From positions 21,824,771 through 21,888,770 of the forward strand of contig CM026424.1 in assembly GCA_014871385.1 (NCBI GenBank): a stretch of 64,000 bases of DNA, read 5' to 3'. Both the position numbers and the translations under genes were made by a program. The notes under the pieces were generated by a model. The model had not been told where the DNA came from. It saw only the letters and a list, made by a program, of their open reading frames with translations, and did no database searches. This stretch comes from Ceratodon purpureus (taxonomy: Eukaryota > Streptophyta > Bryopsida > Pseudoditrichales > Ditrichaceae). Below, piece by piece: positions 1-64,000 of this stretch (the stretch's first letter is position 1; each line of letters opens with the position of its first letter).

Positions 1-1879
1 TCCCCCACCAGGGTCCCTACCAAAAAAACCTGCAGTTGCTTCGCAGTCTTTTTCTCTCTCTTTCGCGTAGACTCTAAGATGTTGTTTTACTTTAAATCTA
101 TGTATCGACTGCAAGATATACCTATTTTTCTTCTATGTTACATTCTAACTTAAGGTACATAATCACTTCGATTATTATATTAAGAGTACCCTAAACCGTA
201 TTACGCATCTTGTGCTATGTTACATTTTAACTGAAGTCACATAATCATTTAATTTATTACATTCTTCTCTTTCTTCATGCTTATTCTCTTTCCCTTCTTC
301 GTACAGTTATTAAACTTATTCCATTTCTTTCTGAAATTGTTTTTCCCTTCATGGTCTATAACTTGATTTTTATTTTAATTCCCTTTCTTTTTATTTTGAA
401 TGGTATACGACTTTATTTGTTGTTTTTTTTGGGAAAACAAAACCCACTAAGCCATATCCTAAGTTCGAATCACAAAATGTCCATTCTCACAGGCCTGCCC
501 TTTAATTCAAGTTCGTTCTCTAAGATGAGTTCGTCAATTATCCAAGCATTCTTGACATCAAGTAATCTTATTTGCAAGCACAGTAATTTTTTATTTTTAA
601 CCCATGCAGTCACAGTAACTATGCAGTCAGAGTAATTATTTATATTTTTAACCCATGCAGTCACACTAATTAATGCAATCACAGTAATTTCTGCTTCAAG
701 TACGCAGCACTTATCCGGCTGTCGAGACCGCAAGCACTTCAAACTGTTTTGACGAAATTATTAACCACATTATTAACTCCCAAACCACATTATTAACTCG
801 CAAAGCAAGCACATTATCCCATAAGCATTGTAAACCCTGGATTTCACTTCGATATAACCGAAACCTGCAACATTATAATTTCGTCACTTGGGCAGTGGCT
901 TCGGTGTGTTTACTTCCCGAGAGAAAACAATGGACGTCGTACCTCGCAAAGGGTAATCGCCGGGGCCATTCCCAAACTGACATAAACAATTCAAATCGGA
1001 TAAACAAAAAATCTGAAAAAAGAAAATCTGCAGTTGCTGAGCAGTCTTTTTTCTCTCTTTCTACCTAGACCTTATAATTATAATAGACTCACGACTAAAT
1101 TGAAATCCATTCTATTAATGGAGACAATTCCAAGTAGTCTATAGTGGTCAAGAATTTATCCTTTGTCTCTCTTACATGGCTATAACTTATATTGATATTA
1201 GACTTACTTTATATTGATAATAGACTTAGATACTAACAAAGGATAAGACTGTATTCATAAAAAATTCCTGAATAATCTATAGTCTTCATTACCTAAATCT
1301 GTATCCATGCATGCACGGGAATAGGCACGCACGGTGATAGGTGTTTTTAAGGTCATGCTTTTTGAAAATAAAAATAAAAATAAAACCAACATGCTGCAGT
1401 TATAGAGTGTGAGAAACTTCACCAAAAACATCAAAATATCCGCAAACTTACCGCTCACCGCTCTCCGCTCACCGCTCAAGGCTCGCAGAATAGCATTTCC
1501 CCACCGCGGGGACGGACGTAGTGAGGCCATGCAAGAGACAATCTGATAGGAGAGCTGACCTCCTCACCATATCCCCATTCACGCTAGAGCCGTCTCATGT
1601 ACTTACCTTAGAGTCTGGATCGACTGTGACTGCGCACGTCTTGTTCAACATCGTTGAGGTACGTCTGGGACGGACTGAAGAGTAGGCCCACTGCGGGTCT
1701 CTTAGAACCGCATGGGCCTTGGTCGCTCCTGGTTCAGTTCAGAAGCCAAGAGAGTCGAAACGAAGATTGTACATGCGCCTTGTCATGTTTGAGTCAGTGT
1801 AGTAAGAAATCGCCTTGATGATCATACTAACCCCTTCCCATGTAGACATATTGCAGGACTGTTAACGTTTACGGTGATC
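1..1879. other. AT-rich intergenic DNA, no gene seen
   Basis: No coding region I can support. The stretch has several short direct repeats. A block starting CTGCAGTTGCT and running into a TC-rich tract occurs near 30-77 and again near 1028-1072. A unit starting TATGTTACATT occurs near 136 and 216. AACCCATGCAGTCACA occurs at 599 and 650. These may be worn transposon or LTR remnants; no paired ends could be defined. Confidence 0.5.
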
Positions 1880-3469
1880 ATGGATGCGCGAGCCTGCACG
1901 GGTGATGGAACCATGCACACGAGCATTCACTCTACTGGCCAGTTGCCGCAGGAACTGTTATCTCATCCTGTATTGCAACAGATGTTCGAGTTTTACTCCG
2001 TCGCCCAGCGCACACAGCATGACCCTGCCCGTACGGCACAAGTCGCACACAATGTCAGTGTCACTCATGATAGGGAAAGGGAGTGGCAGACCCAACCCCT
2101 TATGCACCCGCGGGATCAATGGGCACACCAAGCCGTTGGGGCTCCACTTCACGCTCCGCCGGTGTGCACATTATTGGAAGCAGTACTCCCACTCCCGAAG
2201 AGCAGAGCCACCGCAACGGGCAGCCATTGCATGTCCGGCGTTGATGTAGCTGGAGGGTCTCGGCGAGATCCAATCACGTCCACCGCAGGCACATCCGAAG
2301 CTGCACATCTGCTCATCCGCCCATCCAGAGCAGCACTCCAAGGATGGACGCCACCACCCATGTTCCCGGCGGGAGTATTCACGGCTACCGCTGTACCGTT
2401 CCGAAGTCCAGGATCCTCCTCTTCTCCGAACGAGAGGAGGAACCTCATGCGACGTCAGAGGTCGGAGTATCTGAGACGAACACGCAACAGCCATGGGCTA
2501 ATAGGGAGGACGCATATCCCGACTGACGCCGAAGGTAACGTTACCGCCTTGAAATCCATTTTGAATAGAGCAATACGTGATATTGCTGGCAAAGTCCTCG
2601 ACGTGAGCGTCAAAGAGTTTAGCAATCATCCTAGCATTTCATTCGAACTCATAGAACATGATCTCAGCAATCAGTTTACATTTGACCCTCCACTCCGTGA
2701 GGGCTATGTAAGGGAGTACCTGCAGGAGGCCCTCAGCTGGACGCGCTACCAATGGCGCTGCTATTGGAGGAAGCACGGGGGTCGTCATCCGCAGTGCCCG
2801 GCGAAGCGCTTCCCTGCTCTTGTGGCTCAATGGACCAACGGACAGACGTGGAGAGTCAGAGGATGAGGGCGATGCGAGCCCAGAGGAATACTCGGAGGGC
2901 AGGAGATGCCCCAGTCGAAAGACCGGAGCACACCAACGATATGGGAGAGGCTGCTGCACTTGGAGGCGGCGTCGAGGCTTCGGTAAGAGTCGAATCGATG
3001 GAAACCGGCACCACAGTAAAAAATAGGAACACGATAATGTCGTTTTCGAAAAAGATAGCATGCAAAACTGGTGTGTTACTGAACGTGGCATCTAGGTTAA
3101 AAGGGTTAGTAAAGTTCCATATTCTTCTGACCGTTATTTAATCACCATCAGTGAATGCTGACGCGGAAACTCGCAATGCATGTACAGAGAGCACAGCGCG
3201 AGAACCCTTTCAGGATTCGTCGTATTGACTTGCCAATCGAGGAAGCCATTCCCGCCCCTCGTAGCCCCGAACGCGCCGTCAGCGTAAGCATGGCAAGAGT
3301 CAGGTTTTCAGCAACTTCGACGGCACCACTGAGTCCGCAGTCGCCCTCAGTCGTCGCGGAACCAATGTCTCAGGAAACGAACCATGACTCTCTCTCCCGC
3401 ACCTCATCCGTCTCTACAGCGAACTTCGGGACGTCGTTGTGGAACTGCATCGGACCAAAGCAAAGCTAG
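1880..3469 (+). pseudogene. Decayed plant transposon-type protein (Transposase_24/Ptta-En-Spm-like accessory ORF)
   Basis: The first in-frame ATG is at 1880, and the frame stays open to a TGA at 2866 (about 328 residues). The N-terminal 200 residues are low-complexity. The last 110 residues look like a domain: a helical stretch (ALKSILNRAIRDIAGKVLD), then PLREGYVREYLQEAL, and a Trp/His-rich end containing YWRKHGGRHPQCP and FPALVAQWT. From memory, this layout of charged helix followed by R-x-HP-x-CP and a Trp is typical of accessory proteins of plant CACTA-like transposons. After 2866 a plausible continuation (VESQRMRAMRAQRNTRRAG) lies in another frame up to about 3141. A further open piece follows at 3155-3469. 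The gene therefore carries at least one frameshift, unless an intron is hidden here. It ends just before the hAT terminus at 3474, so the hAT element may have inserted into this older transposon. The family assignment is tentative. Confidence 0.4.
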
Positions 3470-3473
3470 CTGC

Positions 3474-3552
3474 CAGGGTTGTCACGGTCGTCCGGGACGC
3501 TCGGGACGTGGGGACGTCCGCGGACGTCCGCCAGCGCCAGGGGACGTCCTGT
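3474..3552 (+). repeat. hAT left terminus with GACGTCC subterminal repeats
   Basis: It starts with CAGGGTTGT, the inverse of ACAACCCTG at 19931-19939. The next 75 bases contain several GACGT/GGACGTCC words. The other end, at about 19840-19925, has the same kind of word cluster. In hAT and CACTA elements, repeated subterminal words are the binding sites of the transposase; that role is inferred here. Confidence 0.55.
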
Positions 3553-3577
3553 GACTTAGAAAAAAAAACCCCGCATA

Positions 3578-3599
3578 GGTTTCACCCCGGGGTGAAACC
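3578..3599. repeat. Perfect 22-bp palindrome
   Basis: GGTTTCACCCC is followed directly by its exact reverse complement, with no spacer. It lies between the GACGTCC terminus and GC array 1. It could form a cruciform or be a symmetric protein-binding site. Confidence 0.8.
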
Positions 3600-3639
3600 A
3601 CATCTTCTACGCGCGGAGGGGTTGCGGGGGAGGGTGCGG

Positions 3640-3960
3640 CCGTCGCCGCGGTGGGGGGGGCCGTCCCCGGCGACGGCCCCTTGCCGTCGCCGCGGTGGGG
3701 GGGCCGTCCCCGGCGACGGCCCCTTGCCGTCGCCGCGGTGGGGGGGGCCGTCCCCGGCGACGGCCCCTTGCCGTCGCCCGCGGTGGGGGGGCCGTCCCCG
3801 GCGACGGCCCCTTGCCGTCGCCGCGGTGGGGGGGGCCGTCCCCGGCGACGGCCCCTTGCCGTCGCCGCGGTGGGGGGGGGGGGCCGTCCCCGGCGACGGC
3901 CCCTTGCCGTCGCCGCGGTGGGGGGGGGGGGCCGTCCCCGGCGACGGCCCCTTCGACGGC
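3640..3960. repeat. GC array 1: tandem repeat of a 43-48 bp unit
   Basis: Six to seven tandem units each read roughly GCCGTCGCCGCGGTG, a run of 7-11 G, then GGCCGTCCCCGGCGACGGCC and CCTTG. Unit length varies only through the G run. Each unit contains a near-palindrome (GGCCGTCCCCGG/CGACGGCC). G runs spaced about 44 bp apart give strong G-quadruplex potential. It lies 100 bp upstream of the TATA box of the hAT transposase gene, so it serves as both subterminal array and upstream promoter. Open frames across it in several phases arise only because repeated GC-rich DNA lacks stop codons. Confidence 0.9.
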
Positions 3961-4046
3961 CGGACAGTCCATGATCGGACGGCCCCTCGTTGACTTACGG
4001 CCTCGACGGCCGTCCTCCGTTGATTTTTAGGGCTTACCCCTTGGCA

Positions 4047-4081
4047 TTTCAGGGAATGAGTATAAAAGACCCCTCCTGAAA
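4047..4081 (+). promoter_or_regulatory. TATA box inside an inverted repeat (hAT transposase promoter)
   Basis: TATAAAAG at 4061-4068 is flanked by TTTCAGG (4047-4053) and its exact complement CCTGAAA (4075-4081). It lies 206 bp upstream of the transposase ATG at 4274. Two other genes in this block have the same arrangement (14501-14523 and 19056-19080). Confidence 0.6.
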
Positions 4082-4273
4082 GTTGCCATTACACTTCTGA
4101 ATTGTACTCCATGTGCTACTAGTTCCACTAATATACGTGTGTATCTGTTGCATGGTGAACGGCGGCGTTCAGAAGTGTGTTGAATTGGAGCTTCTTCGGA
4201 GGCTCTAGTTCTCTTGAGGACGTGGTCACCCCGATTTTTTGAAGTTTTTCCGGGCGATCTATCAAGTGCACCA

Positions 4274-7265
4274 ATGGCGTCTAAAAGTTACTCCCCATGG
4301 TATACCGAAGTCCATATGAGCGATGCGGAGAAGAAGAAGACTGAGATGGTTCAATGTATGCTATGCAAGAACACTTTCGCAAAGAGGATTGAGCGGATGC
4401 TCAGTCATTTGGGCTATGACAAAGTTCTAGGGGTACGGACTAGTGGAGTAGGTCGTTGCACTAATTTGTCACCCGCTATATTGTCCTTGTTCAAGAATTG
4501 CGGTGGCAAATTCCCTAACGACTCCAGAATATTCATGTCGGAGCAGAGTACTTCCCCGTGACTCGTGGCAATATTATCCCCGAGAGTGAACTACTCCCAT
4601 GGATGTGGACCTCATGCGCTGGATCCCGGGTTTCTACTCCGAAGAATGAACCCGTTTTAAATTTGGTGGGGTGTACCTTTCATTTCCACTTTTTCCGGGG
4701 GGGAAGAGTAGTATGGTCCGTTTCCTCCTTTGAAGGCAAAGAGGCAATCTACCCTTCAAGAGGGCTTCGAAGAGACTCAGAGGCGGGAATGCGACAAAGC
4801 ATGGGCCACATTTTTTACGAGAACAGTATCTCGTTTAACGTGGCTCAGAGTGCCTCTTTCAAGGACGCGGTGTTGAAGACGTCCACATGAAGAGATCATA
4901 CACACCTCCATCTTACCACCATCTCGCGAACAATTTACTAGCCCAAGCAAGGACTGATTTGGAGACTTCCTGATGATAGGATTTTTTCAAGTGTTAGGAA
5001 GTACGGGGGGAACGTTGGCCCCTGGATGGGTGGACTTCTGTAAGCAGTCGCCCTCTAATAAACGCAATGCTGGTATCTCCAGCTGGTGAGTTATTCTTGG
5101 GAGCCGTTGACAACGAGTGGGAAAGAGAAGGATGCTGTTTTCGTAGCAACCGTCATTGAGAAGTTTATCCAACAAGTTGGAGAACAGAACATCATTCAAG
5201 TATGCTACGATAATGCTCCAGGTGATGCTTACTGCCGGAAAGTTGGTCCAAGCACTCTATCCATCCATATTTGTCCAAGGATGTGCTGCCCATGCGATGG
5301 ACCTTTTGTGGAGGATTGGAGTAAGGGATGAAGTGGGTGAAGGAGCTCCTAGATCGGGCTAAGAACTTGGTTAAGTTCATAAAGATAAGGCAAATGCCAC
5401 TCTCGGTATTTTCGAAGCACGAGGCAAAACTTAGCTTGCTGATGCCTGGTCAGACTAGGTTTGCATCGCACTACATTATGATTTCGCGTCTACTGAAGGT
5501 TCGAGGAGCATTGGAGCAGAGCGTTGTGGATCCTGACTGGAGAAACTACGAAACGAAGAAGAAGACCTTATCGCCGTGACAAAGCGAAGATCTCACGCGA
5601 TGTTAAGAGGTTGTCTGGATGACGTTTCTGGGAGCAATGTGCAAACTTCAAGTGGATGACGAGTCCCGTTGTATATGCCCCTACGAGAGTTTGATGCGAA
5701 GGAATCGGCATTGGGTAAGCCTACGTTGTTCTCCGCAACTTGAGAAGCATGTTCTCTCTTTACGCCATGAGCCCTTCAACTAGACTCAGACAATGCTGAT
5801 TACTGCGAGGGACTCTTTACGAGCGTAAAGCCATGATTAAATCACCCTTACAGTGTGCTGCTGCGCTTCTAAACCCTTATCTTATGACGATGAGGACCTT
5901 CGCAATGATACTGATGCAATGCATCGGCGAAGGAGGTCTTGTTGTCGATGGCTCCTCCGACACTGAAGGAAGTGGTCATAGAAGAGTTCTTTTGCATTTC
6001 GTGAAGCTTATCCTCCGTTTCGTGACGTACGTGAAATCCTCTAAGTCACAACTGCCGCCTTTCTGGTTGGTGGGATATATACGGATCCGCTGGTAAATTC
6101 ATTTCCGCCAATTGCAAAAAGGATTTTAGCTCAGCCCCTGTCTCTTCTTCTTCATCGAGCGGAATTGGAGTAGCTACTCCTTTGTCCACGACAGGAAGCG
6201 AAAACCGTTTACTTCCGGAGAGGGGCTAATGACCTCGTGTTTGTGTATACAAATTCCAAGATAATTTCCCAGTCCAAGTTGAGTGCCTTAGGCAGGTTCT
6301 ACGGGGAGTTGGAGGGGAAGGAGGATCGAAGGCCGTGGAAACCGAGGATGTTGACTACTCTAGTGAGTCTGATGTTGATCTACCCTTGATGATCTATCAA
6401 TTGATCCCCCCCCCATCGAGGCCCCAGTCGACGACCTGCGAGGTGTCTCCGAAAGGAAAATCCCGTTGTTCTCCTCGCCCATGGAGCGTGCTTTCGAGTA
6501 TGATGAGGTCGAAGAAGAAGGTACCAACGAGGAGGATACGATTCCTCTTTCCTCTTTTTTGAATGGAGACGGTTTATTAAACAGTGATAAGATTCTCCGG
6601 GGAGGATCCTCTCATACTACCGTGGATTTGGTCATACCAAAGAAAGAGGGAGACCCCACCATTGATACTTCTAAGGTTGTTTCTCCAAACTTCAACCGCC
6701 TGAAGGACGATATGGTTCCACCCACTACAAAGGAGGATGTGCCCGTACCCGTATCGGGTGCATCTCGCACATTGTTTGGAACTGCAAAGACTAGGGTCCA
6801 AGTTGGGGTTCGAATCGTCCACGAGGTTGGTTGAGTTGTCTAAAAAAATGAAGGCAGATGCTAAGGCTGCTGAAGTAGCGGAGAAATGTAGGAAGAGATT
6901 GGTCAACCCGACAAGCGGACCCGGGCCTCCTCTCTACTGATGACGGACTTCCAATTGGGAATCTCTTTGGGCCGAAGTTGGCTTTGGGAAAACCGGACAT
7001 ATTTCCTGAGAAACCCCCTGCTAGAGCCACGTCCAAGCGAAAGGCTGTAGACAAGACTCAGAAGGTGTTGGCTTTCAATCCTGGTAGGCCAAAAACTCCT
7101 TTGGATGACCCGAATGGCCCAAAGAAATTCCTGAACCCATTCGAGTCAAAGAAGAAGAGTAAGGCGAGGGTGAAGAAGGTACGCGAGAGCGATGGCGATG
7201 ACGAATACGATTCTTCCGGTCCTAGTGGGGCCGAAGTGAAGGACGACAGCGATTATGTGGCCTAA
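4274..7265 (+). pseudogene. hAT transposase (BED finger, DUF659, hAT dimerisation domain), frameshifted
   Basis: The order of domains is that of plant DUF659-type hAT transposases. A BED-like zinc finger occupies 4340-4500 (MVQCMLCKNTF, a later His, then GRCTNLSP). The DUF659 core runs about 5020-5330 (GEQNIIQVCYDNAP, then YPSIFVQGCAAHAMDLL). A downstream helical region at 5332-5579 contains KNLVKFIKIR and QTRFASHYIM. The C-terminal dimerisation signature ERNWSSYSFVHDRKRKP is encoded at 6157-6207. The pieces lie in different frames with stops between them (frame changes near 4560, 5150, 5330, 5580 and beyond), so no full protein can be made. A charged tail rich in Asp, Glu, Ser and Lys follows (6335-7265, ending DDSDYVA). 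The ATG at 4274 was chosen because it precedes the finger and follows the TATA box. The protein would cut and join element ends in the nucleus. Decay shows the copy is old, in contrast to the intact ORFs that face it. Confidence 0.82.
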
Positions 7266-7725
7266 TTGGGCACGATAGTTAGAAGGCGGCATTTCCAGTG
7301 CACCACCCTAGAATGCCACTCTTTTATGAATGTCCATTTCTAGAAACCATTATCATATTATATCTCATTTAAGCGGTGGTGCTTGCCTCTTCAATATTGT
7401 CCTCCACATTGTGTACTTATTTTTACTTTGATTGTACTTCTCGCAATTTCTTTCTCGTAATGAATGTACACAATCTACATATGAAGTTCGATGCATCTAA
7501 GTACTAACAATTCTTTCCACACAAATGCAACTCCGATAAAACATAAATGAAATTGTATTAAAACCAAAGGTAATTTTTGCAAGTACATATAGAAGTAGTG
7601 TAAAGTCCATACACCGGGCTCCGCAACCAATATATATATATACTGCTCTAAATACGACTATCACCCAGTGTATTGTCACATTAACCGTAGTAATGCGGGT
7701 ACCATGTCCAACGTAAATACTCTAC
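7266..7725. other. Convergent intergenic spacer
   Basis: AT-rich DNA between the 3' ends of the plus-strand transposase and the minus-strand RING gene, with a short (TA) run near 7631-7641. It probably holds both polyadenylation regions. No gene is seen. Confidence 0.5.
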
Positions 7726-9237
7726 TCAACGTCCATTGTTTGCATTTGACCTCCGAGTCTGGCGTCGCTGGCTTGGATGTGTAATCGTACCCCCCGATCG
7801 ATATTCTTCTTCCACGCGATCCAAAGAACGACGATTATCTTCCCCCCATTCGGGATCGTCTTCATAAGGGTTGTCTCGATTGCGCTTCTTGGAATTCTTC
7901 CCGTTCCACAACTCCTTTGCCTTGTCAATCTTGGCTACTGTTTCTTGCACAATCTTCTCAATCCTATTGCGTGACCAACGAGAGGAATTATCCTCCGCAC
8001 GAAGTGCCCTCCTCCAGTCGTTAACTATTTTATGAAGAGCATCGTCAAACTTCTTAGTGATCACCCAGTAGTCTAGGTCCGAATATTTGAAGGATTCCTC
8101 TGTAAAAGTGCGACGATGCTGAATGGCTTCTTCTAGTTTGGCCAATACAAGTGCCCTACCAACCGGGGTTCTGTCATACATCTTGTACTCATCAAGTTGG
8201 CCATAGTCCCGTTCTACTTCTCTTCTCTTACCGTCGGCATCTACCACAACTTCCGGTTTTGGAAACCGGAAGAAGCGATTGCGATGTATACTCCAATGTC
8301 CACCGAAGTTCCTACAAAAAAATTCTCGGTCCTTGGCATCCGGAATTTCACTTGCCCTCATCTCCACCTCATGGTCGTGTGTCATCCATGAAAAATCGTC
8401 CATTCCGGCATCGTTAGCCGTAGATAGTTGGTGAGTCATTGTCTCCGGGTTCCAAGCCAGTGATTTGCCCCAATCATAATAATTCAGCTCTTTCTTAGGT
8501 AGTTGGTCTAGTGGTAAATTCCACCGATCAAACTCATGCCCAGGCGGCATCACGTGTTGTAGTCCCAGCATCTCGTAAAAACGTGAACTAATTGGGGAGC
8601 GACACATAACACACTGTTTGTTGTTTAAAGCAGCCTTCGCGATGCAGGTTATGTGGAACTTGTGATTACAATTTCCCATCTCAAAGGCCCCTTCCGGCCC
8701 AAAATATTGTTGACAGATGGGACACGTTTCCTTCGAATATTCCTCCGACGGTTTGCGGGTATGGATAACCACACGTTTCGATTCATCCAAATGAGATGAT
8801 AGTACATCGTACGGCATCCACCCCTCCTCGACCTCTAGCGCCCAGTCAATGACCCCTTCTTTATTTTTGGAACTATGTAATGTGCGCTCCATCATTTCTC
8901 CTACATCGCGCCATATCGTGATTTTTGTAGCATCCTCGCCGCCCTTGGCTGCTGCTGCCTCGTTATACTTCTGTAAAGATGATTGGATAGCTTCTTCGAC
9001 ATCCATAGAAGTAATTGCACATTTCTTCATATCCTGTTGTGCTCTAGAGACTATTGTCTCCTTATCTCGTAGTTTGTGGACCCAACCAAGCCATGATAAT
9101 GCCCTTATGGAAGATGGTGTATCATCTACCATCCTTATGGTGGTCTTCAGCCTTTCCAGTTCCGTACGGGCCTCGTCTCTTTCCCTTCTAGCCACCTCCA
9201 AATCCCGTAAAATGTCTAATTCTATTGAATCATCCAT
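7726..9237 (-). CDS. RING-H2 finger coiled-coil protein encoded inside a hAT-like unit
   Basis: An uninterrupted 503-codon ORF starts at an ATG (9237). Residues 8-35 form a charged coiled coil (LEVARRERDEARTELERLK). A RING-H2 finger spans residues 172-212: Cys172, Cys175, Cys190, His192, His195, Cys198, Cys209, Cys212, spaced C-x2-C-x14-C-x-H-x2-H-x2-C-x10-C-x2-C. This pattern normally recruits an E2 for ubiquitin transfer, so an E3 ligase role is plausible but inferred. The remaining 290 residues (Trp-rich, then basic/acidic) are not recognised; the end is low-complexity and Arg/Asn-rich. It lies downstream of ORF fragments at 9823-10899 on the same strand, which may be 5' parts of the same gene cut off by introns or frameshifts. 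Its intactness contrasts with the ruined transposase it faces. It could be a captured host gene or a standing accessory gene of the element. Confidence 0.6.
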   Translation of the reverse strand: MDDSIELDILRDLEVARRERDEARTELERLKTTIRMVDDTPSSIRALSWLGWVHKLRDKETIVSRAQQDMKKCAITSMDVEEAIQSSLQKYNEAAAAKGGEDATKITIWRDVGEMMERTLHSSKNKEGVIDWALEVEEGWMPYDVLSSHLDESKRVVIHTRKPSEEYSKETCPICQQYFGPEGAFEMGNCNHKFHITCIAKAALNNKQCVMCRSPISSRFYEMLGLQHVMPPGHEFDRWNLPLDQLPKKELNYYDWGKSLAWNPETMTHQLSTANDAGMDDFSWMTHDHEVEMRASEIPDAKDREFFCRNFGGHWSIHRNRFFRFPKPEVVVDADGKRREVERDYGQLDEYKMYDRTPVGRALVLAKLEEAIQHRRTFTEESFKYSDLDYWVITKKFDDALHKIVNDWRRALRAEDNSSRWSRNRIEKIVQETVAKIDKAKELWNGKNSKKRNRDNPYEDDPEWGEDNRRSLDRVEEEYRSGGTITHPSQRRQTRRSNANNGR

Positions 9238-9822
9238 TGGCCCTTTTCCTCTATCCTCATGTCCTGGTGTTGCTTGGCTAGAGCCAATGTCAATGGAACT
9301 GGACCAGATGTCATTTAGACTTCTGAGACTGCCATCCCTTGTGTGGCCCCATCTCCACTTTTATTTGAAAATTTAGAAAGGCCAAGGTCATCGGAATCCT
9401 CACCATCGCTCAGTACTTCAATGATACGATCCTTTCCTTCCACCTTCACCACTTCCCTTCTTCACCGTAGGCTTCACTTCTTTTGTTTTGTTTTTCTCCT
9501 TCTCTACCTGGGTGGTAGATTTTTGCACTCTTCCAATTGTGCAAAAAAACTCATCTTCCCATGGTCCAACCTTCTTGTCAAACTCTTGATTTGTTCCGTT
9601 GCATCCATTAAATCCTTACTCAGAGCCACGTTCTCTTCGCCTAACTTCACACGGTCTCCAGAAGAGGCTTAATGGAAGATGCCAAAGTGTCAAAGCCAAG
9701 GGCACCCCTGTATCATGCCCGGAGTGATACTTCCAAATGCATGAGCCATATTTATGAGATCTGGTGCCATAGCGCCTAATACGGAAGCCCCTTCTTTCAG
9801 GGTGTGTGCAATCTTCAACACA
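9238..9822 (-). other. Linker between ORF pieces of the minus-strand gene
   Basis: The frame of the RING ORF stays open upstream of its ATG for about 120 bases before an in-frame stop. Beyond that, no frame stays open through the stretch. It may be an intron or a decayed middle part of one gene running 10899 to 7726. Confidence 0.35.
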
Positions 9823-10278
9823 TTATGAATTTGTTGCACTTCCTCCGTGGTTTTTCTTGTCAGCAGCGTCTCCCTCTGTGGTATTCTCTAAGCCCCCACG
9901 CTGTTCATCAGAGGACACCTCCGTCAATTTGATGCTAAAATCTAGTAACTCCTTCAATGATTCATTGTTTGGCATCGACTTCACCAGCTCCATAATCTCC
10001 GAAATGGAATGAACTGCATCCTTTGTGCTATCCTCTTCGGTAGGCACTTGTACTATTGCCAAGGAACTTGGACCATCATCCACTGAACGAGGGTTGGAGC
10101 ATCCGGCTTCCGCAGCCGTAAGATGTGTTGAGCAGTCATTGTCCACCTCCACTTCCACCTCATCTACGGCTGCCTTGCCCTTTGTATCGTCGGAAGATTT
10201 CACCGTGATTTCCAGGTCTGCTCTAGGAATAGTAGGGGCATTAGTTTCTGTGGCAACGGGGAACATCGTAGCGATCAC
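9823..10278 (-). CDS. Acidic low-complexity ORF, probably part of the same gene
   Basis: A 151-codon ORF overlaps the end of the preceding ORF by four bases in a different frame. It is rich in Asp, Glu, Ser and Thr, with no domain recognised. Position and strand suggest it is the acidic linker of a larger protein with an N-terminal domain (10275-10899), this linker, and the coiled coil plus RING. A frameshift or an intron would have to join them. It could also be chance coding. Confidence 0.35.
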   Translation of the reverse strand: MIATMFPVATETNAPTIPRADLEITVKSSDDTKGKAAVDEVEVEVDNDCSTHLTAAEAGCSNPRSVDDGPSSLAIVQVPTEEDSTKDAVHSISEIMELVKSMPNNESLKELLDFSIKLTEVSSDEQRGGLENTTEGDAADKKNHGGSATNS

Positions 10279-10899
10279 ATTGGCAATGGCAGCGGGCTTC
10301 TTTCCTCTGGACGATGCGGAGTTTCATTCTGTACTTTTTTTACTTCATTCTTCGGAAAGCTCTTTAGATGTGGCCACTGCCGCTTTCGGAACTCCGCTAC
10401 AACCTTCTGTGCTTGCAAAGGATCGATCAGATATAAATCCGGAATGTCTGTTACCATCCATCCAATTTGCAACGGCCTGTCTTTCGTAGTGGGGTACGTA
10501 CACCAACTAATCTTCCGCTTCAATATTAGCTCCGCATATACCATACTGCAAATGGTATAATTGAAATGGCCTTTGCTGGGCTTCCGTTGCCCAAACATAG
10601 TAGTCCAGACTTCATATGCCCGATGCAAGAAATGGTCATCCATGCATGACCAGGGCTTGCAACTAAAAGTCCGTGTGTTCATCTCGTGTTCTTCTCGGGG
10701 CCATAACTTGTCAATGTGATACATCTTCACATACTTCTTGCACTCCTTGAAAGTCCAGAAAATCTCCCCTACAGATTCCCAGCCTTCTTCGCTACAATGT
10801 TTTTGTTGTCTAGGATCTCCCAAGAAAAGTTGTGGCACATTCCCTTCGGCCTGTTCCTCTTCCCGGTTCCTCCAATCTCATCATGTTCCGGATCCGCCA
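10275..10899 (-). pseudogene. N-terminal domain shared with the 500-aa protein of unit 2; frameshifted near the start
   Basis: The open frame 10838-10275 encodes a domain that aligns by eye with residues about 25-150 of the 14860-16362 protein. Shared features are DP...GWE...W, KKYVKM-x-H-x2-KL-x-P versus KEYVKM-x-H-x2-KL-x-P, HF-x2-R-x2-EV, an AE-x2-L-x-K/R block and W-x-T/TW. The best start codon, an ATG at 10899 (MADPEHDEIGGTGKRNRPKG), lies in another frame, so one frameshift near 10850 is needed. The function of the domain is unknown to me. Its presence in both units argues that it belongs to the element family and was not captured at random. Confidence 0.55.
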
Positions 10900-11129
10900 T
10901 AGTAACCTCGTTTTAAACAAAAACGATATGGTTTTGTTTTAAAGAAAACAAGGAGTTGATAAATGACGTTTACAAATAACGAATACAGAAAATTCAAAAA
11001 CTCCCCCCCCCACAATAAAAAGGGACCTCCATCTCCTCACCCCCACGTACCAACAAGCCCCCAAGTGAATTGGGAAACTGTAGCAATAGGAGAGGGACTA
11101 TTGAGGAGAGTGAAGTGAGGAAGTGGGGG

Positions 11130-11665
11130 ACGGCCGTCGCCATATATGGCGACGGCCTCCAACCCTACGGCCGTCCCCCCGAGCCTAGTGCCGTCGCCCC
11201 CCGATCCTACGGCCGCGGCCAATGGCCGTCGTCCGAACCTGACGACGGCCGTTGGGGGACGTCGGGTCGGGGGCCACGGCGACGGCCGCGGAGGCCCGTT
11301 CCTCCGCGGCCGTCCGATCGGGCCGTGTCCTCGGCGACGGCCGTCCGATGAAGGCCGTCGCCGAGGGGACGGCCTTGGAGACGGCCCCCGAGGGGGCGGC
11401 TTGCGGCCCTCCGATCGCGGCCGTCCCCGCGGCCGACCGCACGGGGACGGCCGCGTAGACGGCCTTGGAGACGGCCGCGGGGACGGCACCGTCGGCGACA
11501 GCCCGCGGCCGTCCGATCGGGGCCGTCTCCAAGGCGACGGCCGTTCGATCACGGCCGCGATCGAAGGGCCGTCCCCGCGGACGGGCCCTCGCGGAGACGG
11601 CCCACGGCCGTGGAAACGGCCCCCGACCGTGGGGACGAGGCCGTCGCGGCCGCGGGAAATTTCCC
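11130..11665. repeat. GC array 2 (GGCCGTC/GACGGCC words, both orientations)
   Basis: About 535 bp are packed with GGCCGTC, GACGGCC, CCGCGGCC and CGATCGG words in mixed orientation, without the regular unit length of array 1. Base composition changes abruptly to AT-rich on both sides. It lies about 230 bp upstream of the minus-strand ATG at 10899. Long open frames here are composition artefacts. Confidence 0.85.
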
Positions 11666-11668
11666 TCC

Positions 11669-13721
11669 CCCCCCTTTTTTAAAATACAAATGAAAAAAAC
11701 ATATAATGCTACATCTTCCGACCACATATTACACTAAACCTGTTAATTTCTTTCACCAATTAAAATGAGAACAGCAGTTAATGTAAACATGAATTAAAAT
11801 ACTTCATGGTATGCAAAGCATCTAAATTCTTCAACGAGTCATTATTCCGTACGCTCCACTGAAGTTAATGTATGTGTCATTTATTCGAATCATTATTTCT
11901 GTTGTTTCTATCGTACGCATTTCAAGGTGGTCTATCATCGCACTCCAAAAGTTCCTTGCAGAAATCGAACTCATCTAAACTTGTTTCAGAAATTGTAATC
12001 TAAATAGTTCTCCGTCTTCTTATTCTCCGCTTTGAATTTTTGTTTTTTTAAATACAGAAGTGCTTCTATTATACTTTCATTAAACGGCTTCATATTATCA
12101 ATTTAATTCGAGTTACCATCTCTTTATGTACTTTTAACGTTCCTCCCTCTATACAATTTCCACTTTCGAATATTGTTTTCATTTACCTCTTCTTTATTTT
12201 CCTCTATGTTTATTCCCCTCTAGTTTATGCCCTTTTTTTAACGTCTAATTTGTCTAATTTAGAACTTCAACCCTCGAAGCTCCATAAATGTCATTTTGTG
12301 AATTTTTTCCTTTCATATCGTTTTGAACGTTCGTATTTCGATTTATTTCCTCCATGACCCATGTTAAAGTATATTTTACTAATTCGACCACTATTCCACC
12401 ATTTTACTTGTTAAATTCTCTCATTCGTGCTTGTTAAATTCTCTCATTGTGTCATTAGTAAGTGATTACTTTTGTACGTATGTACTATACATTGTACAAG
12501 TTAGAATCCAATTCCATATTTATATTTACGTTAAAGTGTATATGAATAAACATATATTTGTATAGAGTATAATGTAAATGTGTTACCTAATTTATTTATT
12601 TTATTTCATATAAGTTGCAAGGTACAACTCAAATCTGGGCGTTGGAAACTAGAGTTGTTTATAAAAACAATGATCTCAATTATAGTCGTTCACAAATTGG
12701 CATATTCAGTGACGGTTGAATGTTTTCTGTTTTAATTTTGTTTTTTACTATTATCCCTTCCTCATTTCATAATGTGAGCTAGTGATTTTTTTATTTTTTT
12801 TTAATGATAACACAGTACTACGGTATGGAAGTTTGTAAAATAAAAGACATTAAAGAGGAAGGAGAGTTTTATATTTCAAATAACTCTAAACCAGCCATGA
12901 GAAATTAGAATTGGACCATTTGTTATGAAAACAATGATTTGAGTTTTATTCCTCCATGAATTGCATAATCCCAAGAGAATTGAATGTTTGTTTTGGTTTA
13001 TTTCACTTTATTATTATCTCCAGTTTCTCTCATAATCTAAACTACTATTTATGTTTTTATTTTTGATTCTAGCATAATACTAAAGAACGAGAGTATGTAA
13101 AATTAAAGAAATAAAACTGGGGTAAATCATTCCATTAAAAATTAGAGTCAAAGAATCTATATAAATATTTTCATTGTATACCACTAATCGAGAAGAAATT
13201 GGATCTATATTTCTAAGAGATTACCCTAAACCGTAAACCGGTGAAATATAAATGCAAATCTCTTAACCATTTAAACGTAAGGTGCACCGCATGAAAAACC
13301 AAGTGTGTACATCAATTTATGCGTTGAATTACTTCTAGTGCATTCTCTCCGCGATGTTCCTCTTATCATATTGTTGTTGACATTTACTCTTTTGATTCGT
13401 TAGTATAAAATGTTAATTCATTACCGTATGCTAAAACATGAGTAACTTCGTTTCTTTAAATGACAATTGGTAAAAACTGTTTAGTGTACCCACAATGTTT
13501 ACGGTTCTTTCCATTCCATAGGATATATATTCTTCTTCATAAACGTGTTCACATTATTTGTAGATCCTAGGGGGTTATCCACCCCCAAAGAACCAAAATA
13601 TCACATAGTTCATTGGATCCCAATTTCAAACGTCGACCCCACCTCCCCGATCACAGGATCTTCAGGACATTCCCCACAATATCCGGGATATGTCTGAATT
13701 TTCCATTTGTAGGAGATATGC
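11669..13721. other. AT-rich spacer between the two GC-array units, no gene seen
   Basis: About 2 kb with no open frame of note and no recognisable domain. The sharp switch from GC array 2 to plain AT-rich sequence suggests host DNA, or a worn older insertion, between two elements. Near 13568 the short inverted repeat GGGGGT-tatcc-ACCCCC is present. Confidence 0.5.
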
Positions 13722-13756
13722 TGTCCAAACAATCCCAAGTGGGATTGTTTGGGACA
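13722..13756. repeat. Near-perfect inverted repeat before GC array 3
   Basis: TGTCCAAACAATCCCA, two bases, then TGGGATTGTTTGGGACA: 16-17 bp arms differing by one inserted C. A purine-rich tract and a run of about 16 C follow before array 3 begins. Confidence 0.8.
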
Positions 13757-13852
13757 AGAAGGAGGGGGGGAGAGTAGGGGAGGAGAGGGGGGAGGAGAGG
13801 AGAGAAAACACAAGGGGAGGGGAGTTCCTTCGACCCTCCCCCCCCCCCCCCC

Positions 13853-14475
13853 CGGCCGTCCCCGGGGACGGCCACGGCCGACCCCGCGTGGACGGCCGTC
13901 GCCCACGGCCGTCGGATCTTCTCCGACGAGAAGATCCTACGGCTGCGGACGACGGCAGTCCACGCGGGGACGGCCGTGGCCGACACGCCACACGCGGTCG
14001 CAGCCCCCCGACCCCGGGGTCGGCCGCGGCCGTCCCCGGGGACGGCCACGGCCGACCCCGCGGTCGGAAGGTCCGTCCGCGTGGACGGCCCTGGCCGACC
14101 GCGTGGACGGCCGTGGCCGACCGCGGGGTGGAGCACGGCCGTCCCCGGGGACGGCCACGGCCCACCCCGCGGTCGGAAGGGCCGTCGGCGTGGTCGGCCG
14201 TGGCCGACCACGCCGCTGCAGCCTCCGACCGCGGGGTGGAGCACGGCCGTCCCCGCGGTGGGCCGCGGCCGACCCCGGGGACGCCCGTCGACGTGGTCGG
14301 CCGTCCCGACCGCGGGGCGGCGGTCCACCGACGCACCCTTTGGGGAGCGGTCGCGGCTGCACGACCGGTCGCGGCCGCGATCGTGGACGGCCGCGACCGC
14401 TTCCGCGACGGACCAGTTACGGCCTTTGGATTCTCCATTCCCCGAGATCCAACGGCCGTAGGGGGGCCGTCGTTT
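13853..14475. repeat. GC array 3 (GGCCGTC/GACGGCC words)
   Basis: About 620 bp of GGCCGTCCCCGG, GGACGGCCACGGCC and CGACCGCGG words in mixed orientation, similar to arrays 2 and 4. It lies directly upstream of the TATA-like hairpin and the 500-aa gene. All open frames across it are artefacts of composition. Confidence 0.85.
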
Positions 14476-14500
14476 GACCTAACTGGCTGCCTAGGGGTTC

Positions 14501-14523
14501 GGGCCAGCATAAATGGCTGGCCC
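14501..14523 (+). promoter_or_regulatory. TATA-like box in the loop of a perfect 8-bp inverted repeat
   Basis: GGGCCAGC (14501-14508), loop ATAAATG, then GCTGGCCC (14516-14523). It is about 340 bp upstream of the ATG at 14860 and just downstream of array 3. Compare 4047-4081 and 19056-19080. Confidence 0.55.
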
Positions 14524-14859
14524 TTCTTCCTTTTTCTTCACTTGGGTGCTCGTGCTACATGTGCTGGATTTACTTCAGCTCAGTTGCGTTCCTCCAAGCT
14601 TTTACTACTTCCCCACGGGTTATCGTGGGATTGTGTTTAGGGTTGTCAGCACCGGTTGTTGGTTATTATGAAACCAACAATATAGTGCTTCATACGTACG
14701 GTTTTTTTGGCAGGAGTTCTGGGTTTTGTTTTAGTCCTTATGCACTAGATATATACGAGATAAAATCAACTTTTATACGGTGGGGAGAAGTTACAGGCAT
14801 TGTTACGAGGTTGGTACGATACACGGTATTCACAGCTACTCGCTTACCGGACTTTCGCC

Positions 14860-16362
14860 ATGCCTCGTAACGACCGGGGAGGACCCTCCACTCCTAAAAG
14901 GAAACACCCCTTGGATCCATACGCTACGAATGACCCTGATTGTGTAGCAGAGATTGGATGGGAGGGGGAACCATCACCATGGCGGATGGTAACTTGCAAG
15001 GAATATGTCAAGATGAAGCACCTCATGAAGTTGATCCCAGTACATCTACGTACCGAGGCTGCGGAGAAACAAGCAACACGGGGAGAGATCAGGATCGACA
15101 ATTGTGAAAGTAATCATTTCAAAATTCGATACAACGAGGTTTTTCGAGCAGCACGAATCCAGAACTCCCGACCTCATATCATGTTGTATTCGAATATGGC
15201 AATGGTGTGGGCGGAGATAGTCTTACATAAGAGGGTTGACTGGACCACAGTCTCGGGCCTGAGGACAGATAGAATGAACAGAGACAGCATGGATCTTGTA
15301 ACAGACTGGAGTGGACATAGCGATTGTCCCCCATTACATATTTCAAACCGTCGGAGTCCACCGGCACAAGATGCAGGAATACAAACTCTAGCCATCGAAT
15401 ATAATGATGAGGAACAGGAGAGACGTCGTTTAAGCTATGATGATGAAGACAACTATCGAGGGCGTCGCTCAAACGAAAATCCAAGGAATCGCAGAGGGCA
15501 TCGTGCCAGAGAGTCATTACGTACCAACCATGAGGAGTATGGACAAAGCTCTGCCCACGGGGGACACCGTTCGCTAGATCGTCAGGACATGGGACCCCAC
15601 GAACAAGGCTATGGCCACGGGGAACCGGAAGGAGCTGATTTACCCTTTGACTTTGCGGATAGCACGTATGGACCCTATGGGGGACGACCGTGGCCAGATT
15701 ATGCAACGGGATCAAGATACTTTAGTAACTATGACGACGGCTGGTCGGAAATACCGAGTCCTCCAAGGAGTGCTAGTCCGCGCCATCGAACACCTCCGAG
15801 AGAGGTACCTCACGGTTATTCCCCAGATCGCGAAGAAGATACGCAGAGACTGGGACGTGATGATTACGCAACTCCCCCTCCATACCGCGGATATGGTGGT
15901 CATGGTACCCCATCTGCCCTATTTGCAGAAGATGATTACAGATCATCTTCGCGGACTCCGCCTGGAATATTTCCTCCACCTCTAGGTTATCACACCGACG
16001 GTACTGATCACAATAGCGGGGACAACCGCAACGTACTTCATCGCGATGACAGAGTACCACCTCCTCCTTTTGGATACCCTCCCGGTCGAGTTGTAAGAGA
16101 TAGCTATTTTGAGGAAGAACTAGAGTTGGAGCGAACAAGGCAAAATTACGTACTACAGATGGAGAATCATGCGTTCCACCTAAGACAGGATAATCGAAGA
16201 TTGATGGAGGAGAGAGAGAGACTTCTAAGAGCCTCCACAAATTCTGCAAGGCACGGGCCACAAGAAACGTACGATCGGGGAGGTCCAAGCGAACTCCCCA
16301 ATGATGGGAACTATTATCATCCATATGACTACAATGGATTAGGGTGGAGGGGAGACTATTAG
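14860..16362 (+). CDS. 500-aa Gly/Tyr/Pro/Arg-rich coiled-coil protein of the hAT-like unit
   Basis: An intact ORF begins at an ATG (MPRNDRGGPSTPKRK). Residues about 25-150 form a domain shared with the minus-strand ORF of unit 1 at 10275-10838 (KEYVKMKHLMKLIP, NHFKIRYNEVF, AMVWAEIVLHKRVDW). The middle (about 190-410) is a disordered stretch rich in Gly, Tyr, Pro, Arg, Asp and His, with repeated short RG/YG/PP motifs. The end (about 420-480) is a charged coiled coil (EEELELERTRQNYVLQMEN, then RRLMEERERLLRA). No enzyme motif is visible. The layout, folded domain plus disordered region plus coiled coil, suggests a scaffold or nucleic-acid-associated protein; this is inference. The next gene faces it from the opposite strand. 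Intactness over 1.5 kb suggests recent activity or selection. Confidence 0.65.
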   Translation: MPRNDRGGPSTPKRKHPLDPYATNDPDCVAEIGWEGEPSPWRMVTCKEYVKMKHLMKLIPVHLRTEAAEKQATRGEIRIDNCESNHFKIRYNEVFRAARIQNSRPHIMLYSNMAMVWAEIVLHKRVDWTTVSGLRTDRMNRDSMDLVTDWSGHSDCPPLHISNRRSPPAQDAGIQTLAIEYNDEEQERRRLSYDDEDNYRGRRSNENPRNRRGHRARESLRTNHEEYGQSSAHGGHRSLDRQDMGPHEQGYGHGEPEGADLPFDFADSTYGPYGGRPWPDYATGSRYFSNYDDGWSEIPSPPRSASPRHRTPPREVPHGYSPDREEDTQRLGRDDYATPPPYRGYGGHGTPSALFAEDDYRSSSRTPPGIFPPPLGYHTDGTDHNSGDNRNVLHRDDRVPPPPFGYPPGRVVRDSYFEEELELERTRQNYVLQMENHAFHLRQDNRRLMEERERLLRASTNSARHGPQETYDRGGPSELPNDGNYYHPYDYNGLGWRGDY

Positions 16363-17312
16363 AATGGGGTGCATGGTAGTACTTTCTACAGCATCGGAGC
16401 GTACCGAGACTTTAATGTGGACTTCGCATATTACAAATTTACAACGGAAAGTAAAAGATGCAAGCATAGTATGTACGTAGTTTGCAGTTTTGTAGATGGA
16501 GGTTTAAAATGTAAGGACTCAAGAATACAGGCACGTGCCACATTTTGCAAGTAGAATAGATATAATTAGTGTTTTAGAGTGTAGTTGTGTTGTCTTTTAT
16601 ATTGTAGTTGTCTTCACATTTGAAAGGAATTTACCTTTTTAATATTCTTGTAGCCGTATTCGAAGTGCACATTACTATCAAAATCACTATTTTTAAAATG
16701 ACAACTTCCTATTGACATGGGTTACGAGTCTACGGCTTACGAGCACTAGAATATAATGAATCTCAAGACCAGTATGCAAAATAATTTTCAATTATTTTTT
16801 TGGCTAAATTAATAAGAATATCGTGAATGATATTTTTTGATGACTGCATATTTATATCTAAGGTATTTGTTTGTACAAAGGATTATGAGCAATCACGTTT
16901 TGCGGCCCTTACGCTTTCGTCTTCACGAAAAGAACTTGAGTATACGCTTGCCAATATTTGTAAGAATAAAAATTACAAAGCATAACGGTTACAATTCACA
17001 TATCGCATAATTTTCATAATTAGAATTGAGAGTATCGACTTTTAGCTAGATGTGTGGAGCCAATCCGTTTTCCTCATAATACAAGGGGTAGAAATAGACC
17101 AATCTTAGTACAGAGACCATATTTGAACCAAATGCAAGTAAACTTTATAAACAAAATATTGACCGGTGTACAAAAATTGAGATTCCAACATCTCATAATA
17201 GTATAGAGTGTAAATAGGACTATTCACTACTGAGAGCTATGCCCGCCGTCCGGTAACAAAAAAAACATTATGCTTTTATAGGAATACGGAAAGGTAGATA
17301 TGTAACTCCATA
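16363..17312. other. Convergent spacer, no gene seen
   Basis: About 950 bp of AT-rich DNA between the ends of the 500-aa gene and the kinase-like gene. Only short frames are present. It presumably holds both 3' UTRs. Confidence 0.5.
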
Positions 17313-18731
17313 TCAGTAACCCTCGCGATAGTGCTCGATGGGAGTGGGCCAGTTGTGTGTATCTCTGAAACGGTTAATAAGATGTCCGAGTCCACCAATC
17401 GTTCCTCTGTTGTTTTGGCAAACTCTCTCAAGGTAACCTTCGAAAACCATTGCGAGTTCTCCGATATTCTGGAAATGGCGTGTTTCTACTGGCTCGGCTT
17501 CGTGGTATGCCGTGCACATGTTGCCCCTGTTGATCTTCGCCGCTATCTTCGCAGCTGCGAAATCCTCCGATGCAACCGTCAAATCTGGAATGATTTGAAT
17601 ATCTTGGTTTTCCTTGTGTACGTATACCACGCGAGGATCCACCCAGTATCGCCTCCTCATAGTCTCCTCCTTCTGATGGACATTCTCAAAAACCCAAGGC
17701 GACCTTCTGTTCTCTAGTGTCTTCGTCATCAAGCCCCAATCACAAACCCCGATGTAGATCTTGGACTCATCTTCCGGAAAGTGAAGTAGGATGTTGTCCG
17801 GTGACAAGTCATTGTGGAGGTAACCGTATTTGTGTACGGCATCTATGATGTTACACAATGCCCAAGCAAGCTCTGTACGCTTACTTCGGAAAAGTTGGAG
17901 ACGCTTCCCTAGAATCGGACTGTCGTCTGCATTCTCTCTGAAGATGTAGTCGATGGGGAGGTCACCCGGGGCCTCGTTGTCTCTCTGTAGCATGGCTCGA
18001 AGGGTCCCACCGTTCCACCAGAACATGAATCCCACATGTTCCAACTGATGAATGGCCTGAAAGCGGATGACACCAGGATGGGGAATCCTTATCGCAAGAG
18101 ATTCATTGTTGTGGTCCACACGTGCCAAATCCGGCCTCATAGACCAATTGAGCGGCCGTTTCTCAGCAAACTCCCAGTACGGTGGGATTTGCGGGTTTCC
18201 TTCGATACGAACCCTACGTATGGTAGCATAACCACCTCTCTGGACTTCCTTGTCCAAGTAATAGAAAACTGCAAAGTCTGCCAAGATAGTCAAATGCCGT
18301 TTACGTAAGTCAGCCGCCGTCTCCATCCCAATCGGAGAATTCCACCAAGTAATAGACGCCCGTCGATGCTTTCTTGAGCTATGGGGCGCCATTAGTCTCG
18401 TGAAGCAATCTGCCTTTGCAATAGTATCCTTGAAGGCCTGGACTCCCCCCCTTTGCGCCTTTGCATACTTAGTAATAACCTCTTTAGCATTCCATAACGC
18501 ATCGTGTGCACGTTGTGACACGAAATGATCGTAACCGGGCTTCTGTGTATCCGAATGCCAGCACGGATCCATCAAACGATCCCTAATCTTTGTCTCCATC
18601 TCTGACTTGAATTTCCTGGGCCCATCTTCCTCATACCGAACGTAACGACTATTCAATGAAACAAGGGTATTCTCCTGGTAAAATTCCACGATGAGTGCCA
18701 CAATATAATCCTTGCAACGTAAGCTCGGCAT
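17313..18731 (-). CDS. Protein-kinase-like protein encoded in the hAT-like unit
   Basis: The open frame runs from about 18800 to 17313. The first in-frame ATG is at 18731, giving about 472 residues; the frame is open some 70 bases further upstream without an ATG, so the true start may be spliced or frameshifted. The catalytic-loop motif HNDLSPDN (HxDxxxxN) lies near residue 306 of the ATG form. CDWGL follows in the place of the DFG motif, near residue 330. A possible glycine-rich loop (RGGYATIRRVRI) lies near residue 165. The usual VAIK lysine is not obvious: the best candidate segment, LAIRI, has Arg. It may therefore be an atypical kinase or a pseudokinase. The N-terminal 150 residues are not recognised. 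It has no transmembrane segment, so it is not a receptor-like kinase. Its promoter is GC array 4 plus the TATA hairpin at 19056-19080. Confidence 0.6.
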   Translation of the reverse strand: MPSLRCKDYIVALIVEFYQENTLVSLNSRYVRYEEDGPRKFKSEMETKIRDRLMDPCWHSDTQKPGYDHFVSQRAHDALWNAKEVITKYAKAQRGGVQAFKDTIAKADCFTRLMAPHSSRKHRRASITWWNSPIGMETAADLRKRHLTILADFAVFYYLDKEVQRGGYATIRRVRIEGNPQIPPYWEFAEKRPLNWSMRPDLARVDHNNESLAIRIPHPGVIRFQAIHQLEHVGFMFWWNGGTLRAMLQRDNEAPGDLPIDYIFRENADDSPILGKRLQLFRSKRTELAWALCNIIDAVHKYGYLHNDLSPDNILLHFPEDESKIYIGVCDWGLMTKTLENRRSPWVFENVHQKEETMRRRYWVDPRVVYVHKENQDIQIIPDLTVASEDFAAAKIAAKINRGNMCTAYHEAEPVETRHFQNIGELAMVFEGYLERVCQNNRGTIGGLGHLINRFRDTHNWPTPIEHYREGY

Positions 18732-18919
18732 GTCATCGAATTTGTTCGCCCATTCCCCCACATTCTTCTGCTTCTTATTCTTTGGCGTCGTGGAAAGCCT
18801 TCAAGGCTTCAAGAAATCGTAACCGCAACTCCAAAGAAACCCTCAATTCCCACAATGATTAATAAGAGCAATACAAATCCAAAGGGTTTTAAAAAAAACC
18901 GTTTAAAAATTTGAAAAGT

Positions 18920-18939
18920 CCCCCCCCCCCCCCCCCCCC
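18920..18939. repeat. Run of 20 C (G on the minus strand)
   Basis: An uninterrupted homopolymer between the kinase-like ORF and its TATA hairpin. On the transcribed minus strand it would be G-rich leader sequence. Shorter C runs lie beside arrays 2 and 3. Confidence 0.9.
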
Positions 18940-19055
18940 AAATGAAGGACCCCTTTCCTCCCGGTGAGAACGACCAACGGAGAAGGATCAAGTCCCCCAC
19001 CAGTAGCAATCAGCCTCACTCGAAAAGGGAGAAAAAAGGTAAAAAATGAAGAGGC

Positions 19056-19080
19056 GGCTTCCCCTTATATAGGGGAAGCC
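19056..19080 (-). promoter_or_regulatory. TATA box in the loop of a perfect 9-bp inverted repeat
   Basis: GGCTTCCCC (19056-19064), loop TTATATA, then GGGGAAGCC (19072-19080). On the minus strand the loop reads TATATAA, a strong TATA box. It lies between GC array 4 and the kinase-like ORF. Confidence 0.7.
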
Positions 19081-19084
19081 GACC

Positions 19085-19765
19085 TCGCGGCCGTCCCCGC
19101 GGCCGTCCGATCTACGCCCCCGCGGCCGTCCGATCGGACGGCCGCGTCGGGCGATGGCGCCGCGTGGCCGTCCGACCGACGCGGCCGTCTCCGCGGTCGG
19201 CCCCGTCTGCACGCGGTCGGATACGCGGACGGCCGTGTCTCCCCGCGGTCGCCCACGCGGACGGCCGCGGGATCGGACGGCCCTCCGCGGCGGCCATGGT
19301 CGGCCGCGGAGGGCCGTCCGATCCAGTGGCCGTCCCCGCGGCCGACCGCGGAGACGGCCGCCCGATCGGACAGCCCACCCAGGCCGACCATGGCTGCCGC
19401 GGGCCGTCCGATCCCACGGCCGTCGCCGTTGCCGACCGCGGGGACGGCCACGGGGACGGCTGCGGGATCGGACGGCCCGCGGTCGGCCGCGCCGATCGAG
19501 CGGTCCCCGATGGCCTGCGCCGGGATCGATCCGGGCCGTCGGATCCCGCGGCCGTCCCCGAGGCCGTCCTCGCGGTCGGCCGCGGCGACGGCCGTGGGAT
19601 TTGACGGCCCTGGAGGGCCGCCCACATCCGACGGCCCGCGATGTGCCAGCACGGCCGCATCTTGGCCGTCGGATCGACGTGCGGCCGTCCGCAACGACCC
19701 CGCGGCCGTCTCCGCGGCCGTCCCCGCGGCCGTCCCCGCGAACGGACGGCCGAGATGAGGCGTGG
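19085..19765. repeat. GC array 4 (GGCCGTC words with CGATCGGACGG)
   Basis: About 680 bp of CGCGGCCGTCC, GATCGGACGGCC and CCGCGGTCGG words in both orientations. It adjoins the right terminus at 19831-19939, as array 1 adjoins the left terminus at 3474. Frames open through it are artefacts. Confidence 0.85.
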
Positions 19766-19839
19766 TGGCGGGATCGGCGGATCGGACGGCTGGGGAATGT
19801 TTTTACTCCTCCGGGGTCGCAAAATTATTACCGCGGCGT

Positions 19840-19939
19840 AATTCTCGAGCGTCGGGGACGCCACGTCCGGGACGGGGGACGTCCGGATCGGACGTCTTGA
19901 CGTCCGGAGCCGGGTCGGACGTCTATTTGAACAACCCTG
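19840..19939 (-). repeat. hAT right terminus with GACGTCC-type subterminal repeats
   Basis: Read on the minus strand from 19939 it begins CAGGGTTGTTCAAATAGACG, then repeats GACGTCC/GGACGTC words at least six times. The first nine bases equal those at 3474. The 8-bp flank beyond (TCCACAAC) does not match the left flank CTAGCTGC. Confidence 0.6.
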
Positions 19940-20348
19940 TCCACAACTTTTTTGAATATGATATTTTTTGGACATGTACCTAACTCAATTAGGAACAATA
20001 ATATGGAGAGATTCATTCCATATCTACTTTAAAAAATGGTTTTTTGGGCCTTCAAAACTCTGCTGTCCCCTTTCTTTGCAGGGGAAAAAAACTTGTTTTT
20101 CTACTTTGAACGTTACGATCTTGCAATGGGTGAGGTTGTTTTGATGAAAAATACCCTCAGAACTTTAGGGGTTAACAATGGATTTAGAGATTAAAGAATA
20201 GCAAGCTCCATGGAGTTTCTACTTTTATTGGATTGAAGCTGAAGGAAAATATGGTCTACTTATGTAAGTTTTTATCTAAGAAAAAAACTCCAATCTAGTT
20301 TGATTTTAGTCTAAATTAGCCCTCAATAACATCATTTTCTTTTAATAC

Positions 20349-20363
20349 ATGCTTAGTTCGTTT
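20349..20363. repeat. Left target-site duplication of LINE 1
   Basis: ATGCTTAGTTCGTTT, 15 bp, identical to 27904-27918. The last three T merge with the poly(T) that is the LINE tail. Confidence 0.85.
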
Positions 20364-20432
20364 TTTTTTTTTTTTTTTTTTTGACACAAATCAAGGGAGG
20401 CCCTTAACTGCATTGAGAGAAAAAAGTCACAA

Positions 20433-23400
20433 TTACAACCCACCCCCGCCAGGTCCGGCGAGGGCGGGACAGACAGACAGACAACACAAAGAGAGGTTAA
20501 TCCTCCCAGCTAGTGCTGTGCCTGGGCCGGCAAGGTGCCAGCAAGGGTGATCCACGTCCCACCGAGCAAACAAGTCATTGCAACACCACAAATCCTTAAA
20601 CTGCTTTAATCTAACTCTAGCCTTTTCCGGATTACTGGGGAGTTTTTTGATGTCAGCCTCAGTTTTCTCCCATGCTAATCTACCGTAGTCGACCATGCCT
20701 AACCACACCTTACACTGTGTTTTTTCTTGGGGCCATTGGATGCCGTTAAAAGAAGCGTCGTTGCGTGCTCTCCATAACATCCAGGTCACTGCTCCCCTCA
20801 GTAAGAGCCATAATCTGCTGATGTGCCGAAACCTTCGGGGGAGCCTATGTGCAAATATGCAATGTTTCCAGTTGAGGACGAGTTGTCGGTTGTTCTGCAA
20901 GTCATTCCCTTGTGTCGTAGGCGGCCAGTCACCCGAGCTATGAAGGACGCGGTTCAGATCAGGTAGGAGAGGGCCTTGAACAGCCCGAGGGCTGAGTGTC
21001 TCAATGGCACCCTGTGCCATCGGGGCACCATGTGCCGCACGGTCACGGAGTGCCCCTTGGGCACCCTGTGCCCGTGAGGCACAGCGTGCCTCCTGGGCAC
21101 TTTGTGCCTGTGAGGCAGTGGGGGCTCGGATAATCCTGAGAATCGCCTGTGTGTCCATGGGAGTGCTCGAAATTCCCGGCGGGGATCCCCTGCGACCAAG
21201 GTCATCAGACCGGACATGGCTATGGGCGGGCTCTGCAGATGCTTGCGAATCTGCTGTCGAGTCTTCGTGATGTCGGCAGAGTGCTTGTAAGATAAAGGAG
21301 CACCACCTCCAAATCTTCTGAGCAGCTGAGCACTCCCAAAAGCAGTGTAACACGGTCTCACGAATGCCTAGCCTACAGACCCCGCAGCATTGATCAATTT
21401 GATGTTGACTCCTTCCCCGCCAGGAGTTCACTGCGACCCCCTTGTGCCAAACCGCCCAAAGAAGACCGGCTTCTTTTTTTTCCCGCTCCTTGTCCCATGC
21501 ATTGAGCCAACGAAGTTTGTATGATTCTGCAAGAGTCCCCCCCCATTTCTTTTGTACCACCGAGGCCACTGGATGGCGCGTAAGTAACAGTTTCCTCCCT
21601 AATTTGGACGTGAAGTGGAGAAAGTGCACTCCATCCGGCCACTGGATCCGATCCGGGTCCCAAACTAAATCGCTCACTTTGCCATAAAAGAGCATCTGGG
21701 AGGTCTTCTTAGGACCCCTTTGTATCGTGACGACTCTGACTCTGCGGAGGCAACCTACACTTTCCGAGACCAAGTCATAACCACGCTCATCATACCGAGC
21801 CGTTTCTTCACGGGTCGTGGACGGTACTTCCGTCAGGCAAGCAGATTGACCACTCACGGTGAAGGCAGGGACACTAAACGGAATTGAATGGACACCAGTC
21901 CCTATACTGGGCAGGAAATTTTCTTGGGTTTGACAAACGAGGAGGGGGTTGGTAGAGGTGTGATCAGCATAGATGCCGACCCATTCCCCAACCTGCACCT
22001 CATTCCTTGCCCTGATTAAATCGCCCCAAGTGTGTTTCACAAAGCGGATTGCACTATCCGAGGCTCCATATTCTTCAATGAGCAGGCCGAACTTGTCTCG
22101 AGCTTCCGAGGCTGTGAGGAAGCGACCCTGAGTCCACACATCACGATAGTGCCTCATGCCGGTCTTATGTAATCCGGCCGCTCTCTGGTTGGAAAATCCA
22201 GGCCCGATCAAAGGAGCTAACGGGCACCACCACCAGCTGCACCCTAACAGTTCCTCCAGGTTTTTTGGTCGCACAAATTCCACAAATGGCAGAAGTGATT
22301 TCCAGGCCGAGACTACTCTGTTCCAGACAATGGAGCCTTGTTTGGCTTGGTGCTTCGGCAGGGTAAAGAACTCGAGGCTCTCCTTCCATTTTCCACGAGG
22401 ATATGGTTGGTACTGGGCCAGCCGAAACCTAAGGAATAGATGAAGGTTGGATTGTCCCGGTTCAACCGCTTTGAGCAGCCATTTGGCCATCAGTGCAATA
22501 ACAGCATCCTCTGGATTGATCAGGTTGATACCCCCCTCCTTCTTCGACTGACAGCATTGAATCCAACTTACTCGGGCTCGTGATCGCTGAATCTTACCCG
22601 GTGCAACATAGTTCATGATTGAGGACTTTACTCGTCCCACTCCCTTCTTGGTACCGCCCCACACTGATAGGAAAAAAAACACTCAAGACAGCAGGACGCT
22701 GTTTGCTATGATCCCTCTCCCGGTCGGGTTATTCCGGGTGGTGCTCCAATAAGTAAGTTTCTTTGTCAGCTTCAAGTGGAGGAAGTCGTCCACGTTCGCA
22801 GTGTTGAGGGACAAACCGAATGGTGCGCCCAACAACTTGCTCACGCTGTCATTTTCTGCCCACGCTATGCCGAGGTGATCAGTCCACTCTGGTCGACCTG
22901 CCGGACTAGAGCACTTCCAATATCCATTGGATTTCGACCAGTTGAGAACGAGACCGGTTGCCAGGAAAAACGTTTCGAGGAGGTAAATTAAATTTCGTAC
23001 CTTCTCTTCTTCTCCCAATAACGTGAACGATGTATCATCAGTGTATTGCGCAATAATCTGTTGACGGTTTTGGAAGGGGAGTTGAATCCCTGCCACCTTA
23101 CCCTCCTCCATCTCCTTAAATACCATAACGCTGAGTACCTCGGCAATGATAAGGAACAGATACGGAGCGAGGGGGCAGCCTTGGCGCACCCCTCGCTCAA
23201 TCGGGAAAGGCTGCGATGGTGCTCCGTTGATTTTCACCGAGGCCGATGCCCCTTGAAAGAGAAGCTGCACCATACTCCGAAACTCTGCAGGAAAGCCCAT
23301 TTTCTCCAGAATCTTGAACATACACCCCCAGTCCACCATATCATACGCCTTTGAAAAATCGAGCTTGAGGAAGAGAAGGGGTTGCTTCGAATGCTCAGCC

Positions 23401-25175
23401 CACGTGATAGTTTCCTGGGTGAGAAGCAGGTTGTCCAGAATAAACCGCATGGGGAGGAAGGCTGACTGGTTGGGACTAATGAGCTCCATAAGGACAGGTT
23501 GAAGCCTGAGCTGGAGAGCCTTAGCATAAATTTTGTACCCTATGTTTAAGAGGGTTATCGGCCTCCAATTTGTAAGAGCTCGGCGTTCCCCCCCCTTATG
23601 TAGAAGAGCGATCAGACCTTGAGTCATGCCGTTGGGGAGGCTTCCTTGCTGTATACCCGCTTCCAGCATAGCAAAATAAGCTTCCCCTATCAAATCCCAA
23701 AACAGTCGATAGAACTCCAACACTACCCCATCAGGACCGGGTGACTTGCCTGGCTTCATGGCCAACATCGCCTGTTTGAGCTCCGAGAGAGAGAGGGGTT
23801 CTCGCAGCGAGGTTTTCATCGGGGCCGAGAGTTTATCTGAGAGATAACTGAGAGCTTGCGTGACCGCGCCTTCATTAGTCTCCGATCGAGCCGTATAAAG
23901 TTTTTTGTAGTAGCAGTGGCTAATTCGCTCAAGATCCTCCTGGTTAGTGTGCACCACCCCCTGTTCGTCTGCTAGCTCGGTGATGTGAGAGGCCGTTGAA
24001 CGCTCCCGGTTAGCTTGAAAAAACTCACGCGAACAGCGATCCCCCTTACTCTTCCACTGCAGGCGGCTGCGCAAGCGCTGGCCTTCCACCTTGGATTTCT
24101 CAAAGGATATGAGCTGGCCAGCTACCTCAGCGAGAGCCCCCTGTGCCTGCTGGTTGTTAGGATCCTGCTGCAGGGTGCAGGTTGTCTGCTCCAGGTGATG
24201 CCGTAGGCGCTGCTCTTGGAGTTTTTTCTCGGCCGCCTTCCTGATACAAAATCCTTTATAGAATTTGGTGCACCGCCTAAGTCTGCTGTAAAAAGGCAAC
24301 TGGGGAGTCCGGGCCCATATTCCGCGGATGCCAGCCTGCACCTCCGGGCAGCTCAGAAAGGTGGCGTTCATAACAAAGGTTGACGGTCTTTTCTCTGCTG
24401 CAACGAGGCAAAACTGGCGCCACACCGGAAGGTGATCCGCATGCACGCAATCTCCCAGAATCCTATAGTTCTCACTTCGGGTAGGATCAGCTGGGTTGCT
24501 GAAAGAGTAAAATCTGTCCAGGCGTGCCATAATCCGAGGGCCATCTCGGTGCCGGTTATCCCAGCTATACTTAAGGCTATTTGACCTTGGAAAGTCATCG
24601 AAGACCTGAAACTGCTCCTTAAACTCTGTGAAAACTCTACGTTCCTCTTCTGTCATGTAGGCCCCTCGTGGACTGGATTTGTCACGGTTAGCCTCCACAA
24701 AATTCCAGTCCCCGGCCATCACCCAACGGCAGTCACGAGGAAGGGAGGCTATCAGCTCCGTCCACAGTAAGCTCCGTTGGGTAGGTGTATGTGGAGCATA
24801 CACGTTGAGAATCCCCAGATCCTGACCGGGTACGCCATGGAGCCTAACCCATTGTGCGTGGCCATCCCTCGACTGACCCGAGTCGCTGATGAGGTGCACA
24901 AGCCGCGGGGCTATCCAGATACACGAGCCCCCTTTACCAGCCCCATTTTCGTTATTTGCGTTGTTGTATGCCACAGATGCCTCATGTTTGAAAAAGCCGG
25001 CTCCAGGCCACATGAGGTCCTTGATGGCATCTAGTCTACTTCCTCTAAGTTTTAATTCCTGTAAGCAGATGATGTCTACCTTGCGCAGGTAGCTGCGGTA
25101 ATAATTCCGAACCGTGTCTTGTTTGCCAAGGTCATTCAGACCTTGCACATTTTGACTCATAATTGTCACAATCAT
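20433..25175 (-). pseudogene. LINE 1 ORF2: APE endonuclease, reverse transcriptase, zf-RVT; one nonsense codon
   Basis: ORF2 begins at an ATG (25175) whose A is the last base of the ORF1 stop (TGATG). The apurinic-type endonuclease shows SQNVQGLND, the catalytic Glu of CLQELKL, GDWN and ADHLPV. The reverse transcriptase shows KPGKSPGPDG, WRPITLLN, LKLDFSKAYD, RGVRQGCPLAPYLF and the catalytic box YTDD, near residue 711. Ala is the usual second residue of the box (YADD/FADD); here it is Thr, and both aspartates remain. A single TGA at 22683-22685 interrupts an otherwise continuous frame of about 1,580 codons, long for a plant L1. Part of the excess is a repeat-rich insert of roughly 110 residues behind the zinc-finger-like zf-RVT motif (CCGVCRLGIRETVLHCFWEC). 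It would nick and reverse-transcribe at the insertion site if repaired by readthrough; as it stands it is truncated. Confidence 0.88.
20990..21140 (-). repeat. Minisatellite-like insert in LINE 1 ORF2
   Basis: Imperfect short units around GGCACCATGTGCC, GCACCCTGTGCC and GGCACTTTGTGCC are repeated 8-10 times. On the coding strand they yield an Ala/Gln/Arg-rich peptide (QAQSAQEARCASRAQGAQGA). LINE 2 has nothing like it at the corresponding position. Confidence 0.65.
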
Positions 25176-27491
25176 CAACAATCTTGAGGGGTGGTGCTTT
25201 GGGAGAGGCGTTGCTTCGAATAAGGACTTCGGTTATGAGTGCGTTCAATGCGAGAGGACAATCTGGAAGGTCGCATCTTCCCTGGGGACTGGGACATGAT
25301 ACCTGGCCCTCGGCGAGCGGGTTCTGGGATCGGAATACGGGGCTGGAGTGGAGACGAGGGGAGATCAACGTGGATCCCCCGCTCTTTGAGCCATTCCTTC
25401 ACTGCCGGCAGCAGGTGCGTTGGAATTTGCTCGTCAATCCGCAGGCCAGATCCCCCGTCAAAGCTAAGATTATCAGTTTGAGCCACAGAGAGGTCAGTCG
25501 GTTCTGCTTGGTGTGCGACTCGATGGTGGTCGCGGTTCAGATCGAGGCTTCTCTGCCCCTGCGTCGGTGAGTCTCGGGCAACCTGCTCGCCTGCTGTCCA
25601 TTCCATTTCCCCGTCATCTCTCTGGTCAGCAGTGGCTCCTTGTTCCCCTCCCCTGTTGCTAGTTGGTGTGTGTGGATCGTTATCTTCGCCATTACTATCA
25701 CTATGTTGAGTGGGGGCCCGTGTTCCCATCTGCATAATGATCTCCGCGGCATGTGTAACTCGGGCGGTGATGTTGGAAGGTTGAGGTCCTCCTCCTCGAT
25801 GGACAGGCTGAGCGTGTCCATCCCGAGGGGAGACCGATGTGAGTTGTGTGTCCAAATTTCGCCTGAGCTCCCTCTCTTGGACGCTACCAGCAGTCGCCGC
25901 CGTGCCTCCAACCTCCATTCCGGGCATGGCAAATCCTCGTCCTAGCCACTCCGAGCGTGCTTGGTAGAAATCACCATGCTCTCGGAATTCGAGGGGGTTA
26001 AGGGGGGGAAGCATACCCCCTCGTAGCCTCCCGTTGTTTCCATCCTTGCAAGTCAAGAGTCGCACGTTTTTCTCCTGGTTCGGGCATTGCGAAGCCCCTG
26101 TTTACCCAATCATTTTTAGCACTGATAAATTCGTTGGGGTCCGAAAATTCATTAACATTGGGAGGGGAACCATACCCCCGGGCCCTCTCTCTCTGCCGCC
26201 ACTCCTGCCAATCTATCGTGTTGCGAGCACCTCCTCTGGGGATCTGGCTGCTCCGGGACCCTTTCCCTCGGGGTCCAACCACTCGCCATTCCCCATTCCC
26301 ATCATCGGAACTTTGAGCTTGGGGTTGAGATCCACCTGGAGGTCCAGGAAGAGAGGGCGGGGCAGTTGCACTGGGCCGGGGTGGAGGGGGGGGAAGTTCC
26401 GGTCCATCACTGCTCGGTTGATTGTCAGATGACTGTGCTTGGGAGGCTGGGAGGTCGCTTGGACCAGTGCTATTTCGTGGTCTCCCAGCTTGAGCATTGG
26501 ATCTCTCGTTCCTCCCTCCTGAGTTCATGCTTCGACGAGGTCCTCCAATGGAGCTACAGTCTTTGATCAGGTGGGCTGTGGAGAGACAGAACCTGCAGCG
26601 AATCGGCAGGTTATTATAGTCCACCTATATGTTTGAGACTTGTCCCGTAAAAGGGTTAACCGCCCCAAGAGTCATAACAAATGGGGATCCTGATGTCACC
26701 GCTATGCAAAACCGTTGGTCAGCATTGTGGATGTTGCCCATGTGCCGCCCTAAGACATCTCCTAAGCTTTGGGCCAACTCCGCAGCGCTGCTGATAAGCT
26801 CATCTGGGACGGATTTCAATGTAATCCAGATGGGCATTTTCATGCCCACCGGTCTTTGAGCATTGAAACCAGCCATCCATGGCTGCATAATACAAGTGCC
26901 CCATTTCGAGATCTGGGGGGTTAGCATGAGGGTCCGCTGCGTGACTATCTCCGAAGGGGTTAAGGTCTGGAAAAAACCTTGACCTAAGTCTCGACCCATC
27001 TTACATTCTGCTTGAACTTCGCGGTTGAGGTCTACGATCCATTCTGCCAAAGCCTTCGGCGCTTGACGGCCCCCCACAAAGTAGGCGATGATCACTTGCT
27101 TCTGAAAGTAGTCCATTTCTTTTCGAATCTTGTCTTCACTAAGTGTTACTGTCTTCGCCCTGGTGTTGATGAGGAATCCGGCCACGCTGCGGGCAACGCC
27201 ATCTAGGAGGAGTTCGCCCGGCCTGGCTTTAGTGGGATGGAACTCGGCAAACTGTTCCAAATGTGTGACCCCTGCCATCAACTCTGGCTCGACCCTTTCA
27301 TTCCGAAGCAGGCGTTCTGCTGCTTCTCGATTGTCAGTCACGGATGCTGCCACCGGGGCGTGGGCTAGCCTCTGAGAGAGCGCTGCGGCGTAGGTTGACT
27401 CCCATGGGGCCAAACCCTCCTCCTTCCCTCCTCCTCGATCGCCTTCAACGCCCCCTTCCCCGCCTGGGGGACCAGGTCCTGGTTCTGCCAT
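25175..27491 (-). pseudogene. LINE 1 ORF1 (DUF4283 gag-like, CCHC knuckle); one TAG and one frameshift
   Basis: The ATG at 27491 starts MAEPGPGPPGG. The N-terminal part is a DUF4283-type RNA-binding domain (up to 26628, ending FTGQVSN). A TAG at 26625-26627 follows, one C-to-T step from Gln, and the frame continues at once with DYNNLPIRCRFC and the CCHC knuckle C-x2-C-x4-H-x4-C (CRFCLSTAHLIKDC). Then comes a Pro/Ser-rich region with a two-fold repeat: a block ending in a WRQRERARGYGSPP-type motif and RGFAMP occurs twice (26200-26050 and 26050-25920). A frameshift near 26000-26060, by a G run, separates the second copy from the first. The tail ends at TGA 25175-25177. The product would coat the LINE RNA. 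Confidence 0.82.
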
Positions 27492-27903
27492 CCTTCCACA
27501 CTGTTGGAATCCAGATCCCCTCCTGGGAAACTGAGCCGCGATTAAGGACCACACGAGGCACCGGCCCCTCCTTCCAAACCCGAACCAGGAATCAATGCAG
27601 CTCCTCGGGATGAGGAACGCAGGGATCCCCGGGAAAAAAAAACCCTAAATCCAAAAACCCTTAAACCCCAAAATCCCTTGAAACTCCACGCGCGGCGTGA
27701 GACCCCTGGAACGACAAAAGCCCTAGAACTAATTGAGCAGGTAGATCTCAAAGCAACCACACATTGAGCAATGCAAACATTGTTCACTGGACACGATGTG
27801 TGTCAATGCACGCCACGATCGTCCTCTGCCGCAACGCGAGCGCGAGGAGCTCTCGGAGCCGCATCGTGTCCGATGCCCTTCCATCATCTAAAACTTCTTT
27901 GTG

Positions 27904-27918
27904 ATGCTTAGTTCGTTT
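27904..27918. repeat. Right target-site duplication of LINE 1
   Basis: ATGCTTAGTTCGTTT, an exact match to 20349-20363. It marks the 5' end of the LINE at 27903. Confidence 0.85.
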
Positions 27919-28347
27919 CACCTTCAAGATCTCAGTTTTCACGGTCACTCTAAACTTGGCAAATAAAATCAGAGAAGGAACTCATTTTTCTAACATGAAT
28001 ACAGTACAGAAACTTGACAAATTGGGAAGCGGCATTATTTTTAAACAGTGAGCTAAGAAGAGTCACGAAGTTGCCATTTCAACTTGGAAGTTGAGTTGGG
28101 GGGGGAGGGGGGGGGTGTCAAGCAAAGGCAATGAATGATCAACACCGCCCCAGTAACTTCCAAGGGAGGCGCACCCGGACACGCAAAGTCACTGGCACGA
28201 CGTCCGGACGCCCCGACCCCTCGAAAGTAACGAAAGGTAAAACCCAATTTACCCAAACAAAAAAAAAGTCTTTCAAGACCTCGAAACTCTGGGGCCCGGG
28301 CAGGGCAGGGCAGGTGAGCGGGCAGGGCGTGAAGAACGAGAACGGTC

Positions 28348-28361
28348 AGAACGTTCTGGAT
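28348..28361 (+). promoter_or_regulatory. Heat-shock element upstream of polyubiquitin
   Basis: AGAACGTTCTGGAT contains GAA-cg-TTC-tg-GA, two perfect heat-shock-factor half-sites and a partial third at 5-bp spacing. It lies 35 bp upstream of the TATA-like box. Heat induction of polyubiquitin genes is well established in plants; here it is inferred from the site alone. Confidence 0.6.
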
Positions 28362-28382
28362 GGTTGGGCTTCCTTTCTTGCC

Positions 28383-28389
28383 ATAAAAG
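28383..28389 (+). promoter_or_regulatory. TATA-like box of the polyubiquitin gene
   Basis: ATAAAAG followed about 25-30 bp downstream by a pyrimidine-rich stretch (TTGCTCTCTCTTCTCTCTGC), a usual plant start region. This gives a 5' UTR of about 125 bases. No intron is needed in it, although plant polyubiquitin genes often have one. Confidence 0.5.
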
Positions 28390-28524
28390 CTCTGCATCCC
28401 TTCCGAAACCCTCACTTGCTCTCTCTTCTCTCTGCTGTGATCGGAAGGCGGTGTGTTAGACGGAGTGATCAGGAGGAGTTTCGGGAGGAGGAGCGGAGTG
28501 CCGTTGCGTAGAACTCATTTGTAA

Positions 28525-30369
<1,845 letters not shown>

Positions 30370-32393
30370 ATGTTTGCTTCGAATGTTCTTTGCTGATAGC
30401 GGCGACCTGATAGATGTTCCTTTTGTAGCGGGTAGGATGTTTTTGACATTTCCTAGTCTCGCATTGAAACATTCAGGCTGTTTATATTTTGTGCATAATA
30501 GCGCCTTTCAGTAAAACGTTTATTTGCTCAAGATAATACTTGAGCGAGGCGAAACATCTGTGCATCCGGTGTTGATTCTATATTTTAATGTGCAATGCTG
30601 TTAGTGTTTACATGTCGTACTTGTTCATATCTGATTTAATTTGCCAATGCTGAAATTTCTTTCCCTAAAATCGCGATGAGCAAGCTTAATTTGGAATGGA
30701 GCCAAATTAAATATCTTCGTTTAACATGCCGTGAGTGAGATTTGAACTCAACAATATTAGGCAGTCACTCTTTCTGTGAGTCGGGAAGTGTTCAATTTAC
30801 ATAGTCGCATTACTGTTTCAGATGAAGGGTGATACGAAGTTAACATCGCACTTTAGAGTGCGAATTTCTCATCGTCCGGAGTTCTTTCCGCTGGTCCGAA
30901 TACTTCCGGGTAAGATTCATAGTTCCACAGACCGCTAAGTGAATGCCATCTAAACTAATGTGGTTTGGTTTTATTGATAGATTCTACTTCCGCTTCGGGT
31001 TGAAATTTCCACTAATTCAGCACTTGGCCCTCCAGAAAAGCTTGTTCCTCTTTATTGAAATAATGCTTTCTGGAGACCAGAGAACAGAGCTGAATTCTAT
31101 GTATCGGATTATCTAAAGATTTTTATCTGATTGTTCTTCGCATCACTCCTTTTGGTGTAAAGGAAACAAATGAAAGCTAGAAATCAGTGAATTGGACAGC
31201 TTTTGCACAAGTTACCATAAGATACCTGACGCCTGAATTGTCTTTCAGTGGCAAGGAGTTGTCAGGACCACACATCGAAAAAGGAAGAGCTTACCGAAGC
31301 AATTACGAGTCCAGATAAGTTAATTGCAGGTCGATGGTTGCATGGAAGCATATCCCAAGTCAATGACACAGGAGGCCAGGGCTGCTTCTTGAGAAGGCCA
31401 CATAACCGGTGTCAACTTCCAAGCACGGTCTCCAAATGGCGTCAACTTTATACGTGCAACAGCAAAGGGCGCGATACCGAATCAATTGCACAAAGAATCT
31501 GCAAGGAGCTAGAAACATCCCTAATGACGAGAGAATGTAATTCACGAGAGAGCTGTAGGCAAAGTCGGTGCAGTGAGCAAAGAATATTGAGGTCATTACT
31601 AACAACCGTAAGAGTCCCATTACTCCTTTCCCAGTCCCAACCGAATAACTCCACATGTGCACGAGCTTTCAAATCTGCACCAACTACCACAAACGAGTAC
31701 ATCTGTGGGGCATCAGCAGCAAAATTAGATCTTCTTCACCCAGTGAACAAACAACAGCATCCACTGGCGCTACGATTCGTCTTTGAGAATCTTAATATTT
31801 CTAACAAACTGGGGACTTGGCGAAGAAGGGTTGGAAAATGCTTCAAAAGTTCACCAACATTGCTGTATTCCAAGTCTCAAACCAGCTGAATGCAGCCAGT
31901 TGCACGCACAGCTTGAATTCGGCACTTAGAGCTGCTCTCAGATTAGTGTCAAAAGCGTTGTCAGCCATTTTTGGTTTTTGGTCATGGTGGTGAGTCGAGA
32001 GTTGGTGTGGTCACTGGTGCATGTAATAGAAATCAGGGTTTGAATTGGAGGTGGAATTTGGTATTGTCAGACAGGTGTTTCGTGGTGTCCGTGGTTAAGT
32101 TTTTGTGTCCACAAGTTGGTTAATTATGGCATGTGAGTGGGAGATCGCAAGTGTTTGAGGAGTTGGGGTTAGCTGCTAGGGTTTGAAACGGTGGTTACTT
32201 TTTGGATTTCTATGAATATTGTTTTGAAGTGTAGATAAAGTTAAAACATGTGTTCATGCAGGAGAAGATCGCTCTATTTTATCTCAATCTGCTGTAAGAT
32301 GGCCGGTGACACTCCTGTACGTAACCCTGAATTTCAAACAATCAAGGTTGTTGCAGAGGTATACTTATGAGCTGTAGATACTGTCAATGTCAT
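30370..32393. other. Polyubiquitin 3' flank and intergenic DNA
   Basis: The 3' UTR probably ends within about 300 bases (AT-rich, with a TATTTTAATGTG region near 30580). Beyond that I see no supported gene. An ATG-less frame of 213 codons at 31248-31889 and antisense frames around 31448-31968 do not look like a known family. A possible short exon at 32300-32360 (MAGDTPVRNPEFQ, then a GT) is too weak to call. Confidence 0.4.
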
Positions 32394-32397
32394 TTAA

Positions 32398-33327
32398 CCC
32401 CTAAGTGCCCAGGAAAGCCGAAATGGCTTTTTGCTGTTTCGGTCAGTCTAGATAAAGGGGTTAAAATTGATATATTTGCCTAAGATTTTTACTGGATGCT
32501 CCTTGTACTGCAAAGTGTATGTGGTAAAATTTTCAAAGCCAAATTCTAATTTCAAGATCTTCATATAGAAATTTTAGGTTTCAAGTCCAAAACGGGCAGT
32601 TTAAAATTAAGCTTTTTTTTTTTAAAAAAATCTTGAAATATGTTCACAACCAAACCACCACTCAAATTCCAAAAAGACCAAAGTCAAAAAATATACCAAT
32701 TTTACAAGGGCAGCCTCTAAAAATTACAAAGACAAGCTTCAATATTTTCAGTAATATTTGAAATACTTCTTTCAAAATTCTTCAAAATTTGAGATTTCGG
32801 AATTTTTCAAATATAATTTCGCTCAAAAATCAGAAACTTATAAAGGCACCTAACCACCGTTCAGATTTTCCTAAAACCAAATATACGTGACGTCATGCAT
32901 GTTTTACTATATCAACGTTTTCAGACCTGCTTTTAGAAAACAATTTTTATGAGAGCCAAAAAAAGGAATGAGTCTCTCAAATTTTCCATGGAGGTACTCA
33001 ACTTGATTACCTACATGGAAAAAAATATGGAAAAAATGTTTGGGGTAACAATCTTCAACTCCCCCTTTGCACCATTTTGACTATGTCATTCAGCCAATGC
33101 CCAAAAAAAGTTTTGCTGCAACTTTGAATATTATAATCTCTAAGATGGTAAACATTCAACGGCTGAAAATTTTATCAGCATTTCTAAAGAAGGTTAAGTA
33201 CAAGATCTTACGGCTGGATGTCTAAAAAAAGCAAATTTTTTTGGTCCAAATTGCCGTTTCTACAAGGTGGTCAAAAATCACTGTTTTGGAGGTATTGAGA
33301 CCCAAAACAGGCTTGGGCACTTAGGGG
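32398..33327. mobile_element. TTAA element family A, copy 1 (piggyBac-like, non-coding)
   Basis: A 930-bp element flanked by TTAA on both sides (32394-32397, 33328-33331). The termini are perfect 13-bp inverted repeats, CCCCTAAGTGCCC / GGGCACTTAGGGG. There is no coding capacity. Copy 2 at 61814-62736 is nearly identical throughout. TTAA duplication and ends beginning CC-C/T are the hallmarks of the piggyBac superfamily. CCGTAAGATC lies about 130 bp from the right end (on the minus strand). Confidence 0.8.
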
Positions 33328-33331
33328 TTAA

Positions 33332-35771
33332 GTGCTCCATCCCATGACCTCCATTTTCCCATGAGACATTCCAAGAACCATGCAATTCAAATCAGTAAGT
33401 TGACCATAGGTAGTGTAAATCCTCAAAGCCTGATGAATTCTCCTCGAAATCTGTTGTGATTCATCGTGTTTCCGACCCGCATCATCAGAGCCTCTACATT
33501 GTTGGATGTGATGCGAAGTTTCATGTTTGTTTCCTCCATGCGTAAGGAGCTCCCGAGTTCATCCAATGTTGGAATCTGCCTATCATTTTGTTTCATCTAA
33601 GCAAAGTTTAAAAGCCGAGTTGGTAAGCGATTTGGAATCTTGTGAATCACGGCATTCGGTTCACAAAATATGGTGCGTGATTGGAAGAAATGATGAGAAG
33701 AGGAGGATTTGTAAGGTGAGGTATCAGAAAGAGTAGTAAGAAAATCACAGATCATGAATGCTTAATGCAATAGTGAGACAGGTGAGATGTAAGAGAAAAG
33801 GAGGAATGAGAGGATCACAGATCTGAAGTACTCGACAAAACACATAGCCTGTTGTGATACCATGAGGAAATACTCCGTGAGGTAATCTAACGTTTCAGAA
33901 ATTGTGAGATACACTGAAATTCACATTAATGCAGGGACAATATATACAGATTGAAGTTGCATACGATGAGCCACCATAAGGAATAGAGTAACCCTAGCAG
34001 ATGTTCACTGTAGCAGAAGCGTAACGACATCCAACAATTATTTCTCAAATGTAATCCATTTATGAAATTTAGGTGAGTTCATTGAGTAACCTGTCATGAA
34101 GAGCAATCCTCGTCATGAAGAATCTCGGATTCGGCATCCAAATTCGTAAGCAGTCGAGATCGCCTTGCTCTGCTCAGTCCAAGCTGTAAGCTTCCATCAA
34201 CAAAAGAGACATTGCTGGAACACAGGAAGTTTTCGCTAGCTGTATCGTCTCTGTTATAAATTTTGTTTACACGGCCTCAACCAACTCCAATATCATTCCT
34301 CCACTATTTAGTTGCTAATATTCGTTTCAACTCCAATAAAGACCTCTGCAGCAAAGTTTGAGAAACAGCAAGTCAGCTGAATTGCTATCGACGGCGCGAA
34401 ATGAGGTCGTTCGATTCAAGTGCAGAGACGTTAAAGAGGAAGCGGTGGTCATTACCAATGATTTAGCAACAAACCATCAGCTTGATGGAAACCAGAAGAT
34501 GGACCCAATTACAACTGGCATCCAGTTTTGACGATGGCAACAATGAAGACGAGCTTGCGCTTCACCTACAATATGAAGATCAGCAACAATCGATTTCACA
34601 TCGGATTCGTCTCCACTGCACTAGCAGCTTGCCGTTCTCCACCTTGAAATTCAAATTGAGTTCTCCATTTCAAAAGTACGTCGGCCCATCAATTGCGCTG
34701 CATAAGCTCAGACCGCCAAATAATGCCGACATATTTTGCCGTCCATGAACAACCGCAGTTTGTGGCGGAAAAAGAGTAAAATTAGAATAAAGAGTGGGAG
34801 CACGGCCGTGAATATTCTCGCTGGAACTCCGAGCCCACACTACTAACTAGTATAGTGAGGATTGTGCTGTCCGAGAGACCCTGCCTTTGCATCTATTTGT
34901 CGACAATGGCTAGATAAGGTGAACCTGAACTCGACAACAGATTCCTCATGATACCAGATAAGGTGAACCAGAATACATGCCCTCTAGGCTCTGCATCGGG
35001 TTCATGAATCTGTACAATGCTGATGTAGAAAAGAGTACATGAATGTGCTCGCCGGCCAAAGCTCAAGATTCTGCTACGTACAAGAGATCTGCCAGCTGGG
35101 GAATACCACCCCACGTCGATCTGGTTGCCAATTTTCTGATGCTGAATCGCACAACGAGGCAAGTGCGTGACAGCAAAGGAGCGAAATCGAAGTGCACAAT
35201 CAACATGCATGGATCAGTGGAAAAACGGAAAAATCCTGCTCAGTCTGAATCACCATGCACCGGTTCAAGAACAAATATGTAACCAATCAATCTCTGTTCA
35301 TGTCCAATGAAAGCAATGACAAAATATGCATCATCGTCGTCCTCGGAATCTAACTTGGTGCACTCCTCCTACAGCTATGACTCATCCTATCACAGCTGTC
35401 ACTAGCGGCATGCACTGGCCCGTTCGTTGTGTAGTGCTCTTGCCGCTAATCTTTTCTGTGCACCACCCTACCCTAGCTGTGTAATCACTATGATGAAAAG
35501 AATTACATACTAATATACATCGGTTTATCTTCCTAATACTTTACACCTTTCAAAATCACAGGATTATGTACAATTACACCCGGATTAATTAGCTGCGAGA
35601 CCCTTATTTCCTCGCCACCAGATCGCCTTCAAACTCGTACAACCGCAAATATAATGTACAATACATGCAGTGGTCTGCCCAACTTGGGTGTGAGCGCAAG
35701 ATTGAGGATCACCTTTTCCTTTGTGTACAGTTTGAGGGTGATCGTTCGCCTCTTGCACTCAACCATTGGCG
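33332..35771. other. Intergenic DNA downstream of the NAC gene, no gene seen
   Basis: Mixed-composition DNA with only short frames (60-105 codons), on both strands and without recognisable domains. About the last 300 bases are probably the NAC 3' UTR. Confidence 0.45.
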
Positions 35772-37492
35772 TCAGTAAGCCCACAGAATCTCTTGGCCGA
35801 GCTGGGAGGAGTCGACCGGCGCGGTGACGTCCTGGAGTCGGTACTTGAAGTTGAAGTTGATGTTCTCCGAAGACAAGCACGACAGTTCGGTTCCGCCAGT
35901 GGAGCTCTGCAGAGGCGAAGACGGGTCGTCGTCGCCTGGTTCGTCATTGTGGAAGAGGGAGCCGTAGTCGAAGACCTTGGGAATGCTCTGCGCTTCGTCT
36001 TCCCCCTCGCACAAGGATGACGGCTCGGCCTTGGGGCGCAAGCTCGCCAAGCGAAAACCCGCAGGGTCGCCTGATTTGAGCGCGGATTGCATGAGCCCTT
36101 GGTTGCTGAACCCTAGCCGCGACACGTTCATGCTATCGTACATGGGGTACGACTTCGATAGCAGGTTGTTTAGACCTCCAACTTGGTGCAGGATATTGTC
36201 CATTCCAGGCGGTTGCACAATCCACGACATGACGCCGTTGGTCATATCCTTGTTATGGTGGAGCTCCGTCTGAGAATCATGATTGAACTCATGGGCGCAG
36301 GTATAGCATGACATCTGGTCAGTGCCGGCGCATGTCTCGCAGTCGGTGCAAGTCCCGTCGTCGGTGACGGTCAGGTTGGGCGAATTGTCTGCCATGGGAG
36401 GCCTTGCATCCTCGAGCTGGTACCCCATGACCCCCTGGCGCACCCGGGAATCCGAAAACAGAAAACTCCGCTTCCCTCCTCCACTTTTCTGGAAGATCCG
36501 ACAGACCACCCACTCGTCCTGCACATAGTTGCACATCTCAGAATACGAAAAGGAAGTCCTAACATTTATATTCCAATATAAAACCCTAACCCCATCCAAG
36601 AAAAACGTTTGCCACATCTGAAATGCAGGTGAAGACTACGAATTGCGGCATTGAGAACTCTTGCACATGCAAAACTGCAAGCAATGCGTTGGTCAATGAT
36701 GGTAACAATCGTGGCATACCTTGTTGGCACGAGCCGGCAGAGAGTGGCCATCGCCCTCCAAGCGGTACTCATGCATGATCCAGTTGGTCTTCTCGCCCTT
36801 GGGAGCGCGGCCACGGTAGAAGACCAGCGTCTTCTTCATGCCCACCAGCTGAGCCTGCGGCCGGTGCGTCACCACATCTCGGTCCTTGCCCGTCGCCTTC
36901 CAGTAGCCTGCGTCCGTGGCTCGGTTCGTGCGCATGCCTGTCGGGTACTTCCGGTCGCGCAAGCTGAAGAAGTACCATTCTTTCTCCCCCATTTTGGCTT
37001 TCTCTGCATCAACCACGACATCATATCATTCGTAATGCCCATCAGTTCCGGATAATCAGGCACACAATGACAACCACTCTTGCATGTGAAACAACATCTT
37101 CCTTTAAAACAAGATTTTGGAATGAAATTGAAGACCACAATATCACGTGAACTAACACATAAGGACCACCAAAGCCAGCACTTCAACGAACTCCTGGAAC
37201 GAATTTCCAGCATACGAGACACTTACACGAAGAATATACAGTGATTTTGTAAATTGGAGAGAAGAGGGTCAAACTCACCAGGCAGGTCCCAAGGCTCGCA
37301 TTTGTTGAGATCCACTTCCGCAATGGCGTGGACGGCGAAGCTGCTGTCCAGCACCTTCTTGGTGAGGTAGTAGCTGACGAGCTCCTCGTCCGTTGGGTGG
37401 AACCGGAAGCCTGGAGGCAAGAATGGCTCCCCTTGCTGACCGCTCACATCCTTGCCACCTTGCGGCCCGGCCTGAAGACATGTTGTCGCCAT
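35772..37492 (-). CDS. NAC-domain transcription factor (NAM/CUC-NAC1 type), three exons
   Basis: Exons on the minus strand: 37492-37279, 37003-36720, 36518-35772. They total 1,245 bases, or 414 residues. Both introns have GT..AG borders, and the phases close (214 + 284 = 498; 747). The N-terminal NAC domain is complete: [52 protein letters not shown] and [26 protein letters not shown] and [24 protein letters not shown]. This domain binds DNA as a dimer; block D carries the nuclear-localisation basic residues. The C-terminal half is Ser/Asp-rich, typical of an activation region. It ends in EILWAY, like NAM/ORE1-type members. An unusual Cys cluster ([18 protein letters not shown]) lies just after the domain. 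I found no miR164-like target, but that is only a visual check. Confidence 0.92.
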
Positions 37493-39420
37493 GAATTCTC
37501 CTCTCGAGGGGTTGCGCACACACAAATTCAAGACTGCTCTAGCTCTGGTGCAGGACTTGGGCAGCTGGGCAGACCGGCGTTGTGGGACTGTTAGCTATGG
37601 TGCGGTGGTATGGTGCGGATCTTGGGCATGGAGGGGTCGTGGGAAAAACGTCGTCAAATCACGGACATGGAGAGCGGCCGTCGAATTGAGGCGTTTCCGG
37701 GGTTGGCGTGATGCTATAAGTGGAGGCGGCTGTGGCATCCGCGCACGGTAGGAGCCATGTCGTCTCTCGTGGTGCTCCGTTTGGCCGATCTTGCAACTTG
37801 GTGAGTGGACACAATCGTGTGAAGACTACACAGGCTCCCCGCAACTAGCAGCAGGACATAACGAACTGCGGTGATCGAATTCTCTCCTTCGACGATGCAG
37901 CTTCACGCTCGACTTCCCTCTTCAGTTTAAAAAAAGAATTTACGTTTCAGTATGAAGTATGAAATCCTGAATGGCGGGACATACCAAAGACAGAGACGAA
38001 AGACAGTACTATCACACGAAGAGAAGGACGTACAACAAGAAGATTGACAAACGAAAGGCTAAGCGAACAACAGAAGAACACTTGAAGGACCCCCGGGGCG
38101 GCGTGTTACGTCCAGGCTGGAAGTACGAATAGCGAGCGAATCAATGCTCGAAAAAGACTCGGGTAGCATGAAAGATGCCGCGGCGGCAAACTCGCGATCG
38201 AATTCTCAGCAAACTACGGACCACCCGCAACTAAAAACAGCCCTCCTCAACCCAAATTAAAACAAAACGACAGCAGCAGCCCACTGCAACTGAGATGCCC
38301 ACCCCCTCTCTGCAGTAATAATATGCAGTCGAGTCGAATTCACCCCCAAGCCAAAACCACTGCTCAGCAGCACCACCACCACCACACTATGCACGTCCCA
38401 CACTCTCACCACAATCAACCCCAACCGAACACACACGCACACAGACCCACACACACACACACACCCAGCAGCCCCCACCGAATCAAAACACCCAACCACA
38501 CCGTCACAGCAGAATTCAACTCAACACCCCGTCACAACAAACCAGTCACTCCTTCCACTCACACATCCACGTGACCCGAACCACCACACCACCACACCGC
38601 CAGTGACGTGACTAGTAACCTGGACTCGCGAACAACTGAACTCGCGGACTGGACTCTCGAACTGGACTCGCGCACTGAACTGGAGCACCCTTGCAGCGAG
38701 CGAGCAGGCAGCATGCAGCACTCAGCACTTACATGACATGGATGAGATTGGAGACGAAACGAATTAACGTAAGAAGGACCTAGCAGGCAGCAGGAGCGAT
38801 GCGATGGAGCAGAGGAGCAGGAGATGAAGAGATGGAGATGGAGAGGATGGCAAAAGGGGGGAGGGATCAGTGGAGCGCAGGCACTTGAAGAAGGCAGAGG
38901 AGGGAGGCCGTCTTGGGAAGGGGTGCCGAGGCCGCTATACTAGTAACTAGACACACTCTAGAGAGAGAGAGGGGGGAGAGAGAAGAGAGAGGTGAGGGTG
39001 GGGCCGGGCTAGGGCAGGGCGGAGGGGAAATTAGTTTGTTTGGGCGTTTAAGGGGGTGGGGCCGGGGCTCGGCTTTTGCGGGCGCGGGCAGCGGGGGGTG
39101 GGGCAGGCCCCCTGGCGGGCGGGGCCCCCTTGGTGGGGGGGGGGGCCAGTGGGCAGGGTCCAGACCTTTATTGCGGCGTGGATCCCAGACTGGGGACAAG
39201 GGCGGAGGAGGCCACCTCATGGATCACACGGCGGGAGGGAGGGAGGGAGGAGGGAGGAGGGAGGAGGGAGGCCATGCGGTAATTTTTATCTGGAGGTGGA
39301 GCATCTTGCCTTGGCCCCGGGAGGCGAATGAATGGCTCTGGCCAAATTGTGCTAATTTTTGTGCCCAAGTTTGGAAATATTTCTGGACTCTGGACCATTT
39401 TGTTTCCGAAGTTTTTGTCA
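37493..39420 (-). promoter_or_regulatory. NAC upstream region with simple-sequence tracts
   Basis: It lies 5' of the NAC gene and holds no coding region I accept. A (CA)n-rich tract is at about 38427-38465 and a (GA)n tract at 38959-38992, read as (TC)n on the gene's strand. A GGGGCC-rich stretch with a run of 13 G lies near 39040-39150, and (GGGA/GGA)n at 39232-39271. GA/TC tracts close to plant transcription starts and G-rich DNA with quadruplex potential are common in regulatory regions of developmental genes; their role here is unproven. A long 5' UTR is possible. Confidence 0.45.
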
Positions 39421-41842
39421 CATAAATTAAAGTTCTTGTCACCATTTTTCCATGGATATACTTGGGTGAATGGAAAATCGTAATAAGGAAGGGAGTGTTG
39501 GGTGATTTGAGTACTTCATCCGGTCCACCCTTCTCTTTTGTTATTGTGAGTTAGGTCATCTTTAGCTCTAATGCTGTAGATAATGTGAATTTGTGCATCA
39601 AAGTCAAAGTGTGGTGCGGAGGTTTGGATTGAGGTACACCATCTAATTTATGCTATGTTCTTGGTGAATCTTCTTCTCTTAGAGTGATGATATATTCCAT
39701 TTTATAGATCTAGTTGTATTGTTGCTTCAATTTACTGTTATTACTAAAAAGAAATAATTCAAAATTTGATTAGTTCCAATTTTTTATGTAAATTGTTTGG
39801 TGTTGTATGACGGGGATATCATATGAGAATTATTACACAAAAAGTATAATTATTATAGTCTTTTGTTATTTTAATACCGTAGACCTAGTGAAAGGATAAA
39901 AAGTACAAATTTGGTTGTGAATTTACAAACAAAAAGAGAATTTCACTATTCTATGTCTACAAAGCAGCTACAAATGTCAAAGTGTCTTCAATGATGTATT
40001 AAAATAACTACTTTGAAACCATCAAACCATATTACTCCTAGATATATGTGTGGATGAGTCCACATATAGTTTCAAAATTATTATGTTATAAATGACCATG
40101 TACGTAATACCATTTATAAATTGTTGTAAAGAACCTTGTTGGACCAATAGATTTGTAATTCTAAGACTTGGTATTGAACATGAATTTGTTTAAACAATAC
40201 TCACATAATATAGAAGAAGATGTTTGGAATGGATAACATTTATCACCATGTTCACTAAGGTGTTTTTACTACTCAAAAAGAGATGAGTGGGTGAAGATTA
40301 TCAATACATAAAAATTGATACTTTTCATTTTTTGCTATTCATATTACATTTGATTGGTATATTTGATTACATATTACCCTAACTTTTACTTTTAATGTAA
40401 TTCAAAACACTGTACCTGTACGTCCCTAGGAGGTAGTTAGATGTGTTTTAAAAGGAAAAAAATTCCATACATTGAACTTGTGTACAGCTTTGTGTACTTG
40501 ATCTTTACCAATTTTTGGGGGAAGAATTCAGTAAGTTAGATAATCAAAGGGCTCTTTCCTTGTAGCAGTAACATGGCAAAGCCTAAAGAACAGTATGATG
40601 TGCATTTACAAGTTTTGCGAAGTGTTGGTGAAGGGAACAGTAGATCATCCAGGAAACTTGGCCATCAATTACCTCATGGTGTGCGCAAGAGGGACACGGG
40701 AAAGTCCGAAACACATCATGACACTGCATAGGATGTAAGATATACATCACTACTGTACCATAATTCAGTAAGTTCAGTCTGGCGGAAATTCAGAATGATG
40801 ATGCCTGCAAACATGAGTTTAGTTGCCACAGGGAAGAGGCCCATTTGTCATTGAAGACGAGCAGCCCTTACATACCAACCTGTCCATCATGGGAACTGAA
40901 GTCTTTTACATTCAAGCCATGGGAATGAAGAGATTAGTAAGTTTGTTTAGGAAGAGGATGAGAATTTGCCAGTGAGGACTGAGGAGAGCTTGCATTTCAA
41001 ACTCATACGTAACTCACAAGTCACAAAAATACTCACTATCAACCAAAATCACCAAAAGATCCCCAGCTAAGCTGAGGAGAGAACAAAATCTTCTCCCAAA
41101 TCTCTTTAGAGTTAATAGCACTTTGCGAGTGAGTAACTTAATAGTACACCATCAATCACATGGGTCATGCTTTGTGTTAGGCTGTATTAAGTTCCTAGTT
41201 TGCAAAGTCAGAGAGATCATAGAGTAGGAGAAAAATGGAGTCAAAGAGACTTCTTCCGCAAAAGCTTCTTTGCTCTTTACATCAAATTGTACTACAGCCT
41301 ACCAGCACAAAAGCCTCTTGTTAACTTAGGTTTAAACCCAGGGTTCCCCTATATAAGCCTTTGTAGGCGGGTGCTAACCACCAGTTATTCCCCTCACCCC
41401 TCCTATTGCTGCAACGCTATCCTGCCGCTCCCTGTTGTTCCCAACCGAAGCTGTACTTCTCACCGCACTTAAACAAAGTACATGGAAATCTAAGTGTGAA
41501 ATTGGAGTTCTAGGGTGAACAGTAATGTAGAGTAAAAATAACACAATTATTGTAGTACCATAGCAAGTTTTCCCAAAAATAATTCTAAAGATAAAAATAC
41601 ATAAAATTATGAAGACTAAAAACCAAAAATAGAATATTTAAATTTTGCAATATTTTGTTGTTTTAAGCTATTTAAAGTCATATTTATTGATTATTTGTTA
41701 AAAATTGAAGATTGATAAGCATACTTAATGTTTTCAAAAAAAATTAAACAAATACTTTTTTATTGCGAGTAGCAAACCTGCTGTGGTGTTAAGGTATTTA
41801 ATCAAATTAAAATCCATAACGACCACATTTGAATCCACTTTA
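39421..41842. other. AT-rich intergenic DNA, no gene seen
   Basis: No open frame of interest. A TATATAA box at about 41349-41355, followed by a GC-richer stretch with no frame, may be the promoter remnant of a small retroelement. Confidence 0.4.
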
Positions 41843-41846
41843 TTGA

Positions 41847-43592
41847 CCTCTAAAGTAGAGAGGCTTCAAAACTCCCAAAATCCCTCAAAATTGGCCTTTC
41901 TCAATACAATGTGCAATTTTTTAACCCCTGAGGTTGCTTGACTATGTTTCACTAAAAAAACGCTTCAAAACTACCATTTTTAATGTAAAAAGCATGAATG
42001 ACTAAAAAAACATTATTTTCTAATTATAACCGTAAGATCCTCTAAAAGATTGTTGTTGTAGATAGCGCAAAAAAAAATCATCATAATCGACCGTAGAGAT
42101 TAGAAGATTATAGCAATTGAATTTTGAAAACAAACTTTTTTGACACAGTTTTTAACTAGGTCGACACACTCCAACTTTTTTTTTCTTTGGTATTTTGCAT
42201 AATCGATTTTGGGGGTTTTGGTGCATGACAAAGAAGACTACGTTAGCTAATTGTATAAAAAAATATCAAATACAAAAGACAAGTGTAGCATGTTGAAAAC
42301 AATATCTTTAGTAAGTTAAATACAAAAACGTGCTAATAAATATTTCTTTCCTAGAAATTCCATTATGTTATAAAGTCCCAATCCAAATGGTCAAAGTAAA
42401 GATTGATGTCCATTCTTTAAGCGGAAAAAAAGAAAAAACCTAAAAAAACAAATTTTGTAATTTTTATGAAGGAAAGAAGAAGTTTTTTTAGTACACTGCC
42501 TGAGACGGTGAGAAAACTTTGATATTTTGTGGAGTGAACATTTTGTATTGAAATAAGTTATGTTTTGAGAAATCTCAAAGATGGAAATATTAAGTATTTA
42601 TAGCAAAAAAATTAGAGGTAACATATATATTTAGTATGGCTGACAGAATTGTCCGCCGAGCAGATATTTCCACTTTAGGTACCATAACTATTTTCTGAAA
42701 TGTCTAATTGAAAAAAAAATAGACTCCCTCAAAGTCCTTGTTACGGTCGGCATTCACAAAAAGTTTCCAAAAATCACGACTTAAATTGAAGTCACAAGTA
42801 CATGACCAAATTCTAAAAAAGCCCAAATGTGGATGATTGTCATTTAGAGGTTAAGTTTTGATGTATTTAGGGGATGTAACCATAGGATCTAGTACCTTAC
42901 TTCTATATGTACATTTATCCCAAACCTTAGATTCAAACTCCTTATCGTTTGTACATAATGTTGAAAATTAGAAAAAAAGTTTATTTTCCTTCGCAAAATG
43001 GGATTTGAAGTGTTTTGTGAAGCAAAAAAATCAATTTCAAAAGTAAGTTTGAGTTGAGGCTCTTCAAATTCTTGTTCCTAGGTGGGTTAGGAATATGTCC
43101 ATGGAATTTTACCCTCGTACGGCTTATAAAACCTAAAGAAATGCTTGAATTTTCACATGGAGGTATGCTGAAAGTCATGTACAAAGGCCGGTCTTTGATA
43201 GTTAAAAAGGAAAATAAAGAAATATTGGATTAAAGATCCGAGCGGTGAGATCATGCCTTAAAAGTTTACTTAAATGTTCAAAACAACAAAACCTTAATTT
43301 TTGGTGAATTTTGAAGCTTCTCTAAACTAATTAATTTTGGGCAGATTTTGAGGATAAACTAGCATATACTGTAGTTTTGGGAAGATTTCATCATGCCCTA
43401 ATAGTGTTTTCAAACTTTGACTGCGAATATCTCCTAAAGTACAAGGAATTTTGAAGCTTGAATGGTCTTATTGGAAAGGTATGAAAAAATCCAACGATCT
43501 CCAAAAAATAAACTTCATACAACCTACACTTAGTAAGTGAGAGCCTGACTAGAGTCGATTTGACCCTGGTAGAGGTCATTTTGACTTAGGGG
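41847..43592. mobile_element. TTAA element family B, copy 1, split by a family C element
   Basis: Flanked by TTGA (worn TTAA) at 41843 and TTAA at 43593. The start CCTCTAAAG is a worn form of CCCCTAAAG; the end is TGACTTAGGGG. Sequence at 41858-41920 and 42855-43592 matches copy 2 (58342-59178) piece by piece. The interruption is exactly the family C element with its TTAA copies. No coding capacity. Confidence 0.75.
41925..42850. mobile_element. TTAA element family C, copy 1, nested in family B
   Basis: 926 bp between TTAA at 41921-41924 and 42851-42854. Starts CCCCTGAGGTTGC and ends CATTTAGAGG (one change from TTTAGGGG). Internally similar to 48172-49074, including ACCGTAAGATCC about 100 bp from the left end. 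No coding capacity. Confidence 0.78.
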
Positions 43593-43596
43593 TTAA

Positions 43597-46500
43597 ATAG
43601 CAAGAATCTTTCAAATCCCAAGATATTCCCTCTTTTGCATGTTTATAAGTCATTTTTCCACCTAAATTATGCTTTCTAAATTTCTTGATTGGTTGTAAAA
43701 AGACAACACTCAACGTCAATGGTACTTATCACCAAAGAAGTTGTCTTCCTCAACTTGATTTTACGGACCTTAAGTCATTGCTTTTAACACTTGTGAAGTT
43801 TATATTTAAAGATGGAATTTAAAGGTAAAATAAAAAATAACTTGGCCTTTGAAACTCGTATGCTTCAAAAAAGACAAAGCAATCTTGGATTCTCGTGTAA
43901 TCAAGTTGAATCTTATGTCAATCATTACGTCAAATAATCAAATTCATGTATTTGTAGACATTTTATCAAAATTATTTGAAATATGATTGTTGCAACTGGT
44001 ATATAGATTGTCTGCTCAAAGACACATGATCAAGCTAGTCCTTCAAGATGTTGCTTGCAAAATCGTATGAACTTTCAAATTCTCTACATGATATTGATTT
44101 TATTTTACAAAATCAATCCATGATTAAAAGTAGAGCTTCGTGGAGTGGCAAATGTGAGTTGTGCAAACAATGAACTTTTGAGATTTTAGAAGGTGGAAAA
44201 GTCAAAATTGTGCCTTCAAATCCAAAACTAAATTCTTATAACTATCCTATACTTGTATTATATACAAATACCCTAGATTTGATTTTGCAATGTCATTGTA
44301 CTGATATAATTTATTGTCTTGTCTATCTTAATCTATAAGGGTAAACAACAAAATATACGGAAACTACGGCCAAGTTAATACACAAACTAGTTTGTAAAAG
44401 GTACAACAAAGAAGACTGAGCCTATAAAGAAAAGCGATAAGAATCTATATGGTTTATTTGTTGTATGGTTTAATCATTAGATAGTAGGTTTGTTCATAAA
44501 TAATTCTACGATGCAACTTGCAAGAAAAAACAAAAAAAATCCAAAAATTTAAAGACAAAAAAACAAAAATATGATTTATAAATTATTTTTAGTGATAATT
44601 GTCTACTTTAGAGCTATATAAAGATATTTTTTGTGATTTATAGAAAACAAAATTATCCAAAAAATATTTTTTAAGAAAAAATTCTTTTATATATACATTC
44701 ATTTTGAAGTGGTCATACAAACCATCCTATTATGGTATAGCATTTTGCATAGAATATTATTATATAGCAACTAAGTCATAAATTGCTTGGATACTTGGAA
44801 ACATCTATTGTGCGTTGAAATAGAAAAGAACGAAGATCTCAGTTTTTTTTAATCAAGAGAAAAGTGAACCAAATTTAAAAAACTTAGATTGAATCAAGAG
44901 ATTTGTTCCTACTCAAATTCAACTCCTTTCTTTTTACCTTGGCATCTCTTTTTATGGATGATAACTTCTTTTATTAATTTCTATATTTCATTGAAACTTG
45001 CTATGTATATATGATTATCCAATAGTGTACACTGAAAAGAAAATTATTTTAGATCTTGAAGGATAAAAAAAAAGCAACAAAAGAATGTGAAAGTGATTTG
45101 TTCAAAGATTATGTAAGTATATAATGGAAGGTATTGGAAGTTGATTTCTACCAACTATAAAATGTTTAAATAAAAAAAACCTGTAAATGCAATAAATGTT
45201 CATGAATTTCTCCGTATTATAAAATTGAACTTTGTTTTTTTATCTACTTTTATTCTAAATATGAATTTCTAAATTAATGTGTGGCTCATAGCTATTATGT
45301 ATATATATATATATATAAATTTATCTCCTAAAGCTTTTTGAAACCGCATTGTCACTTCTAGACATTATATTTTAAGCTCTTAGATTTTTTTAATTTTATG
45401 ATATTTTTATTATATATAATTCTTAGTTGTAGTTTTCTAAATGAATAATTTTCAAAGTATTTGAAGTTAAGACGCAGAAGTTGTGGATTTGAGAATAATT
45501 TTATCTAAATCTGGGCAATCAATTACCAATCACAATCTCCTATTTTTTGCCCAAGTTGCTTGTCATTCACAAGGGCAAAAGGTAACAAGACTAGATTTCA
45601 AAGGATAGGCACTTGCAACATAACCAACCCAATGTTTTTTCATCCATACACATTGTTGATAGTTTTCATCATATAGACTTTTTCATCTAAATAACGGTTT
45701 TCATTGAGAGGAATTGTATTCATCCTCCAATGTTTTTTCCAAGTGACAATTATCATCTATGTGTCAATTTTCATCCACATAACTATATATCATGCCGTTA
45801 GTTTTTATCCGGCTTTAACACATATCATTTTGTTTTTGTTACGCGGTATCCACATGACCTACAATTCTAGAGCATTTTGTTTTTGTTACGCGGTATCCAC
45901 ATGACCTACAATTCTAGAGCATTGTCTTTTGAAACTACAGAAAATATTTTTACACCCTCAAGAGGAATGTGCAAAAACATTGACACCTCTTAGAATGAAA
46001 TTTTTATATGACACAACAAATTTTGTTTTCTATTTTTGACAATATCAAAGAAGATTATGATAGTTATTTACATAAATGAAACTATAGTTATTAGAGGGAT
46101 CTCCCATCAATACTCAAATTTGCTGCTTAGCTGGACAAAACTACTTCATGCACTCAAACATTTTCTCCCCATGTCTAGTGGTCACAAAAAATTATGCCCC
46201 CACCAAGCTCTTACATTCTTGCACCTCCAAAATAAACAGTTTTTAAATTAACAATTAAAAACATCATCATGGACAATTGTGCTTTTGGGGCTAATTTTCT
46301 GATTTAGTGTACCGTATTAATGTGAATCTGAGATAACACAATGGTAAGTTTTTAGCACAAAGGCAAATCTTTCAAAAGGATCTAGGTAACGCCTGCTTAC
46401 ATCTTGATCTCGCATTTTTTTTGGCATTTTTCTTGGTACTCAACTGCCTTCAACATGGCTGGCCATTATCATCAAAGAAGGATTAATCTCTAAGACATTC

Positions 46501-46772
46501 TTATGTGATTGAATTGCGTAACAGAATTGGTTCAGGTGGGGTCACATTCACTTTGGACGTTCCTTTTGCCACACATACAGAGAATACACTTGGCATCACA
46601 GGGTCTGCAACTTCTACTTCTCACGTTCAATAAAGAAGAATAACATATCACTTATGTGGGTCCTTGTAACAAACTCCAAATACAATTCAATGTTGTTGGT
46701 GAATTGTCATCAGTTGCGTCTCATTCCATTCTAACAAGTTCTAAGATGTTATTTAATTCTGCCAGTACAAAG
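43597..46772. other. AT-rich intergenic DNA, no gene seen
   Basis: No gene. Contains a (TA) run at 45300-45317 and the tandem duplication at 45826-45919. Confidence 0.5.
45826..45919. repeat. Exact tandem duplication of 47 bp
   Basis: Two identical copies (45826-45872, 45873-45919) starting CATTTTGTTTTTGTTACGCG. The lack of any difference suggests a recent slippage or repair event. Confidence 0.9.
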
Positions 46773-46776
46773 TTAA

Positions 46777-47126
46777 CCCTTAAACGACATTTTGGATCAT
46801 GGATGGGCAGCCCGGAAGGAATCTAATTTTTTTTCCCCCCAAAGACGGCTTTGCAGTGCACTGTAGCATCGCACTGTATCACTGTAGCATTGCAGCACTA
46901 CTGAACTTAAGCTGCCCCAACCTCAAAACATGTTCAATTTGATAACTTTGATTGCTTACCAACGATTCTACAATCTCTCAAATGAGGAGAAAATTTGGAA
47001 TCTAGATCTCTTTTTCAATAGCTTTCCAACGCAACAAGTCTCGCTTGATTTGGTGGAGAAATGAAACTTTTGTCTCCAATTATTCCTTTAAACCCAGCCC
47101 CTTGGGTTGGGTGTGACGTTTAAGGG
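46777..47126. mobile_element. TTAA element family D (350 bp)
   Basis: Flanked by TTAA (46773-46776, 47127-47130). Inverted ends CCCTTAAACGACA / TGACGTTTAAGGG. A GC-richer middle contains three CACTGTA words (CACTGTAGCA twice in variant form). Non-coding; the shortest of the set. Confidence 0.72.
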
Positions 47127-47222
47127 TTAAACATCTTAATAATCAATCTTTCTACGTACCATACAAGTATCTTGTAAGATCCTTTTAATTTGTTAATGTA
47201 ATGGATTCCAATTCTAATTTAA

Positions 47223-48006
47223 TCCCTATAGGCCTATGACATTTTTTTCAGTAAGAAAACATCATTGTTTTTATACACCATAGCTATAAATTGAAGTGAT
47301 ATATAGAAATCTCAACCGTAAAATCTTGTGCTATACATGTTGTTGATGACATTGGTCAAATTTGGATTCATTTGGCCACATATGTTGCAAAATTGTAATG
47401 TTTTATTCTTGGAAAAAAGATGCTCATTTTTCCTATCAACACATTAGAGGTAAAACTCATTTTCAAAACTACTCAAATGGAAAATAAAAATTAAACCATG
47501 AAGTTGTTTGAAATCATCATATAACACATTGGTGCCAAAAAGAACTCTTTTGATGAAATTTAATGTGCTCTAAAATGGCCTTGCTTTGCCAAAAAGTAGC
47601 CCAAAAAGTTATCCATTTGATCCAAAAAGAAAAAAGTGTCCAAAGAGACCCGTGCATTAAAACGACTTCCAAACATTCATTACAACTTGGATTGCCATAA
47701 AAATACTACAATAATAACTAGACTTCAAGAGAAATCTATCTCAACAATTTTTATTCGAAACAGACATTGAATGAAGAAGAAACTAGCCCCCGAAGTTGCG
47801 GCCATCAAAATGCTCAAAAAATGTCAAGAATTGAGATCCGTATTTTCAACTGATTCCCACAACTCCAGTATAGCTCGGATTGATCTGAAATTTTTACTAC
47901 ACAAATTAGATGTCACGAGGGTATTTTTTCAAAATTGCATTACAGCTTCTTTAAGATGAAAGAACCCGAAAATTTGTCCAAAAATGGACACTGTAGCAAT
48001 TAGGGG
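47223..48006. mobile_element. TTAA element family E, worn copy
   Basis: Starts TCCCTATAGG after TTAA (47219-47222) and ends GCAATTAGGGG before TTGA (48007-48010). Contains CAACCGTAAAATCTTG near 47310, about 90 bp from the left end, the same place as in family C. The left part resembles family C in layout. One terminal base and one flanking base have changed, so this is less certain than the others. Confidence 0.5.
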
Positions 48007-48171
48007 TTGAGATATGATTTTCTTGAGTACAAAGTACATGATACTATTATCAACATTATTTTAGGCATATATGATACTTAAAAGAATAATTTTGTTATTG
48101 AACAATATTCACATATAGAACTTAAAATATGAAGTTCTTTACATTTTATTTTTGAAAATAAAAACAATTAA

Positions 48172-49074
48172 CCCCTAAATTTCATTGACTATGTTTCACC
48201 AAAAAACACTTAAAAATTGCCATTTCCAAAGTAAAAAGCATGAATAACTAGAAATAATTATTTTTTGATTCAGACCGTAAGATCTTCAAATAGATTATTA
48301 CAGTAGATAGCTCAATAAATTTCATCATAATAGATCATAGAAATAAGAAAATTATAGCAATTGAATTTTGAAAACATACTTTTTTGACAAAATTTTCTTC
48401 TAGGTTGACACACTAACTTCTTTTTCCTTAGGTTTTTTTCATTATGGATTTTGGGGGTTTTGGTGCATGTCAAAAATGACTAACTTAGCTAATTGTTAAC
48501 AAAAAAATTACACACAAAAGAAACATGTAGCATGTTGATTTTTTATTTTTTTATTAAGTTGAATACAAAAGAATGCTATTTCATAGTTTTTTCCTATAAA
48601 TTCTATTATGTTTTAAAGTCCCAATCCAAATGGTCAAAGTAAAGATTGATGTCGATACTTTGAGTGGAAAAAAGAAAAAACCTTAGAAAAAAAAAAAAAT
48701 CTAATTTTTATGAAAAATAGCGAGAAAATTTTGATATTTTGTAAAGTAAACCTATTGTATTCAAAGAATTTTTTTTTTGGGTATATCTCAAAGATGACAA
48801 CATTAAGTATCTAAATAAAATTTCTGATAGGTAACAAATATATTTACAGAGGCTGCCCGAACTGCCCGCCTAACACCAAATTTCACTTCAGGTACCATAA
48901 CTATTTTTCAAAATGTCTAATTGAAAAAAAATTTAAAAAAAAATAAAAATCCCTCAAAGTCCTTGCTATGACAGAGATTCACAGAAAGTTTCAAATAATT
49001 TTGACTTAAATTGAAGTCACAATTACGTGCCCAAATGCAAAAAAAGCCCAAAGGGGCAAATCGTCCTTTAGGGG
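48172..49074. mobile_element. TTAA element family C, copy 2
   Basis: 903 bp between TTAA at 48168-48171 and 49075-49078. Starts CCCCTAAATTTC and ends CCTTTAGGGG. It aligns along its length with 41925-42850. Contains GACCGTAAGATCTTC about 100 bp from the left end. Non-coding. Confidence 0.8.
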
Positions 49075-49078
49075 TTAA

Positions 49079-49753
49079 TATTTATTTCCAAGTTATTAAA
49101 ATAAATCTTCATAGACCAATATACTAATTACCAAAATAAATGATATTTTAAGCTATCATGCATAATTTGACAACTATTAGTTAACAAATTCAGTGATACT
49201 AATAGATGTTGCTCCATCTAGAGTTTGTATTTAACAAAAACTTATTAATTCATAGGCACTAAAACTATTTCTAAATGTTTTTTACATATTAGAATTTAAA
49301 AAAAAAAAAAAAAAGATGTTATAATTTGTTCAGTAGAAGTGTTCCATTATCAAACTTTAATTTGACAACCTTGCATTATGAGCAATTTGGTGTCAATTAC
49401 ACTATGCTAATTTTCATAAGATTCAGTTAGAATTCTCCAAACACTTGTGTTTTCTTCTACTAATTTAAAGATATATTTTAGTGTGTAATTTCTAAATTCC
49501 TAATTTTTGAAGTTATAAACGGTCAGAATTTATTTTCAAGAAAATATTTCTGAGAAGAAGAAATTCAAGGCAAACTCATGCAAAACTATTTCATTGCTAA
49601 TGTAGATGACATATTAGAAAATAGATAGCATGAGATAACCTATCACTATACAATTTTTTTCACCAAATATTAAAATTAATGGAGATTTCCAAAGTAAAGA
49701 TTCTTCTCCGACCCATATTCATGACAAAGACCAATCTAACTCCAATCCTTATG
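49079..49753. other. AT-rich intergenic DNA, no gene seen
   Basis: No gene and no clear repeat ends. Includes an A run at 49299-49313 and the left flank of LINE 2. Confidence 0.45.
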
Positions 49754-49768
49754 AAACTAAAACTTGAT
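49754..49768. repeat. Left target-site duplication of LINE 2
   Basis: AAACTAAAACTTGAT, 15 bp, identical to 57412-57426 right after the LINE poly(A). Confidence 0.8.
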
Positions 49769-50043
49769 GGAGACTGCGAGGACGATGGCTTCGATCCGGA
49801 TTTCACGGAAGAGAGGCGGGATTGCGTAACGATGGCTACGGCGACAGATCTGGACTTACAAGGACCGGATCGGCACACCAGCGAAACTCTGCTGCGTGAG
49901 AGGAATCGTGCAAATCCGCTCACTCAACACACAGCATCCCAACAACAACATCTTACAAGTAAATCGTTCACACACCACCGTTTTATTGGGATTCATCTGA
50001 TTACAATGAAGTTGGCCTAGATCTTAGAAATCCGTCAGTAGCA

Positions 50044-52584
50044 ATGGCACTGGAGGCACCACCCCCAAAGGGAGGGAATGCCGCGGCAAGCACGCATCAA
50101 CCGCCATGGAGAAACCCCTTCAAGGTTGTACGCGCCCAGCCAATCCCTTCCGATCCAAAGCTGAAGCTTAAACCTTCCCCAGAGGCCCTTGCTCTCCTCA
50201 CAGAAGACGCTCTGATCTTGTCAAAGTTGGCCCTGATCGGAGTATCTCCTACCAAGCACCCTTCGCGCACAGAGCTGCAAGGTTGGATGAATGTTAATTT
50301 GGTAGAATCCCACATGCTAGTCACGAGGATGAGAATGCTTCCCCGTGGCCATTTCGTCATCACATTCGCCTGCGACGAAGGAGCAGCAGCCGCTCTTCGT
50401 CTCAGCCCATTATCCTTCGGCTCTCACTACATCTATCTCCACCCCTGGCGTCCACAATTTAATCCTGCGCAACCCACAGGTATTACGATCCCTATATGGA
50501 TTCGTTTCCCAAAGCTTGATGACCTGTACTACCGTGCATTGCCTGAGCTGTGCAAAGAAATCATAGAGGTAGTATGGGCAGGTAAAGAGGAGGATTATTT
50601 AAAAAAGTCCTCAACCCCTAGACTTTGTATCCTCGTTGAGGATATCAGCTTGCCTCCATCAGCAATAATTTTCCCAGTTCCGCTGATAAATGAGGAAGTA
50701 GAAATCGTGCTGGAATACGAAGGTCTCCCTACCCAGTGCTCCAGATGCCTGGGGGTGGACCACACTGTCGAAGCCTGCAAGAACGAGCAAAAATGCAACA
50801 AGTCGAAAGGCAAGGTCAGTGCCAGCGGCAATTTGTCTAAAGGCGAAAATCTTCCCCCTCCGCCACAGATTTTGATACAAGGCCTCCCAGCTACGCCGGT
50901 GACGAAGCCAGCTCAGGACAACCAATCGAAGCCTAGCGCAGCACCTGAGCCTCCTCCTCATGAGCTCCAGCAAACAGAAGTCAGCCAACCCCGAAAGTTG
51001 AGCAAAGACTACTAGGTAACCCCAGAAGAAATTCAAACCTTCCTCGAGGATGTTGAAATGCTCTCCACTAACAATGCAATTGCAGAACCTTTGAGCCTCT
51101 TGCCGGCCCAAACCGAGAAGGACTCATCCACTTCAGAGCCAGAGGCACATTCGCCGATCTAGAGGGAGAAAGAAGCAGAAGTTGAATTCCTCATGGATTC
51201 CATGGCACAATATGCGAATGTCATGCATCCACTCATACCCCCAAGCGATGCTCATATGGTATGGAGAACGGTTGGACGAAACAACAAAGTGCTCAAGGAG
51301 CCCCCCGGTAGCTTCCTTACCTCGTCTCCCCGAAGCATCACCTCCATCATTACCCCTAGCAAGAAACGACCAATGGTGTCCACCGTTCTCTCTGACTCCA
51401 TATGGGAGACCCTAAACTTCCAAAACACGCCGACCATAGGAGACAAGAAACTCAAGATATGGCCGGTGATACATACGGTTGGTCCAAACAGAGATACCAA
51501 GAGATACCTCAGCCTCCTCCAAGGAGAACTAGAGGCAACAAAAATCACCATAGAGTCTCAAGCGACTCTCTCAGACAAAGAAGTGAGACAACTCTGTTGG
51601 ACGCAGCTGCAACTAAATCTTACAAAGAAACTTGGCCCAGGGGCGAGGGGCCTCTCAGCCCGAGCATGGAACTCCATCGAATGGATTGAGCAATGGTAGC
51701 TCCTAGAGAAAGGGGGCTCCATTTGCCACGTCCTAGCGGTCATGAGTATACATGCCGATGATGAGAGCTTCTATTTCAACGAAGCCACTCACAAGTAGAC
51801 AGAGATAGAATTTCTTAAGGTCCTCACCAACTCCAACTGGGATATCCCACCTGAATCCAAGTTTCCGCTCAGCATGCTCTCGCAGGCATGGAATATAGAC
51901 ACCACTTTCCCAGAAACAAATGAGACCGCCCTCTGTCTCCCCAGCAACATCGGCGTCATGCCATCAGGAGAAAACGACTTTGAGACGCCACCAAGGCCTC
52001 ACCAAAAACGTCAAGCAACGGAAGGTCAAGTGGAGGATACTGTAATCACCCACGTGCAGCCACCGAGGGCACCCCCGAGCCTGCAATCATCAAAGACGCC
52101 ATCAGATCGCACAACGCTCATCATCACACCAGCTGCTCCACACTCGGAACACCAACCGCCAAGCCATATATGGGTAAATGTGGTGCTGCGAGTCGCACGA
52201 GGTCTCACCACCGAAAGTATCCTTACATACACAGGTAGGCAGGGAGCGGAATGGCAACAGATCCAGGTTTCCAACCGAGGCTGGCTGAACAAAGCAACTT
52301 TGAAGACTGAGTTCATCACGGAAATTCAGCAGTGGCTCCCTCTCGTCGATGGACAAGGACTACCTCTTCTAAAGATCTACCAGCTTACGATCACTCATCG
52401 ACTACAAAAAGGAGACCTCAGAACGGTACTCCTAACACTTCCTCCTTTCTTCTCGCAATTCAGTTTAAAATGGCTGAATGGATTTAAATTTCTAGGCCCA
52501 GGAATCATAGCCAAATGTCCTACTCTGGTACCTCACTGGAGTGCAATAGTGAACGCAGAAAAGCAAGCTAATCATGCAGGTTGA
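50044..52584 (+). pseudogene. LINE 2 ORF1 (DUF4283 gag-like, CCHC knuckle) with four TAG stops
   Basis: One continuous frame of 847 codons with no frameshift, broken only by TAG at 51013, 51160, 51697 and 51796. Each TAG is one C-to-T step from CAG (Gln). The DUF4283 domain covers residues about 50-220 (MLPRGHFVITFACDEG; PTGITIPIWIRF). A knuckle CSRCLGVDHTVEAC (C-x2-C-x4-H-x4-C) follows near residue 235. The rest is Pro/Ser/Gln-rich, with a second folded-looking region near the end (WVNVVLRVARGLT; WLNGFKFLGPG). Its stop overlaps the ORF2 start by 11 bases (ATGCAGGTTGA). The product would bind LINE RNA. Confidence 0.85.
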
Positions 52585-55500
52585 AGAAATAGAGTTGCTC
52601 TCGTGGAACGTCCGAGGTCTATCCAGCAAGACCAAGGGCAAAAACAAAAGAGGACGATTCCGCAACAGCATCAAAGCCCTAAACTTCAAACCAGGAATAA
52701 TCTTTCTCCAAGAACACAAAATGCAGCAAGCCCAATGTGAGCCCCTCGGTGCGATGGGCATTCGCAGAGGCACGGCCTACTGGAATGGCGCAGTACTAAA
52801 TGAAGAAACGGATCGATGGAGAGGGGGCACGGATATCCTCACCAGCCCGGCCATACACCACACCATACTCTCAATAGGTATTCTCATACCGGGACGAGCC
52901 CAATGGATCATCTGCAACCTCAACAAAACCAAGGTAGGTTTTCTAAACCTCTATGCTCCAAATACAGGTCTCGAACGTGCTGCGTTCTGGGAAGCGATAG
53001 CTCGCAACCTCCGAGCAGCCGACTCCTGGATCATGGGCGGGGATTTAAATATGATAGAACACGACTCCGACAAGAGTGGCAATCCTCCGAAGAAACTCTC
53101 AAGGGAGGAACAAGACGGGTGGGATAACCTCATTCTGAAATTAGGCCTCGAGGATGTGTGGGAGAGTGATGATTTCACCCATTACAACTCACTTAGGTTC
53201 TCCTGGACTAACAAGCAGAAAGAGCTCTCCCACCTAATGGCGAGACTAGACCGTTTTTATGTAGGTGACTGGGGGCGCGACCGAGGAGGCAAAATTGAAA
53301 TCCTTGCTGGATACAGCACCTCATCGGACCACATCCCAGTATATCTCAGGATTCGCAAGAAGCATCAACATAACAAGGAGAACTGAAGCTTTCGGTTTAA
53401 CACCTCATACCTTGAAGATGCGGCCCTGGTGAAGAAGCTGGAGGCGATTTGGGGCGAAGAGCCCCGGCCCTCAGGTGAATCCGAGGCTTGGGCCTTATGG
53501 CTGGTTCGGGCCCAACTCCGCATTGCCCACTTTTGCCAGCAGGAAGGCAAAACGCGAGCCAAAGCCCGGCGAGACAGAGAGCTTCAGCTTTGTAGCAGCG
53601 TGGCCTAAGCAGAGAGAATGATTGAGCTGGACCCACGGAACGCCGTCCTCCAAGAGACCCTAGCCGCAGCGAACCAGGAGCTCCTCGAGAAGGAGCAGAG
53701 GGCAGCGGATTGGAATGCAATTCGTTCCTCAGCTTGTTGGTAACAAATTGATGGAAGAATGAGCGGAGCTTTCTTCGAGGGGGTTCGGGAACACCAGACC
53801 AAGACTCCTATCCAGTCCCTGATGGACGAAGATGGCCACGAATACAACACAAATGCCGACATGGCGGCGTATGCGAACACATATTACAACAACATGTTCT
53901 CAACTGAAGGATGCTCTGCAGAATGCGAGCAAGCAAGGGAATTTTGCTGGGCTCAAGTACTTGCGATGGTAACCCCGGAGATGAACTCCGCCCTCACCAA
54001 ACCCCTCACCGAACAGGAGATTCACCGAGCTCTGAAAGACCTGCCCACATGCAAAGCACCAGGCATGAATGGGCTCCCACCCAAATTTTTTCTAAAAATT
54101 TGGGACACGATAAGCAACGACCTTCTTAAAGTTTTTAACGAAGCTCTTAGGAAAGGCACTCTTTGCAGAGATCTAAACACAGGCCTCCTCTTCTTAATCC
54201 CCAAAGGAGGAGATAAAACGAATCTTAAGAATTCGAGGCCCATTACTATCCTAGGTTCAGTCTATAAACTGCTAGCCAAAACCATGGCCAAGCGTTTACA
54301 GCCTCTCCTCCCTAGAATTATTAGGCCTAATCAAACAGGGTTTCTCAAAGGTCGTAGCATCATAGACAACGTTTTCTTAGCCTTAGAGACTATGGATTGG
54401 GCTCTAGAGTCAAACCAACCGATGGTTATGCTTCTACTAGATTTTGAGAAGGCCTATGATAGAGTAGAATGGGGCTTCTTAGAGGGCACCATGTTGGCTA
54501 TGGGCTTTGATAGCACTTGGATAGCATGGACAAGAGCCCTTTTACATAGAGTCGTGGTGTGTTGTGGGCCTCAATGGCACTACTAGTGAGCCATTTAAAC
54601 TCACTCGATCCATCCGCCAAGGTTGTCCGCTTGCCCCCTTCCTCTTTCTCTTTGTTGCAGATTGTCTAGGCTATGTCCTTGAGAACGACCCTCAAGTGGA
54701 AGGTATTCTTCTTCCCAATACCTCTAAACCTCTCATTGACTGCGAATTCGCGGATGATACTGATCTCTACCTCTCAGGCACTCTTCAGAACCTTAACAGT
54801 GCCAAAGCTGCCTTGGAAATCTTTTGCCTAGCATCTGGGGCGCGCATCAATTCGCACAAATCAACAACCATTTGGGTTTCCAACAACCCACAGCCCTTCA
54901 CATTGGGCACAGAGGTGAACCTCAGATGGCTCCAACCAGGTGAGTTAACCAGGTACCTTAGATTCCAAATTGGCTTTCAGGTTTCGCCGGAGGAAAGATT
55001 TGCTGCAGTCCTGGCTTCCTTGCGGAAGAAGCTAACGTATTGGAGCACCACCTACCTCTGCTTGGCGAGCAGAATTCTAATTGCTAATTAGGTGCTCTTA
55101 TCATCAATATGGTATGTGGCTAGTTGTTGGAGCCCACATCTCCGTTCCATAGCTAAGGTAAGAGCACTCATTCGAAACTATATGTGGTCTGGGGAAAACA
55201 ACGATCGTATCTGCCGGGCCAAGGTGGCATGGGACTCTCTGATCCTTCCACTCAAGCAAGGAGGAGTGAAGCTGCTGGACCTCGAGCTACAAATCCAAGC
55301 CCTTTTGGTCAAACTCTTCATTCGAGGCCTCATGCTAGGAGACGCCCCATGGCGCGCCCTGATACAACACCGAATTAACAACATCCATTTCAAGAAGGGA
55401 GGTGAGTGGCCTCCTCACATCAAGTTTATCCTTTATGCAACCTCTATTCGAACCAAAGGATCTAGCCTCTGGCTCGGGATATGGAAAGCATGGATAAGCA

Positions 55501-57375
55501 TCCGCCACCAACTCTTTTTTCAACAACCAACCACCCCCAAAGCAATCATCCGGCAGAACATTTTCTGGAATGGCGAACTGCTAGACAAAGCTGAGAATAT
55601 GTTTGGAGACTCAGCCTACGGCTATGGCTGCACCTGGATGCGGCGAAAAATTATTCAAGTGGGAGATCTCTGGGACCCCTATTCTGAACAGGTGGAAAGC
55701 AACCCAGGAGCTCGCGCTCACTCTCCGCAACCGACAGCTCATCGACCGCAGGAGCGCCATCTTGCAGGCTATCCCAACCACATAGAAACTCGCTCCAGAA
55801 ATCCCGTTCGCACCCTTCGAATGGCTAGCCACCATCAACCCGGAAGGAAAGGTAAGTTCCATCTTTCAGCTGCACTCCCCGGGCTTGGGCTCACTCTTTG
55901 TACAAATCAAAGCTAACTTTTTTGTGAGAGCAGAAGGTCCTCTACAGGATATCAGCTTCCTCACTCTTCATCGGGCCCGAGTCGCCACGCCGTGTGGCGA
56001 TCTGCGCACCACCACCATCAACCCCAAGGGGGAATATTCAGACGGTATCTGGTGCATGGGAATCGTCACGAAGCTCCCTTTCGACCCCTATGAGTGGATT
56101 TGGAACAAGGCCGGCCCCATCGAGGAGCAGGCTTTCTTCAACTATTTAGCTCGCAAGGAATACCGCACCGGCCTTCTCATCAAGCCACAGAAAGGGAGAC
56201 TACTCTTCAAGCAAGCCGAGCTTAACTCATTAGGAGAAAAATCAGGTCACAAAAAGGCCGTGTAAGCGGCACGTGAGAGAAAAAAACGGGCGCTGCCCGC
56301 GTACTTTTTGACATGGCACCGGCTGTGCCACCGTGGTGCCAGCAACCGCCACGGGCGCTCGAACCAATGACCTCCGAGCGAGGCGTGTGGAGGGCACATC
56401 TACAGTGTCGGGCTGACACAACCTGCCCACTTGGGACCAAAGCCCGAGCCGAGGCATTCATGTCTCACCTAATATTCCGAGGACCTTTGTTGTGAGTGCG
56501 CCACGCAGTTCTGTGCGGGCAGCAACTCTGGCATCCGCTGCCAGCGGCAGAGGTGCCCAAAGTAGGGAGTTCACCTAGAAAGGGCAGGCTTACACGGCCT
56601 TATTTTGAGCTCATTTTTCTCCTAATGTCACTGAAGACGAGACGAAGCGCGCCATCAAGTTGCAATGGAACTCCATCAAGCCGGCAAAATTACAATTCTT
56701 CTCCTGGCAGTGTAACTCAGGAGGACTCCCTACCGATGCGTGGGCTAAGGTAATGGGCTTCGACGCGGAGTGCCGCAGCTGCACTGTTGGTTTTGAAGAA
56801 ACTTTGGAGCACCTGCTGTCGGACTGCATGTTTGCGAGGCGTGTATGGGCTCGAGTCGTTGGCATCAGGCTGGCACTGGGTCTCCCCGGGCATCTCTCCT
56901 GGAGGGAGAAGCTCACCGAGATCCCCTTGGCCCCCACCCGTCCTCGGCTAGTGCTGCGCCATCTCCGAACCCGCCCAATCAAGCTTGGGACGTGTTGCGA
57001 GTTGCCTTACTATGGAGTTTATGGTGTGCAAGTAACCGGTTCATTTTCAAGAATGAACCCTTGAATGTGCTCCAAATCTGCCAATCTGCTCGGAGGGATA
57101 CGATCTGCGCCGGTATGGCTCGTAGATCCATAGTGCTTAAGAATTGGCAGAACTGTGGTGAGACTCATAAGTCTAAATTAGAGCAGGAATTTATCTCCAT
57201 TTGGTGTTGTAAGGAGGTCTTCTGCAAAGGAGGCCTTCACTCCCCCCCAGTGGCGGTTCACCCCGGCCCTCACCACGAACCTGAGGCCCTTGATTTGGGA
57301 CCCAGATTGATTGTACTTCGCTTTTTCCTCCCCTGGTTTTCACTGGGCTTTGGGGGTTTTTTTGCACTAATTTGA
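52574..57375 (+). pseudogene. LINE 2 ORF2: endonuclease, reverse transcriptase, zf-RVT; multiply broken
   Basis: Endonuclease at 52574-53386 (SWNVRGLSSKTK, FLQEHKM with catalytic Glu, NLYAPN, GGDLN, SDHIPV). In-frame stops follow at 53384 (TGA), 53606 (TAA), 53741 (TAA) and 55089 (TAG). The reverse transcriptase (53759-55091) shows APGMNGLPPKFF, RPITILGSVYK, LLDFEKAYDRVEW, IRQGCPLAPFLF and the active box FADD. Frame changes lie near 54560 and 55880, and again near 57000. The 400-bp inverted-repeat element at 56228-56627 splits the zf-RVT region (KPAKLQFFSWQCNSGGLPTD follows it). Cutting out exactly those 400 bases restores a common frame. ANxVLLSSIWY at 55089 suggests that stop was Gln. Confidence 0.85.
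56228..56627. mobile_element. 400-bp inverted-repeat element inside LINE 2 ORF2
   Basis: The ends are about 38-bp imperfect inverted repeats: CATTAGGAGAAAAAT...GGCCGTGTAAGC on the left and the complement GCTTACACGGCC...ATTTTTCTCCTAATG on the right. The interior is GC-rich with further small palindromes (GGCACCGGCTGTGCCACC). It has no coding capacity and no clear target duplication (a TCA trinucleotide on both sides is possible). Superfamily unknown. Confidence 0.65.
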
Positions 57376-57411
57376 TGGTCACCTTTCCCTCAAAAAAAAA
57401 AAAAAAAACTA

Positions 57412-57426
57412 AAACTAAAACTTGAT
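57412..57426. repeat. Right target-site duplication of LINE 2
   Basis: AAACTAAAACTTGAT, identical to 49754-49768. Confidence 0.8.
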
Positions 57427-58337
57427 AATGGTGCAACTAAGATCCAATATCTCAGATTCTATTCCAACCAATCAGGCTTAAAACTTTTTGTTTGTTTCTC
57501 AGAACCCAATGATCACATTATTTGGATCTGAGAGCGTCACTGAAATAGGCTAAGTATACTATTCAGAAATGCGGAGATGATCAGAAATGGGGCAAGTACC
57601 TCATATAAAGTGAACGGTGCAAACCATGAAGCCACCCTAAATGTGCAAGATGAATCATGAGATAATAGATTATGATACTATGGATGGGTAGTGTTTACGG
57701 GATCGGAAGAAGATCCTAAAAGAACACAAAGAACAGAATGAGGCACATGGCAGCCTCTAAGTCATGGGACATCATACGGGCCATCTAATTGGCTTCGGAG
57801 GAATCCCCATCATTACCTTCCAATGTTTTCTGTTCTTTTTATATTTTCTAATCATACTACCCTCCTTCAATGTGGGTCATTTTTAATGTTTTCCCGAGTA
57901 GGCAAGATTGCACTCCCAGTCTCCAACTGTGACAAGATTCACAAGAAATGGCTATAAAGTTGAGAACAACTTTCCCCGATGAATATTCTTCTAATTATAT
58001 AAATGTTCGAGATTATTTATTTCGGATGAACTGAGTGGGCTTGGGAATCATATTTAAATTCAGTGTTTTCCCCTTTCTTTGGAATATTGTTAAACTGACC
58101 ACGAAAATACAAGGTTAAAAAAACTGAATATTTCAGTTTTTATACATGCATTTACTACTAGTTTCAATGAGCAACAGAAATCTTTGCAATTGAAAATAAA
58201 ACTTAGGAAATATAAACCCTCAATTCTACGATGGTCCTCACTCACATCAAAACTTACTCCCATCCAAACCCAAGTCGATTTCAATCCTCCACCAATGAAA
58301 AGCGAGAATTCAATCTTTTTTTGACATCATCTCCACT
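57427..58337. other. Intergenic DNA, no gene seen
   Basis: AT-rich; only short frames and nothing recognisable. Confidence 0.5.
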
Positions 58338-58341
58338 TTAA

Positions 58342-59178
58342 CCCCTAAAGTTGGAAGGCCTCAAAACTACCAAAATTCCTCAAAACTGGCCTCTTTCAAT
58401 ACAAGGTGTAAGTTTTCAAGTTTGAATGTGTTTTGAGGGATGTAACCGTAGGATCTAGTACCTTACTTCTATATGTACATGTATCCCAAACCTTAGATTC
58501 AAACTCCTTACCGTTTGTGAGAAAATAATATTCAAAGTTTAAAAAAAAGTTTATTTTTCTTCGCAAAATGGGGTTTGAAGTGTTTTGTGAAGCAAAAAAA
58601 TCAATTTTAAAATTAAGTTTGAGTTGAGGCTCAAATTCATGTTCCTAGATGAGTTAGGAATAGGTCCATGGAATTTTTACCCACATATGACCTATAAAAC
58701 CTAAAGAAATGCTTGAATTTTCACATGGAGGTATGCTGAAATTCAAATACAAAGGCTCGTCTTTGATAGTTCAAAAGGCATCTGGAGCAATATTGGATTG
58801 AAAATACGAGCGGTGAGATCATGCTTTAAAAGTTTATTTACATGTATAAAAAACAAAACTTGAAAAAAGTAGAATCTCAATTTTTGGCAAATTTTTGAAG
58901 TTTTTGTAATCTAATTAATTTTGGGTGGATTCTGAGAATAAATGAGCATATAATGTAATTTTGGGCAGATTTCAGCATGATCTAATAGTGTTTTCAAACT
59001 TAGACCGCAAATATCTCCTAAAGTACAAGGAATTTTGAAGCATGAATGGTCTTGTTGGAAAGGTATGGGAAAAAATCCACGATCTACAAAAAGACATCTT
59101 CACACGCTCTATATTTAGTAGCTGAGAGCCTGATCAAAGTTGAATCAACCCTTATAGGGCTCGTTTTGACTTTAGGGG
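58342..59178. mobile_element. TTAA element family B, copy 2 (uninterrupted)
   Basis: 837 bp between TTAA at 58338-58341 and 59179-59182. Ends CCCCTAAAGT / ACTTTAGGGG. Matches 41847-43592 outside the nested element. AACCGTAGGATC lies about 105 bp from the left end, and a variant GCGGTGAGATC near 58810. Non-coding. At the place where copy 1 carries the family C insertion it reads TTCAAG, where copy 1 had TTAAG. Confidence 0.82.
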
Positions 59179-59182
59179 TTAA

Positions 59183-60483
59183 CCTTGTGTAAACAATCCG
59201 TGAGTTTTAAAGAAAGGTTATTTGTAGTGAATTATGTAAAGAACACCAAAATCAACTTAGTTAGGTCAAGAGGAGGTATTTAAATATTTAAGTTATCGTT
59301 GCTTTACACTATGTTCAAATGTCAAGAAGCCATTAAATTCCAGCAATTATGAGAAAATTTGAAGTTTAACTTCTCACCCTCACACTAAAGGTCAAAGTTC
59401 AAAGTCCACATTTTGTTGCATTCATTGAGTTTACATCGCAACACTTTTGGAGAGTTTTGACACTAAAATAAGAACCTTTGAAATAAGACTTGGTATGTCA
59501 TTTTTTGCCAAATCAAACTTTCTTTAAGTGTCTGTTGATAATATTTTAAATATAACATGCACACAAAGACAAGGTTCTTCAAATGTTAAGATTGATTATG
59601 TTCTACCAGCTTTGTGATGATACAAAATCAAACCTCTAACAATTATTAATACAAGATCTAAGCACGTAGATGATATACAGTAGACATTAGTCATAACTTT
59701 GACATAGTAATGAATATGTTGATCAATTTTTTTCCATGTATTCTTTGTTAGTATATATAACTTCTTCTATATTTTAGAATTTTTGGTTTTTTTACATATT
59801 TTTAATGAATTTCCAAATATTAAACTCACTTAATATTAACCCTTATATTTTTCACACTATAACTAGCCAAAGGTTTGAATTTGTATATATTAATGTATTT
59901 TTCTACCCCAAGACTCTAGCCTTTGTTTGGACTCATATTTTGATGGTCACTCTTTCAATTTGTTCTTAGTATGAAATAGCCTTTAGAAGGCGTGTTTTTC
60001 TAAGGTCTAAGGCTTATAAACTTGGAGTAAAAACTCTAATTCAATATTTTGTAAGTTGAATCAACATATGACTATTAATCCCGTACTGTCTAGATGACCA
60101 CTAAGTGGTCACTACAATGCAAAAAATGCATATAGAAGAAAACATGTTAAGGATTGGAACTTCAATCCTTAAAGTTTAAATCTTCATGTTTACATTACAC
60201 AATTTTGGGAAAAAAATTCAATTTGGAGTTGTACAACCATCAAAATATTTACAAAGAAGACTTGAAAATATTGCAAATACTTGAATACACAATAAATGCT
60301 TAATACACAACACATGTATAATACTTTATTGTATTTGGAAATTTGTTATCTTCGTTTTGAAAAAAAAAATGGATTGAGTTATCTTCTTCACCTTGAATAG
60401 TATGTGTAATTTGATCTGGACTAATGTACCATTTCCTTTAAATTTCCAACCTATTAAATTGTATCTATTCTATTTCTAGTAGT
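59183..60483. other. AT-rich intergenic DNA, no gene seen
   Basis: No gene. TTAACCCTTATATT at about 59837 resembles one end of a TTAA element, but no partner end was found. Confidence 0.4.
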
Positions 60484-61223
60484 CATGGTTGTTTATCGTG
60501 ACGTGCTGTCACGTTGGGCCGTGATGGGCCTCGCCGTCACGATGTAATAAGGTCAACTTAGGCTTAAGCAACTAACTAGTTAAAAAAATTACCAAGTTGC
60601 ATACGTAGCTTCCTAGTTGGCAATCGAGGTCGTTCAAGAACATGATATGGAATTACCCTCTGGTTTTCTTTACCTTATTCCATGTGAATCAATGCAGTAT
60701 ATATATGTGGGGGCTCCTGTCCGCTTCATGTTTCCAATCATTGGAATCACGTTCCATGTTGTGTGCTCTATGTTCCCTAATGTTTGGCTTTTGTTTCCAT
60801 CCTTTGGAAATGTGTTTTGCATTGTCTTCCCCAATTTGAACCCTTCACCTTCTAGGGGACGTATCCAACTTATGTTTTCTCCATTACTAGGGTTTGAGGA
60901 CATTTTTGACATCTACATTCCTATTCCATGCCATCTGCTCAGTGTTTCCTATCATCTCTTCGTTGTTTCCTACTATTAAGAACGTATTCCTTGTATTTTT
61001 ATTTTTTTTACATTTATTGTAATTTGCTGCCATGTCATGGCACGTGGACGTTTTCTATCCTACGTATTGAAATTAGAGTAATGTAATTTCATGCTGAACG
61101 TGGTTATTATCAAGTTTGTCACAGTAAAGGCATGATTGATAATAATGTTGTGATGAATAGCTATCGTGACGTGACGACATTAGGATAGAAATAGCTTTAG
61201 TCACAATACAATAAACAACCATG
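60484..61223. mobile_element. 740-bp inverted-repeat DNA element with CGTGACG subterminal words
   Basis: The termini CATGGTTGTTTATCG and its near-complement ATACAATAAACAACCATG form an inverted repeat of about 14 bp. Subterminal CGTGACG/CGTCACG words cluster at 60498-60543 and 61163-61172. The 8-bp flanks CTAGTAGT and TCAATAGT agree at five of eight places, so a worn hAT-type duplication is possible. A hydrophobic 120-codon frame inside (60617-60979) has no recognisable domain and is probably chance. Confidence 0.5.
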
Positions 61224-61809
61224 TCAATAGTCTCAATCATTGTAGAAAATTTAGTGAATTTTAATGCTCTCAACTATTGTACCATGTATAGAAAAGGATA
61301 AATTACCAATACGCACTAGCAAAGAAATCATCAAAAACCACCAACTCTGCATATATAGTCATCTAGTTCATGACACTGGTGGTTATGAGCTAAAATTTGA
61401 TATTAGTAAGGTGAAAGTATTGGTAATGGTAATGGAAGATAAGGATGACTTTTAAAAAAGTTAGACGAGATACATGGTAGGAATATAATTTTTACATGGA
61501 AAAAATAAAAAATAAAATAAATAGAGAGCGAGAGAGAAATTTGTCTATTTCAAGGTCACTGAGGTTTATATGTGTTCTTTAAAATCAAAATATTACTTTT
61601 TTGAGAAACCAAATTTGTTTTCTTCTTTAAAAAAGTATTTTTTGTTTGGTGAACTAACTTGATACCCTATTATGGTAATACCTTTTATCAAAATTGATTA
61701 TTTTTTACTTCATGCCCAAAGAATTACAATTTAAACATTATTTAATAAATTTAGCCGTAAAATCTTAAAACCTATAGATTTAATATTCATGTGTCAACGT
61801 TTTGGACCA
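61224..61809. other. AT-rich intergenic DNA, no gene seen
   Basis: No gene. AGCCGTAAAATCTTAAAACC at about 61754 resembles the internal motif of the TTAA families and may mark a worn, undelimited element. Confidence 0.4.
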
Positions 61810-61813
61810 TTAA

Positions 61814-62736
61814 CCCCTAAGTGTCCAGGAAAGCCAAAATGGCTTTTTGCTGTTTCGGTCACTCTAGATAAAGGGGTTAAAATTGATATTTTTGCCTAAG
61901 ATTTTTACTGGATGCTCCTTGTATTGCAAAGTGTATGTAGTAAAATTTGCAAAGCCAAATTCCAATTTTAAGACCTTCATCTAGAAATTTTAGATTTCAA
62001 GTCCAAAACGGGCAGCTTAAAATTAGTCTTTTTTTTAATTCTTGAAACATGTTCATTACCAAACCACCACTCAAATTCCAAAGAGACCCAAGTCAAAAAA
62101 TATACCAATTTTACAAGGGCAGCCTCTAAAAATTACAAAGACAAGCTTCAATATTTTCAGTAATTTTTGAATTACTTCTTTCAAAATTCGTCAAAATTTG
62201 AGATTTTGGAATTTTTCAAATATAATTTCGCTCAAAAATCAAAACCTTATAAAGGCACCTAACCACCGTTCAGATTTTTCTAAAACCAAATATACGTGAC
62301 GTCATGCATGTTTTACTTTATCAACGTTTTCAAACCTGCTTTTAGAAAACAATTTTTATGAGAGCCAAAAAAAGGAATGAGTCTCTCAAATTTTCTATGG
62401 AGGTACTCAACTTGATTACCTATGTAGGAAAAAATATGGACAAAATGTTTGGGGTAACAATCTTCAATTCCCCCTTTGCACCATTTTGACTATGTCATTC
62501 AGCCAATGCCCAAAAAACGTTTTGTTGCAACTTTGAATATTATAACCTCTAAGATGGTAAACATTCAACGGCCTAAAATTTTATCAGTACTTTTGAAGAA
62601 GGTTTAGTACAAGATCTTACGGCTGGATGTCTAAAAAAAGCAATTTTGTTTGGTTCAAATTGTCGTTTCTACAAGGTGGTCAAAAATCACTGTTTTGGAG
62701 GTTTTGAGACCCAAAACATGTTTGGGCACTTAGGGG
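61814..62736. mobile_element. TTAA element family A, copy 2
   Basis: 923 bp between TTAA at 61810-61813 and 62737-62740. Ends CCCCTAAGTGTCC / GGGCACTTAGGGG (one change in the left arm). Nearly identical to 32398-33327 along its full length, so the two copies moved relatively recently. Non-coding. Confidence 0.82.
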
Positions 62737-62740
62737 TTAA

Positions 62741-64000
62741 TTTTAATTCCTTTGTGAGATCATAGAGACGAGAGTGGGCTAAATTTTTTTTTAGCAATTG
62801 CCACATTTGTTTTTTTCCAAACTTTGAAATCCACCCTCACAAAACTCAAATATACTGCAACTTAGGTAAGCTGATAGTTTGAGTAGGAATTTAAGTAAGA
62901 ATACATTAAAATCAAAAAATTAAAAAAAATCTTTAAAATCAAAAGTTTCTTGTTGCCCAAATTGAAGAGAAAACTAGTTTGTGAATAAAAAACACTCAAG
63001 AAATCCCAAATTTCCAAACAAATCAGTCAATCAAATTGCAATGAATCTTTCTCTTAAAAAAAATTTGCAAAAAAATTTTACTTTTTAATATTCCATCTAA
63101 GCAGACCTTAGCCCTGAAATCCAAAATCGGGTTTAAAGGAACTTTAGGAATTAAGGTAATGTTGCAAGCTGGTTAAATTTAGTAGACCATTTTGAAGTGT
63201 GGTGATTCCGCTTTACTAATCTGCCCAGTTGCAATTTATAGCATAGAGCACATTTTTCATTATAAATTGTAGATTTTGGATAACAAAAAATTTGGATAAC
63301 ATTTTGGATTTATTTATTTTCCAAAAAGATAATTGCAACTACACCCCACCCACCTGGATGAGCTGAATTCTGAGTCAGTGAAGTGAGCCAAAGTAAATTA
63401 ACCCAATGTCAGGGCACATGTGTAAGAACTTATTCAAAGGGCTGCTGTCAGGGATCCTCCACATTGAAGGTACCCCATGAATCAGTTCATTTTTCAAACA
63501 AAAGATTGACCCCTACAGGATCCGGAAAAGCCAAACAACTTGGGTGCTTCCTAAACTCAACTTACTTGGAATTGATTTTTTGAGCTAGTTGTGTTACCAA
63601 TGGCACTCTACCAAGTCATTGATGAATATCAACAAGACCAAAATATCAAGCCATGAGTCACTATTTTCAAATAAGTCGGGTGCAGAAACGGAGGGGCATT
63701 CTATTATAAGAAAACCAAACACATGGGTTTCAATTGCAGCAGTTGTTTGTAACTTATTGACATTCCCTACTTGGCCCCTACAATTTCACAACCACTGCAT
63801 AATGCCATATCTGATTCAACTAATGACCTAACAGGTGGATATTAGAGTTGACGGGCTGAAGTTCAACCCCGTGAAACTTGAGCACATTGTTATGCAAAAT
63901 GCTTGATAATTGGCACAAAACCTGAATACCCGAGTAAGATTGCTGTCCACATGGATACTCCATTTTGGGTCAAATCCGAAGTAGTTTATACCACAGGAAG
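62741..64000. other. Intergenic DNA to the window edge, no gene seen
   Basis: Only short frames (66 and 80 codons) without recognisable features. Confidence 0.45.

Follow-up and report, generated by a model that had tools for sequence, protein, structure and literature searches.

A probable four-gene hAT transposon, about 16.5 kb long and bearing four GC arrays, in the moss Ceratodon purpureus

Does a transposase gene that stands among three further genes and four GC-rich arrays belong to one mobile element or to two, and are the additional genes parts of the transposon or passengers in it? The locus that raises this question lies in a 64-kb stretch of moss DNA (C4:21824771-21888770, hereafter the window); the genome searched is a 362.5-Mb assembly of 151 contigs, the genome of Ceratodon purpureus being 360 Mb according to the accessible text of PMC8000587. 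From left to right the parts are an array, a rightward transposase gene (gene 1), a leftward gene for a RING protein (gene 2), an array, an AT-rich spacer, an array, a rightward gene for a 500-aa protein (gene 3), a leftward gene for a kinase-like protein (gene 4) and a last array (Table 1). The first-pass annotation took this succession for two hAT-like units of the same plan. We find that it is better explained as one hAT transposon with four genes, a reading to which we assign a probability of about 0.93 from comparison of copies at the sequence level.

Table 1. Features of the probable transposon in the window (positions in the 64-kb window)
Feature	Position	Strand	Basis
Whole hAT element, 16,466 bp in window copy	3474..19939	+	Colinearity with copies A, B, C
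Left terminal inverted repeat CAGGGTTGT	3474..3482	+	Same in 4/4 copies
Left subterminal block, GGACGTCC-type motifs	3490..3555	+	By eye
GC array 1, precedes gene 1; 44-bp tandem unit x 7	3624..4014		Heptamer clusters, Markov control
Gene 1, hAT transposase; many small indels break the frame in window; copies A-C have 994 aa	4274..7265	+	Copy alignment, Pfam
Gene 2, RING-H2 protein with KKYVKM domain at N-terminus and a middle part; broken frame in window	7726..10900	-	Pfam, copy alignment
GC array 2, precedes gene 2	11129..11645		Heptamer clusters, Markov control
AT-rich central spacer, separates divergent genes 2 and 3	11650..13600		Within main alignment, 3/3 colinear copies
GC array 3, precedes gene 3	13854..14471		Heptamer clusters, Markov control
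Gene 3, 500-aa protein; N-terminal KEYVKM domain in common with gene 2	14860..16362	+	ORF list, sequence comparison
Gene 4, 491-aa kinase-like protein; ACG where start codon expected	17313..18788	-	ORF list, Pfam, copy alignment
GC array 4, precedes gene 4	19089..19751		Heptamer clusters, Markov control
Right subterminal block, GACGTCC-type motifs	19840..19925	-	By eye
Right terminal inverted repeat	19931..19939	-	Copy comparison; genome 20-mer count

The limits of the element emerge from three further copies, A on contig C4, B on C2 and C on C5, each examined across 20 kb. All three are colinear with the whole interval of the window copy, spacer included, with main alignments at 96.8-99.1%. 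The outer ends CAGGGTTGT...ACAACCCTG are present in all four copies, and the 9-bp inverted repeats are found only there. Main alignments stop at the terminal inverted repeat (TIR) for copies B and C; for copy A, whose distance from the window copy is about 35 kb, they continue into a common right flank. The copies measure 16.3-16.7 kb, and their 8-bp target-site duplications (TSDs) match at 8/8 positions in A, 7/8 in B and 8/8 in C. Copy C sits in an open frame resembling a retrotransposon reverse transcriptase (YLDD, by eye), and this frame is continuous once the element and one TSD are left out. The flanks of the window copy match at two of eight bases, that is, without a matching TSD; given that its right flank is the same as that of copy A, the window copy would lie within a duplicated segment, or its left part would have been exchanged. 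Two separate hAT-like transposons of like plan, lying side by side, might be proposed from the look of the locus, each half being an array, a gene, a facing gene and an array, with an AT-rich gap between. However, TIRs and TSDs enclose the whole 16.3-16.7 kb copies, which already refutes the proposal, the spacer belongs to all three colinear copies, the halves are linked at fixed distances, and Pfam finds no transposase in the second unit; only unit 1 has a hAT gene. We regard a pair of neighbouring transposons as next to impossible. Window positions 3474-19939 thus most probably constitute a single element, in a copy whose genes 1 and 2 have frames broken by small indels and are open in other copies; each of copies A-C likewise has a fault in at least one of its four genes.

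The identity of the genes is best seen in these copies. The gene 1 frame comprises 1032 codons in copies A-C, 994 of them from the ATG, and the copy A transposase matches DUF659 (E 6.8e-36, 123.7 bits, cut-off 34.7) and Dimer_Tnp_hAT (PF05699; E 5.4e-10, 39.4 bits, cut-off 21.4), with zf-BED under its Pfam cut-off (13.9 bits against 20.6, E 0.056). The motifs LDGWTS, DNAP and CERNWS were spotted by eye, and a search of gene 1 against the PDB gave nothing at E 0.01. hAT elements have short TIRs, an 8-bp TSD, a C-terminal dimerisation domain and gene-less derivatives; the dimerisation domain, the 8-bp TSD and the short TIRs are all found here, and the element fits the hAT superfamily. It is probably an autonomous cut-and-paste transposon of about 16.5 kb. 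Gene 2 encodes 1056 aa in copy B and 1061 in copy A (frames of 1060-1065 codons in A-C) and matches zf-RING_2 (PF13639) both in the window (E 9.6e-08, 32.6 bits) and in copy A (31.7 bits; cut-off 27.3); the eight C3H2C3 zinc ligands of a RING-H2 were recognised by eye. Residues about 720-777 of the copy A protein match the RING-H2 E3 ligases Arkadia (E 7.9e-05, the best) and RNF38 (E 4.5e-04) in the PDB. This likeness is confined to the RING, the remainder of the about 1000 residues yielding no Pfam match above cut-off and no PDB match at E 0.01. The pairing of a hAT transposase with a RING protein in the left half, as first proposed, is therefore borne out by the two Pfam families in copy A and by zf-RING_2 in the window.

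The right half likewise holds the two proteins that had been described there, a 500-aa protein and a kinase-like one; the former has no Pfam match, and the latter scores 23.8 bits for Pkinase, under the cut-off of 31.7. The gene 3 frame has 532-537 codons in copies A and B and is split in C; beyond its N-terminal domain the protein looks disordered by eye. The gene 4 frame has 495 codons in copy A; in B a stop interrupts it, and in C it is broken. ACG stands at the start position in the window copy and copy A alike. By eye, gene 4 has the catalytic motifs HNDLSPDN (HxDxxxxN) and DWG (DxG), and the site of the ATP-binding lysine is apparently arginine (LAIR instead of VAIK).

All four genes are preceded by a GC array. 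The GGCCGTC/GACGGCC heptamer occurs 92 times in the 64-kb window, and 87 of these occurrences fall into four clusters, at 3638-4008 (19), 11129-11639 (23), 13854-14465 (17) and 19089-19745 (28). Chance is ruled out as their source by first-order Markov sequences (100 per array), in which the heptamer reaches means of 0.6-1.0 and a maximum of 5, against the 17-28 seen. Each array lies upstream of its gene, about 230-390 bases from the start codon, which upholds the annotated layout of four arrays before two convergent gene pairs.

Whether this plan is a property of one locus or of a family was asked of the whole assembly, where the matches counted are the best-scored candidates; counts are thus lower bounds, and a missing partner is in part a gap in the list. 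Copies are numerous and spread over many contigs. The right-end 20-mer has 192 exact occurrences in the genome (reversed control 0), and there are at least 100 exact left ends, those listed reaching into contig C6; a left-end tally that allows three mismatches is useless, the reversed control then yielding 171+145 beside 192+164 for the true end. Gene 2 sits 6.7-7.8 kb inward of 45 of the 100 listed left ends, with strands swapped in none. Where the two lists overlap there are 74 left ends; 51 of them have a partner right end no more than 40 kb away, compared with 1/74 for a wrong-orientation control, and the paired ends fall into sizes of 4.0-5.4 kb (28), 16.3-17.1 kb (16) and others between 7.1 and 33.1 kb (7). 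Among the matches listed, gene 2 is present in 15/16 elements of 15-19.5 kb, in 0/28 of 3-7 kb and in 6/7 of the others. Seen from the transposase (46 listed matches), gene 2 accompanies 43, gene 3 31, gene 4 28 and all three 26, with 0 in the other-side control; a match to gene 3 or 4 lies near 33/46 and neither near 13/46, copy C being among these 13 although it holds a split gene 3 and a broken gene 4. A convergent kinase-like gene lies within 3 kb of 68 of the 83 listed gene 3 matches, the distance being 941-967 bp every time and the wrong-strand control giving 0, and the same 83 have gene 2 within 30 kb in 72 cases and both gene 2 and the kinase-like gene in 58. For the kinase-like gene (88 listed matches), the expected side holds gene 2 no further than 30 kb away in 72 cases, 59 of these at 6.2-7.3 kb; the other 16 have no listed gene 2 there, and 5 have gene 2 in the wrong place. 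Arrays and genes thus occur jointly in the copies examined, and the genes also among the matches listed across the genome; the absence of linkage that could have undone the first-pass proposal is not what we find.

From the 55 left ends for which no gene 2 is listed, ten were examined over 4.5 kb each. One of them, L045, is a complete non-autonomous element of 4103 bp with a TSD matching at 8/8 positions; its middle and that of L048 match parts of the large element. Seven others (L044, L047, L049, L050, L051, L052, L053) have another AT-rich middle in common, for which no copy B counterpart appears among the matches listed, and L046, for which the partner right end lies at 17,054 bp, has a middle different again. 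The 4-5 kb relatives have the ends of the element and are without gene 2. In all ten the left-end match extends into array 1 (from copy B element position 169 on), and in at least seven (L044, L045, L047, L048, L049, L051, L053) array 4 sequence is found within the 4.5 kb. This retention bears on an explanation in which the arrays are merely CpG-rich promoters or an unstable GC satellite and bind nothing sequence-specifically. A gene start after every array agrees with it, as do the variable unit and copy number, array 1 being of variable length with 11 motifs in copy A, 28 in B and 21 in C, and far expanded in derivative L050. Yet the heptamer core GGCCGTCC recurs in arrays whose longer units differ, and array 1 and array 4 sequences accompany the ends of the derivatives as just described. 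We hold plain promoters or satellite to be a genuine possibility, though less likely than not.

The domain said to be common to genes 2 and 3 is real: 36 of 106 positions are identical (E 3e-10), although the common part extends over no more than about 105 residues, 34% of them identical, and the rest of the 187-aa gene 2 ORF of the window has no further significant match to gene 3. Against the assembly, the best 150 of 1134 candidates for this ORF are all close copies, and in many of them the open frame spans about 1060 aa. The domain itself has two weak matches in the PDB (best E 0.037) and no relative among viral contigs, and its AlphaFold model has a pLDDT of 35.1, too low to use. Genes 2 and 3 are mirror images about the central spacer, and for this reason they probably derive from one ancestral gene. 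One can go further and suppose that the element is composite, fused from two ancestral elements or built by an inverted duplication of array and KYVKM gene around the spacer, with extra genes that are maybe partly redundant. The common N-terminal domain and the layout of the two genes, which point away from each other, each with its array, as mirror images about the spacer, speak for such a history, which concerns origin and is compatible with a single present-day transposon; the shortness and divergence of the common part speak against it, and no one-unit ancestor was met among the copies examined. A composite origin is a fair conjecture that we would not yet favour.

A question remains, are genes 2-4 maintained for the sake of the transposon? 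RING and kinase-like domains are typical of hosts, and genes 2-4 might be captured pieces of host genes, carried as passive cargo in the manner of Pack-type elements. Among copies A, B and C, dN/dS is 0.21-0.31 for gene 1, 0.24-0.41 for gene 2, 0.17-0.57 for gene 3 and 0.20-0.79 for gene 4, values that rest on few changes; pairs including the window copy, whose genes 3 and 4 are identical to those of copy A, range from 0.17 to 0.98. Compared with copy B over up to 705 codons, gene 2 has a ratio of 0.29-0.51 at 28 of 29 loci, the remaining one (L010) being copy B itself, without change; the older L005 gives 0.474 over 584 codons. A divergent copy on C6, copy D, retains genes 1-4 in unchanged order at 64-84% protein identity. 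Its ratios for genes 1-4 are 0.298, 0.373, 0.399 and 0.539, compared with neutral means of 0.72, 0.75, 0.80 and 0.79 and neutral minima of 0.55, 0.58, 0.59 and 0.49 (200 simulations each), so that gene 4 falls inside the neutral range. A simpler ratio is equally low in 0, 0, 0 and 19 of 1000 simulations. Copy E has genes 1 and 2 only, a gene 3 query matching just the shared domain of gene 2 there, and its ratios are 0.436 and 0.335 (neutral minima 0.52 and 0.56). The ratios of copies D and E include neutral decay after insertion, which shifts them toward the neutral level. Copy D is indeed decayed, with 12, 2, 5 and 5 stops in genes 1-4 against neutral means of 13.9, 19.2, 12.9 and 8.7, and 8, 9, 8 and 1 frameshifts; in gene 1 the number of stops is in line with the neutral expectation. 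The catalytic stretch of gene 4, with both motifs unchanged, is altered at 1 of 51 residues in copy D as opposed to 116 of 437 elsewhere (Fisher p 1.5e-5), a stretch picked after viewing the alignment.

These comparisons indicate that genes 1-3 are under purifying selection, with a weaker signal for gene 4; the dN/dS check suggested at first pass comes out clearly for the RING gene and less so for the kinase-like gene. Passive cargo would account for the 28/28 elements of 3-7 kb that have spread without a listed gene 2, and for the neutral-range value of gene 4 in copy D. It is at odds with the many matches in long open frames, with the four genes retained in order in copy D, and with ratios there that lie under 1000/1000 simulations for genes 2 and 3 and 981/1000 for gene 4, and we consider it improbable. 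The linkage, the size classes, and the ordered genes and low ratios of copy D make it seem that genes 2-4 have long belonged to the transposon, with gene 4 the least secure of the three.

The element is recently active. Of 406 pairs among 29 loci, 14 show 0-2 differences in about 2115 bases of gene 2, and several of these pairs span contigs. Less similar copies are distributed differently. When the best 150 of 1134 matches are ranked by similarity to the window, those on C6 and elsewhere number 16 and 34 in ranks 1-50, 39 and 11 in ranks 51-100, and 47 and 3 in ranks 101-150. Contig C6 (110,524,308 bases) is taken to be a sex chromosome of Ceratodon purpureus, for which the accessible text of PMC9273592 gives sizes of 110.5 and 112.2 Mb. 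As similarity falls the share of C6 rises; should similarity reflect age, it would be chiefly the sex chromosome that retains old copies.

How does the element compare with transposons whose workings are known? En/Spm of the CACTA superfamily, with TnpA and TnpD, resembles it in joining a transposase and a helper protein to subterminal repeat blocks; unlike the moss element, it belongs to another superfamily and is not known to have a RING or kinase-like gene. The hAT elements Ac/Ds, Hermes and Tol2 are the textbook one-gene system, about 3-5 kb long, and the three additional genes and four GC arrays distinguish the moss element from them. The likeness to these relatives lies in TIRs beginning CAGGG, the 8-bp TSD, the dimerisation domain, subterminal repeats and gene-less derivatives, of which the Ds derivatives of the Ac/Ds system are an example in the accessible text of PMC3260210; the differences are the 16.5-kb length, the four genes, the four long GC arrays, and the inner arrays and spacer. 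VANDAL21 (Hiun) of Arabidopsis is Mutator-like whereas the moss element is a hAT, and the likeness is one of plan: a plant transposon that encodes more than a transposase and carries tandem motif arrays. In non-coding regions its VANC protein binds a short motif amplified as tandem repeats, and it causes methylation to be lost over the whole VANDAL element (accessible text of PMC5735166). By analogy, VANDAL/VANC would be the nearest working parallel. In the literature, surveyed in part and with many subscription journals outside coverage, we found no hAT element with such genes and no account of this element in Ceratodon.

On this footing a working scheme can be drawn. Bound to the TIRs and subterminal motifs, the gene 1 protein would cut and insert the element, as is presumed from Hermes, whose BED domains bind the subterminal repeats of the left end (accessible text of PMC10368747). 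The four CpG-rich arrays, each placed before a gene, would for that reason be putative promoters, and they would also offer clustered sites for protein binding. A regulatory module may be formed by genes 2-4, made up of paralogous N-terminal domains (genes 2 and 3), a RING-H2 (gene 2) and a kinase-like protein (gene 4), whose action on host silencing factors or the arrays would keep the element expressed. The motif arrays and the selected non-transposase genes, in a plan as in VANDAL, suggest that genes 2-4 serve in regulation or anti-silencing in this way, which we put forward as a tentative idea with the odds against it. Equally speculative is its more specific form, a post-translational control module, RING ubiquitin-ligase-like and kinase-like, that might act on the GGCCGTCC arrays or host silencing proteins and would represent anti-silencing independent of VANDAL/VANC. 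The early suggestion of a transposon with its own signalling or ubiquitin factors survives in part: the domains of the RING and kinase-like proteins are consistent with it in one probable hAT transposon, and its division into two units falls away.

The four-gene plan matters given that elements of the hAT class normally carry a transposase gene only. That less similar copies lie mostly on C6 and similar ones mostly elsewhere bears on the growth of sex chromosomes. How DNA transposons counter host control could well be studied in a young, many-copy hAT element with three additional genes, one with a RING and one kinase-like, in a haploid moss host in which knock-outs are practicable.

The four-gene hAT element of the window has a colinear partner, copy A (covered by loci L038 and L039), and the two lie 35 kb apart on the same contig, C4. 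The window (3814-21896) and copy A match at 99% over the element and onward through the right flank, which takes in part of a LINE; the duplication is either segmental or one of the assembly. In all, 77 small indels separate the two copies, 62 of them single bases (window 4200-14200), and they are dense at 4.2-7.0 and 9.2-10 kb of the window; in the binned comparison there are zero differences in the bins from 15 kb onward. The indel pattern in the window copy resembles long-read error left uncorrected in a duplicated segment more than it does natural decay. Further features of the window are listed in the table.

Other features in the window
Feature	Window position	Basis
Plant-type LINE	20433-26624	Pfam matches to reverse transcriptase and endonuclease exceed the cut-off; zf-RVT falls just short of it
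Polyubiquitin, open frame, eight repeats	28540-30369	
ORF resembling part of a NAC transcription factor	35772-36617	Judged by eye
Plant-type LINE, second	50044-57375	Judged by eye

Seven left ends lacking a gene 2 row (L044, L047 and L049-L053) form a second non-autonomous family, whose ends are those of the four-gene element and whose middle is an AT-rich stretch of about 3.3 kb with an inverted repeat. Within L050 (1-2740), the GC repeat of array 1, the array upstream of the transposase gene, has grown to more than 2 kb.

Among the best 150 of 1134 candidates for gene 2, the RING protein gene, the most similar copies reside mainly on contigs other than C6, and the 110.5-Mb C6, which we take to be the sex chromosome, holds almost all of the less similar ones. 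In the old copy E on C6 (L056-L057, 4.62-4.64 Mb), genes 3 and 4 have no match. A right end at 19420 of this 20-kb stretch, with no matching TSD, carries a 9-bp TIR identical to that of the element, yet its subterminal sequence differs from the element's and contains GTCCGTCC repeats. Possibly this is a sister hAT family.
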